From: Gordius sp. MW1
Lineage: Eukaryota; Nematomorpha; Gordioida; Gordea; Gordiidae
NCBI GenBank assembly: GCA_964036665.1
Contig: OZ038527.1
Coordinates: forward strand, 19,490,221-19,554,220
Length of the DNA: 64,000 nucleotides
Direction of reading: 5' to 3'
Positions 1-64,000 of the stretch are shown one piece after another. The notes beneath the pieces were generated by a model. That model worked only from the letters and a program-made list of their open reading frames with translations. It ran no database searches and was not told where the DNA came from. Position 1 is the first letter of the stretch, and the number at the start of each line of letters is the position of its first letter. A program made the position numbers and the translations under genes.

Positions 1-451
1 AGCAATTTAAAATTTGCTGCCTTTCGCTAGTACATATTTGTGTGAAAGAGGCTTCTCAACTATGGTGGATATAAAAACTAAAAAACGCAATCAATTGCGA
101 CTAGATTCCTGCATGAGGATAGCATTACAATCAATTGAACCAAGAATTAACAAATTGGCTGAAGATGTTCAGCAGCAGAAATCTCATTAAATATATTTCC
201 GAATGTATATATTTTTTATTTTAAACATTGTTTTTATGTTTAATTATGAAGTTTTTATGTTATTATTATTTATAATGAAATAATAAAGTTGTGTTTTATG
301 TTTATTATATAATAAAATGAAAAAATAATAGAAAATCAATATATTATAGATAATGTAACAAATATAAATTATTATGCAAAAAAATGGGGGGCCGCAAACA
401 AATTATAAAATATTTGGGGGGTCGCGTGTATAAAAAGGTTAAGAACCACTG
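1..451 (+). mobile_element. 3' end of a hAT DNA transposon, cut by the window edge
   Basis: The last part of a hAT transposase (see next entry) is followed by AT-rich sequence and then by the terminal motif AAGGTTAAGAACCACTG, ending at 451. This is the inverse of a typical hAT terminus (CAGTGGTTCTTAACC). G-rich subterminal motifs at 385-425 (ggggggccgc, ggggggtcgc) fit the same group. The 5' end and the first target-site copy lie outside the window, so the 8-bp duplication cannot be confirmed. Confidence 0.7.
20..190 (+). pseudogene. hAT transposase C-terminus (ZBED5/FAM200-like), fragment
   Basis: The reading frame from 20 to the stop at 188-190 encodes 56 residues including STYLCERGFSTM and RNQLRLDSCMRIAL. 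This is the dimerisation tail of ZBED5/FAM200-type hAT transposases, where the motif is normally TYLCEQAFS..KSK.RNRL. An in-frame stop at 8-10, and continuation of the family sequence in another frame upstream (SNLKFA), point to a frameshift. The copy is therefore probably dead. Residue calls are direct; the subfamily is from recognition. Confidence 0.7.
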
Positions 452-1047
452 CTTTAGAGTATTACCTGCTTATTGTTGTAATATAAGTCATAACATTTTA
501 TGGAATCCTGCAAAGTCTAGATTCTACAACTTTAACTACCTTATAGAATACTGTTAAACCCTTGATTTTAATTAATTTAAACCCTTTAAATTATTCATCA
601 CAAGTGAGTTTTGCAAAACAAATACTTTTTTAAAGAGGCACTCTAAATTTTTTTCCATTGGTTTAACCAGTGTTTTTGAGGTTAATGCACCTTGGTTGCC
701 ATTGTTTATTATTACCATTCTGTATATCCTCGTAATTAATTATCCATTTTATCGTGCCTCTCTTAAATGTTTTTATATTTGTTTCAATGTATTGAGCTAA
801 TTAAATATGCCTTAGGGTTATTATTTAAACAATCCTTAATATCGTTCAAAAAATTGTTTTTTAATGTCCCTTACTAGATTTCCCAAGATCAACCGCATTC
901 GACTCTAACTTTGCTCGTATCGTAAATTATAGGAGTCTCTAATGGTTTATTTTGGCCTGCCTTGCCTAATCCCCATTCCACCACGTTTTCTCTCCTGTCT
1001 CATTAGATATTACATTCCTTTACTCGTTATCACCCATTACCTTTTAG
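452..1047. other. No gene recognised; probable intron upstream of the GRWD1 exon
   Basis: This stretch is AT-rich and I see no exon of GRWD1 or any other gene in it. The pyrimidine-rich run ending at 1047 (cattaccttttag) is a good splice acceptor for the exon that follows, so at least the right part is likely intronic. Confidence 0.4.
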
Positions 1048-1371
1048 GAGGGCAAACCGATGGCGTTATTTAAGCATCACACGGCCCCGATCACGTCTGT
1101 CGAATGGAATCCCAACGATAGTTCCGTTTTTGCCGCTTGCGGAGCTGATGATCAACTCACTATTTGGGATCTTTCCCTCGAACGGGATTATGAATCGCAG
1201 GAAGCGCTCAAAGAAAACGAAGCCATAGAAAACGAGATACCGCCCTACATCCTGTTCGTCCATAAAGGCCAAAACGATATCAAAGAATTGCATTGGCATC
1301 CCCAAATACCTGGACTCATCATAGATACGGCCTTCACTGGTTTCAACATTATCAAGACCATCAACGTCTAA
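1048..1371 (+). CDS. GRWD1: Glutamate-rich WD repeat-containing protein 1, last coding exon
   Basis: The exon encodes the C-terminal 107 residues of GRWD1, a WD40-propeller histone-binding protein that acts in the nucleolus in ribosome assembly and chromatin. The sequence shows HHTAPITSVEWNPNDSSVFA, then CGADDQLTIWDLSLERD (a WD repeat), an acidic spacer, then LFVHKGQNDIKELHWHPQ and a final GF..IKTINV. These match the ends of animal GRWD1 proteins closely. The exon opens after the acceptor ccttttag at 1040-1047; the four codons before the ATG at 1060 (E-G-K-P) are also in family register, so 1060 is not the start. The rest of the gene must lie to the left of the window. Base composition is clearly richer in G+C than the flanks, as expected of constrained coding sequence. 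Confidence 0.85.
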   Translation, partial: EGKPMALFKHHTAPITSVEWNPNDSSVFAACGADDQLTIWDLSLERDYESQEALKENEAIENEIPPYILFVHKGQNDIKELHWHPQIPGLIIDTAFTGFNIIKTINV

Positions 1372-2060
1372 CATCGCGTTTTAACCTTGTACATATGCTG
1401 TTTATTTTGCGTTCGCTTCGTTTTTTTCTTGTTTTTACCCCTTTTGGGACCTTTTCGTCGATATGAATGATATATACTGGATGTGTGGGTTGTTGTACGT
1501 TGTTTGAATGACGAATTATTAATAATGAGTGATCGCGTGTTATTAATGATTTTGGTAGCTTCAAAATTTTATTAAATGAGACTTTAAAAAATTGTATAGT
1601 CCCTTTAAACACTTGATCTTTCCCTACAATTTAAATAATTTTCTAAAACTTATTCTAATTTGCTATAAAATATATTGCTTTGTTGACGGATAGAGCGTTT
1701 AAATAATAATACTAATTTTTTAAGGTTAAAAAAGTTTTGATCACATTTGTTTTTACTCCTGTGTTGTACTTTTGTATTGGTTGTTCAAATTTGTTTCGAG
1801 CAGGCGAGCTAGTGAAACCCTTTTTTCCATTTGCCATTTGGCTAGGATGATACATATAGAAAACCTTACTAGCTTTTAATTGAATAATATAACTTTAACA
1901 GTTATTGATTATTAAGAAATCATGTACTATAAAAAGTTGATCAACGGACGTTTAATATTATGTTGTCTACCCATGTAATTGTAACGGCCTTTGCTCTCTC
2001 TCGCTTGCTATAAAACATTTAATCGCCTGCGTTGTATAATTTATTTCAAGGTGAATGTTT
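1372..2060. other. 3' flank of GRWD1; no further gene seen
   Basis: The sequence becomes AT-rich directly after the stop. The first part is presumably the 3' UTR. I recognise no coding exon, RNA gene or transposon end in this stretch. Confidence 0.4.
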
Positions 2061-2276
2061 GGGACCGGGTCAAAATAGCAGAAAAAAACAGCCAAATTGG
2101 TGAGAACTGGGCAGTCAAGATTGGTCAGGAGGGTTAGGGTTAGTGTTTTAGGTTAGGGTTAGGGTTAGATGCACATCAAATTCCCTCCCCTTTGAGATTT
2201 AATTCTAATATATTGATTATCTAAATCTCATATTTTTCTGCTATTTTTTCATCATTCTGCTATTTTGACCCCGATT
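2061..2276. mobile_element. Short non-autonomous element with inverted ends and internal TTAGGG repeats
   Basis: The ends carry an inverted repeat, GGTCAAAATAGCAGAA on the left (2068 on) and its reverse complement TTCTGCTATTTTGACC on the right (to about 2270). A second half-copy (CTGCTATTTTT) lies just inside the right end. Flanks gaatgttt and gaatggtt may be a slightly diverged 8-bp target duplication. At 2131-2170 the interior has several tandem TTAGGG-like units. No coding capacity; superfamily uncertain (hAT-like if the 8-bp duplication is real). Confidence 0.5.
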
Positions 2277-2291
2277 CGAATGGTTATTTGT

Positions 2292-2630
2292 TTAAAATTC
2301 GGAGATATCAAATAAATACATGGAAAATATAAAACGAAATGGTGTGGCCAATACTCCGTAAACGGTGAAATTGTATTGGGTATAGACATTCCAAGGGTAT
2401 GGGATGTTTTGACGGCGGATATCTAAGTTATTAAAAAAGGCTAAAGCCTGTTTACCATAAGTGCACGAAGCGATGAGAATTTGTACGTCATCTTCATGAC
2501 AACAAGGCTTTATAATAAGTTTAACTCTAAAGGTGGCAAAATTTTTGACCCTTAAAATAACGTTACCCTTCAAAATAATGATCAAGAAGGAGTTTAAATA
2601 TTTTTTCAATATGTGAAATCCGATATACAT
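2292..2630 (-). CDS. Hypothetical 112-residue open frame
   Basis: An ATG-initiated frame of 112 codons with a mixed amino-acid composition, including the stretch VKLIIKPCCHEDDVQILIAS and several aromatic residues near the C-terminus. I do not recognise a domain. There is no clear splice signal or poly(A) signal to tie it to a gene. It is longer than most chance frames in this AT-rich DNA, which is the only reason to list it; a chance frame or an exon of an unknown gene are both possible. Confidence 0.2.
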   Translation of the reverse strand: MYIGFHILKKYLNSFLIIILKGNVILRVKNFATFRVKLIIKPCCHEDDVQILIASCTYGKQALAFFNNLDIRRQNIPYPWNVYTQYNFTVYGVLATPFRFIFSMYLFDISEF

Positions 2631-2978
2631 GTCGATCGTTTTTAATTTTTCATAAAACTTACTACTCCGACGTTTTTATTAACTTTAGCAGTGACAAAAT
2701 AATTGGATTATAATCTCGACAATTCGAAGTTATAAAATTATATTTTAAGTCAGTATAACTAGAGATTTTACACAATCCGTCTGGAAAAATCCCATGATTC
2801 AAAGGGAGCACAAGGACGGAATAATAGTATTAGCAAATGTAATAATTACTATCAGTAATATCCAGTTATAACATCGTCTTAGTTTGTAGACGTTAACAGT
2901 GGCGTAGCTAGCCTTTTTAATTTTTTTTTTTGGGGGGGGGGCGAGCTTTGATTTCACACAAGTGGGAATGGGTCAAAC

Positions 2979-3112
2979 CATAGGCGTAGGTAGGGGGGGG
3001 ACAAAAAAATGTCAATACAAAAACCCTTTAAAATTATGTTTGCCCCCCCCCCAATTGAACTTAAAACATTTTCCCACCCCCCCCCCCCCAATCCAAAACC
3101 TGAATACGCCAG
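2979..3112. mobile_element. MITE, GGCGTAGCC-end family, copy 1
   Basis: The element opens with CATAGGCGTAGG and closes with ATACGCCAG, with a G run and two long C runs inside. It is flanked on both sides by the 10-bp direct repeat TGGGTCAAAC (2969-2978 and 3113-3122). A further partial copy of the same end (gtggcgtagctag) begins near 2900. Confidence 0.75.
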
Positions 3113-3122
3113 TGGGTCAAAC

Positions 3123-3541
3123 GCAATTGAAAATTTTTCCTTATAAATAGTGGACAAACTTAAAATTTCACTACTACTTTGTGTATTTTTTCTAATATAA
3201 GTTTAAGAAAACTTTTAATCAGGGGGGGGACGAGGCATAGAATTGTAACACCATAAATTTTAAGCGGTAAATCTATTTTTAGCTGTGTTTTAAGTTAACC
3301 TTAATTTGGTTAAATCTAGATATTACTCTGTTTTAAATTAAATACATTACACCATATTAGTCAAAAAGTATGATTATGAAAAAAATTTATTTTCACAATA
3401 ATACAATAGTTGATTGCTTTGCGCTTACGATAAATTTTATTTATGCTATGTTATCATCTTGAAGCAATATATATAGGTAACACCTCCGATAATTGCCGTA
3501 AAGAATTTAAGGGTTGTATTTATGTACTATCAATCCATTAT
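3123..3541. other. No gene recognised
   Basis: AT-rich sequence between the MITE and the large palindrome; I see no coding exon, RNA gene or repeat of note. Confidence 0.4.
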
Positions 3542-4553
3542 AATTTATAAAGTTAGTTTCCAATAATGGTAGTTTAGGATTGATAAAATGCGAGGGTGGA
3601 AATGGGTTTAGATATTTCGGTCGTCCAGCGACCATTATCAATAAAAAAAAAAAAAAGAGAAAAAAAAAAGAGAGAAAAAAAAAAAGGTAACATACAAGTG
3701 ATGTGAATTACCAATGAACGAGAAGGTGTCGACAAGTTTTAATTTATAAACAAAAATAATGAAATCTAGTTGAAATAGGAGGGTGAATAATAGCGAACAC
3801 CGGTTGGAACAAGAGAGTTAACACTTATGAAATAGTGGGATAAACAAATTTAAGATAAAGATGGGGTAAACAACTTTAAGATAAAGGATAAGGTAAAATA
3901 CAAAAGGGGATTATAAAAATGAAGCAATAGCAACTATAAGAATAGTGTAAAGGATGGCAATTACAAAATAAGGCGGTTACGAAACAATAGGGGAAAGACA
4001 AAAGGGTAATAGGGTGTGTATAGTGATAACAGGTAGTTATAGAGGAATTCCTCTATAACTACCTGTTATCACTATACACACCCTATTACCCTTTTGTCTT
4101 TCCCCTATTGTTTCGTAACCGCCTTATTTTGTAATTGCCATCCTTTACACTATTCTTATAGTTGCTATTGCTTCATTTTTATAATCCCCTTTTGTATTTT
4201 ACCTTATCCTTTATCTTAAAGTTGTTTACCCCATCTTTATCTTAAATTTGTTTATCCCACTATTTCATAAGTGTTAACTCTCTTGTTCCAACCGGTGTTC
4301 GCTATTATTCACCCTCCTATTTCAACTAGATTTCATTATTTTTGTTTATAAATTAAAACTTGTCGACACCTTCTCGTTCATTGGTAATTCACATCACTTG
4401 TATGTTACCTTTTTTTTTTTTCTCTCTTTTTTTTTTCTCTTTTTTTTTTTTTATTGATAATGGTCGCTGGACGACCGAAATATCTAAACCCATTTCCACC
4501 CTCGCATTTTATCAATCCTAAACTACCATTATTGGAAACTAACTTTATAAATT
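3542..4553. repeat. Perfect 1,012-bp palindrome (506-bp arms, no spacer)
   Basis: The axis falls between 4047 and 4048, inside GAATTC. Left-arm position x pairs with 8095-x out to 3542/4553. The A-rich tract at 3641-3685 and its T-rich partner at 4410-4452 have identical run lengths, and I found no mismatch in the parts compared. The arms contain no recognisable gene or transposon end. Perfect symmetry including homopolymers implies a very recent inverted duplication or an assembly or library artefact. Confidence 0.95.
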
Positions 4554-4633
4554 TAAGGGTTAATCTCCTATCTAATTATCAACACATAAATGCACATCAA
4601 CATAACTTATTTATGTATTGTTTTCGTCTATCC

Positions 4634-4807
4634 ATGGCAATGCAATTAATGATATATATTTTTATAATTTACCTAAATATTCTTGGAACGGTAGCTTATA
4701 CAATTTCCAATGAACTAAGTATGTATACAGATAACAATTTACTGATAAAAATTAGCTATTTTCAAACAGATTTAGTAGTTGAAGATCGTTACATAATTTT
4801 CACGTAG
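4634..4807 (+). CDS. Hypothetical small protein with a signal-peptide-like N-terminus
   Basis: From the ATG at 4634 the frame encodes 57 residues. Residues about 4-24 form a hydrophobic stretch (LMIYIFIIYLNILGTVA) followed by a possible signal-peptidase site (TVA/YT), then a short polar tail ending in EDRYIIFT. The frame can be extended upstream into the palindrome arm, but that part is low-complexity and unlikely to be coding. The product could be a small secreted protein, a first exon, or chance. No homologue recognised. Confidence 0.2.
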   Translation: MAMQLMIYIFIIYLNILGTVAYTISNELSMYTDNNLLIKISYFQTDLVVEDRYIIFT

Positions 4808-5423
4808 ATAATTGCATAATTTTTTTTTTAAATAGATAAATAAGTTAATAGAATTAACAATAAGATTTGTATTCCAATACATTAATTTTAATAAATTATG
4901 ATTCTTATTTTGCTTTCTTTTTGAGCACTTTCATTTTTAATTCATTCTGTAAGATGGTTTTAGTATGAAGCAATAACTTTACAACTTTGATTGACTTGAA
5001 ATTTTAAAGATTCTTTTTTTGTATAAAATTTGATTTATGTCGATTTGGGAATATTGTTATTAATCTAATTTTAAAAATGCAAATTTATTATAGGTCTCAA
5101 GAAATTGGAGATCTATGCAATCGTAAAATTAAGTTTGCAAGAAGATCCAAAAAATTTTGGATAGCGCATGGGATCTATAAAGTCCATAGCAATTAAAACT
5201 AACTAATTTCAAATTGCTTGCTTTGAATTAATTAAAATTTGAATAGTCTACCTAAAAAAGTTTTATCTTTAAATAATATTATTTGACGAACACATTTCGG
5301 GGAATTAAAGGGCGTTATCATAATTACTATAATATTTAATTAAAGGGCACTATTTTGTATAATTTGTAATTTTAAAAGGCGCTTATCTCTCAATCTCACT
5401 GGCTTCTTCAAGCTAGCTGTAGC
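4808..5423. other. No gene recognised
   Basis: AT-rich sequence with no supported exon. It ends with the 8-bp repeat GCTGTAGC that flanks the next element. Confidence 0.4.
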
Positions 5424-6494
5424 TAGAGACCTGCAAAATCAATTTTTTTAAGGCCCGGCCCGGGCCCGGAATTAAAATGGGGAAATAGGCCCGGCCCGGA
5501 ATTTTGGTTATTTCAGAAACTTAATCAAACTGAATTTTAATAAAAATTTAAAACGCACATAAAAAAATTATAAAGGGATAAAAATCTATTTTGATGCAAA
5601 AAACACAGGCATCAAAAATTTCCGTGTTTTAGATTTGTTCTCCGCTCTTCATAAATGCGGCCAGCTGACGAAAAACACCTCTCACTCGAGGCCAAATCAG
5701 GTGTCGAAAAATCTTACAAACAAGAGGGCTAAGCGCTGGAAATGACCACTGTGGTCTTTCGACCAATCCGATAATTTTTTTTTCTCATTGATCTTTAACT
5801 TTGTGTTGGTGTCAACTTCATTTTCCTCTACCTCTTTCTTCATAGAAAATGTTTCATGCCATATTTATTCAACAAAATTGGGCTATTGAGGATATGAGAT
5901 CTTTTTTGATTTTTGCAGGATTTGTAAGTTTTATTAAAAGTGGCTTGCATAGGAAATTGTCCAATTTTTATTTTCTTGGACTTCTTTACAGCATTTATGT
6001 TTTTTGAGATGGGTGTTCCATATTAAGCATTATCAAAACTAACATAAATATTGCCTGATGAGCAGGAATTATAGGATAACACATTCCTGCAAATCTTACA
6101 AAAAACAAAATTTATTTTCTTATAATCTTTTCCATACTTCACTCTTTTCTCTAAGATTTTCTTTTTTATAAATTCTTTTTGAATATTTTCAGCTATTAGC
6201 AGTAGATTTTTTTGTTCCCTACTTAATTGTTTGTATATTAGAATAAGCGCGAAATGAATAAATAAGTGTTTAACAGATTCAATAACTTGTAATTATTTTT
6301 TGAAATACTATAGATTGTTTTAAACAGAAAGACTACTTAGACGCTTCTAAATTATTCCGGGCCGGGCCTATAATTTATAAATTAGGCCCGGCCCGGCCCG
6401 GCCCGGAATTTTAAAGCCTAAAAATTTAAGGCCCGGGCCCGGCCGGGCCCGGGCTTTTCCGGGCCGGGCCTCGGGCCGCCCGTGCAGGTCTCTA
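5424..6494. mobile_element. hAT-type DNA transposon, decayed (1,071 bp)
   Basis: Terminal inverted repeats TAGAGACCTGCA...TGCAGGTCTCTA are flanked by a perfect 8-bp duplication GCTGTAGC (5416-5423 and 6495-6502), the hallmark of hAT elements. Just inside both ends are clusters of GGCCCGG/CCGGGCC motifs. On the minus strand, about 5630-5770, broken frames resemble a hAT C-terminal region (FPALSPLVCKIF, then RGVFRQLAAFMKS), with shifts between them. The copy cannot encode an intact transposase. Confidence 0.8.
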
Positions 6495-6550
6495 GCTGTA
6501 GCACGCTTGAATTTATTAATTGTAAGTATTTATTATGTAAGTCGATGTCC

Positions 6551-6703
6551 ATGGGCCTAGCCAGTGGGTGGCAGGAAGGAACGGCTGCCCCCCTCTAAAT
6601 TCTAAATTTAATATAATTATGACTTAAATTTAGAAAAATTATCATTTTGCCCCTCCCTTAATCATTATTGCCCCCCCCCAAATCAAATCTTGGCTAAGCC
6701 CAT
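6551..6703. mobile_element. MITE, GGCGTAGCC-end family, copy 2
   Basis: Begins ATGGGCCTAGCC and ends GGCTAAGCCCAT, with the family's inner C-rich blocks. A perfect 10-bp duplication GTCGATGTCC flanks it (6541-6550 and 6704-6713). Confidence 0.8.
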
Positions 6704-7164
6704 GTCGATGTCCTTTGATAGAATGAATCTTTATAATTATGTTGTTTTTCTTAAATAATATTAATCGAAAACATACTATTTGCAAATGTAAAATGTGTAG
6801 GGTCTATAGGAATCCGATCCACCTATTCAACGGAGAGATAATAAATTAAGAGCAAAAAATAAAGTTCTGGGGGTTATAATGCATTTAACTTACAGGGCGG
6901 TGCTTTAAAGCAATTAATAGCAACTGAGAATTCCCACCTGGGTAGGGCAATAATAATATAATTCTCTTGTATCATTGAAAGCCTTTTTTAACTAGTGCTT
7001 TAATTTTCTATATTAATCTCAAAATAACGTGATATTGTTCAAATCAAATCTTTTAAATATATTTATTAATTCATTCTGTTTTACCAAAACAAGTTCTAAA
7101 TATAACGGCGAAGAATAATAGTAAAGAAAGTGACAATCTACTTTTACCTACCCCTATAAGTGTA

Positions 7165-7446
7165 ATGGACCATGGTGCTTTAGACTGTTCAGGACCACTA
7201 CCAGGGAATTTATTTTTTCTCCCGAGTATAAACGATCAACAAAAGCAATCAATGACGAAAACATTGATATCCACAAATATCAAATGCAATCCATGTTCCT
7301 ATGTTCCCTCTTGTTTTTCTAGTAATGTTACTCACGTAGTTTGTTTGAAATACGATTGTTACGGTTATTGTGTACCCTTTTATATAGATGCGTCAAGTGC
7401 ACAATTTATAACCTGCTTTCCGACCTCGAAAAAGGCAGAGTTATGA
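7165..7446 (+). CDS. Hypothetical cysteine-rich 93-residue open frame
   Basis: An ATG-started frame of 93 codons with eight or more cysteines in its middle (for example KCNPCSYVPSCF and KYDCYGYCVPF). I recognise no known domain and see no signal peptide at its start. It may be an exon of a cysteine-rich protein or a chance frame. No supporting splice sites or poly(A) signal were identified. Confidence 0.2.
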   Translation: MDHGALDCSGPLPGNLFFLPSINDQQKQSMTKTLISTNIKCNPCSYVPSCFSSNVTHVVCLKYDCYGYCVPFYIDASSAQFITCFPTSKKAEL

Positions 7447-8756
7447 AAATTTGGGTATAACTGCATTCTCTAATATTATAAGGAGATACCTATGGATATA
7501 TATAAATGTTATTTTATCAACTATACTATGGGGATTTAATTGATTTTTATACTATTAATCGACACTTACCTAAATGATAATATACACGTTATTTTTCAAT
7601 TCTATAATAAATTTCGTCATGTGCATTCTCAACAAATTTTGCTTGGACAAAAAATGCCCAAAATGGGTGAAAACTACTGGAGTAAATTATGTGAGTTCGA
7701 TTAAAAAAAAATAAAATAATATCTTGTAAAATATTTTTAATTTCGAATTTTTTACAAATTCAAGTGTAACTTTAAAATTGGTTGACTTTTCCATTGTTGT
7801 AGAGTTATATAAGCAAACCCTATCGGAAAAACTCTTACACGTTTTCGTTAGATTAGCTGTTTAAGTAAAAGGAAAATTTTGAATTAGAGCCATATTTTAT
7901 AACTATTGTAGATGAATAAAACATTTCAGGCCTGAAATGAAAGGAACACCTAAATTTTTTTAAAAATATCATATATTTTGTAATATCTTACTTATTTATG
8001 GAATCAAAACCTTTTTTCTTTACCTCTCCTTTTCGAACAAAACGGCACAGCGCAAAACGCCATTATGTGATATAGGACGGTAGTGTTCATCAAAATGGAG
8101 GCAAATTTCACACACAATTTGCCATATGGGACATATGAAATGGCCAGTCTATGTAGTCTATAGTAAAGTCTCGGTCTCGAAAGAAAATCTCGTCTCGCCT
8201 TGGGTGCCATTATGAAAATATAGATCTCGTCTTGGGCTAGAAAAATATCGATCATGTCTCGACGCTTGACCTGTTTCTACTTTTAAAATTTGTCATACTA
8301 TCTGAATTTTTCTCTTACTTTATAAATGGAAATAATTTCCACAAATAACTTAAAATGGCAAAAAAAATTTATTTAAAAACATCTTTTATTTATTTGAATT
8401 ATCTGGAACACTTAGTTAGCATTGAGAAAAGAAAGTATAGTCATTAAGCGCTTGGGTTTTGGCCCTCTACAATAACCGTTAGCAGTTCCTTCCAAGTTAT
8501 GGCTTGTTCATTATATTGTTATAGAGGCCTGAAAAGTTTAAGTGGGTACTTTTTATAATTATTTATAACATAAGTAATTAGTTGCACACATTACAACATA
8601 ATATACCAATTGGAATAGGAACATAAGATTTTCCGATTTCAATAAATTGCACATATTATTTTATAAATTTTCATAAAAGAATATTTTATTATAATTTAAT
8701 ACCCCATATTATCTCCCAAAATTTACACTTGATCCACTTTTTAATTTAGTCATAAG
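7447..8756. other. Intergenic; contains one copy of a dispersed repeat
   Basis: No gene seen. At about 8090-8165 there is a sequence starting AAAATGGAGGCAAATTT and running to CTATGTAGTCTATAG; a diverged copy lies at about 56095-56165. Between 8160 and 8270 there are repeated TCTCGTCTCG-like motifs also present near 27360 and 39070. These look like remnants of non-autonomous transposons. Confidence 0.4.
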
Positions 8757-8835
8757 ATTTAACGAAAATCGGCTAAGGTGGTATGGGCATATACTAAGAA
8801 GGGACACGGATGACGTAAATCGAACTCCTAATAGG
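8757..8835 (+). pseudogene. Non-LTR retrotransposon ORF2 C-terminus, left half
   Basis: The plus frame reads NRLRWYGHILRRDTDDVNRT, the conserved post-RT motif of many animal non-LTR retrotransposon proteins (usually RLRWYGHVxRRxED). Coding similarity stops at about 8835, where mitochondrial sequence begins. The continuation of the same protein resumes at about 26200, so this ORF was split by the mitochondrial insertion. Confidence 0.8.
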
Positions 8836-8861
8836 AGGTGTTGTGATAATGTTGTTCTTAC

Positions 8862-9634
8862 ACTTTCAAAGAAGATACCTACTCTGAATCACAACAGAAC
8901 CATCAAAACAGAAAACATTATAATAGCTAAATATTCCGCTATAAAGATTACAGCAAAGTATCCTGAATAGTACGCTGTATTAAAACCGGATACCAGCTCT
9001 GATTCCCCCTCTATTAGATCATACGGCGTACGGTTAGTTTCTGCTAATCTACAAATCAAGAAACTAATAAATATAACACTAACTACAACAACTATGGGAT
9101 AAACACATTCTTCAAATCAAAGTCTAAGAACAACATTCTCACAACACCTATAGCTATAAGTAAAATAACAAAAGAGACAGCTAACTCATATGAAACAGCT
9201 TGAGGTACTGCTCGTATGGCTCCTAATATTGAATACTTTCTATTAGAAGTTCAACCAGACAAGATCAAAACATAAACCCCCAGCCCTATCAAGCCAAGCA
9301 GAGCTACTAACATAATTTCCGCTTCTTGAGCGAAAGATGCTTGGCTCAGTACAAATTCGAAAAGGACCAAATAAAGTACTAGTGATAGGGCTGGGGCAGC
9401 CATTCATGCATGCCATCAAGCTGTTCTATATTTAAATGCCCCTTTGGAGAACAGCTTGATGGCATCCATGAATGGCTGCCCCAGCCCTATCACTAGTACT
9501 TTATTTGGTCCTTTTCGAATTTGTACTGAGCCAAGCATCTTTCGCTCAAGAAGCGTAAAAAACGATATTCTTACCAACAAAGATGCTTGGCTCAGTACAA
9601 ATTCGAAAAGGACGAAATCTGAAGGTGTAAACAC
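8862..9634 (-). pseudogene. nad1: Mitochondrial NADH dehydrogenase subunit 1 (NUMT copy)
   Basis: Reading from about 9634 (GTG start) downward with the invertebrate mitochondrial code gives [36 protein letters not shown], then a hydrophobic segment, then [34 protein letters not shown] and [16 protein letters not shown]. This is the normal domain order of complex I subunit ND1. The frame stays open through a 108-bp-arm inverted repeat, whose second arm encodes the 11 residues [11 protein letters not shown] that also occur near the N-terminus. The last part is truncated or scrambled at the left NUMT border. In this position the copy is a nuclear pseudogene although much of its frame is intact. 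Confidence 0.85.
9320..9555. repeat. Coding palindrome in nad1 (108-bp arms, 20-nt loop)
   Basis: Positions pair as x with 18875-x from 9320/9555 to 9427/9448 with one mismatch (9409/9466). Both arms lie in the nad1 frame: the outer arm encodes [12 protein letters not shown]...AIKLF and the inner arm encodes [21 protein letters not shown] second palindrome shares part of the same arm: 9508-9542 with 9579-9613, 35 bp, perfect, so one segment occurs three times in alternating orientation. Confidence 0.9.
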
Positions 9635-9921
9635 ACATACTAGAATCTTAACTTCTAAGCATAAACTCTGCCACTACAGATTCTTTTAAAGAGGAGCGTC
9701 TTTTAACATTTTTATTGTCGTGAAGAGGTTTACAGCCAGTAACCCCTAATACTTACTATAAACTTACTACAATACTTACTAATAATACTTACTATAATAC
9801 TTACTAATAATACTCACTATAACCTACTAATAACCCCACCCACCCATACCCCCTTTAAGGGGCAAGCCCCTTTTAACATTTTCTGTAAACCTCTTCACGA
9901 CAATAAAAATGTTAAAAGTAT
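9635..9921. repeat. Mitochondrial noncoding stretch between nad1 and cox1, with a 36-bp inverted repeat
   Basis: Inverted repeats 9700-9735 and 9883-9918 (36 bp, perfect) enclose tandem copies of an AATACTTACTATA-like unit and a C-rich tract. It lies between two divergently oriented genes, as a mitochondrial control region might. Control function is inference only. Confidence 0.6.
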
Positions 9922-11503
<1,582 letters not shown>

Positions 11504-11704
11504 TGTTGTGTTGATACTTTATATTCTTATTTCAATTGTTATTACAACTCTCATTGATTCTATTAACAACCATATATATATCGATTTGTACCCAATTGTT
11601 GGTAACCATTTTATTTTAGTTCCTGTGTCAACGTTCATGTTCTAACTAATAAATATCAATGTTTAGTTTCATTCCTGTGTCAACGTTCATGTTCTAACTT
11701 AATA
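11504..11704 (+). repeat. 5' LTR of the first gypsy element
   Basis: 201 bp, identical to the 3' copy as far as I can read. It contains a direct internal repeat of about 28 bp (TTCCTGTGTCAACGTTCATG plus a few bases) in its second half. It presumably carries promoter and poly(A) functions. Confidence 0.95.
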
Positions 11705-11705
11705 G

Positions 11706-11716
11706 TGGCGACGAGG
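11706..11716 (+). promoter_or_regulatory. Primer-binding site, tRNA-Ser(GCU)
   Basis: TGGCGACGAGG lies one base after the 5' LTR. It is complementary to the CCA-ended 3' terminus of tRNA-Ser(GCU), whose acceptor stem starts GACGAGG in animals. Confidence 0.75.
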
Positions 11717-11755
11717 AACAAGTAAATTAATTAATTGTTTGTAGGAAACATTGAA

Positions 11756-14700
11756 ATGGATGAATCAAAGTTATCAAAAATTCATTTAGCAGAGTTCAAT
11801 GCTGAACTACATTCAATTGAGGATTATATATTTAATATGGAATCCATATTGGAAATTAAAGGAATGGAGGCTACTGCATCAGTTAAGAAAAAGGTTCTTC
11901 TAGCTTTCATAGGGCTCAATACTATTAAAGAACTTAGACAATTACTTTACCCTACTAAGTTAAAGGATGCACAATATGAAGATATAGAAAAAATGTTATT
12001 CCTAAAATACCAACCCCCTCAGACTGTATTTGCTTCAAGATTTGAATTGTTAAATATTACAAGACATAATGGTGAATCCATACTAGAATTAGTCAGAAGA
12101 ATTAAAACATGTATTAGCAAATGTAATTACAAATCTGACATTGATGAACGTTGCAGGGACCATTTTATTTTTGCAATTAAGTTAAAGAGGCTAGAATTGG
12201 AGCTGAGGACCAAATTTCCTGACACCTTAGATGAAGTGGGTAATCCGTTAACTTTTGATAGGGTAATCAATATGGCATTAACAATGGAGAGGGCAGATAC
12301 CGAAACACAAGAAGAGAAAGAAGAAATGCTTTGTAAGATTAAACATGAATCATTCTCTCATAATCAACGTGACCAATCAAATAAACATTTTGGAAAAACG
12401 GTAAGTTGCTCAAGGTGCCATAAAGAACACCCCAAATTTCGTTGTCCAGCGTTCAATGCCACATGCTACAAATGTAAAAGAAAAGGACATTTTGCCATTG
12501 GCTGTCGAAGTTCATTGAATCAGATTGTTGATTACGAATCTTCGGATTCTGTAAACCGGATTGGGCAACATGCTAAACGTCTAACCATTACGGCGAGGCT
12601 TAATGGGCATCCGATTTCTATGGATTATGATACTGGAGCGCAGGTCTCCGTTATTAATGTTAAAGTATGGCAGCTTTTAGGGAGACCGTCGCTTCATGAA
12701 TGCGCGATTCCCAAAGCCTATGGAAATCAACCCGTCGAAATAATGGGAAAAACTCATATGGTCGTGGAAGTCGGTCATAATTCGCACTATCTTTCGGCTG
12801 TAGTTACGAAATCCAAAGATGTACCCTTATTTGGGTTGCCCTGGATTATTAAGTTTGGATTCCAAATTCCTAAAGAAGTTAAAATACATAAAATCAACCA
12901 GGAATTTGTGCAAAAGGAATCAATTAATCTCAACAAAGAGTTTCCACTGGTATTCAATGAAACTCCTACCCATTTACAGGGATTTGTTGTAAAAATCATG
13001 CTTTTGGACGAAGCGAAACCTATTGCGATCCCGGCGAGAAGAGTTCCTTTTCCGTTACGGAAGCCGGTTGAACTGGAACTCAATAGATTGGTACAGTCAG
13101 GTATCATTGAAAAAGTGGATCCTAGTGTTAGTAAAATAACGTGGTGCACGCCGATAGTAAACGTTAGGAAGAAAAATGGCGAAATTAGAATTTGTGCCGA
13201 TTTCAAGGTCACTCTTAACCCATTCATTCATAATGATCATCACATCATTCCTACGTTTGACGACATAGCAGCTAAAATTCGGGATGGTTATTTATATACC
13301 AAAGTTGACTTACGTGATGCATACCTTCAACTACCAATTGCTCTGGAATGTCAGAATTTATTAACTATTTCCACACACGTCGGTTTTTTTAAATACAAAA
13401 GAATGCCATTTGGGTTATCTTGTGCGCCTTTGATTTTTCAGAGATACATGGAGAGTATTTTGAGTGGTTGCAACCACACGGGTATTTATTTAGATGATAT
13501 AATTATCACGGGCAAAGATTACCAGGATCATCTATACAATGTAAGGGAAGTACTGAGCAAGTTACAATCCGTGGGCATGAAAGCACAATTTTCAAAGGTC
13601 GAATTTTTGAAAAAATCTATCACTTTTCTTGGACACACCTTTGACAGTGAAGGTATCCACCCTTCAAGTGATAAAGTACGAGCCATCAAAGACTGCCCAG
13701 CCCCAAAGAATGTTAAGGAATTGCGTTCCTTTCTGGGCTTAATCAATTATCATGAAAAGTTTATACCACATTTACATGGTATAATGGCTCCCCTACATAA
13801 ATTAACTAGTATCAAATCAAAATGGTATTGGTCACAAACCGAGGAGTCGGTGTTTCAAAAGGTTAAAACTTTGCTATCGGAGCAGTCTACGTTAGTTCCT
13901 TATTCAAATGAGTTACCGCTGATCCTGGAATGCGACGCATCGGAACATGGATTTGGAGCGGTACTTTTTCACTTAATTGGCGATAATAAGAGGCCAATTG
14001 CTTACGCGTCAAGGACGTTGATTGATGGTGAGAAGCAATACGCATCAATCGATAGAGAAGCAAGGGCCTTAGTCTTTGGTATGGAAAAGTTTCATACTTA
14101 CTTATCAGGTCGCAAGTTTGTGCTACGCACGGACCATAAACCGTTGGAAAGGATTTTTGGGGCTTCAAGGGATTTGCCCAAAATCAGCAATAACCGTTTA
14201 ATAAGGTGGGCATGGAAAATGTCGGGGTATGATTATAAAATAGAATACATTCCTGGCAAAGATAACGGATGTGCTGATGCCTTATCTCGTTTACCGGCCC
14301 CTGCCACGGAGTCCGATATGATCAATTTTTACAAAAGCAATTCGATAAATAGTATTCGTCTTTTAAATCTGCAAGATTTACACTTAACAGAGGAATTATT
14401 AATAAAGGAATCTCTCGTGGATACAAACTTAAAACTGTTAAAAAGATTTATAGATAAAGGTTGGCCTAAAAGCAAAAAGGACCTCCACAAGGATATTCAA
14501 GTTTTTTTTGACAGGAAGAATGAGTTAGAGCATGACAAGGGAGTCATTTTTGTAGACGGCCTGATAATTGTGCCGTCACGACTAAGGCATCAAGTCCTGT
14601 CAATAATTCACCGGGGCCATCCAGGGATCAATGCAATGAAATCGATCGCCAGATTATATGTTTATTGGCCGCACATGGATAAGGATATTGAAAGGCACGT

Positions 14701-15646
14701 GCAGAATTGTGTGGGGTGCCAGAAAAATAGAAGTAATAGACCTGAAGTCCCTCTGTATTCTTGGAACGTAACTGAAAACCCTTGGGAAAGGGTACATTTA
14801 GATTATGCGGGGCCAGTTGACGGATATTATTGGTTGGTGGCGGTGGATTCGTTTTCCAAATGGATTGAAGTAGCGCAGTTACGAAGTTCGACCATTCAGG
14901 TTACATTAAAGAAATTACGAGAGTGGTTTGCCAGATGGGGCGTTCCGAAACAAATAGTTACGGACAACGGACCCCAGTTTAGAAGCCAAGAGATGCACTT
15001 CTTTTGTGATCAGTATCATATTAAACACATTAAAACAACGCCGTACCATCCAAAAACGAATGGACTCGTCGAAAGAGCCATCAGGACGTTGAAATCACGT
15101 TACGCAGCGGCGCGCGAATATAATGCGGACCCGGAAGTCTGCATGTTAGATGTCCTCCTTAGCTATCGCATAAGCGAGCATTCTTCAACCGGTAGATCCC
15201 CATCTAAAGCATTAATTGGAAGAAATGTTAAAACGGCGTTGGACTGGGTACGTCCCACTCAGAAGAAATATATGGAACAAAAAATCGATAAACAGGAAGA
15301 GTGGCATGATGCGCATGCGGCGAAGAGAGAATTCATTCCGGGTCAATTGGTATGGGTAAAAAATGAAATGAATAGCGGGTGGAGAGCGGGAAAGATTCTT
15401 AAACGCAACGGACCTTGGTCCTATCTAGTGGAAACGCGAAACAAAAACATGCGAAAACATGGTGATCAGTTGAGAGATCGGGCAAGCATTGTTGATCCTC
15501 AGGTCCCGGAAGAGGGGGAAGATGATAGTTCTGACGACATGTCTTCTGGTCCAACACCAAACGAACAAGAACAAGAAAGTAGTACCATCCTAAGGAAATC
15601 GGAAAGGATTAGGAAACCCCCCAGCCGTTTAATAGAAGAAATTTAG
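11756..15646 (+). CDS. Gag-pol polyprotein of a Mag-like gypsy retrotransposon
   Basis: One uninterrupted frame of 1,296 residues from the ATG at 11756; an earlier in-frame TTG exists but ATG is preferred. Gag ends with two zinc knuckles, about residues 217-230 (CSRCHKEHPKFRC) and 236-249 (CYKCKRKGHFAIGC). The aspartic protease motif DTGAQ is near 291. Reverse transcriptase spans roughly 440-620, with KVDLRDAYLQ and the catalytic YLDD near 576. RNase H follows (ECDASEHGFGA near 723, RTDHKPLERI). Integrase has the HHCC zinc finger from about 951 (HRGHPG...CVGCQ) and the DDE residues in LDYAGP, TDNGPQF and KTNGLVER. The product copies element RNA into DNA in virus-like particles and inserts it in the genome. 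Gag and pol are fused in one frame, without a stop or shift. All catalytic motifs look intact. Confidence 0.95.
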   Translation: MDESKLSKIHLAEFNAELHSIEDYIFNMESILEIKGMEATASVKKKVLLAFIGLNTIKELRQLLYPTKLKDAQYEDIEKMLFLKYQPPQTVFASRFELLNITRHNGESILELVRRIKTCISKCNYKSDIDERCRDHFIFAIKLKRLELELRTKFPDTLDEVGNPLTFDRVINMALTMERADTETQEEKEEMLCKIKHESFSHNQRDQSNKHFGKTVSCSRCHKEHPKFRCPAFNATCYKCKRKGHFAIGCRSSLNQIVDYESSDSVNRIGQHAKRLTITARLNGHPISMDYDTGAQVSVINVKVWQLLGRPSLHECAIPKAYGNQPVEIMGKTHMVVEVGHNSHYLSAVVTKSKDVPLFGLPWIIKFGFQIPKEVKIHKINQEFVQKESINLNKEFPLVFNETPTHLQGFVVKIMLLDEAKPIAIPARRVPFPLRKPVELELNRLVQSGIIEKVDPSVSKITWCTPIVNVRKKNGEIRICADFKVTLNPFIHNDHHIIPTFDDIAAKIRDGYLYTKVDLRDAYLQLPIALECQNLLTISTHVGFFKYKRMPFGLSCAPLIFQRYMESILSGCNHTGIYLDDIIITGKDYQDHLYNVREVLSKLQSVGMKAQFSKVEFLKKSITFLGHTFDSEGIHPSSDKVRAIKDCPAPKNVKELRSFLGLINYHEKFIPHLHGIMAPLHKLTSIKSKWYWSQTEESVFQKVKTLLSEQSTLVPYSNELPLILECDASEHGFGAVLFHLIGDNKRPIAYASRTLIDGEKQYASIDREARALVFGMEKFHTYLSGRKFVLRTDHKPLERIFGASRDLPKISNNRLIRWAWKMSGYDYKIEYIPGKDNGCADALSRLPAPATESDMINFYKSNSINSIRLLNLQDLHLTEELLIKESLVDTNLKLLKRFIDKGWPKSKKDLHKDIQVFFDRKNELEHDKGVIFVDGLIIVPSRLRHQVLSIIHRGHPGINAMKSIARLYVYWPHMDKDIERHVQNCVGCQKNRSNRPEVPLYSWNVTENPWERVHLDYAGPVDGYYWLVAVDSFSKWIEVAQLRSSTIQVTLKKLREWFARWGVPKQIVTDNGPQFRSQEMHFFCDQYHIKHIKTTPYHPKTNGLVERAIRTLKSRYAAAREYNADPEVCMLDVLLSYRISEHSSTGRSPSKALIGRNVKTALDWVRPTQKKYMEQKIDKQEEWHDAHAAKREFIPGQLVWVKNEMNSGWRAGKILKRNGPWSYLVETRNKNMRKHGDQLRDRASIVDPQVPEEGEDDSSDDMSSGPTPNEQEQESSTILRKSERIRKPPSRLIEEI

Positions 15647-15667
15647 GCTTTTGTAGGCGAAGGGAAA

Positions 15668-15868
15668 TGTTGTGTTGATACTTTATATTCTTATTTCAAT
15701 TGTTATTACAACTCTCATTGATTCTATTAACAACCATATATATATCGATTTGTACCCAATTGTTGGTAACCATTTTATTTTAGTTCCTGTGTCAACGTTC
15801 ATGTTCTAACTAATAAATATCAATGTTTAGTTTCATTCCTGTGTCAACGTTCATGTTCTAACTTAATA
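15668..15868 (+). repeat. 3' LTR of the first gypsy element
   Basis: 201 bp, same sequence as the 5' LTR, followed by the second copy of the CTATC target duplication. Confidence 0.95.
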
Positions 15869-16552
15869 CTATCTAACAATCTGACCTGATTGTAATGAAC
15901 CCATGACATTTTTTTAAATGATATAATATCCTCTTCATCAGAGTACCTACTACTTTTACACGAATTTGCTATAGCTTAAATCACTGCTATTACAGTAATA
16001 GTTATATTTTTTACTATTTTACACCAAAAGCTATACTCTAAAATTTGCACATATAAACTTAACAGAATTTATTAGAACAGTTCTACCTTTGTAATTTTAA
16101 AAGCTATAGCATTGCCCACAGTAAAAATTTTATATTCTAACAAAGATGCGCACTGACCTGATCTTACTGTAAAAGTGATAGGGGCTCAGTGATATTAAAA
16201 CTATGAATACTCCGATTTTGAAAATTAAACTTTGACTAGTACATAATACAACAAGAAGACTTAAACAGATATAAAACACGGCTACTTGACACAGACAATC
16301 ACTTAGTGCTGCCTTACAAAATTATAACACGCTTAATTATCTCATCTAATGACGTCATCCACTCATTTGCTCTATCATAATTTTCTATAAAAATAGACGC
16401 TATTCCGGGTCGTTTAAATCAAATATTTATTCTCCCTAATAAGCCTATAATTACTTACGGTCAGTGTTCCGAAATTTGTGGAGTCAATCACTCTTTTATA
16501 CCTATCTGTTTAGAAGTTCTATCTACTAATAATTTTTTAAACTGAGTAACAA
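15869..16552 (+). pseudogene. cox2: Mitochondrial cytochrome c oxidase subunit II (NUMT copy)
   Basis: With mitochondrial code, frames show [65 protein letters not shown] and [20 protein letters not shown]. The last of these contains the Cys/His ligands of the CuA centre (C..EICG..H). Frameshifts and a TAA at a Trp-codon position show decay. Transcription in the parent mitochondrion would run with cox1 upstream and a probable tRNA-Lys downstream. Confidence 0.85.
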
Positions 16553-16555
16553 CAA

Positions 16556-16622
16556 AGTAATACAATTAAAAAGCTTTTATGAAGCATCAACCTCTTAAGT
16601 TGAAGAAGTTACTAGTAACTTT
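16556..16622 (+). tRNA. trnK: Probable mitochondrial tRNA-Lys (CUU), NUMT copy
   Basis: Between cox2 and atp6 a stem CAAC/GTTG encloses the loop CTCTTAA, the usual anticodon loop of mitochondrial tRNA-Lys(CUU). A possible T-arm (AGTTACTAGTAACT) follows. The location between cox2 and atp6 (atp8) is the common ancestral place for this tRNA. I could not fold a convincing acceptor stem, so boundaries are approximate. Confidence 0.4.
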
Positions 16623-16634
16623 ACCTGCCTTGGG

Positions 16635-16666
16635 GGTTTATATCACCTTGTCAAGGTGATAAACCT
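16635..16666. repeat. Hairpin upstream of atp6
   Basis: GGTTTATATCACCTTG is followed immediately by CAAGGTGATAAACC; a near-perfect hairpin with one 2-nt bulge, at the cox2/atp6 junction of the mitochondrial block. It may be an RNA-processing signal in the parent mitochondrion or another of the many palindromes. Confidence 0.6.
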
Positions 16667-16687
16667 ACATATTAGCCCCCTCATCCC

Positions 16688-17218
16688 CCAAACTTTTCGG
16701 ATAATAACGTCAATTATTACGTTACTAATTTTATTATGAATTTTTACATCGTCTATTCTGTCTATCGGAGGGCCCTCTGATACTATTAAGCCCTTCATGG
16801 TAGGAAGAGTGGGTGTTTAGTTTCTATGTGTATTTTCTCAGCTATTTTGTCATATAATTATCTGGGTTTAATACCGTACACGTACACTTTAACGTTTAGT
16901 ACAGCTATTATTCTCTCCCTTTTTTTGCAGTAGTAAATTTTTTAACAGGCTTAAAATCATACATATTTATCCCATCGGGATCGCCTATTGTACTAGTTCC
17001 TTTTTTGTTTATCATTGAGCTTGTTTCTATTCTAATCCGACCTATCACTTGGCTCTCCGACTTTCAGCAAATATTACAAGTGGTCACATTTTAAAACACC
17101 TTTGCATGGGCTTAATGACCACCCATCCTTTCATAGCTTTTGGCCCCGCCGTGCTTTTAATGACGTTAGAGAATTGGTCTGCTTTATTCAAGCCTATGTT
17201 TTTATATCTCTTTTAAGA
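16688..17218 (+). pseudogene. atp6: Mitochondrial ATP synthase subunit 6 (NUMT copy)
   Basis: Mitochondrial-code frames contain NYLGLMPYTYTLTFSTAMI, then PSGSPMVLVPFLFMIELVSM and LIRPITW, the conserved proton-channel helices of ATP6 (family signature LVPFL.xIExxSxxIRP). Frameshifts near 16815, 16925 and 17060-17120 break it. An atp8 gene is not recognisable between cox2 and atp6. Confidence 0.75.
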
Positions 17219-17223
17219 CTTTA

Positions 17224-18031
17224 TGTTAGAGAAACAGCTAATTAACTTAACATTCATGATAACTAACCCTGTGTACATATTATATAACTCATGATGGCCT
17301 TTGATATCCGCATTTTCCGGGTTGTCCTTCATGACCGCTTTTTTATCGTTACTGTGAATAAAAAACGTTTACCTTAGAAGTCTTTGTTTGGGTGTTTCAG
17401 TTCTTATACCCTATACACTTTCTATCTTTGATGGCAAGATTTACAACGAGAAAGTGTTTTAAGAGGTCAATAACTAGTACTATTGAAAACTCTTTAAAAT
17501 TTTTCTTTATTCTATTCATTACTTCGGAAATTATATTTTGTATGTCATTTTTTTGATCTTTTTTTCATTTCTCTGATCCTGAAATTGGAACAAATTGGCC
17601 GCCTTTAGGTATTGACCCTATCCCTTTCTTCGAGACGCTTATACTAAATACAATCATTTTACTTACAAGAGGAATGTGACCTGAGCGCATCATTCTTTTT
17701 TTAATAAGATAAAAACCTCTACTTTAATTTTGACTTTTGTAACAATATTACTAGGTGTGTATTTTACTTTTTTGCAGCTTGAAGAATACATAACGTCTAA
17801 TTTCTCTATAAATGACTCCTGCTATGGTAGTGTGTTTTTTATGTCAACAAGGTTTCATGGTTTACATCTTCTAGTAGGATCTATGTTTTTAATGTCCTTA
17901 GTACCCCGCATAATGTCACGTCTTAATAGTTCTAACGACATTCCTCATTTTGAGCTAGCAGCCTGATACTGACATTTTGTAGACGTAGTATTATTATTTT
18001 TATACCTTTGTATATATTGATGAGGAGAATA
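17224..18031 (+). pseudogene. cox3: Mitochondrial cytochrome c oxidase subunit III (NUMT copy)
   Basis: Recognised from YNSWWPLMSAFSGLSFMTAF, MTSEIMFCMSFFWSFFH, EIGTNWPPLGIDPIPFFETL, MLNTMILLTSG, then FHGLHLLVGSMFLMSL and FELAAWYWHFVDVVLLFLYL to the terminal YWWGE. These are the usual COX3 membrane segments. The only clear lesion is a frameshift region near 17700-17730. One AGG falls where most animals have Gly (TTGFHG). Confidence 0.85.
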
Positions 18032-18084
18032 ACAGAATCTTATTATAAATAGAATACAACTAATTTCCATTTAGAAGACCGTAG

Positions 18085-18277
18085 ATGTTAATAAATTATA
18101 TATTAATATTTTTTGTACCTTTAGCTATTGTGTTATTGTTATACAACGTATATAAGAAATCTTCACTATGTCGACCGGTACCCCTAGAAGCCTCAGATCT
18201 TCTTTTGAATGCGGCATCGACATTTTAAGTGTTGCACGAACACCTTTTTCTTTAAAATTCGTATACTTAGCTATTAT
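18085..18277 (+). pseudogene. nad3: Mitochondrial nad3, 5' part (NUMT copy, split by a gypsy element)
   Basis: Starts ATG at 18085 with a hydrophobic first helix and reads SFECGIDILSVARTPFSLKF, the loop conserved in complex I subunit ND3 (FECGFDP...A..PFSLRFF). There is a frameshift near 18165. The frame is interrupted by the second gypsy element after the target ATTAT (18273-18277). Confidence 0.85.
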
Positions 18278-18397
18278 TATAAGGATAGGATGGTTTATGG
18301 GAATTTTAATAACGCGATTCGATGACAGGAAATTACATATTCGTTACATAACACACTCGTTACAATTACATACTCGTTACATAACACAATCGTTACA
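18278..18397 (-). repeat. 3' LTR of the second gypsy element
   Basis: 120 bp; appears identical to the 22435-22554 copy. It includes three or more repeats of a CGTTACATAACAC motif. Confidence 0.95.
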
Positions 18398-18418
18398 TCT
18401 CTCCCCGTTTAACCAGCT

Positions 18419-21400
18419 TTAAATTTCTTCAATTAATCTCCGCGGTGGCTTCCTTGGTCTATTTTCCCTTTTTAAGTTTCCATCACCTTTATCTTCCGGT
18501 ATGTCATTATCTACCGGCACTAGTTCTTCCTGTATTGCCTCTGTAGGTTCTGGTCTTGATATCTCTTGATCATAAACTACCTCCTCCTCTTCACATGATG
18601 CATCATTAACAACCGGGCAAGCCAAATCTTGATCTTCCACTACCTCCTCTTCTCTTTTTCTCAATTGGTCCGCATGTTTGCGCACGGCTTTATTGTTACT
18701 TACAACGCTATAGGACAATAACCCATTCCTAGCGAGTACTTTTCCTTCCCGCCATCCTGGTGCCAATTCATTTTTTACCCAGACTAATTCATTTATTTCA
18801 AAGTTTCGTGGACGTGTCGTCATATCATGGTGAAAGGCTTGTTTTTTAATTTTGTGTTCCATAATGGTTTGGGGACTTGGTCGGGACCAATCGAGCATTG
18901 TCCGATTCCTCCGTCCGAAAAGCATCTTGGATGGCGACCTACCTGTTGAGTTATGTTCACAAACCCTGTATGCTGATAAAATTTCATTCATACACTCCTC
19001 TGGATCCTTTTCTCTGGTGGCCAAGGCCAAGTAACGGCTTTTTAATGTTCTAATACATCTCTCTGCACAACCATTTGTCTTGGGATGGTAAGGAGAGATC
19101 AGAATATGCACTATATTATAATTCTTGCAGAATTGCCTAAACTCCACGGTAGTAAACTGAGGTCCATTATCGCTGACTATTTGACGTGGAACACCAAATC
19201 GAGCAAACCATCCTTTTAGTTTTTTTATCAATATTTTAGAATATATATTCCTAAGGAGTTCCACTTCAATCCACTTTGAATAAGAGTCAATACCGACAAA
19301 CCGGTAGTAGGAGTCCATCGGTCCTGCTAGATCTATATGTAATCGTTCCCAAGGCGTGTTCGTTACGTTCCACGAATATAATGGAACTTCAGGAATATTT
19401 ATGCGGTTCCTTTGACAATTACCACAATTCGCAATAAATTTATTAATGTCTAAGTCCAAACCTGGCCAGTAAACATAATATCTACTAATAGATTTCATCG
19501 CGTTAATCCCAGGATGTCCCCTGTGCAAAATATTTAATACAGATTTACGTAGTGTCTTTGGTATGACTATTCGACCGTTCCATTGTATGATACCCTTATC
19601 CGAACATAATTCACTTTTCCTATAGAAATACGGTAATACATCTTCGCCGACGGCATTTTTGTTTACATTCCAACTTTGATCTATATATATCAAGACTTTC
19701 TTGAGAGTGCTATCACCAAGAGTTTCCTTCGCGATTGTTTTTTCCGACACTTGTAAGTCTTCTAGCGTAATTGACTTTAGGCAGCCAAAATTTTTTTCAT
19801 CTTCTGATAGCCCCTCGTTAATTTCCGATAAGGGTAGTCGCAGGCATCTGCAACGCAATTTTCTTTCCCTGGTCTATATTCTAAACTATAATCATATGCG
19901 GACAACTTCCAAGACCACCTTATTAATCGATTATTGCCAATTTTCGACAAATCCTGATGTCCGCCAAATAGCCGCTCCAAAGGTTTGTGGCTGTCCGCAA
20001 GGTAAACTTCCTTCCAAATATATAGGCATGGAATTTTTCACAGCCAAACAACAATGCCCTCGCTTCTTTGTCAATCGAGGCATAGTTTTTCTCTGATTTT
20101 GAAAGAGTCTTTGAAGCGTAAGCAATTGGTTTTTCCAACCCGTTGGAAAATTGGTGCATTAAAACGGCTCCGAATCCATCATTTGAAGCGTCACAATCAA
20201 GGATTAAAGGTAAATCAATTGAATAGGGAATAACCGTGTCTTTATGAGTTAAGATTGTCTTAACTTTTTTATAGACAGCGTCTTCTATTGGTGTCCAAGT
20301 CCACTTGCACTTTGGACTCGTCAATCGATGTAGTGGAGCGCATAAACTATGCAGATGGGGAATAAACTTCTCATAGTAATTTATCAGGCCCAAAAAGGCC
20401 CTTAATTTCTGTACGTTTTGCGGAATCGGTGCCTCTTGTATTGCTCGAATTTTCTCCGACATTGGGTGTATGCCAAATCTGTCTATACGAAATCCCAAAA
20501 AAGTCACAGAGTCTTCTAAGAATTTAACTTTTGCCAACTTAGCTTTTAATCCTGCGTTATTCAGTCTTGATAGTACCACTGTTAAATTGCGGAAATGCTC
20601 GTCATCATTCTCACCCGTAACTATCACATCATCTAGGTACACTCCCGTCTTTTTGCAATCCTTAAGCAAGTCGTCCATATATCTCTGGAATAGTATTGGT
20701 CCTGAGGCAAGTCCAAACGGCAACCGTTTGTAGCGATAATAGCCCACATGCGTATTGATGATCAGGAAATTTTGGGATTGCTCATCCACACTCATTTGTA
20801 AGTAATCGTCGTAAACTTTTTTCCCCCGGATTTTGCCACAATATCATCAAATGTGGGTAAGATGTGATAGTCTTTAAGAAGAAAAGGGTTCAATGTGACC
20901 CTAAAATCCCCACAAATACGAATATCACCATTATTTTTCATAACGTATACCGTTGGTGTTGCCCATTCAACGCGACATTTAGAAGGATCGACCTTTTCGA
21001 TTATATCCGCCGCCATGAGTCTATCTAATTCCTTTTCTATCGGGCCCCGTAATGGAAAGGGCACCCGACGGGCCGGCAGAACCTTCCCACTAGCTGACGA
21101 TTCAACGTTTATACGAACTGGACAACCATTAATGACTCCCGGTCGCTCATCAAAAATTCCGGCAAATTTCTTTATTAGATTATCAATTTTGGTACTCGAG
21201 TTTTGATTTAAACTAGTCACTGATTGTTGAACCTTGGAAATTTTGACACATTTCGGAGTATAGTCCAAAATTTAATATCCAGGGTAGGCCAAATAAGGGT
21301 GTGTCCGATGTTTTTGTCACGATGACAGGCAGTAATTTGCTCTGGTCGCCTAGCCCCACTTTAATGTTTGTTTCGCCGATTACATCTAGTTTTTGATGGC

Positions 21401-22421
21401 CATACCCCGTTAAATTATGCGTTGGCCGTAATTTCGGCTTTCCTATGTGATTCCAAATTTCCTCATTTATTACCGACACCTGAGCGCCGGTGTCATATTC
21501 AAACCGGAATGGAACATCATTTAACGTGGCTTCAATTGTTGCTCGTTTCCGATCACTTTTTTTAATGTGATTGATAGAATTAATTTCGCCAACCTCTTCC
21601 TCACGATCATCAAAAACTTGGTTAACCCTCTTATTCTTGCATGCCCGCGAAAAATGCCCCATCTTATTACAATTATAACACTTTGCCGTAACTGCAGCGC
21701 AATGATTACGAGTGTGTGACCGGCCACAACGAAAACATTTAGAGGAGGTACGGTTGGAGTCGGTCTGACCCTTACTAACACCTACACCATTACGATTATC
21801 CCTTATTCGATTTATATTCAAGGAATTAACCTCGCTCTCTGCCGTCTCCCATGCTAAAGCCATATCCAAAATTTTATCAAAAGTTAAGCTTTTACCTGTT
21901 TCGTCAAGCATCCTAGGATATTTACTCCGAATTTCGACCTCCATCTTCGGGAATCGAATTCCTGCTACGAATTGGTCCCGAAGACGCTCTTCAACATCAT
22001 TATTAAACTGTGCCGCTTGTGCAGTTTCCTTCAATCGTTTCGTAAATCCTAACACCGACTCACCTTCTGACCTCATAAGGCGAATAAACTCTAATCTTGA
22101 AGCCATAGTACTGGATCTAGGTTTAAAAATGGTCTTACATGTTTCAATGATCTTCTCCCAATCCACATTTTCGATTTTACATGGAAATAAGTAATTTTTT
22201 ATTTGTATCACATTCTGAATTCCAAAATAGGCGAGGAATAATTTTTTGTAGATCTGTTTCAATGCATCACCCGTTGCGCATATTCCTTTGGCTATTAGAA
22301 TATATTCCATATTTTCTAAATACTCCTCTATTGGAATATCCGTGGAATAAGGTAGGAGCGTAATTTTTGAAATATCCACTTCGTTCTTCATAGAATTTTC
22401 TGTCTTTATTGTAGATTCCAT
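18419..22421 (-). pseudogene. Gag-pol of the second Mag-like gypsy element, interrupted
   Basis: The ATG is at 22421, right after the primer-binding site. Gag with two zinc knuckles (CFRCGRSHTRNHC, CYNCNKMGHFSRAC) and protease DTGAQ read in one frame to about 21266. There the frame shifts inside the protease-RT spacer. RT continues to about 20810, where several residues are lost: the motif-A segment (KVDLRDAY in the first element) is reduced to KVYDDYLQ. YLDD, RNase H (CDASNDGFGA) and a further shift near 19990 follow. Another shift near 19850 leads to a 479-residue integrase frame with HRGHPG, LAGPMD, SDNGPQF and KTNGCAERC, ending with a basic tail. Protein similarity to the first element is high along the length. 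As written it cannot give a full polyprotein. Confidence 0.9.
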
Positions 22422-22423
22422 CT

Positions 22424-22432
22424 TCGTCGCCA
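22424..22432 (-). promoter_or_regulatory. Primer-binding site of the second gypsy element
   Basis: On the minus strand TGGCGACGA lies two bases inside the 5' LTR; it matches the first nine bases of the first element's site, complementary to the 3' end of tRNA-Ser(GCU). Confidence 0.65.
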
Positions 22433-22434
22433 GA

Positions 22435-22554
22435 TATAAGGATAGGATGGTTTATGGGAATTTTAATAACGCGATTCGATGACAGGAAATTACATATTCG
22501 TTACATAACACACTCGTTACAATTACATACTCGTTACATAACACAATCGTTACA
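22435..22554 (-). repeat. 5' LTR of the second gypsy element
   Basis: 120 bp; identical to the other LTR as far as read, and followed on the plus strand by the ATTAT target copy. Confidence 0.95.
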
Positions 22555-22559
22555 ATTAT

Positions 22560-22701
22560 ATTTATTATTTTTGATTTAGAAATTACAATTATCCTTATCC
22601 CATTAATATCTAATTATTATGAACTACTTATCAGTGGTGTAATAGTACTAATTCGGACAGTAGGGCTGCTATTTGAGTGAAAATATAAAAATTTAACTTA
22701 A
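22560..22701 (+). pseudogene. nad3: Mitochondrial nad3, 3' part (NUMT copy)
   Basis: Continues the frame lost at the gypsy insertion: YIIFDLEITIIL and LFEWKYKNLT then stop TAA at 22699-22701. IFDLE and FEW are the C-terminal ND3 signatures. Removing the element and one ATTAT copy joins the two parts. Confidence 0.85.
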
Positions 22702-22986
22702 ATAATCTAGCTATAAACTATAAGGGGCCTTTAAATTACTTTGCACGTAATTCTAGGCGATCATACACCAGTCTCCACAAAAAGGTCAAAACTGATGTAT
22801 GTATGCTAGAAATCTAGATTTCGACTCACTTTTAGGTAATTTACTCAGAATATTTAACTGTTATTTAAAATGCGGTACCACTATGCCCCTAAAAGAATCA
22901 ACACAGCGGGTTAGAGTAAACGATTTAAACTGCTAATTTAATACTATAGAAGAAACCATTTTACTCTCTGGTGAATAATAGCATAA
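22702..22986. other. Mitochondrial intergenic stretch, probable degenerate tRNA genes
   Basis: No protein frame. Short stem-loops with possible anticodon loops are visible, for example ATTTCGACT (TCG, Arg) near 22830 and ACTGCTAA (GCT, Ser) near 22930. An Arg tRNA between nad3 and nad4L would fit the deuterostome-like order, but I could not fold full cloverleaves. Confidence 0.35.
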
Positions 22987-23046
22987 TTTTTTGAATTGCA
23001 AGCTTGCTAGTATTATCTTCTACTAGCAAGCTTGCAATTCAAAAAA
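22987..23046. repeat. Coding palindrome in nad4L (26-bp arms, 8-nt loop)
   Basis: Arms 22987-23012 and 23021-23046 pair perfectly (core GAATTGCAAGCTTGCTAG). Both are in the nad4L frame. Confidence 0.85.
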
Positions 23047-23170
23047 ATAAACCTTTAATAACTCTTATCGCTATTGAAATACTGTATGTGTCCTTAATTT
23101 TAATTATTATAAAAACAGTTTCGTACACACAAAACAGTATCACATCTCCAATTTTTATTATGGTTATTAT

Positions 23171-23425
23171 CAGGCGCGTAGCCAGGATTTTCTCAAGGGG
23201 GGGGGGATGTCAAAAAAAATTTTATAGCATTTTTATTTCAAGAACTTCATCGGGAGTAGGAGCTAACTCCCGATGAATTGTCAATAAAGCCAATTCATTT
23301 AATCTATTCTTAGACATGGTATTTTTAATGTAAGTTTTTAGCCTCCTTAGCGTTGAGAAGCTATAAATTTTTTTTTAATTTTTGCCAAGGGGGGGGATTT
23401 CCCGTTCCCCCCCCCCTTACGCCAC
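23171..23425. mobile_element. MITE, GGCGTAGCC-end family, copy 3, inserted in nad4L
   Basis: Begins CAGGCGCGTAGCCAGG and ends TTACGCCAC, with G and C runs inside. Flanked by a perfect 10-bp duplication TGGTTATTAT (23161-23170 and 23426-23435). The insertion is younger than the mitochondrial transfer. Confidence 0.85.
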
Positions 23426-23547
23426 TGGTTATTATTGTAATTGAAGCAACACTGGGTTTAACAGTACTTATTAATACAGCACGTCAAACATCAGCTAAAA
23501 ATTCGTCAAACGCACATCTTTCATCACTATAGTTTGAAAGCAAAAAT

Positions 23548-24745
23548 ATGACAGTAGTTCTCAATATATCTTTAGCTACATTATCTGCGGCTATCCCTCC
23601 TCTGCTATTGTGCTGTTTTGAGTCACTAAGCTCTCAAGACATTTTTGCAGTAAATAAAATCATCAGCATGGATAGCCTGTCTGTTATACTAACTCTGCTA
23701 ATTTTATGAGTGTCTCTCATATCAGTAATCTACGTCGCCGACAACCACAGAAAAGCATTTAAGCTTCATATACTTATGCTAAATGCTTCTCTGACAATAC
23801 TTATGCTAAGAAGATTTCTTCTATCCGATCTATTGCTGTTTTTTATTTCGTATGAAGTCTCTATGATTCCTATTTTATTTATAGTCTGAGGTTGGGGTGG
23901 AAATTTCAAAAAATCAAAAGCAGGGGCATTCTTATTACTCAAGAACATTTAAAATGTTTTTCAAACCTTATCGTCGTATTTATAACCCTAGCTTTTTTGT
24001 AAAAACACCTATGTACGGATTACACATGTGACTACCTAAAGCTCATGTAGAAGCATCTACAATAGGGTCTATAATCCTCGCTGGTTCTTTATTAAAGATA
24101 GGGGTGTATGGAATCTAGCGCACACCTTTTATTCATGCACACCTTTTAGTAAACAGATCATTTTTTATTATAGTTATAATAATTTCTGTGGGGGGATGAG
24201 CGTTTCATCAAGGATTATGCTTATGATGTATGACGGAAAAATCGCTATTGCCTTATCAAGTGTGTCTCACATGAATATACTTCTCTCTAGTTTAGTCTTT
24301 TCACTTGAATCATTTAATACCTCTTATCTAATTAGTCTATCTCACGGTTTCATTAGACCAGCCATGTTTTTAATTTTCAGATTATATTATAAAAGATAAA
24401 ATCGCGTAATATAATAATATCTCGGGCTACTGCATCTCTAAGATGTCTCTCATTAGGATTAATCTCATTTTTTATTTTTATAGAAAATGCAGGTTGCCCT
24501 CCATCCTACAATTTTTGGGGTGAATTTACTATTTTTTTTAATTTAATTAGATTTAATCCTATCCCTATAGCTCTACCTTTATTTATCACTAGAATATGTG
24601 TTTTAAGCTTTTCGTCTTTCATATTCTCCCGTATAACCAACGGAAATCCTGAATTTTTAAAAAAATGAACCATTAAACCTTCAAGCTTGTCATTACTTTT
24701 CCTTGTTACCCCTTCTGTTTTAGCGTGAAAATACCCTTTGTAAGC
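23548..24745 (+). pseudogene. nad4: Mitochondrial NADH dehydrogenase subunit 4 (NUMT copy)
   Basis: From ATG 23548 frames show KMMSMDSLSVMLTLLILW, FFISYEVSMIPILFMVWGWG, then LHMWLPKAHVEASTMGSMIL and AGSLLKMGVYG, then KPSSLSLLFLVTPSVLAWK near the end. LPKAHVEA and MILAGxLLKxGxYG are ND4 signatures. Frameshifts and stops occur near 23950, 24115-24200 and 24400. Confidence 0.8.
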
Positions 24746-24971
24746 CACATAAAAATAAACTTATGAGCCCTCGAAGTGAGTATATAATCATAAAATGTGA
24801 AATTATGTTAGGACATGAACATGTATAACTCACAATATCAATTAATATTAATAACAAAAATTTTACATTGCTAATATGATGTGTTCTGCTGCCTGTTATC
24901 AAATTAACACTTCTCAAAATAGAAAGAATAATTATAAGAATTATAATTAACCCTAAAAGAAGATATGGCAT
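24746..24971. other. Mitochondrial stretch between nad4 and nad5, unresolved
   Basis: The minus strand (24971 to 24720) has an 83-codon hydrophobic frame starting MPYLLLG. Its composition is membrane-protein-like, but I cannot match it to nad6, nad2 or atp8. The plus strand near 24790 has CATAAAATGTGAAATTATG, which might be the anticodon arm of tRNA-His (GTG). The first part of nad5 seems to be missing here. Confidence 0.3.
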
Positions 24972-25388
24972 AGAGATATATTTTTACAGACCCTTTCACA
25001 GCCTCTTTTTTAATTACGTTAATATTGGTCTCTGTAACAATTTTAATTTATTCTGAATACTACATAGAAAATAATATCTATCAAGGGTTTTATAAGTCCA
25101 TGTTAAATATGTTTATTGTTTTGATAGTGTTAATAGCCATGTCTCCTCATCTTATTTTTTTGAATTTAGGGCGAGATGGTTTAGGTTTAACATCGTATTT
25201 GTTAATTATATACTATCAAAATAAAGACTCTATACTTAAAGCAAATCTGACTCTTATTTTGAACCGGGCTGGTGACATTCTTCTTATCATAGCTGCTTGT
25301 TTATTTATAAATCCCTATATTAAAACAGGTATTATAACAGGAGTAGGGGCAGCCATAGTAAAGGCTGCCCAACTCCCCTGAAGAGGTT

Positions 25389-25501
25389 GACTGCTGGTAG
25401 CTATGGCTGCCCCTACTCCTGTTTCTTCGCTTGTTCACTCAAGCAGCTTGAGTGAACAAGCGAAGAAACAGGAGTAGGGGCAGCCATAGCTGCCAGCAGT
25501 C
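25389..25501. repeat. Coding palindrome in nad5 (56-bp arms, 1-nt loop)
   Basis: Axis at 25445; x pairs with 50890-x from 25389/25501 inward with one mismatch (25398/25492). The left arm encodes AMAAPTPVSSLVHSS; the right arm in another frame gives SEETGVGAAMA, matching the place of TAGVY in ND5. The segment ACAGGAGTAGGGGCAGCCAT also occurs upstream at 25333-25354, so it is present three times. Confidence 0.9.
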
Positions 25502-26114
25502 TTGATCCTTGATCTGTTTCTTAGATCCGTAGCTGCTTGAAAAGAAAAAGATATTAAAAAAATTATTGCTTTAAGAACAATAAATCAAATATCTTTACTT
25601 TTGTGTACAATTTTTTTAAAGATATACTAAGCGTGCCTGGCTCACATGCTTACACATGCCATTTTTAAGAGTAGCCTCTTCATAAATGCAGTGGCTTTAT
25701 TCATAACAACGCCAGCAACCAAGATATTCGTGATAACCCTTGCGTCATAAATTTTTTTAATCAATCTTCTTTTTTATCTCTATGGGCTCTAAGAGCCCTT
25801 CCTGCTTCAACAGGATTTTTTTCAAAGAAAATTTTCTCTACTCCTGTTACTTCGCTTTCATTTTTTGTTATGTCACTAGGCATATTTATAACACTAGGTT
25901 ACACTTGACGACTGTTCTCTATGATAAACTTTGAGACACCGCCATTGAAAAAAGAAATTCATACCATTCCTAATACTAAACTTTACGTATCTTTGTCTGT
26001 GTCTGGGGTACTTAATCTTATTTCTGTTTCAGCTATTATTATTGCATGTAATAACACAGGAGAGTCCAACCCACCTGTTATAAATTTATTTTTAATAATA
26101 AGTCCCTTTCTATC

Positions 26115-26187
26115 AGGGCTCTCATTGAGTGTATTTGTCGAGGAAGACCTGCTTCAAGTAGCGACAAATACACTCGATCAGAGCCCT
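26115..26187. repeat. Inverted repeat at the right end of the NUMT (26-bp arms)
   Basis: 26115-26140 and 26162-26187 pair with two mismatches. Arms would encode GLSLSVFV and ATNTLDQSP in nad5 frame. Confidence 0.75.
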
Positions 26188-26195
26188 AGGGCTCT

Positions 26196-26350
26196 TAACC
26201 GGGGAAGAGAGGAAGAGGACGACCCCGTGTCACGTGGAAAAGGCAAGTCGACAAAGTTATGAAACTAAAGAGATTAGTCAAGACATGGCACTCACCCGGT
26301 CAAGATGGAAGAAGCTTATCAAAACAAACCTCACAAATATGGGACCAAAT
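26196..26350 (+). pseudogene. Non-LTR retrotransposon ORF2 C-terminus, right half
   Basis: Reads RGRPRVTWKRQVDKVM then, after a frameshift, EISQDMALTRSRWKKLIKT. This is the typical end of non-LTR ORF2-like proteins (RGRPxxTW...D...LT...A.DR..WR.LI). It continues the fragment at 8757-8835 with only about 15-20 residues unaccounted for. Confidence 0.75.
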
Positions 26351-26688
26351 CTTATATATAAAATGAAACTATGTGTGTGTGTGTGTGTGTTTATATGCCG
26401 CCACCAATTTTGGAAAACTACCAGACCGATTTGGCTCAAAATTTCACAGTTAATTCCTGACACTCCGGAGCATGTTTTAAGATTTGTTCGAGCCAAATCG
26501 GTGCAGTAGTTTTCGAGTATTAGTACGCGTTGCACTGTATACGGAAATAGAACAATAGAAGTAGAACATATAGACATCAAACTTTATTTTTACTTCAATA
26601 CCGCTTTATCATCATATGCCCTAAAATTCCTACATAATTTAATACACCCGGGTAAATGGCAAAACAACGTTTGCCGGGTTCATCTAGT
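26349..26688 (-). mobile_element. SINE-like dispersed repeat, copy 1
   Basis: On the minus strand it starts ACTAGATGAACCCGGCAAAC, passes through GCACCGATTTGGCTCGAACA and CGGTCTGGTAGTTTTCC, then an (AC)n run and the tail TATATATAAGAT. Related copies are at 48819-49662 and 49985-50191. The head and tail resemble short repeats associated with RTE-type elements in other invertebrates; autonomous partner not seen. Confidence 0.6.
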
Positions 26689-26931
26689 AATTGATAAAGA
26701 AGAAGAAGATAAGATATTTTTATGTAGTGCAAAATCGCACAGAAAATTGAAATATAGTTCACCTAACATGAGTTCAAGCATAAATCAAATGCCTTTGAAG
26801 TTATTTGTTCCGCAGGCACAGAGGTGGCTGGGGTGCTCAGAAAATTTTAGATGTGGTACCCAAAATTATAGAATTATTTTAATTAACCACCGATTTAAAA
26901 TATCATCAGATCAGATATTCAAAATCGAGAT

Positions 26932-27344
26932 CAGAGACCAGATTTGCCCGGCCCGCTGCCCGCCCGGTCCACGGGCGGGGCAACTGTCGTAAATTTTAAC
27001 TTTCGGGCGGGCCCGGGCGGGCACCATAACAAGATTCGGGCTCAATTTTGTTTTTAATAATGTATTATATTGTTTTTGTGTATATTTTGCCACTTTAATT
27101 GATTTCATAATGTTTGGTAATCCTAGTTTTCATTTAAAAAAAAAATCAAAAATTAAGATAACATTTATAAAAAATATAACGATATTAGTGCTAAAAATTT
27201 TAAAACATACCATTTTGGGCCGGGCTGTTCGGATAATTCGGGCATTGCCGAGCGGACACATAGAAGGGTTCGAGCGGGCAGATTATTTATAAAATCGAGC
27301 CGGGCCGGGTTCGGGCAGAAAAATTCTAACAAATCTGACCTCTG
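26932..27344. mobile_element. hAT-type MITE (413 bp) with GGGCGGGC-rich ends
   Basis: Ends CAGAGACCAGATTTG and CAAATCTGACCTCTG are inverted with two mismatches. A perfect 8-bp duplication ATCGAGAT flanks it (26924-26931 and 27345-27352). The inner ends carry GCCCGGCC and CGGGCGGG motifs like the element at 5424-6494. No coding capacity. Confidence 0.75.
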
Positions 27345-27352
27345 ATCGAGAT

Positions 27353-29289
27353 ATCGCTGATTATCGTCTCGATCTCAGCTTAATTTTCTGAAGTCATCTC
27401 GGTTTTTTGAGACGGATTTTTCTTGGATGTTCTGCCTCACTAGGAGAGAGGGGTATTCCACCATTTTTAAGGAATTCTAATTATAACCGTTTCTTTGGTA
27501 ATAACCTTCAATGTTTATTGAATGGAATAAAATGTATTGAAAAGTTAATACTCTAAATAACGAAAAAAGTACCAAGTCAATTTTGACCTAATATTTAAGT
27601 AAAAAATTTTATTGGAATTTTCTTAAATCTGTTTAAAGATGAGGAGGTATTTACCTATTTATCTGTTTAAAATTTTAACTGCTACTATGTGTTAAACATA
27701 AGAATAGTCTAAAGTTTACACAAAAAGCTGTTATGTATGCTGTACGAGGATATATATTAGTTGTTTTATATGGAATCGAATTTATTTAAAACAGGTTAAA
27801 TATTTTTGAATCCAAGTGGCTTGTGCAGGGCCCCTACCTATATAGCAAGTTCAATAAATTAAATTTACAGCTTTAAAGCCGGGTTTTTTAAGTTACTGGA
27901 ACCCACATGCCTACGCTTTACTGACGGTAAAAACTCGGCGGCGCAACAATCATCCTATGGGCTCACGGCATAAACGCTTGTTGGGACTTCACTACGGTGG
28001 CTATATTTGCCAAATCTAACACCTCTCCGGACCTCATCTCTTCTAGGGAGAGAAAGCAAGTATAAAAATACAAATCCCTCAGCAATATCATTTTTTCCGA
28101 GAAGTGGCCACGACCCTAGCATTTAGATACCAACGAAAGCCAATTTTTCAAACGAATATCAAATTATATTACCTCCATTACACATGATCCCAAAGAATTT
28201 TTTTACATCAAGTAGAAAATCACCATGGAAATTATAATATCAAATATAATTTTAATTCAAGGCTCTATGCCTGCTCATTATTCTAATATATTTTAGCATG
28301 CATCATCTATATTAGTTTGAAAAAAATTTATCAATTGCAAGAATTCTTATTATGGGGGATATACAACAATTTCCCAATAATGTTAAATTGTTGATTTTTC
28401 TCAAAAAAATATTTCAATATAATTATTAATGAAGGATTTTATAACATCAAAAAATAGCTTATTGGTGCCCCCATTTTGAAATTTGCTGATGTAGAAACTT
28501 AGATCAAGGAAGAATTGATGGGAGTAACAATAAAATCACAATTTTATTCAAGGATGGTGCCAGATATCTTGGCATCAAGAGCCTATTAATTTTACCCACG
28601 TGTGTCTCTGGTCAAATACCTTCTTAGCATTTCCTTCTTGCTAGATTTGTAGGTTAAAATTAAAGCAAACATTGTATCACGGGTTGATTTAAATCAATGA
28701 GCTAGCCAAAAACTTGCTTCCACTCATCAGGCTATCCCACTCAACTGATAAATTTATTTAAGGCCATAAAATTACCTATTAGTTATTACTCTGCATCGTA
28801 TAAAGTTGTTAATGTATATATTGTTTTTAATTTGTGGAGAAGACATATATGGAAACAGGGAGGCAATAACCCATATCCAATAGCCCAAAATATAGCTATA
28901 ATTATATTTTTTAGCCAACATTTCAATAATTGCTACAACTAATTTGTGATGCAATTGAAACAAATGAAACTTGGAACAAATAATTGTTTTTCTGATAATT
29001 AGAAGCCATAATAAAGCTTAAGATTATACTAAACACAAAAAATTTGCTGAAAATATAATACCAATAATTTGTGCAGCTCAGGTAAAGGTTTAGCAGAGTG
29101 TTTTACAAAAAATTGATTTTAAAACTTAGATATAGCACAATGTTAAAACAAAATACATATTTTAATTTAAATGAGTCTCTAATGTGAAAAAGAAATCCAT
29201 AAATAATAAGCAGACAAACAATTAATTTCAAGCAAATTTTTATATGGGCAAACTAAATAACAAAAACTAATCAAATACTGGACATATAA
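27353..29289. other. Intergenic; one unexplained GC-richer island
   Basis: No gene recognised. About 27825-28150 is distinctly richer in G+C than its surroundings. On the minus strand it contains an open stretch of about 55 codons (MLGSWPLLGKNDIAEGF...) that I cannot assign. The rest is AT-rich without visible features. Confidence 0.4.
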
Positions 29290-29295
29290 TTTATT
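29290..29295 (-). promoter_or_regulatory. Poly(A) signal of RPSA
   Basis: AATAAA on the minus strand, 27 nt after the RPSA stop codon. Confidence 0.6.
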
Positions 29296-29321
29296 AGCTG
29301 TCACAACAAATCTATAATAAT

Positions 29322-30622
29322 TTAATTCCAACCACCGTCAGCTCCCCATTCAGTTACAACTGGTTGCCACTCCTTATTAGGAACATTAGGAACAACTGGA
29401 GCAGGAGTAGCTTGTTGCATGGAATCCCAATCTGCAGACTGCTGTGGAGGTAAGCCCATACTGCCCCCCATGTTACGCATAGTATTCATAGCAGGTCCTG
29501 GGCCCATTGTTGGTGCAATATGTGGCTGAGGGGCCATATTAGGCATGGCACCTCCACCCATAGGCATACCATAACTACTCATACCCGATGGGATGATATT
29601 AGGTTGCACTGCGTAATGAGGGGCAGGCATTGGTGCTATAGTTTCTTGTCCCCACGAGTCCATATCTTGATGTTTGATCGGGGAATGTGACATAGCTGGT
29701 TGACCTAGCCCCATATCTCCAAAACCACCACCCGATGCCCATTGTGTTTGGAGCAAACCTGAGTCAGAAACCTTTGCCATAGCATTAGGATCCTCAGTGA
29801 TTGCCTTTTCCCCTTCAAGGGCACCCTCTTTCTCAGTCTAAACAGATGTTAAATTATAAATTTAATCTGAAAGTATCAATATTACCTCTTCTGGTTCTCG
29901 GTAAAAATATAAATCAGGCATGACTTCCCAAGCCTTTTCTCGAGGAATAGTACCCCTAAATCTTAAGATTTCTCTAGCCAACATCCAAAACATTAAGCCA
30001 ATACAGTGAACACCCTTAAGTCTTTAAAATTTAATATTAAGTAATACTTTATTATTGCATGGTATGGCAATATCAACATATCTTAAGGGAGACTCTGCAT
30101 TACAAAATGCAATAACAGGTATATTAACACATGCTGCTTCCATTATGGGCTGATGATCAACAAGAGGATCAGCAACTATAAGCAAAAGTGGCTCCTTGAA
30201 ATTTTTTTGAATCTGATTAGTAAATGTTCCTTAATTTTAATTAATAATCGTTTATTTAAGGTAAATACCTGGGGTAAAACGTCCTGCAATTGGAGTTGCT
30301 CCTGTATGGGAGGCAAATTTTAAGATTGCTCTTTGACATTTAACATATGATGAAATAACAAACACATCTGCAGGATTAGTAATTGAAACTATTGCTCTTG
30401 CAGCAAGTAAAAGTTTTTCCCAAGATTTTCTTAAATTAATAATATGTGTACCAGCTATTAAGGTTTAAGTGACCCATTAACAGTAAGCTTACATGGAGTT
30501 CTTTTGAAGATATATTGTTCCATTTGGTAGTCCATGTTTTCAGAACCTGTGTGCGCATTGACTGCTAAGAATTTTAGCATGTCATCCGACTTAAGAGATA
30601 GTAAATCCAAGCCTCCTGACAT
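29322..30622 (-). CDS. RPSA: 40S ribosomal protein SA (uS2, laminin-receptor homologue)
   Basis: Five coding exons, all with GT..AG junctions and consistent phases: 30622-30493, 30454-30269, 30229-30048, 30014-29886 and 29837-29322. Together they give about 380 codons. The ATG starts [20 protein letters not shown]. The uS2 core follows with [68 protein letters not shown] and [20 protein letters not shown] up to [10 protein letters not shown]. The last exon is a long Gly/Met/Pro-rich tail of about 170 residues ending ADGGWN, longer than the usual 80-90-residue acidic tail with its TEW repeats. The protein sits at the head-platform junction of the small ribosomal subunit and is needed for rRNA processing. 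The four introns are only 38, 39, 33 and 48 nt. Confidence 0.95.
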
Positions 30623-33181
30623 TTTTATAGTTGTTCCTTATATGCGCGTGTGATGCGTGAAATGGAAATACGAAAAAAAGGTTGATTTGGGATGGCAATT
30701 TAAATTTATTTTAAATAAAACATATGATTATATATTAAAGCTCACTACCAATTTGAAACCTTATTTCATAGTTGTCTGGATGAGAAATAGTAACAATTAA
30801 TTTAATTTGTGGAGCAATTATGAGTCAATAAAGCTGTAAACTTTTCTACTAATCATTTATTGACCTCATATTGAGAGCGTAATATATATCAAACCTTTTA
30901 ACAAATTCTATGAGATGGCCTCGTTTATTTGTTTCAAACACGATTATTCCGCTAGTTATTATAATAAAATTATGTAATAACAACACGTAGTTTTTCCTAT
31001 TCTTATTTTCAAGCATATTAAAACAAAATTGGAGGTTTAAATTTTACTTAAATTTTTAGAATCAAATGAACATTTAGGTAATATAAAAGAATCCATCCCC
31101 TATATGAGCACCGCCATTAATTAATTAATATCTGTATTTATTTAACCTTCTGATGCATTAGAATCTATCTAGGCTTTAAATAAATCAATTATTTACGCAT
31201 CTGGGAAATATTCTTTAAGTCAAATCCTATTGTTTAAAATTTCGAGCGAATATTTACTTCTTAAGATTCAAAGTCGCATCTTTAAGGATATGAAATTGAA
31301 CATTTCTAAGTATATACAAAAAATTATTTTACTTTAAATTTATTTAAACGGCGCATATAATGTAAATGATTTTATCTTACGCCAATCTTATTATTTGTCC
31401 CGCTATTATTCATATTAGATTTTTGAAAAAACATATTAAAATCTGTTTAAGCTCATTATAAAAATTCTTATTTTTAGTAAATAAAAACTTGTTATATATT
31501 CAAATCGTATTCAAATCTATCCATTATTTTTTGCATCCAAATCTTCATTTTATTATTCAACAAATAGCGAATCGAGTATTTTTTTAAATCAAATTCGGGC
31601 TAATTCGAAATCCAAAGGTCTAAGCAATAAGAACAATGCAACTGAGGCAAAGTAAGAAGCAAAAATTAATATCTGCCAACATCTTTAATATACCTAACAT
31701 GGTGTAATCCATACTCTACCCTCCACAATAATTAAAAAAGTTGACAAAACAAGAGAGTTGTTTTAATTGCAAGTTACAGTTAACTATACTAATCAGCTCC
31801 TCGTTATATTTCTGGAATCTATTATGCAAACAATCTCGACTGATATTCATTTTTAAATAATTGAAATCTTTTTATATTAGAATTTTTTCTCTATATCTAA
31901 AATCGATTACATTTTTACATTGCTAACAAATAGTGCTTGCAGGCGAACGAAAGAGATTAACAAACTTATCGCGGATGCAAAATATTAAGGGACGGGGGGG
32001 GGCAAAAATGGAGTTTAGGGTATTCACAACACCGTTTCTATCACTTACTTTGACATCGTGTCTATCAGCAGGGTTTTTAGACCTGAGTTTTCGGGAGGCG
32101 GCAAATGTTTCCCTACAAGTGGGGTGTTCAGCCAAATATCCGAAGGGTTCAAGCGTTTCCTCATAAGATGTATTTGGACTAGAACGTATTTTATATTGCT
32201 TGAGGCATGTGATCCACGATAGGTTTTCTTATTTTTTACTTAGATTTAGAGTTTGTCCACATATTAAATAATCTTATGATCAATCGGTATCGAAAAAGAA
32301 GGGGGAGGGAGGTGTAGTATAAGTGATCTTCACATGAATATTACAACCCATTTGAAGCGAAGTCAACGTGTGGTCCATGATCGCTTTTCTCAGTATCTAG
32401 AAAATATAAACAAGTATTTAACCATTATAGAAAATACCATGATCCAATAATTATATTTTGTTAAAAAAATATATGGATGCATAGAGAAAATCATATGTCT
32501 TACATTAAATGAAAATATAGGCAATCTCATGAATTGAGTTTAAAAACGAGCGATTGAGAATGTGGGTGCACACGTGGCCTATTCATAACAGATTCAGTCC
32601 TTCAGATTTGAAGTTCGTCGCTATATTTTATAATTTCGTTATCGTTGTCAATCGGGAAAGAGGGGGGGGGGGCAAAATATAAGAGATCGTAGAATGATAA
32701 ACTAAGCTTTTGGAGTGATGGGATAACCTTCCATAGCGGAGGTACCCTCATACATCTTGTAGATTAATAGCTTTGATAGAGCTTACATTTAAAGGCAAAA
32801 GAATTCGAACAGTTATGAAGCAAATATGCAATATACCATATTTTATAAAATAAATGTGGATGTAGATTTTGACAGATATATAATTTTCACAAAAAGCATA
32901 ATAAAATATAAAATGATAATTCTATTTTAGGGTTTCTATGGAAGATATCTCAAAATCTAATTGAAAATTATAGGATGGGATTTAGGTTTATTAGAGCTAC
33001 CCACTTATTTGAGGCTTAAAACTCTAACTTACATATGTCTTCAAACTTTATTAATAAGGATAAATTGGTAATATATGGTTTTAATTAAAAACAGCAACAA
33101 CATACACCTAAAATCAATAAATGCAATTTTGTTACTTACCAGTTAAACGAGTTAAGGGAGATACAACATGTGCCATAGGAG
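30623..33181. other. Intergenic; promoter side of RPSA, no further gene recognised
   Basis: AT-rich. At 31923-32166 a patch of more balanced composition is open on both strands (77 and 70 codons) but matches nothing I know. G runs occur at 31994 and 32666. I see no transposon ends with confidence. Confidence 0.4.
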
Positions 33182-33493
33182 CAGTCAAAACCGTTTAATT
33201 TCAAAGCCTCGGGCTTGAGAAATCGCGATTAAACGATGGAACTAAAAGTATATTTACATTATATTAAATATTCATTTCTTACGCTTCGCAATAAAACGAT
33301 ATTTTATAGAATTATCTGGTTGATTTAAGGACTCGAAAATGTTTATGAACATCCGATATTATACTATTAAGCGATTTGTCAATAAACGATGTTCTTGTTA
33401 ATATTATCGTTTTAAAAAAAACAAAATGGCGGTTAACTTCGCGATTAAAAGAATTTCGCGATAATTCGATTTGCGATTAAGAAGTTTCGACTG
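33182..33493. mobile_element. Short pogo/mariner-like non-autonomous repeat, copy 1
   Basis: About 312 bp. Starts CAGTCAAAACCGTTTAATTT and ends in the inverse of CAGTCGAAACTTCTTAATCG, with TTCGCGATTA motifs near both ends. A second copy (47333-47661, same orientation) matches over its whole length. The TA target typical of this superfamily is visible only on one side. Confidence 0.55.
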
Positions 33494-35045
33494 TAGAACT
33501 CTTTGCATCATGATTTTTGAAAATTTTGGTGTTCCAAAGCTACTAAATATCCAATTAAATGAGTTCCATTCTCTAATTAGCGACGATTCTGGGGCAAATA
33601 AACCTCATCTCCAGATAAAGGGATTTTTACCTGCCTTCCAGCAACATTTTTCATTGTTCTTCGGAACAATTTATAAGATGGTAGAAAATGTGAATGTTGC
33701 CATATATCTTCAACTACTTCCTGCCTTTGATAAGCAACAACATTATGTATCTAATTAGGGTTAATGGTAAGTTCCTGGTACAAAATATATAAGGATTACC
33801 TTTCATGTAGATTGCCTATGATAATAATTATCACTATGTAGAAAAAATTAAAATTAAGACACATTTTCTGATGATCAGTATATTTTAAAAGAATTTCTAA
33901 AACGACTATAAATTTTACACTCATGAATATCAATATGTTTTGACAAAGACATAATTGAAGGAGGCTAACAATAATTACACAACTCTACAAATATTGACTT
34001 TGTGATTGTATCCCGCAATCCGACCAATAATTCTGATAGAGAATTTTGCGCTGAAAAATAATATGTTTTTAGTTTTTTCTGCGATTACCAGTATTTTAGA
34101 TATACGAGGTTGAAAGTGCCAGAATGCCCTTTTTAAGCCTTTTTGAGGCCATATTGCCACGGCATTTTTAATATTTAGCGAAAAATAGTAATATATTCAT
34201 GTAGATTAAAGTTTCATCTATAGGTCCATTTTTTTATTTTTTTTATATCTCCCTTATAATCAAATTTATACGCGTTTGCGTAAACCCCTTCTCCTTATCA
34301 AAATTCGTCCCACTATGTCTGGAAAAAGGAGTTCATTAGAGTTCATACTACACACGCGCTGTTTACTAACACATCTCACTCTCCATTTCTCCATCTCTTC
34401 CACTCCCGCCCCCATATCTATCCAAGCACACATGAAGGGGGCGGGAGTGGAGGAGAAAGAGAGGAGAGTAGGTAAACAGAGAAATATATGGTAACTCCAT
34501 CGCACCTAAAAATAATTTACTGTGTGGTCTTTGCAAAAACATCTAGGACCTTTTTATTAATTTTGCATTATAATAAAAATTCGAGAAATATTATTGACTT
34601 ATTGCTTATTCATATCCTTAACTTTAAATTATTTATAACCATTAGTAAATGCATTTGATAGTTCTCCGATCAGTTTACTTCGTTGAACAACAACCATGTA
34701 AGGGTCGCCATATTAACATCTAGATAATACTTATTGATGTTAATAAATTGCAACTTTACTCGACTCTAAAGAAAAATTAAAGTTTTTTTAAATAATAAAT
34801 AGAAAATTTTATTCGCTATTGATCCCCTACAAATTTATAAATATTGTACTTTGTACAGGCTTATTACTTGTTCTATTGAAGATATTTGACCTTCATTTAA
34901 GGCTTAATATTCATAATCAAAATGATAGAGTTTTTAATTGGAAGATTTTCGATGTACATCTGATTTACTCAACATTGATATGAGTCTTGAACTGCAGTAC
35001 AATACTTTAGAAATGGCAGTGATTGTTACTCGCAATGTCCCACCA
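33494..35045. other. Intergenic; contains a GC-rich hairpin
   Basis: A 95-codon frame at 33471-33758 overlaps the repeat end and is not recognised. At 34400-34413 and 34437-34450 the 14-bp arms CCACTCCCGCCCCC/GGGGGCGGGAGTGG form a hairpin with weaker pairing outside, possibly a small foldback element. Otherwise AT-rich. Confidence 0.4.
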
Positions 35046-35495
35046 CTAACTCATGAACAAAAACCATTTACGACCGCATTATGCTGATAGTTTCGGCCTG
35101 GCAAAACATTTCTCATTTCGATAATTCTTGCAGAGATACGATACAAAAAGGCATTGCATTGGCCGTGTCATTAAAATATTAATGAAAAACTCGAAGTCAG
35201 CATTTTGAATGGCAAGTTCCGAGGTGAACATGTGTGCTGCCACGAATCCCTATGATTCCCCCATATGTGCCGATTGAATTCAAACGCATTACATTTCCAA
35301 TTAGGTTAACATTCGCAATGACAATCAATAAGGCGCAAGGCCAAACGTATTTGTAGCTTAGATTTTCCTACTCCATGCTTTTCTCACGGACAGCCATATG
35401 TGGCATGTTCTCGCGTGGGAAACTCCAATTTGTTTGTGTTGACTAAAGACGGACTACCCAAAAATATTATATACTTCATCGCACTTAGAGATTGA
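35046..35495 (+). pseudogene. Helitron Rep-helicase, C-terminal remnant with internal deletion
   Basis: In changing plus frames: LTHEQKPFTT, then RPGKTFLISIILAEIR (Walker A region of the Pif1-like helicase). After a deletion come ILNGKFRGEHV, IEFKRITFPIRLTFAMTINK plus AQGQT, CFSHGQPYVACSRVG and NLFVLTKDGLPKNIIYF, ending with TGA at 35493-35495. These are the final helicase motifs of Helitron proteins in correct order. Stops and frameshifts and loss of most of the helicase make it a dead fragment. I could not find the CTRR 3' terminus. Confidence 0.75.
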
Positions 35496-35551
35496 TGGTG
35501 AATTTGAATGTTCATAATTTGATGTATATATAGGTATCAAAAATGATTTAA

Positions 35552-36968
35552 CACTCCGTCGGTCGGGTGGGGTCATAATGATCCCAAGCTGTTTAAAAAC
35601 GCTGTACAAAAAAAATTAGTGAATATTACAATTTCATTTTTTCAGTAGCTTAACAAAATTTACCCTAGAATATCTCTGCAAAATTTGGCTAGTTTTTTCC
35701 AATAGTTTTTAAGATACACCTTGTTTTAGATGCCCTGGGTCTTCCACGACCCCACCTTCCATAATATGAACAAAAATAATTTTTAAACATTTTTTTTTGA
35801 AATATATTATTAAAACCCATTATCGTAAACCCATTTGTGAAAAAATTTTTGTATACATTTCTTTTTATTGAAAATATTCAAATTTTAAACTCTAATTTTC
35901 ACATGTTAATTTTTCCTCGTGGTAATTCAAAGTGCTTATTTGTGTGATTGCATTTTTTGATTTTTTAATAAGTCTAATATTAAAAAGTGCAGTTTTTTTA
36001 TAGTTCTTCGTCTGAAGATGGTATATATATGAACATAACAGTTATAACATTTTATGATTCTATGATTACGTATACTGAGTAGTCATAAATCTGTGAATGA
36101 GTTAACAGGAGATTAAGATAAGAAGAGTTAATTGATATGCCTAACAACGTTAGTTACTTTTATAGGAAATAACTTAGCTTTTATTATATGATATATTTCA
36201 AAGGAATATTAAGTGCCACAAAAATAGTCCTAATAAAAATGTTAGAACAAAATAGAATTGTGTATTTCATTTACCTGGAGTAAAGCCATATGGATGGGCA
36301 ATCAAAACTCCTCTTAATTGTTTTAACTTACTTATTACAGGTGAAATAATTAAAAGTAGAGTGAAATTTAGCAAATTTATGACTATATAAATATATGTAG
36401 AAAATGTATATATAACTATTTTTATAGCCTCATAAAATTCTTAATTAACATTTTTCATTTAAATATTTTTCATTAATTTTGATTTTTTATTATGAATCTA
36501 TATGAAAAATTTTATAAAATAACATTTAAATTTATAAAAGTATGAGTTGAGACCAATAGTAACTTTTTTGCCTTAAAAAATTAAAAGCCAAAAATTGCCT
36601 AGGTTTAAACATCTCTATTTTATTTGTTTTTGAGTTATTTTTTACCAAATTTTCCACATTTATAGTTTCAACCTTCTTTTATAAGATCTTATTAATTAAA
36701 CCATAAAATATAATATAGTTTTTTGTATGAGCAAAATAGTCATTAGGGGAAAAATTTTGGGGGTTGTTCTAAATATAAATATAAAATTTTAACCACTTTA
36801 TCAAATAGCCAAATTAATATATTAATGAATGTATAAAGTTGACATATTATTCTTGCAAATTTTGACAAGTTTCTATTATAAAATATGGAAGTTATAGCTA
36901 TTTAAAGTTTGGGTTAATAAACCCCAAATACCATTCGTGTTAGCATTTTAGACCCGACCGACGGAGTG
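35552..36968. mobile_element. piggyBac-like non-autonomous element (1,417 bp)
   Basis: Inverted ends CACTCCGTCGGTCGGGT...ACCCGACCGACGGAGTG are bounded by TTAA at both sides (35548-35551 and 36969-36972), the strict target of piggyBac elements. The left inner end has GGGGTCATAATGATCCC, also usual in the group. The AT-rich interior holds no transposase frame. Confidence 0.75.
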
Positions 36969-37286
36969 TTAATAAAGTATAAAGAATGAAATTAATATAT
37001 GATTAGTGTATTGTTATTTTATAGGCCAATATTGTCACAACGCTCCATTCTTATTTCAATCATAACCACATACCCATACACTGATGGTATCTTCTAAAAA
37101 TAAGCTGACCCAAATTCTTTCATATATTTCCTATTGATAGTTTTAAATTATTTAGTCAAATATTAAGGCTAATAATGATTGTGGCAAGGCACTAATGTGC
37201 GGAAATGGGAGAAAATTTGATCCTTTTTTTTAAACTCTAATTTTTTAAATCATGTTTGCATATTTTTATTTCCTTATCACCTACCA

Positions 37287-37442
37287 ATGGGCGTAGCCAG
37301 AGGGAGGCATGGAAGGGCGGTGCCCCCCTCTAATTTTTGTTTATATTTATTAAAATAATGGTTAAAATTTCAAGAAATTCTAATTTTACCCCTCCTTAAT
37401 TTATTATTACCTCCCTCTAATTCCAGTGCTAGCTACGCCTAT
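37287..37442. mobile_element. MITE, GGCGTAGCC-end family, copy 4
   Basis: Begins ATGGGCGTAGCCAGAG and ends GCTAGCTACGCCTAT. Inner sequence with TGCCCCCCTCTAATT and CTCCCTCTAATTCC follows the family. The flanks tcacctacca and gaatatacca share only the last five bases plus scattered positions, so the duplication is eroded. Confidence 0.65.
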
Positions 37443-40400
37443 GAATATACCATAAGTCCATCCTTCAACTTTAACTACACTTGCAGCAGGTCTAAACTTA
37501 TTATAAATTATATATTATTTTTTTTGCTTTATTCCTTTTGAGCAATTGTATTTATACTGGTTTTTATTATAATCAAACCTCACCTAAAACACCTTCATCT
37601 GATCAAAATTTTTCTAAAAACTATATTTCTAATTTTTTTATCATACCAAATTTCGCATCTTTTATACTTGCGGAAATTTGTATTATTTCTAATTAATTAT
37701 GATTTCAATAAAATATTGTAAAAGCCTTCATTTAACCAAATTTGAAGGAGGTTTTTTAATATCTATTCATTTTGATGCTATAGATTTTAGGCTACGGCAT
37801 TACACTATTCTAAACGCTGTATTAAAATATTTTCTCTATATTGTCGAACATTATAACTGACATTTATACACCAGTGGTTTATAACTTTTTGTCATCCAAT
37901 TATGCTTAACATCTCACTTTTTAACCTATAAAATTAACAAATACCTTATAAGTATTTGAAACTGTTACAAATCTATTAATTTTTGAATAAATATGCCTTT
38001 TCCAATTATTAAATTAACTAATATTTATTTCAATAATATAGCATTCTATTTTTTATATCATAAACTCTCCCGCAGATGATTTAAAATTTTTCATATATGT
38101 TTTATTAATTCATACTTATTATTTAGCTAATAGGACTAAGCCAAAGCAACGCTTGGCCGGGCACAGCTAGTATTGTTATAAAAATTTGAAAGATATGAGT
38201 GAATATATACAACGCTCTAAAAACACCCTACACTGTTACTGGAATATCAACTAAGACTTTTGATATTCTTAATAAATTTCACATATATTTTTACATTCAA
38301 AAAGTAAACAATTCTATTATAGTGTAACACCCAGATTATGTTTAAAAAGATTTGTTCGATCCATTTTTTTCTACTAATTTCGCTATAAAATAATATTTAT
38401 TATAAAAGCTTAAGCTCATACATTTTTGTATATTGCAAATTACCGTATTTGCAAAAATTTAGTGGATTTGCACCTGTCATCTTAATGTGTAAAATAATAT
38501 AAATGCCGAACAAATGCATAAAATAATTTATGGTTTGGGAATTTTTATGGTGTACTATGTGTAAGAAAGTTAAAAATATTCTCGAATAGTGAAAGATGCT
38601 TTCCAAAACAATCGTCGGCAGGCACAGAAGCTGCTGGGATGCTAAACTATTTAGTCATTGTAACCAAGTTTATATAATTGTTTTGATTAGTATTCACCGA
38701 TTAATCTTATCAGTACTGTAAGATTGATGCTATTGTTGCAAAATTTGAAAAAGGATTATTAATATTTATCCCAACACATTTTCTTTAAGTTTATTCCACA
38801 TACTCTAAAGATATAAATATATTATAAATGTATAAAAAAATTATTTACATGCCCTAAAGGTCATTCTTTTTTAATGAATAGAAATTATTAAAAGTTTGAA
38901 CTTTCGCGGTTATACACTTGATATTTATCCCACTGGAGCCTAAATTATCCGGTAGTAAATGCATTTTAATTATATTAATCTATATTCAACATCTAAAATT
39001 ACGAAATAAAAAAACACAACTAAACATACTACATTATGAACATTACGGTCAATAAAAATTTCAAAGCCGAGATCTCGATGATAAAATCTCGTCCTCGAGG
39101 TCAAAATTCTCGTTTCGATCTCGACTCAATTTTTGAAATTAATACCTTGATTCTTAGATTTCTCGCACCACAACTTATGGGTATCAATTGTATTGGAGAT
39201 CATTAAATACAAAGGCAAATAAAGTTTTTGTAAGAAACGGTTTGACGGCTATTAATTTTAAAAGCGTTTTAATATGTACTATCTCATATTTAGCCTAGAA
39301 AATTCTTACAACATAGTTGCCACGTGTCGAACTTTCTCTCTAAACAAGATAATTTAAAGCTTATGCTTTAATTATTTTATATTCACAAATTAATAAAATC
39401 ATTTAAAAGACATTATCAACAACTGATTTTAAGTTAAACTTGAGCTACTTTATTCGCGGCGTTCCATATAAAACGTCCAAGCTAAATTTTAACACCATAT
39501 TTGTCTAGGATTGCAATATGAAATATATGTGGCCGTCATAAATGTTTTTCATATCAGAAAACATAAGGACTATAATGCATATCATTCCATTTAGAGAGGC
39601 ATTTTAACCTTTATTGTTTGATAATAAAATGACTTTGAGAATATAACTATAGAATTAGTATTTCTCACATTTAGACACTAAATAATATATTTGATTACCT
39701 ATGATAACGGGAGGCTGTAACATCAATAATATTGTGACAGTGATACCGATTGATTCACATATTATAGTATTAGCATGAGTCAATTCGATAATTAAAACTT
39801 ATTAGACTTACAATTAGATTAAGCTATAGTCATTTACCCAACGAACCCAATTTTATTTCTCATTATTAAAAGACTTTATACCATGCCATGCTTATTTTAA
39901 ACTCTATTAATCAAATTCCTCCTAAGGCCATGATCAAGAAGGGGGCGCAATGTTTAGTTATATTTAGGAAAAGGTGTGGTAAAATAAAGATTCGTTTATA
40001 ATTTTAATTATATTTTATTTAATTTGATAGGAATTTTAATATTGCTAACCCTAATTACTATGCTTACCTGAATTGAACACGGATTAGAAAACGCCAGCAA
40101 TTATCCTTTGTACCTCAGATTAGTATTTACAACTTGGTTAAGAATCATTAGACCCTGGAGACACATTTTAGGTAGTCTATTATAGATCTAGTCGATTATG
40201 TAGTCATATATTGTCGCAAACGTCTTCATTAATATTCTCACATATAACCCTATGAAATTATTTAGTCCACTTTCGACAATGCAGATTTAAGTGTTAAAAA
40301 TACCTCATTTTTCTAAATTATTCCTACTAAAATTAAAATATTAATAAAAACACTACGATTGCTTATTACGGCGCCACCGAGGGCAGGAAGTAAACATGCA

Positions 40401-41543
40401 CATTAGGGTTAGGTATAATATGTAATATATTGCGATACTGCAATATCAGCATATTCTATTTTGTAAACATTGGTAAATAAACAATTTAGCTTAGGTTCGA
40501 CACTTAGTTTTAGTTTTTTCCCCTAATTGATAATTTTGTATAAAATTACGAAATTGACATTCTAGACAATGTTAAATAAATTATATAATAATACGAATAT
40601 TAATTATAAATACCGTAATTACATTTGCGATCACTCTACTAAAATAAAGATCCTTCTTCATATATTTTACATATAGCAACTAATTAAACAAATTTTTTAT
40701 CACATCTCTTATCAACTCTGAAATTTATTTAATTCGTAACAATAAAGATATAACTTTATTCATTGGCAAATAAGTATATTTCGATTATAATTATAATTGC
40801 TAATTGAGATATTTATCTCGCTGTTTCGCCTATTTGCGGGCTTCCCGAAACAGCCCGATCCAATTCTATAAATAATTGCAACCCCGGGCCCTCCCGAACT
40901 CTTCTATGCGTCTACCTAGCCAGGCCCGAAACAGAGCTACCCGAACTGCTCGGCCTGAAATAGTTATTTTTAAAATTTTAGCATACTCTCTGAAAATAAT
41001 AAATTTGATTCTCGATTCCTGAGGCAAGGAACTGCGATTAATAAATAGTATGCAATTCTTTTAAAAAATAAGCAAATTAATAGACGAAAAAATAATACAC
41101 TACATAAAAATCCTATTAACCCCTATTTGCAGGTGCCGCCAAGGCCTGCTCGAAAATCTAAATTTATAACAGTTGCCCGGCCCGCGTGGTAGTGGGGGCC
41201 GAGCTTATCTGGTTTAGGTATCCATGGCTTTATAGATACATTTTATTGTTTTAATAATTTAAAATTTTATTCTGTAAAAATAATTTTTAAAACCATTCAA
41301 TAACATATTTGACAACATTGCTCTCTTTGTTTGTGGGATAAATACAATCCTGATGATACAATTAATAGAATCATAAATATAACAGTATTTTTGAATATAT
41401 TAACTATTTAACTACATTATATTGTGAACGGACGGTTATTTGTGTACAATTTAAAAACAACTATGATTTATAATTTTTAAATACAACACAATATTAATAT
41501 AATGATGATAAAAATAATGATAAATTAATGGATTTTTATCTAA
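37443..41543. other. Intergenic, AT-rich; dispersed repeats only
   Basis: At 37905-38060 a sequence matches 61970-62125, and at 38133-38172 the motif CTAGCTGTGCCCGGCCAAGC lies on the minus strand, matching 61728-61760. At about 38620 and 26815 a GCAGGCACAGA..CTGGG motif recurs. From 40800 to 41215 scattered GGCCCG motifs resemble a decayed hAT MITE. No gene recognised. Confidence 0.4.
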
Positions 41544-44500
41544 CTATTCGGTTAGTTCTTCTAGCCAATAGGTTTGAAGCTGTTTATTAGACTATAAATT
41601 TGCAAATATACTCCTTGCTTAAATACCTGAACTTCTATCATCTTATTTGCTTCAAACGTATATTCCGTACAGTTTTCAAGCAAAACTTTCGTGCTTTCTG
41701 ATATATGTATTTTCATCGCTAGTTTTCATAGACAGAGAATTATTTTATGTAAACGTTTGAAATTATTACTAAATTTTGTGGGTTTCATTTATAATAGTGA
41801 TCACATTAAAACATAACATTTTGCTGTCACCAAAATTGGGCAAGCAAATCAATATTTTAAATATTAATTTAAAAAAATTAATGTTATATCTTAATGAGTT
41901 TGGATTTGTATTTTTCATGCTTTTAAAATGAACGACAATTTGTCAAATCAGCTAAAAATATATTTACCTGGAATGTAAAAAAAGTGTTCTTAATTTGATG
42001 ATTTAAACTTAACTAACAATTTCAACTTAGCCTTTGGGTAAAAATCACGAGTCAATTTATATTCAAACTTATTATCAATTTTGTTCAACCATGTCACGCT
42101 CATCATTTTAATTTAACTAATGGACCCCAAGTTAAATTAACATGGCCTTAGATAGGGTGTTTTTATTATAATTATTTTTAATGCTTAATAATTTAGAATT
42201 GCAGGTATAAAAATGTTTTTAATAACCTTTTCCCGTTGATTCTACCAGAGATGCCACAGCTATGGTTTGCCCAAAAAGACAATATCTCGGCATTTTCACG
42301 CCCACAACACCAGCTGCACAAGGACCTATAATCGATGCATTGATTACTTAATGAAAAGAAAATATGATTCGCGGTTACGACCCGTCATAAATCGGGCCTT
42401 CTCTACATAAAGTCAAATTGGAATCGTTTTAAATCCTTTAATATTACATTAAAAAAATATTATTTTCGCCTAGTGCTGTAAACGAACGCGTTCAATATGA
42501 ACGCGTTCACGGAACGCGTTCAAATTTTGTGAACGCGTTCATGAACGGCGTTCTTTTATTTTTTGGTGAACTTTGAACGTGAACGCGTTCCTTTTTTTGA
42601 TGAACGCGTTCAAATTTAACGTTCGTTCAATTTTAAAACCCCTTTTTTATTTTTATTTATTTAAAAATTAATGTTAATCCGAATTTTTAACAAAAAAGTC
42701 TTATATTTTTTAATCAGCTGTTTTTCCTATTTTCTATTACCAATTCCGAAATACTTTTAACAACATACTATAAACATAAAGTGCAAAAGAAGATAAGATT
42801 AAAGTTAATTAATTTGATATTATTAATTATAGTTTAATTTATAGGTTAATATAGACAATCATAATATTATATCGTCGTCATCCTTTTAGTGTTATTGAAA
42901 AAAGGGATTGAAACCCCTAGAAATGATAACGAAAGAGCCGTCAATTCCGAAATATCATTTTTTGACGAGGAAGTCGAGGGGGGATTGGAGGATGATATTT
43001 TGTCGCAATTTTTTGAAGCGAGGGACAAAACATTAAATGTTTTTAACAAATTTCCTCCTTTAAAAAATTTGTTTATTAAGTATAATACTCCAATCCCCTC
43101 ATCTGCCCCTGTGCAGCGGGTTTTTAGTATGGCTAATGCTGTATTAACTGCCAAGCGTTCCTGCTTATCAGACAAGAATTTTGAGAAACAATTATTATTA
43201 AAAATCAATAAAAAAAAATTTATAAATAATCTTTATATTCGCTCTAAAAAATTATATTGATTTATAATAATATTGTCGAAATAAAACTATCATTATTTAT
43301 CGGCTATTTATTGTATTAAAAAATATAAGACATTTATTTATATTAAATTAAATTTAAAAAAAATTTTATCATAAAATTTTGAACGTTAGTGATCGCGTTC
43401 ACGAACGTGAACGCGTTCCTTTTTTTTAAACGAACGTGAACGTGAACGCGTTTGATTTTTGTCAATGAATGCTGAACGCGAACGCGTTCGATTTTTTTTT
43501 ACCAATGTTTACAGCACTATTTTCGCCACATATATGGGGGTTTATAGAGTTTTATCCTTAACGACCATAAAAGTGAACTCAATCAAATTTGGCCTTATAT
43601 ATACCTATCTCGATGTATGTGACTTGAAAATTAATTATGGCATACTGATGAGCTCCAATAAGAGCGAAAACGTTATGTGTCCGTTATTATTTTCGCGTAA
43701 CATCCTAAAAGAGATAGGGATAAATTTAGCCAAATAGGTTTCTAATTTAAGGATTGCCCTAGATGGCATATAAATTAGAGTTATTGTTATTATTGATTGG
43801 CGGTTACCACTCGTCTTAAATCGGGCCCTCTCTGCGTAGACCCAAACCGGTGTAGCGTACAGAAATGTCGAAGGTTGTAAAATAGGAACATCAAATACGA
43901 ATTGCTATTGGTTAAAAACACGAAATAATGAGTTTTGACGTTTATCACGTCTTTTTTTACTAGCAGGGGATTGGGTGGGGATTGGGAAAATGCATTGTTA
44001 CTTTTGACGATCCCATTGTTAAACCATAGCGTTTTTAAATTTGAACGTCAATTATCCCATATTTGAATTAGAGATAGATAAATTATATTCATCTTAATAA
44101 CATTTTGCAAGGTAGATGCTAATTGTGTTGAATTAAATATTAAGTTAATTAAATAGAATAATATTATTTTTTACCCTCTTTCTCACCAGGAGGGAGGGGG
44201 GGGGGGGGGTGATTTGCCCCCCCCCCTTATTTGTACCCTTTTTTTCACCAGGGGGGAGGGAGGTGATTTGCCCCCCCCCCTTATTTTTTACCCTCTTTCT
44301 CAACAGGGGGGAAAGGGGTAATTTGCCCCCCCCCCCCCACTATTTTTTACCCTCTTTCTCACCAAAGGGGTAGGGGTGATTTGCCCCCCCCCCCTTATTT
44401 TTTACCCTCTTTCTTACCAGGGGGGAGGGGGGATTTGCTTCCCCCCCCCATTATTTTTTACCCTTTTTCTCACCAGAGGGGAGGGGGTGATTTGCCCCCC

Positions 44501-47500
44501 CCCCCCCCCCATTATTTTCTTTCTTACCAGGGGGGAGGGGCGGATTTGCTTCCCCCCCCCCCCATTATTTTTTACCCTTTTTCTCACCAGAGGGGAGAGG
44601 GTGATTTGCCCCCTCCCCCCCCATTATTTTTTACCCTCTTTCTTACCAGGGGGGAGGGGGGATTTGCTTCCCCCCCCCCATTATTTTTTACCCTTTTTCT
44701 CACCAGAGGAGAGGGGGTGATTTGCCCCCCCCCATTATTTTCTTTCTTACCAGGGGGTAGGGGGGGATTTGCTTCCCCCCCCCCCCCATTATTTTTTACC
44801 CTTTTTCTCACCAGAGGGGAGAGGGTGATTTGCCCCCCCCCCATTATTTTTTACCCTCTTTCTCACCAGGGGGTAGGGGTTATTTGCCCCCCCCCCCTTA
44901 TTTTTTACCCTCTTTCTTACCAGGTGGGAGGGGGGGATTTGCTTCCCCCCCCATTATTTTTTACCCTTTTTCTCACCAGAGGGGAGAGGGTGATTTGCCC
45001 CCCCCCCCCATTATTTTTTACCCTCTTTCTCACCAGGGGGTAGGGGTTATTTGCCCCCCCCTTATTTTTTACCCTCTTTCTTACCAGGTGGGAGGGGGGG
45101 ATTTGCTTCCCCCCCCCCATTATTTTTTACCCTTTTTCTCACCAGAGGGGAGGGGGTGATTTGCCCCCCCCCATTATTTTCTTTCTTACCAGGGGGGAGG
45201 GGGGGATTTGCTCCCCCCCCATTATTTTTTCCCCTTTTTCTCACCAGAGGGGAGAGGGTGATTTGCCCCCCACCCCATTATTTTTTACCCTCTTTCTCAC
45301 AAGAGGGGGGGGGGGGTGATTTGCCCCCCTCCCATTATTTTTACCCTCTTTCTTACCAGGGAGGAGGGGGGATTTGCTTTCCTCCCCCCCCCAGTTTTTT
45401 TACCCTTTTTCTCACCAGAGGGGAGGGGGTGATTTGCCCCCCCCACCTTATTTTTTACCCTCTTTCTCACCCCTGGTGAGAAAGCCCTCCCTTATTTTTT
45501 ATCCTTTTTCTCACCAGGAGGGAGATGGGGGGGAGTGTTTTGCCCCCCCCCCCCTCCCTTATTTTTTATCCTTTTTCTCACCAGAGGGGAGATGGGGGAG
45601 AAGAGTTTTCCTCGGGGGGGGGGGGGGGTCCCTTATTTTTTATCCTTTTTCTCACCAGAGGGGAGATGGGGGGGGGGGGGTGTTTTGCCCCCCCCCCCCC
45701 CTATTTTTTATCCCTTTTCTCACCAGAGGAGAAGGGGGTGATTTGCCTCCCCCCCCCCTTTATTTTTTACCCTTTTTCTTACCAGGGGGGGGGCACCAGT
45801 GAAAAAGAGGGATAAAAAATAAGGGGTGCAAAACACCCCCCCCCCCTTCCCGCTGGTAATAAATAGGATAAAAAATGGGGGGGGGGGAAAGACCCCCCCT
45901 CCTTTCTGGTAAGAAAGAGAGTCAAAAATAAGGGGGGGGCAAAACACCCCCCCCCCCCCCATCTCTCCTGTGGTGAGAAAGAGGATAAAAAACTGGTGAG
46001 AAAGAGAATAAAAAATATGAGGGGGGGGGACAAAACCCCCCTCCCCTCTGGTGAGAAAGAGGGTAAAAAATAAGGGGGGGGGAAACACCCCCCCCCCCTT
46101 CCCCCCATCTCCCCTGTGGTGAGAAAGAGGATAAAAAAAAAGCGGGGGGGGGGCGGGGGCAAAACACCCTCCCTGGTGATAAAGAGGGTAAAAAATAAGG
46201 GGGGGCGGCAAAGTTCTTAATTTATTTATGATATATAATATGATTAAAATTGTAATGTTAAATAACATAATATTATTGATGATTGACGTTTTTATCCGCC
46301 AATAAGAACTATTTAAACAATTTTAAATAATATATGACGCTTGATTGACATTTGACTTCGCTATTTTACAACGTTCGCTGACTCCAATATTACACCTGGG
46401 TCATTTTGTATCTTTATTTTATATTAAATTAGAGTTAATTAGTCTATCAAAGCATTTTCTCCAATTTTTATTGAAGGTGCGATAATTTATTTTTAAAGTT
46501 GGGCCCTGAAAACAGGAAAATAATATATAAGTAAAGTTTTTTATACATTTTTATTTAGCATTAAAAAATAAATTCCCACACATACTTTTGTTGTAGGCGT
46601 TTTAGTTTTTATACAGTAATATTGTAACACTTGATGTTTTTAAATCACTCAACTTTGATTGCATTTGACCATAAAGCAATAATACTATAGGCTGATGAGT
46701 TAATTAGTAAGGGTATAAGTCCATATGTTTGAAGCGTAAATTTCGCCCTTATACAGATATAAAATATGAATAATTGATGACTATGTGTTGATTATGTGGT
46801 TGTACAATAAAACGGATAAATTTTATACCTTTCTACCTATCCGGGGCTGTAAAATAGCTAAAGACACAAATATTATTGAAGGCCTTAAATTAATGATAAA
46901 ATTTAAAAAATAATTTTTTAGCTAAAATTGCTATTGAAAATATTTTATAAATTATTATTAAGTTGGATCTTACAGACTTGGAACAATGGTGTTCTAAAAA
47001 TAAGGTTCACCGTTGAAATGATGGGCTAATAAAGTTGGTCATGCCATATTTATCCAAGTTAATAGATAGGCTTAGTTAATGTCTATATTACCATGAATTT
47101 TAATTTAGCAGTGTTCCTTTACTAAAACTTTTTATTTCTAATGAAAAGAATCAAAAACTTAATTGATGAGAGCAATAATAATCAACACTTTGTAAAAATA
47201 AAAATATTTTTTAATTGAAAAATAGAATTTGATAATTTTACTAGTTCCCCTCTAATGTTGCAGTTGAAATTGGGCTATTGATATGTTCATTTTTATCATT
47301 TTTATACAGTCATTAAGGCGGAAAAACGCTTATACGTCAAAACCGTTTAAATGCAAAGCCTTGGGACTGAAAAATTGCGATTAACGATATTTCGCGATTA
47401 TCAAAATGGAAATAAAAGTATATGTACATTATATTAAATATTCATTTCTTACGCTTCGCAATAAAACGATATTTTATATAATTATCTGGTTGATTTGAGG

Positions 47501-50500
47501 ACTCGAAAATGTTTGCGAATATCCGATATTGTACTATTAAGCGATTTGTCAATAAAGGATGTTTTTGTTAATATTATCGTTTAAAAAAACAAAATGGCGG
47601 TTAACTTCGCGATTAAAAGATTTTCGCGATAATCCGATTTGCGATGAAGAAGTTTCGATTGTATATAACTTCTCGTTAAACAATTGATTTATTAGGAAAA
47701 GACTAAATTATAAAAAACATCGCTAATTTCAACATAACACCAACAAGAAACTTATATAGTCTTCCATACAGTTTTTATTAAATTTGCTACTGGGGAAAGG
47801 CTTTAATTCTACATCGCTATTATTATATTACAGACATAAAAAAATGCCATTTAATCAATCTATAAACATTAAATGAAATATGTTATTGGGTGAATTAAAT
47901 CACTAATGAAATCATCTATTAACTTAGCCATGCTCAATCAACCTTAATTGTAATATAACAAAAGATTGTTGTTTAAAGCGCTAAATTGCATTCAGAATCT
48001 GAAGAAATTTGTATACAATTAATGCCTTAATTTATTAATATACTTATTGACTACCGTTACCAGAATGTATACCAATCCTAACTTGCAGATGACTTTCGGG
48101 ATCGTTATCTAGTTTAAAAGTTTTAACAATTTCCCTAATTTTAGTCGCCATTGAACAGATTTCTTTCGCATGCCTATTGCCATTCCTGACTGGAATACCA
48201 GATACAATCATATAGGCATCTCCAATTGTTTCCACCTATTTTCAGAAGTAAAATATTTCAACACAAAATATTTTTTTAATCCTAAAATTGAAATACATTA
48301 TATCAAAGACTGAAGCTATTTAAAAAAAGTTACAAAAAATATCGCATATATCTAATTACATAATATAAAGAAAGCATATCTAGTTCGTATAGATTGCCTT
48401 TGGCATAATAATATTTTAAACATAAAATTACAAAAGGCTGTTATTTCTGCATTATTAATTTCAAGCCATAACTTATTATTGTGGCAGCTTAACCTAATGA
48501 TAAAGCCAAAAATAATTTACATTTTTTATAATTAGCAGGTAACGTAACTTTTTTTTTATAAAACTAGAATAAACTAAAAGGCATATGTGATAATTGAAAA
48601 ATTCCTAAATTATAATAAGGAACTTACTTTGAAAACATCCATATCTTGGATAATGTTATCGTATTGGCTGTACAAATCGTTCAACAAGTTTACAATCTAA
48701 ACATGATAGGTAATGTTTAAACTTTATTTCGTTTTTAGCAATTAAAAGTGTTTTCAAAAAAGGCATGCTCCAATGCTTAATACATTGAATACAATTTATA
48801 ATTTGCACTTTATACATTACTAGATGAACCCGGCAAACGTTGTTTTGCCATTTACCCGGGTATATTAGCAGAACATATATCATCTTATAGCTAAATATCA
48901 ATAGATTAAGAATATATCAAATATAATTAGTAAGTGTTTATCAAAGAGGGTCCAAGGCCCAGGCCCACATTAATTTATTTAGCCACGCAGGAGGGGACAC
49001 GACCGTCCTATAATAATAATAATTGACGTAAAAAATAAGCAAAAAAATGACTTTGATTTAACATGGGCGTACGCAGGTTCTGAATTAGGGTGAGGCGGAA
49101 TTAAAAAAAAAATTTCCTGACACCAAAAAAAATAATTTAAAAATTTTTTAGCGAGCAAAAAAAAGGTCTCGACATTTAAAAATTGTCCTTGCCAAAAATT
49201 TTCCTGAGAGCAAAAAAAGGTCACCAAAATTTTGGCAGTGGCTAATTAGGAAAGGGCAGTGACTAAATGGGGGGGGGGCAAAACATAATTTTTTTTTAAT
49301 TTTTAAGGTTTTTTGTATTGAAAAATATTTTTATTTTAAATTAGGGGGGGCAGCCTCCCCCCTGCGTACGCCCATGTAATTTAATGTTTTAAATAGTAAA
49401 AAGTTTCCATTTTCCGCAGCATATGACTACATTTATCACAACACTACCTACACGCTTGCTGCACATGCACACACATAGTTTCATTTAGATACGCAGTACG
49501 TCTCGAAAACTACTGGACCAATTGGCTCGAACAAATCTTAAAACATGCTCCGGAGTGTCAAGAATAAAGTGTGAAATTTAGAGCCAAATCGGTCGGGTAG
49601 TTTTCCAAAATTGGTGGCGGCATACACACAAACATACATAGTTTCATTCTTATATATAAGATATTGGGGAAGAGCATATTAATACTTATTTATTTTCTAT
49701 GCAATTTATTTATGGTAAAGTTTAGCATAAGCCTTAAAGAAATGTGACTGAGTTTTAAATGTAATTTAAGTTTCTTCTACAAAATAAACGCACAGCATAA
49801 TCATGGTATAAAATACTTTGTAGAATCTAATGTTTATATTCCTCTGGTTCATTCATATGGTAACGGGTCTTACCTGATTTAATATGAAAGAAAATTTTTA
49901 TGCAGCAATAAAACATTTAAGCTTCATATGCTATACGTCATATGACGTCATTATTAAGTGCTAAAACGTATAAAACAACGTATAAAACAAAAAAACGTGA
50001 CCCCTCGAAAACTACGGGACCGATTTGGCTCAAACAAATCTTAAAACATGCTCCGGAGTATGGGGAATAAACTGTGAAATTTTGAGCCAAATCGGTCTGG
50101 TAGTTTTCCAAATTTGGTGGTGGCATACACACAATAATCACAAACATACATACAAACACACATACATAGTTTCATTTTTATATATAAGATAGTTAGCGTT
50201 GTTAAATCTATGACCAAGCACAGGAGCTTACTGTTTAAAACACCTGCTTATATTGCCTAAATAAGCTCTGTCTCTTGGTTCCTTTAACAACACTGATAAT
50301 GTCAGGCTCATTTACAAAGTGATTTTAATAATATTTTAATTTAGGTAAGTTCACTTGTATTGGAGAGCATTTAGAGCACATATCCGTAAACTTAACAATA
50401 TCGCTAAAATATACAGTAGCATTTTCGTACGATTGGGGCTCAACAGATATGCCATTGATGAGAGCCTCAGCTACCGGTCTATAATAAATTAAATCTATTT

Positions 50501-53500
50501 CAATTTGTGCAAGTTTATAAGTCAATAAAAGAATAGTTTTTGCCCTTAACATCTAGGGCCATTGCAACAAATTAACAAATAACGAGAGATTATCACAAAA
50601 ACACTCACTTATAATTAAAATAAAATTACTAATATTTGAAAAGAGTAAGTGAGAACTATGAATGTTAGAAGCATTTATCTACTTGGGCAAAATTTTATAG
50701 AGTAATTCTTGGGATTTTTTTCGTTCTTCATCCAAATGCTCCGTTCGTATTTTAATTAAATTTTCCAAGCTACTAGCATACTTCTCCAACCGGATTAGCA
50801 TGTTATCAAAATAATTATCACCGATATTAAGTCCTTTGATTAATCTTTGAAATGCTGAGCCAACGTAATCCATGGTAGGTCGCGATTGAGGATTTTCGCT
50901 CCAACACATTTCCATAAGTTCGTATAATTTAGCCGGACATTCATCCCTTTTTACTATTGGTCTGTAGAGGGGTGTAAGACCGGCTTTAACCTTCGTTATT
51001 ATGTCTGCCAAATGATCACCGCTGTTTTGGTAGTTAAGAGCGTATGGTGGCATTTTGGCTATAATCTCTTGGAGCAATATAGAAAAGCTATATACATCCG
51101 CTTTGGGGGATCCTTTATGAAAACATCATTTAGGATAATTAAACCCTTATAGGATGATAAATTTATTGACTATAAGGACAATTAAACAAATTTATTCGTC
51201 AGATATCGAATAGTATGTTTATTAATTTTATTTATATCCAACTAACAGACGAGCGTCAACTTTAACTTAAGCGTTATATAAGGTACCATATCAGCATAAT
51301 TTTCGACGTAATGACGAAACTTATTAGAATGATATGTATCGTCAAGGTTCTTGTAACAGACCATTTTAAAATAATTTTGTTTATACCTCTCTCAGTTATA
51401 ATTTATAGTTCCAAAGTGTCGGGTCTTTCTCAAATATAAAGATATTAGATTGCAAAATTACTTTGAGAGGTTATGGGTGGAAGTCTTAGGATTTCAGGAG
51501 CAACCCATAATTGTTTGATTAGAGCTAGTTTGGGGTCTACTTTACGGTTGTTTAAGAAATTATCTTGGTATATTGTTGGTAATCCACAGTCCGTTATTTT
51601 GAGAACGAATCGATTATCCAACAAACATTTGTCCGACCTCAGATGTCCATGGCATTTAAGTCCAGAATTGTGTATAAAAATTAGGCCCTTTGTGAATATC
51701 AAATAATATACAATAAATATTAATCAAGACGCTACATTTAAATTATGACTTAAACGCAATTTTTTAATACAATTTTAAGCATATATACATGAAATATTTC
51801 ATATTTATTTGTTCTATGCAATTTTGACAAATCTTATAGTGATAGTCTTCATTCTCAAATAACCTATCAGTAATCGTATTACATGTTAATATCTCAGCAT
51901 TTTAATGTCAGACCTTGGAATATATAAGCATCATGTAAAATTTGTCAAATGTCAAAATACTAAATGAAAAAATAAAATTCCAGGCAACAAGTAAAGGAAG
52001 TTTTTTCAGATTTATTGTTTGATCTTAGAATATTAGTTAGTCAAAAAGGGGATAACATGATATGCTTTCTTTCAGTATGCATTAAACAACTATAAGGGAC
52101 TTTTGGTAATGTATGTAAATATTTTAAATCCATACGGTTAAAAAACATAATTAGCTATAAATGTGTAAATTGGGCGAGCTTAGGAATGATTAAAAAACTC
52201 AAAAAGGTTGATACTTTTTAGATGCACCCAAAATCATTTGTTTAATTACTTGTATAAGATCGTTGATTAAAGAATACTTGAAAGTCCAATCGAGTGAAAT
52301 ATCACTGAGTAGCATACCTTGCAAATTTCCCTTGGGCATATATTCCGATATTATGGCTATTTTGGAGGATTCACAACACAGCCCATAAAACTTTACCAAA
52401 TGTTTGTTCTGATATTTTATAACGATCGCTATCTCCTTTCTCAAAGATTTTGTTATATTAAGTGTGTTGAAATGGATATCTTTGACGAACACCTTGTTAC
52501 CATTGTAAACGCCATACTTCCTTAACAATTGTTTATCTTTAATTAGGGTTTGTAGCGATTGTCGAGAATGTTTCGAATAGACGTCCTTGATAAAAAAGTT
52601 AAATTTTTTTGAATTTTTTTCTTATTTTTAACCATTGCCAAATTTATAAATACCAGATAAAGCTTTAAAATCTTGTGATGTACATTTAATTTTAAAGAGA
52701 TTTCTCCTCAAGTGCTAATTTTTAGAATAGCCTTGATGATCGAAATAGCGCCAATAGAAGAACCCCAACACTTATCTCTTTGTCAGGGGTTATTATATTT
52801 ACTTGCCTATGGTTATTAATAAAAAAAGCATCAATGTGATTATGATTTTAAAAGTTTTTATTATCTAGTTAAACATTTAATCATTATGCCTTCATTAATA
52901 CTTTTTATTCGTCACAACATCTTCATATTTTTTATAAAAGTTATTGGTGTCGGCATGGGCGTAGCCAAGGGGGGGGGGCAGGGAGGGGCGTCTGCCCCCC
53001 TCTAAATCCAAAAATTGTGAAATTTATTAAAATTATGGCTAAAATTTCAAAAAATGATCTTTTTGCCCCTCCCTAAATCATTATTGCCCCTATCGAATCA
53101 TTATTGCCATCTAATTCCAATGCTGGCTACGCCCATGGGTGTCAATTGTATACAGACTTGTATAGTAGGCAAAACATACAATTTACACATTAATCAATTA
53201 CTATAAGCAGTAAAAAACGGTGATTATAACACATTTTAACTCTATGAGGGGACGTTTGGATACTAAAAACAACTTTACTGAGTTTTATGAGTCTAATCTA
53301 AATTGAATTAGCTTTAATTAAATTTAAAGTATTTAACTACAATGTATGTATGAATATTAATAAGAAAATATAAATATACAAAAAGAGTTTATATTAATTT
53401 GTCAGATCAAAAGTATCAAACTAACCCCCCCCCCCCGCATAATTTTGAATTTCAAATGAACTTTTTTAGATATTTTCAACTTACTACCTATAAAATTAGA

Positions 53501-56500
53501 TTTTAAAATAGTTAGCTCTATAATTATGAACCAACATTTCACTTAAAAATATTACTTACCTTAAAATAAGATCTATCCAACAAATAAATTTGAGATTCAT
53601 AATCATCCGTATTAAAAATTATCTGATCCATCTTTATAAACCAATCCTTTGAATTAAATCGTTGGTTCCTATAATACCTATTATAATATTAATATGTAAC
53701 ATATTATTATCAAAATCAAGATTAAAATTTAAGACGAGCCTGCAATAGCCAACAACATCAGGCTTATGTAATTTCATATAATATGAAGAGGGATTCCAAT
53801 TATGCCCCTCGCGTTTGTAGAGGACATGAAGTCATAATATAATTTCAGCTTCTATATTTATATCAGTTGAGGTCTACAAAATAAAAAAAGAAGTATTTTG
53901 GCCTCGGGCTGGGGCTATACAGACTAAATTCAAATTGTGGTTATTATATTTAAACCAAAAATTTAGCCAGAATTGTAGTTTTCCATTATAAACCAGTAAA
54001 TTAAATAAGCGTTAAAAAGCAGTTGAGATTTGCAAATGATGTCGGTACGGGCTCTTGTTGGACCCAAAAAGGGAAAAATTATTTGCCCTCGGGCCGAGGT
54101 CAGACAAATTAAATGCACCCAACGGGCATTATGTTTTTTTTATTCGTAGGCAAAAATATTTATTTAGAATCATAGTTTCCCATTAATGAAATTAACGAGT
54201 GGACACTACACGACATTTCATTTTTCTTCGAAAGTGAGGCCATATATTGCTTAGAAATTAATACTAATGTAAACTAAGGGTTTGTTAATTACTAAGTCAA
54301 TTGTTGTTAAAATTTAAGCGGATAATTTTAATAATTAATTTAGATATTAAGCCTATTCAAGAAAGTAGTATAATTATATTTTTAAAGTGTAATTATATTG
54401 CAGTAACAATTCTAATTGGTTAAACTCGAATGTGCATAAAATATATATGCTAGTAAATCACATAGCAATTAAAAGATTTTGCATAAGGAATAGTGCTTAA
54501 AATTTAAGTTTTAATTAATAGCAATATATACCATTATAAAGATCACCTGTATATGAAATAAAAGACACATATTCCAATAACCGCCAAAAAACAAAATATA
54601 ATGGTATTTTTGGTACTAGTAGATATTTGTGGTTTTGATTTAACCGTAGAACGACAAATATTAGTCTTCTTATCTTTGCAGTTTGCAATTCTTTTGGGAA
54701 TTTGTCCACCTGGCCAATTGATTAAATGATTTATATCTTGCCAAAATTGTATGAGAGCGGTTGTTTTATTATAATTCTTTGAGTCTCCCTTTAATTTGCC
54801 AATCGTCGGAGAGTACGAGTTATTAAGCCAATCATAAATAAATATAGTTTGAAATTGTCCTGATTTTCCATCGATCAAGTACCTTACGGCATAATTGATT
54901 TTGAAATCAGGTCTATAAGTTTGACCTTATTGAAATAGAGTTTATAATGTATATAAGCCTATTATGTAGTGGTAAATTTTTTAAAAAGCTTTAATTTAAA
55001 GTTAGATTATAAATGAATTTTTATCATTACTACTAATCGGGTAGTTTGAAAATATCTGAAAAGATGTGGCAAAAATGGCGGAGAATATCTATAAAATTTC
55101 AATATATGTAATTTAATAGAATCAAAAATAATTAAGGAACAATGACTATTGTTGTTGTCACAATATACATATCCATTATCGTTTAGTATATGCCAGTTTT
55201 TCCAAAAATTAAAGTGTGCTCAAATTTACCTGACCCACATTAACCCTGTTCTTACCCAAAAACTTTAAAGACTTTGCCTAATTCATAGACTTATTTAATA
55301 TCTCTGCAAATGTCAGTTGCATCATTTTTTACGACATCAAATATTTACTAGTTACCCATTTAAGATAACTCTATACTATAACTACCCATATTCAAAGTTC
55401 TGCAAGGGAGGCACGCGGCCTGCCCGCCAAACCTGGGAGTTCGGTCGGGCCGAATAAATACTAATAAAATTACTGCACTTAGGGCTCAGATCCAGCCTCA
55501 GAGGCCAGCCTTCTCTATGGGCTGGTACGAAGTAAATCATAGGCAACAAACAAAAAATAATTATTCCTAACCTATAGTTACCTCAATTTGAACATAATAG
55601 ATCTCTTAGTTTTTCTAACACGAGCCTGAACCCCTTATCTATAGTTATTTTCAATCAAATTATTTTCATTTTTTATATCAAACTTTTAGGAAATAACATT
55701 AACCAATAGATTATTCATTTTTGACCCTAAATTAATATTTAAAATTGCAAGTTATGCTAGACTAGAATTGAGATAGACTGCTCATCAACGCAAAAATATG
55801 TACCCTTTTTTCCACCATTATAATGTTAACATGGTAAAGTGGTGATTATATAGATATTATTTCTTAAAAAAGTAAATTAAAAAAATATTGAATTCGGTAG
55901 ATATCAAAAACAGCATTTTAAAATAAGAATCATTTACCCAAAACGTAAAAATTATAAATGTAAAAACTATGATAAAAGTTTGTTTAACTATATAGCGCCA
56001 TTTATATTTTGTATAATAATAAACAAGTAAGGAAGGCATATTGACTGTTATTGCGCAAATTTACATGGTTGAAATACACCATTTGTTGTCTTCAAAATGG
56101 AGGAAAATTTGACACACAATTTACCATATTTAACATATGGCATGAGCAATCTATCTAGTCTATGGTTATGCTATTACTTTTAAAAATTTAGTTGATATGT
56201 AAATTTTTATAAATAAGTTGAATTAAAAAATACATATTTTGTGATAAGATAAATGACAATTAAATTTATACTACGTTAAAGATAAAATAAATTTCAAGTG
56301 TAAATTATGTCGATCGGGCTAAGACTCGAGTCAGTTCAAAAATAGAAAAAAATGTAGTCCATGGTCGGGCTTGGACAAGTTTTTAACATGAAAATTATCA
56401 ATCAATTGACCTTCATAGATAATTATAGGGTTCATTTTAAATATTGTTGTTTTCTTATAAAAATAGTGATTTTAACATAAAATATTAGTAAAAATAACTT

Positions 56501-59500
56501 ATAAAATGAAAAAGTTTACTTTTTTACATAGCGATATTTTTAATGGTCGTCATTTTAATTTGGTATCATATATATATACATTTAGTTCCTGTTTTCACCT
56601 TGCTTATTACTTAATTTTTTGTTAATTTAACTTGCTATTTAGTTTGAATATAGAAAAATCAACAACATAAATAGCAAACATCAAGACCAAATTATATTAA
56701 TTGCTTGACTGAAAGGTGAGATGAAAGACATTAATAACGGCAGTTAGACATTAACCCCGCCAATTAAAGAGCGATAAAATAAATAGAATTAAAGTAATGA
56801 CTAAATAAACTTTTTCTTAAATGTGGCCCATACCAAATTCAGGAATTTAAATGACACATTATAGTTGAATCATTATTAGTTTAAAATGCTTTACATCAGA
56901 GGCCAATAAATTTGATTGATTGTTTCCCATATCAGGTTCAATAATTAGTGCAACTTTAAATGCTTCCATCAGTTTCTGACCTGTAATGCAGAAAATAAAA
57001 GACAAATAAAATACTCGGGCCTTCGGCCCTCGTGGGAAGGGGGAGAAGGGAAGGGAAGAGGGGAAGGGAAGGGAAGAGGGGAAGGGAAGGGGGGACGACT
57101 CATCTGTACTTCGTATAAATGTATCATATTTGCTATGCAATTTATGGGCGAGAAAGGTGGGAAGGGGCGAGAATGCCTATAGGGGGGTATTAAATGCCTA
57201 ATGATTAATTAATTATTTATACAAATTTTCCATTATAGGCAAAATGTAATATAGGCAAAATGTAATATAGGCAAGGGTTAGGGTTAGATTTAGTGTTTGC
57301 TTCTAGTTGCGTATTACATTAGTTTTTATGGCCTTTAGTGATTATGGGTCTAACAAACATTATATTATAAAACAACACAATGTTAAGAATTTGCAGAATT
57401 GTTGGGAGAAATTTTTTGTTGAATTTGAACAATTTTTAATTAAAAAAATCAAAAATTTGGCCAATGGTCACTTTTTCTCTATTGGTCAGTACCAACAGAT
57501 ACTCTATAAGTCAATGATAGCCAAAAAAAACGGAAAAAAAAATTTTGATGCTCACTTTGGCCAATGGTCATTTTTTTCCATTGGTCAGCAGCCAGCACAC
57601 GGTAAAAGTGGATATAAATTCATAAGAGTAAAAAAAACGAAAAAAAAATTTCCAAATCACATTTTGGCCAATGGTCATTTTTTTCCATTGGTCAGCAGCC
57701 AGGACACGGTAAAAGTGGGTATAAATTCATAATAGTCAAAAAAAAAACGAAAAAAAAGTTTTCGAATCACATTTTGGCCAATGGTCATTTTATTCCATTG
57801 GTCAGCAGCCAGCGGACGGCCAAAAAGTCATAATAGCAATGGTAGTAACAGGAACAATCATAATAGTCAAAAAAAACGAAAAAAATAATTTCGATTCACA
57901 TTTTGGCCAATGGTCATTTTTTTCATCGGTCAGGAGCCAGCGGACGGCCAAAAAGTCATAATAGCAATGGTAGTAACAGGAACAATCATAATAGTCAAAA
58001 AAAACGAAAAAAATAATTTCGATTCACATTTTGGCCAATGGTCATTTTTTTCATTGGTCAGCAGCCAACGGACGGCCAAAAAGTCTTATTATCAATGATA
58101 GTAACAAGAACAATCAGAAGAGTCAAAAAAAACTCAGGGATTCTAACCCAAAAACTAGTTAAATTGCATAGCAATTAGAAGTAAACAACTTTTATTTATG
58201 TTTATTATATAACATTGGTCAGCAGCCAGCGGACGGCCAAAAAGTCATAATAGCAATGGTAGAAACAGGAACAATCATAATAATCAAAAAAAACGAAAAA
58301 AATAATTTCGATTCACATTTTGGCCAATGGTCATTTTTTTCATTGGTCAGCAGCCAGCGGACGGCCAAATTCTTATTATCAATGATAGTAACAAGAACAA
58401 TCATAAGAGTCAAAAAAACTCCGGGATTCTAACCCCAAAACTAGTAAAATTGCATAGCAATTAAAAGTAAACAATTTTTATTTATGTTCATTATATAACT
58501 AGTTAAATTGCATAGCATTAAAAGTAAACAACTTTTATCTATGTTAATTATATAGCAAAAACTAGTTGAATTGCATAGCAATTAAAAGTAAACAACTTTT
58601 ATTTATGTTTATTATATAACTAGTTAAATGGCATAGCAATTAAAAATAAACAACTTTTATTTATGTTTATTATATAAAGATGATTTAACAAATCTTATAT
58701 ATAACACACCGAGGGAGATAGAGATGAGGGGTGGGGCACCTCTTATGCATGAGATAGAGATGAGGGGTGGGGCACCTCTTTCTCATGCATTAATTTAAAA
58801 AAGCGATAACCTAATATACCCAATGCAAATAGATAGGGAGGACGACGGACGGACGACGGACGGACGACGCACAAAAAACGAGCCCATAAATTGCATAGCA
58901 ATTAAAAATTTAATTACTTTTTGTTTGCCAGTATTTATCTTTACCCCAGGTGTTTGCATCAAAATTATATATGAGAAATAAGGTATCCCCATCGGTCAAT
59001 CCAAAATTGTGGGCTTGATTCATAATTGCAATATTAACGTTCCCCATGCCCAAAAGAAGAATACCTATATAATGATTTAAACCATAAAATTAAAAGACAT
59101 AAATTTTAGACATTGTGCAGGCATTACGGCTTATTAAGGCAACTTTATATTACACACTGCACTAGCATTCAAGTCATATATATTTCAAAAAATATAGTAA
59201 TATAAATTTAAAAGCAATTGCGCCTAATTGGCACATTTAAAACAGGTAGTGGCTGAGCTAGGGTGGGGCCAAGGGATTAAGCCCCCCAAGAGCAATTTCC
59301 CGGCCCCTTCGGTTCCCCCCCCCCCTTTTAAGGAAAAAGTCCTGACCCTTTAGGCTCCCCAAGCAATAATTAATATATCTTAACTTAAAAAATAACAATA
59401 TTTTTAAGTAAGTAAATCTTTTAATTGAGCCAAGCGACTTATTTGTATTGAATTTTTGCTTTGTTATATATTAACACGCAATGAAACAAGGCAAGCAATT

Positions 59501-60793
59501 AAAACTTACCGTATTAAAATCTTTCACTCCAAACAACAGCTTTAACCATACATAGAATTATTTCAGATTGGGGAATACCATTGGTCGTGGGCATAGCCAG
59601 CATTGGAATTAAAGGGGGGCAATAATGATTTAGAGAGGGGCAAAATGATCATTCATTGAAATTTTAGCCATAATTTTAATAAAGTTTTGGATTTAGAGGG
59701 GGGCAGCCGCCCCTCCCTGCCGCTCCCCCCTTTTGGCTACGCCCATACCATTGGTCATTTTAGCAAAAATTATAATATATCGTTGTTGTATAACTATATG
59801 CTAATACTGGCGATATATTAAAACATTCTATGGGTTATCCTTAACTATTAAAATAGTGACAATATATCTTACTAAAACAAACTATTATAAATTTTTAGGT
59901 TACTTAAATTATGTAATAATTGTGATAATAGTTGTATTATTTTTTTAAGATATTAATCTTCATTGTATCAAAGTTACCTTAAATATTGCATAGTAATTAG
60001 TAAATCTATATATGAAGAACCATACTAAATTACATTTTGTGACTTTCTTAGCGAGGGTTAATCCAATTTGCGGATCGCCATTCAAGCATTCCGAGCTTTC
60101 ACAATTATATGAGATATTCGGCAATTTGTATGGCGACACATATATAATTAAACTGTGATTAGTTGGATTTTCTTTATTAAGTAAGCCGCTTTGGTCTAAA
60201 ATTTCGTCAACTATCAAACTTGCATCGTCGATATCGATATCATATATTATAACAAGTTCATTGTGATTGTATGTGTATAATATTTTATATACAATTGAAA
60301 CGATTGCTTTGACATTAATATAATTGAAGTAGGTAAGCTTTGACACTGTACTAATTTGGCCACTAAATCCCATGCTGTCAATATGAAACCTAACTTCAAA
60401 AGGTAAAGGTGGTGATATTTTATCGATTTCATTGTACATGCTGTTTCTTAGAGCTCCCTCTATAAATGCTAACTTTAAACTCCTACTATAAGGTACAGAT
60501 ATGGCGGTTCTTGGCTTAATGGAAGTTAGTTTGAAATTATCCATGGATCCTTTATTCCAAATTAGGAAATGTGAATAAAAATCTCCCTTTACATCAAAAC
60601 GATCTAGTAAAGATGCTAAGGATTCTGCGTTTTTTGTAGATGTCATTTTAAATAGGTTAGTGACGGGTTCGAGATTCATTGAATATTTAAAATAATAAAT
60701 GTCGACTTTAATAGTTGGATTAACCCCAATAAAGTTATATCGCTTTAAAAAAAGGGTCGAGATTAATATTAGATATAAAGAAACGAATTTCAT
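41544..60793 (-). CDS. Receptor-type guanylate cyclase, 14 coding exons resolved
   Basis: Exons, 5' to 3': 60793-60026, 59065-58945, 56980-56895, (one or more unseen), 54912-54547, 53668-53560, 52585-52250, 51687-51462, 51112-50683, 50478-50355, 48696-48628, 48235-48061, 42325-42227, 41718-41627, 41591-41544. Sites are GT..AG and phases agree except across the 54913-56894 gap. Exon 1 has a signal peptide ([16 protein letters not shown]). Exons 1-3 are a ligand-binding (ANF-receptor) region. INWPGGQIP precedes a membrane helix ([19 protein letters not shown]). The kinase-homology domain has [22 protein letters not shown] and DCG for DFG. A coiled linker ([12 protein letters not shown]) leads to the cyclase: [30 protein letters not shown], ending TYWLEELTE. 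Metal aspartates, Glu and Cys for GTP are kept, but VNTASR is replaced by IAVASL, losing the catalytic Asn and Arg. Activity is doubtful. Confidence 0.9.
42471..43519. mobile_element. hAT element (1,049 bp) in a guanylate-cyclase intron
   Basis: Ends TAGTGCTGTAAAC...GTTTACAGCACTA are inverted and flanked by a perfect 8-bp duplication TTTTCGCC (42463-42470 and 43520-43527). Both subterminal regions carry many copies of the palindrome GAACGCGTTC, likely transposase-binding sites. The interior holds the C-terminal end of a hAT transposase. Confidence 0.9.
42889..43260 (+). pseudogene. hAT transposase C-terminal (hATC dimerisation) fragment
   Basis: A 123-codon frame includes [20 protein letters not shown] and [20 protein letters not shown]. 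This is the hATC motif (ExLF.kyN...pSSAPVERvFS.....l...R..l...nfE.l). The catalytic N-terminal and RNase H-like parts are absent, so this is an internally deleted element. The frame is otherwise clean, suggesting a fairly recent loss of the rest. Confidence 0.8.
44165..46210. repeat. G/C-run minisatellite with an orientation switch, inside a cyclase intron
   Basis: More than 20 units of about 50-65 bp follow the pattern TTATTTTTTACCCTCTTTC, TCACCAG, G run, GATTTGC, C run. Near 45790 the orientation inverts and about six to eight units follow as the reverse complement to 46210. G/C run lengths vary from unit to unit. The long proline/phenylalanine-rich frames here are artefacts of the repeat. 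Confidence 0.9.
47333..47661. mobile_element. Short pogo/mariner-like repeat, copy 2
   Basis: Matches 33182-33493 along its length in the same orientation, with substitutions and small indels. It is flanked by TA-rich sequence (TTA at left, TATA at right). It lies in the large cyclase intron. Confidence 0.55.
48819..49662 (+). mobile_element. SINE-like dispersed repeat, copy 2, with a nested MITE
   Basis: Head ACTAGATGAACCCGGCAAAC at 48819 and tail ATATATAAGAT ending 49662 are those of the 26349-26688 copy in the opposite orientation. The middle is interrupted by the MITE at 49063-49375 and other sequence. The two parts may alternatively be independent truncated copies. Confidence 0.5.
49063..49375. 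mobile_element. MITE, GGCGTAGCC-end family, copy 5
   Basis: Ends ATGGGCGTACGCAGG and CCTGCGTACGCCCAT are inverted. Flanks ttgatttaac and gtaatttaat agree at 7 of 10 bases. Longer than most (313 bp), with A- and G-rich interior. Confidence 0.7.
49985..50191 (+). mobile_element. SINE-like dispersed repeat, copy 3 (tail part)
   Basis: CTCGAAAACTACGGGACCGA, AACATGCTCCGGAGTATG and AAATCGGTCTGGTAGTTTTC match the other copies, followed by (CA)-rich sequence and the tail TATATATAAGAT. The CCCGGC head is missing. Confidence 0.55.
52955..53136. mobile_element. MITE, GGCGTAGCC-end family, copy 6
   Basis: Ends ATGGGCGTAGCCA and TGGCTACGCCCAT are inverted. Flanks share GGTGTC on both sides, an eroded form of the target duplication. 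Sits in the cyclase intron between exons 53668-53560 and 52585-52250. Confidence 0.75.
54913..56894. other. Guanylate-cyclase introns holding at least one undetected exon
   Basis: The exon ending 56895 closes in phase 0 but the one starting 54912 needs two bases before it. The family region between LLASD and [12 protein letters not shown] (about 80-100 residues) is also missing. I found no convincing exon; a strong donor (TTTGG/GTAAGA) occurs on the minus strand near 55260. GC-richer patches at 55400-55510 look like decayed repeats. Confidence 0.4.
57010..57100. repeat. Purine-rich low-complexity tract
   Basis: Tandem GGGAAGGGAAGAG-type units just upstream of exon 56980-56895 in gene orientation. 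Pure (G,A) on the plus strand. Confidence 0.8.
57240..57300. repeat. Short tandem repeat with two TTAGGG units
   Basis: Three ATATAGGCAAAATGTA-like units end in GGGTTAGGGTTAG. Too short to be telomeric in function. Confidence 0.5.
57460..58440. repeat. Tandem satellite, about 90-130-bp units
   Basis: The core TTGGCCAATGGTCA is repeated at about 57467, 57556, 57662, 57773, 57902, 58030 and 58318. Each core pairs with the following CCATTGGTCA or CATTGGTCAG to form a small hairpin around a T run. Units then run through CAGCCAGCGGACGGCCAAAA and an A-rich CAAAAAAAACG block. Chance frames of up to 141 codons cross it. Confidence 0.85.
58440..58685. repeat. Tandem repeat, about 60-bp units
   Basis: Four to five units of AACTAGTTAAATTGCATAGC, AATTAAAAGTAAACAACTTT, TATTTATGTTTATTATAT. 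A stray copy also splits the preceding satellite at about 58150-58215. Confidence 0.85.
58690..58790. repeat. Duplicated GATAGAGATGAGGGGTGGGG unit
   Basis: Two direct copies of GAGATAGAGATGAGGGGTGG followed by GGCACCTCTT, about 50 bp apart. Confidence 0.7.
59587..59746. mobile_element. MITE, GGCGTAGCC-end family, copy 7
   Basis: Starts GTGGGCATAGCCAGCATTGG and ends TTGGCTACGCCCAT. A perfect 10-bp duplication ACCATTGGTC flanks it (59577-59586 and 59747-59756). In the first intron of the cyclase gene. Confidence 0.85.
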
Positions 60794-61724
60794 CTTTACC
60801 CCTTTTTGAATGAGTGTAGTGTTTTAAACAAATAAAAAATTACTCAAAATTCAGTAAAGTATAAAATTAATGCTGCTCATATATTATTCATAATAAAATT
60901 GCTGAATTATAAATATAACTACATTATTTTACAAAATCATTAATTTTAATTCAACTTTTCAAGGTTAACCATTAATTTAGATACATTACGCTAGCAATTT
61001 CACATTAATAATGAGCCACTCAAATAAAATGATCATGAGCTTAGAAGAAGATGGATAACAAAATTTTGGTATTTCCATGGATCATTTTCATTACCATAGT
61101 TTCACTATATATATTAAAATAATAATATTCAGGGGTGTGCAGCTCTCATTTCTGTTTCGTATTTCACCCACGTATTAGACCTATGAAATAAAAATTTAGA
61201 ACCCTTTATATGCAAATAAATCAGAGAGTTCTTGAAAGCTTATTATTTTTTATTTGAAGTGACAGAGGTCCTATGGTAACTTTTGTTTTCTTTTGTCCCT
61301 ATCAGTTATTATATGATTTGCTATGCAATCTATGGGCTGTTATTCTAATTAATTTTATATTTAAAAAACAAAGGTCTTGATGAGACGAGATATGGTTTCA
61401 AAGTCTGAAAAAATCATCACGATTCGTCCGCGCATGAAAATGGATTCCAATCCACACCATTTAATTTAAATACTATTATATCCATACCGAAAAGCAACGG
61501 ATATGTGTTTATAAAAATAGATAACAATGCAAAATTATTTGCATTTGAATAAATTTAACTAAATTTTGGTGTATATAATAAAATAATTTTATATATAATT
61601 CAAATAAACAATTAATCCCAAATCAGTTAATAATTTACTATTATCAGTCTAATATAAGTGTAATAAGGTGACATTTATTATTTCTCGAATTTTATACTTT
61701 AAATTTCATTTTATAATATAACTA
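60794..61724. other. 5' flank of the guanylate cyclase gene; nothing else recognised
   Basis: AT-rich sequence without a supported exon or repeat. It presumably contains the cyclase promoter; I see no distinctive motif. Confidence 0.4.
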
Positions 61725-62130
61725 GCTAGGCCCGGCCAAGCGTTGCTTTGGCTTAGTCCATGGGGGTACGCAGGGAAGGGGGGGAGGCGGCTGCCCCCCC
61801 CTAATTTACGAGAAGAAAAAAATTTTCAATGCAAAAACATTTAAAAATTATAAAAATTTATGTTTTGCCCCCCTCTAAATGAACTTTTAAACGTTCCCCC
61901 CCCCCTAATTCAAAACCTGGGTACGCCCATGGCTTAGACCCTTATTAGCTAAGTAACTGTAAGAGAGTTTAACATCGCACTTTTTGACCTATAAAAATAA
62001 AAAATACCAAATAAATATTTAAAACGGTTGTAAATCTATTCAGTCGTTTATAAATATACCTTTTCCTATTATAAAACTATTTAATATATATTTACATAAT
62101 ATAGCATTCTATAATTTAAATTATACAATA
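61725..62130 (+). mobile_element. Dispersed repeat with CTAGGCCCGGCCAAGCG head, with a nested MITE
   Basis: Head ACTAGCTAGGCCCGGCCAAG at about 61728. After the MITE, the body from 61931 (GGCTTAGACCC...) matches sequence at 37905-38060. The copy at 38133-38172 has the same head without the MITE and so gives the empty site. Confidence 0.55.
61760..61930. mobile_element. MITE, GGCGTAGCC-end family, copy 8
   Basis: Ends ATGGGGGTACGCAGG and CCTGGGTACGCCCAT are inverted. Target duplication GGCTTAGTCC/GGCTTAGACC (61750-61759 and 61931-61940) has one mismatch. An empty site is visible at 38133-38150. Confidence 0.85.
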
Positions 62131-62439
62131 ATACCATTATTTTATTTTTCTAGTTAGCTTTTATTTGAAATACAATTTTCTTTAATATAATAAAATAATT
62201 TAATTGAAGGATGGATAATTATTAAAAATATGCTTCTATGATCGACCACGTGATAATAATGGCAAAAATTGCATAATTTAAATTTTATTTTAAATAGTTT
62301 GTTAAACCTCAATAATTTTGACCGTATACTGTAACATTTTTATTATACTTTAAAATATCTAATTCGAGAAAACTTCAGCCTTGTGTGTATGACGTCATTA
62401 TTGTATATGAGGCTATAAATGAAACTGGCCGGGAAATGT

Positions 62440-62690
62440 CCGATATTTTTAAAACGAAAAGGTATTTTAAGAATCTGAAAAAGCTATTTTACCCCTGGCC
62501 GCCCTGGGCATCTACGGCTAAATTTTCGCGCGAATCGGTCCGGTAGTTTCAGAATTTAGCTCTTTTTTAAAACTAAAAGGAATTTTAGGATTCAGCAAAA
62601 GCTATTTTACCCCTGGCCTCCCTGGGAACCTACAGGTAAAGTTTCGCGCGAATCGGGCCGGTAGTTTCAGAATTTAGCCCTTATCCACAT
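62440..62690. repeat. Two direct units of about 125 bp
   Basis: Each unit has GCTATTTTACCCCTGGCC, CTGGG, then TTTCGCGCGAATCGG and CCGGTAGTTTCAGAATTTAG. The CGAATCGGNCCGGTAGTTT motif recalls the SINE-like family. Confidence 0.8.
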
Positions 62691-62692
62691 AC

Positions 62693-63170
62693 ACACATAC
62701 ATACATACATACATACATACATACATACATACATACATACATACATACATACATACATACATACATACATACATACATACATACATACATACATACATAC
62801 ATACATACATACATACATACATACATACATACATACATACATACATACATACATACATACATACATACATACATACATACATACATACATACATACATAC
62901 ATACATACATACATACATACATACATACATACATACATACATACATACATACATACATACATACATACATACATACATACATACATACATACATACATAC
63001 ATACATACATACATACATACATACATACATACATACATACATACATACATACATACATACATACATACATACATACATACATACATACATACATACATAC
63101 ATACATACATACATACATACATACATACATACATACATACATACATACATACATACATACATACATACAT
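62693..63170. repeat. (CATA)n microsatellite, about 480 bp
   Basis: Almost uninterrupted tetranucleotide repeat followed by TATATATATAGATAAG, as in the tails of the SINE-like copies. The long MYVC-repeat frames on the minus strand are artefacts. Confidence 0.95.
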
Positions 63171-63191
63171 ACACTTTACTTTATATATATA

Positions 63192-64000
63192 GATAAGACC
63201 ACCAGCAGGGTTCTGAAAATCTAAACTCGATAATTCGAATTTGATTTTAAATCTAATTAACAAATTCTACCCTTTAAAACTAATTTTTTAAGACCAGCAA
63301 GCATTCTAACAATAATTTAGTCTAAGTTTATTTTATTTAAATGATTTATTTTGAAAAAGTGAATATATGAGATGATTAGTTGGTTCTTTTACCTTACTTA
63401 TTCAAAGTTTGGGGATTTGGCGCTACTCTTTAGAATCCAACGTTGTTTAAAATTTAAAGGGCTTGTCTAAGGTCAAAATAACCGACGCGCTTGGCTTAAT
63501 TTTCTGAAAGTAAAAAAGTATTGACCCTCTATTAACACCATGATGTAGCATGTGCTGTTAACTTTCATTGTCAACATTAAATAAATGTTTAAGCATCTTA
63601 GAACTTTTAGACGACTTAAATAATGAGATTGAGGCAGAGTTAGAGTCTAAAAGTACAAATATGGCTCAATGTGTTATTCAAAAATGACAAAAATCTAGCT
63701 GGTTTATGACTGAGAAATAAAAAAACATTTTGATCACAAAACCATTTAGCCCCAACAATTTAAAAAACACAAGATTCTACGGATATTTTAATAATTATGG
63801 TTGGACAACTAGAGTTGGTGTAGCTCGCTTAAATGCATGCAATTTTAATATTTTAGCTAATGCCATCAAGTGTAGACGAGCTATATGGATTTTAAATAAT
63901 TAAAGCCTTATTGCCAACATTTTAAACCTTAAAGCTCTAAAATATTATTTAAATGGTAATAAAACCAGTAATATATTTTGCTTTTAAATTAATTAAAAAG
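63192..64000. other. No gene recognised
   Basis: AT-rich sequence with no supported exon or repeat to the window end. Confidence 0.4.

What the first reader, a model, noticed from the sequence alone, without database searches (positions are those of the whole stretch)
9320..9613. Triple coding palindrome in nad1
A segment encoding [11 protein letters not shown] occurs once forward and twice reverse-complemented within one open nad1 frame. Arms are 108 bp (one mismatch, 20-nt loop) and 35 bp (perfect). The reverse-complement copies both encode [11 protein letters not shown], a hydrophobic stretch that fits ND1 membrane segments, so the protein carries the same peptide twice. Length and order of the surrounding ND1 motifs match normal ND1, so the palindrome is not a random insertion. 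Coding palindromes are known from nematomorph mitochondria; the three-fold shared arm is notable.
Basis: partly seen in the sequence, partly recalled or inferred. Interest (0 to 1): 0.85.

Follow-up and report, generated by a model that had tools for sequence, protein, structure and literature searches.

The report
Nuclear fossil of mitochondrial hairpin gene
The palindromic nad1 segment is a broken nuclear copy of a hairpin-bearing mitochondrial gene of a kind already known from hairworms, and the nuclear copies in this genome suggest that the two hairpin arms evolve in step and that single arms can end up inserted in chromosomes.

Summary
The palindrome is real: window 9316-9427/9448-9559 (98%, 20-nt loop) plus a third copy at 9579-9618. 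But it sits in a nuclear copy of mitochondrial DNA (NUMT, 8825-26197) broken by retroelement-like inserts; its nad1 has a 5-nt insertion and lacks the 3' end. The same assembly holds an apparent mtDNA contig (C12) whose open nad1 has the same triple arm with perfect 108- and 40-bp stems. That structure was published for Nematomorpha in 2019 (PMC6649704), so the palindrome itself is known.

What the nuclear copies add: (1) 36 of 1,903 paired arm sites changed on both arms, about 2 by chance (relatedness not modelled). (2) Large NUMTs lost the centre of long, near-zero-loop palindromes in 24 of 24 cases, against 8 of 23 with loops of 17 nt or more; nad1 survived in 2 of 6. (3) In four regions 38 of 57 short dispersed inserts end within 4 nt of a hairpin loop, about 7 expected; many are single arms. 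I infer tip-opened hairpin stems captured by nuclear break repair. Against: nad1's own dispersed inserts and one nad6 hairpin show no such ends.

The parts
8825..26197 (+). NUMT: nuclear copy of mtDNA 2774 to about 11947 (right end ambiguous: it also aligns to 12137, a palindrome centre), in pieces separated by inserts
   Evidence: blastn of the window against C12: pieces 8825-9742, 9752-10881, 10881-11502, 15871-16830, 16768-18277, 22552-23170, 23428-26197 at 81-90% identity; edges
8825..9634 (-). nad1 pseudogene, 3' end missing, frameshifted
   Evidence: differences from C12 nad1 by codon position 16/6/52, 50 synonymous and 21 nonsynonymous codons, one 5-nt insertion
9316..9427 (.). palindrome arm 1 (encodes the second [11 protein letters not shown] on the minus strand)
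   Evidence: pair I2
9428..9447 (.). 20-nt loop
   Evidence: mtDNA equivalent 3372-3391
9448..9559 (.). palindrome arm 2 (encodes [11 protein letters not shown] on the minus strand)
   Evidence: pair I2
9579..9618 (.). third copy of the shared arm (first [11 protein letters not shown]), one mismatch here, perfect 40 nt in C12
   Evidence: pair I6
9114..9124 (-). site of the private 5-nt insertion that breaks the nad1 frame
16768..16830 (+). junction left by loss of the atp6 palindrome: this stretch aligns to both mt 6522-6586 and mt 6796 onward, as expected of a deletion between direct repeats
   Evidence: length 73 against 270
9700..9735 (.). arm of a control-region palindrome (partner 9883-9918)
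   Evidence: pair I9
9883..9918 (.). partner arm of the control-region palindrome
   Evidence: pair I9

Best explanation
The window holds a NUMT that froze an older state of a hairworm mitochondrial genome, including the known nad1 coding palindrome. In the mitochondrion both arms encode ND1 sequence and stay identical because a change on one arm is copied to the other (mirroring shown; mechanism inferred, probably template switching or hairpin-templated repair as proposed in PMC6649704). In the nucleus copying between arms is not seen to keep up: the window copy shows 2 mirrored differences from present mtDNA and 1 unmirrored difference in its 108 pairs. Nuclear copies of long palindromes with loops of 0-5 nt lose their centres (shown); the nad1 pair with its 20-nt loop survives in 2 of 6 large copies, this window being one. 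Further inference: mitochondrial hairpins are opened at the tip and their double-stranded stems are ligated into nuclear breaks, giving short single-arm NUMTs.
For: Nuclear location and 12-contig genome. C12 is 14,798 bp with open nad1, atp6, nad5 part, nad2 and nad6-like frames (nad6 scores 30.9 bits, below Pfam's 33.2 cut-off) and perfect nad1 stems of 108 and 40 bp. Window copy 81-90% identical to C12, third-codon bias 16/6/52. Arm changes over seven copies: 34 mirrored, 2 both-changed but not complementary, 23 single of 1,903 pairs; 36 both-arm changes against a shuffle mean of 1.95, maximum 8 of 5,000. In nad1 the series window, C5 copy, C12 differs at mt 3343 and 3355 on both arms each time. 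Centre loss: 24 of 24 (loop 5 or less, arm 39 or more), 2 of 13 (loop 5 or less, arm 26-31), 8 of 23 (loop 17 or more). Single-arm inserts: 38 of 57 events against 7.1 expected; tip within 1 nt of the arm end in 19 of the 24 loci printed, which were chosen as tip-ended.
Against: Mirrored changes in related copies are not independent events and the shuffle does not model that. Selection for pairing could also give mirrored changes. nad1 itself lost its hairpin in 4 of 6 large copies, so a 20-nt loop is not sufficient. The five dispersed nad1 inserts (3 of 5, null 2.4) and the nad6 13614.5 hairpin (1 of 11, null 2.4) show no loop-end excess. Several centre losses are shared by related copies (C3 and C8b share the nad5 one).
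Confidence: 0.85

Rival explanations
1. The window is mitochondrial DNA misassembled into a nuclear contig, so the palindrome is the working gene.
For: Full-length palindrome with near-perfect arms in an otherwise mt-like stretch.
Against: 81-90% identity to C12, a private frameshift, missing 3' end, retroelement-like frames inside, several other copies of differing identity elsewhere.
Confidence: 0.03
2. Arm identity is kept by selection for an RNA or DNA hairpin (compensatory changes), not by copying between arms.
For: Conserved hairpins, strong fold; mirrored changes are what compensation also gives.
Against: Listed mitochondrial stems of 20-108 bp are perfect with no G-U excess tested; PMC6649704 (Discussion section read) argues that imperfect intermediates are missing. 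Not tested directly here.
Confidence: 0.2
3. Single-arm nuclear inserts arise after insertion: both arms went in, and the unstable nuclear palindrome then lost one arm.
For: Centre loss of long near-zero-loop palindromes is general in the large copies (24 of 24).
Against: Large copies usually keep parts of both arms around a central gap; at L062 the centre end abuts another mtDNA piece directly, at L047 and L061 within 7 and 12 nt; at L070 a 39-bp arm sits alone inside a GTAT microsatellite.
Confidence: 0.25
4. The excess of ends at centres is a detection artefact of searching with palindromes or of old inserts being visible only in conserved stretches.
For: Inserts also cluster in the two control regions, where I defined no hairpins (cox1 4811-4924, and 7535-7632); detection depends on conservation.
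Against: An insert spanning a centre would align across it, because both arms match equally; junction sequences switch to unrelated DNA at the centre; four searches scored every candidate (39 of 39, 21 of 21, 25 of 25, 16 of 16).
Confidence: 0.1

Closest known systems
Coding palindromes in mitochondrial genes of Nematomorpha (Mikhailov et al. 2019, PMC6649704; abstract, most of Results (parts 1 and 2 of 3), Discussion and passages read)
   Same: nad1 palindrome shared by all four species, overlapping shorter repeat and direct repeat, both arms coding, perfect arms, concerted change
   Different: That paper studies mtDNA; the words 'nuclear' and 'numt' do not occur in its main text. Here the copy is nuclear and serves as a dated ancestor.
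Hairpin-rich mtDNA of Parachordodes pustulosus (PMC10380579; abstract, part of Results and passages read)
   Same: Hairpins in nad1 and other complex I genes, same gene order; nad1 on the minus strand next to the control region
   Different: No mention of NUMTs found in its main text; about coverage and expression.
NUMTs in general
   Same: Divergent mtDNA pieces in nuclear contigs, mosaics of several pieces
   Different: Here ends coincide with hairpin loops and many short pieces are one arm.
Organelle palindromes in the nuclear genome of Volvox carteri (PMC2670323; passages read)
   Same: Palindromes of organelle DNA found in nuclear DNA
   Different: In Volvox the nuclear copies keep the hairpin structure and are non-coding repeats in the same proportion as other regions; here single arms end at centres and the source is coding.

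Membership tests
Nematomorph mitochondrial coding palindrome (source gene) | Long inverted repeat inside a mitochondrial protein gene, both arms coding conserved residues | tested here: met
   C12 nad1 arms 3264-3371/3392-3499, 108 bp perfect; ND1 colinear with mouse ND1 over residues 30-323
Nematomorph mitochondrial coding palindrome (source gene) | Overlapping shorter repeat giving a direct repeat in nad1 | tested here: met
   3447-3486/3523-3562, 40 bp perfect; compared with the figure legend only
Nematomorph mitochondrial coding palindrome (source gene) | Concerted change of arms | tested here: met
   36 both-arm changes of 1,903 pairs, 34 of them complementary
Nematomorph mitochondrial coding palindrome (source gene) | Host is a nematomorph | tested here: inconclusive
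   Gene order of the frames fits the published order, but no species name is available and no tree was built
NUMT | mtDNA-derived sequence in a nuclear contig, diverged and non-functional | tested here: met
NUMT | Joined to nuclear flanks in raw reads | not testable with these tools
   no reads available

The most novel reading that the evidence does not exclude
Mitochondrial hairpins feed nuclear genome evolution in a specific way: folded-back mtDNA stems are opened at the tip by a structure-specific nuclease and ligated as double-stranded filler into nuclear breaks, so that chromosomes collect single hairpin arms cut at the palindrome centre, sometimes several stems in a row, while full palindromes carried in by large NUMTs lose their centres. 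The same copies form a dated record of how coding palindromes are kept perfect in mtDNA.
Probability: 0.5. Interest if true: 0.7.

Novelty: new variant of a known kind. Interest (0 to 1): 0.5.

Why it matters
The nad1 palindrome is known, but how such palindromes are made and kept perfect is open (PMC6649704 says the mechanism remains to be established). NUMTs of several ages in one genome give ancestral states, so mirrored change, decay and loss can be counted instead of guessed. If the single-arm pattern holds, it shows that hairpin structure decides which mtDNA pieces enter the nucleus and where they are cut, which is testable in any genome with structured organelle DNA. It also warns that nuclear copies must be excluded before a hairworm mitochondrial palindrome is described.

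Tried and rejected
Working nad1 gene in the window: rejected (frameshift, missing 3' end, nuclear contig). Novelty of the three-fold arm: rejected after the Figure 1 legend. tRNAs and Rfam families in the window: none reported. The idea that every hairpin shows loop-end inserts: not borne out; out-of-sample regions gave nad5 10966.5 1 of 10 (null 0.37), nad5 11170.5 5 of 10 (null 1.87, P 0.02), nad6 13614.5 1 of 11 (null 2.37, P 0.93), nad1 3 of 5 (null 2.38, P 0.45) (regions searched; one search had already shown part of the nad5 and nad6 hits). The idea that fragments always stop at the stem base: not a clean rule, since control inserts are of similar length. The idea that a 20-nt loop protects nad1: only 2 of 6 large copies are intact. 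Rate of short inserts: 78 events in 2,321 bp of palindrome regions against 12 in 882 bp of two control regions, but only two controls and conservation differs, so I give it little weight. Species name: not found; Gordionus montsenyensis was considered from memory and from passages in PMC10380579 but not tested.

What was dropped before the counts: rows lying in the large NUMT clusters (C12; C5:672-687k; C8:2.828-2.833M and 415-434k; C1:25.28-25.294M and the window; C3:79-95k; C4:355-382k and 1.457-1.487M); one overlapping row (C2:15872166-15872217); rows that belong to loci already counted; for nad1 only 5 dispersed loci lying on the stems (L073-L077) were tested, not the other dispersed hits. 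Loci with the same mapped ends within 1 nt were merged to one event (76 loci to 57 events). In one search related copies were counted separately. Searches scored only 40 of 103, 110 and 60 candidates and were not used for the statistics.

Claim that NUMTs with hairpin-tip ends are not in print rests on searches of an open-licence library only (57: no paper with all five terms).

Full report
Observation. The inverted repeat 9316-9427/9448-9559 (112 nt, 98%, 20 nt apart) and the shorter pair 9503-9542/9579-9618 (40 nt, 98%) are in the sequence. The minus strand under code 5 encodes [11 protein letters not shown] twice and [11 protein letters not shown] once. The segment folds at -222.1 kcal/mol, z -26.5.

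What it lies in. The window is C1:19490221-19554220 of a 211.8-Mb, 12-contig genome. Blastn against C12 (14,798 bp) shows that 8825-26197 is a divided copy of mtDNA from 2774 to about 11947 or 12137 at 81-90% identity. C12 carries open frames that match Pfam ND1, ATP synthase A, ND5-type and ND2-type domains (the nad6 frame is below Pfam's cut-off at 30.9 against 33.2 bits) in an order that fits the published nematomorph order. Its nad1 is open over 329 codons from stop to stop, and aligns to mouse ND1 over residues 30-323. The window nad1 has a 5-nt insertion that the seven other copies covering the site lack and ends about 48 codons early. Its differences from C12 fall 16/6/52 on codon positions 1/2/3, with 50 synonymous and 21 nonsynonymous codons, so most of the divergence arose under selection in mitochondria, and the nuclear copy is a snapshot (inference).

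Known part. PMC6649704 (abstract, most of Results, Discussion and passages read) reports 110 perfect inverted repeats in four nematomorph mtDNAs, a nad1 repeat in the same place in all four, and in its Figure 1 legend a shorter overlapping repeat and the resulting direct repeat. The three-fold arm is therefore known. The same paper reports concerted change between arms from species comparison and from one pair of substitutions between two individuals.

Arms change together. In C12 the nad1 stems are perfect (108 and 40 bp). Relative to C12 the window copy has two mirrored differences (mt 3343 and 3355) and one unmirrored difference in 108 pairs; the C5 copy has one mirrored difference at 3355; the third copy has one unmirrored difference in the window. 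Over seven copies, 34 pairs changed on both arms and stayed complementary, 2 changed on both and did not, 23 changed on one arm, of 1,903 pairs; the shuffle gives 1.95 both-arm changes on average, at most 8 in 5,000. Related copies share history, which the shuffle ignores.

Fate in the nucleus. In large copies, mitochondrial palindromes with loops of 5 nt or less and arms of 39 bp or more have lost or collapsed their centre in 24 of 24 copy-palindrome cases; with arms of 26-31 bp in 2 of 13; with loops of 17 nt or more in 8 of 23 (which recounts). Some cases are shared between related copies. nad1 is intact in the window and C5 and damaged in C6, C8a, C3b and C5b. In the window itself the palindromes at mt 3992, 6700, 9469, 10936 and 11898 (loops 0-3) and the loop of 11096 are damaged, whereas nad1's two pairs are intact. 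The atp6 loss runs between direct repeats, the same kind of jump that PMC6649704 saw in PCR; here copies with and without it exist in one assembly.

Single arms in chromosomes. Focused searches on four palindrome regions, with every candidate scored, gave 76 dispersed loci, merged to 57 events. An end lies within 4 nt of a hairpin loop boundary in 38 of 57, against 7.1 expected from random placement: atp6 14 of 25 (2.4), nad6 13926.5 9 of 11 (0.9), nad5 11996 and neighbours 11 of 15 (2.9), nad2 12967 and neighbours 4 of 6 (0.9). The first three were not reached in 4,000 simulations, the fourth in 22. With ends counted as inside the loop or within 3 nt, near-zero-loop palindromes give 25 of 67 event counts against 3.4 (maximum 10 in 2,000 simulations), longer loops 32 of 72 against 15.7 (maximum 28). 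Of 24 tip-ended loci printed with their junctions, 19 end within 1 nt of the arm end, and the sequence beyond is unrelated to mtDNA there. At L070 a 39-bp nad5 arm stands alone inside a GTAT microsatellite. At L062 the centre end abuts another mtDNA piece; at L047 and L061 another piece follows within 7 and 12 nt, the L061 pieces being short and weak. Two large copies also end at such places: C3 at the nad1 loop boundary, mt 3392, and the window copy 6 nt past the centre at mt 2780 on the left, outside the tolerance used; its right end may be mt 11947 or the centre at 12137.5.

Results against. nad1's own dispersed inserts show no excess (3 of 5 against 2.4), nor does nad6 13614.5 (1 of 11 against 2.4); nad5 10966.5 gave 1 of 10 against 0.4. 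Inserts also cluster in the two control regions without long palindromes, so other causes of clustering exist. The regions were chosen after the pattern was seen, so those tests are not blind.

Reading. Shown: NUMT, pseudogene, known source palindrome, mirrored arms, centre loss, centre-ended single arms. Inferred: arm copying in mitochondria by template switching or repair; tip opening of hairpins and capture of stems by nuclear end joining. Later loss of one arm, RNA-derived copies and selection for pairing are not excluded. The palindrome is a known kind; the centre-ended single-arm inserts would be a new variant of NUMT.

Noticed in passing
window 3542-4553: A 1,012-bp palindrome with 506-nt arms, 98% complementary and no spacer, in DNA outside the NUMT.
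   Followed up: no
window 11735-15646 (+) and 18419-22451 (-): Two retroelement-like inserts inside the NUMT, with reverse-transcriptase- and integrase-like stretches by eye (recalled motifs, no family search run).
   Followed up: no
window 44001-46000: GC rises to 0.51 with AT skew -0.27 against about 0.3 GC around it.
   Followed up: no
G000 C4: 198076, 214729, 220462, 316271 against 1670827, 1642300, 1636555, 1538334: NUMT copies in mirror order and opposite strands, suggesting a large inverted duplication or an assembly fold on C4.
   Followed up: no
C6:172175, C1:28051955, C3:21758, C3:25653838, C8:37124838: One nad2 stem insert in five copies, each within about 310 kb of a contig end, probably spread with a subtelomeric repeat.
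   Followed up: no
mt 4811-4924 and 7535-7632: Short dispersed inserts cluster here although I defined no long palindrome; conservation or weaker structure may explain it.
   Followed up: partly
C8:9465440, C3:3111864 and C4:14714826: The last two inserts have identical mapped ends (13837-13925) but different flanks, which suggests a recurrent cut.
   Followed up: partly
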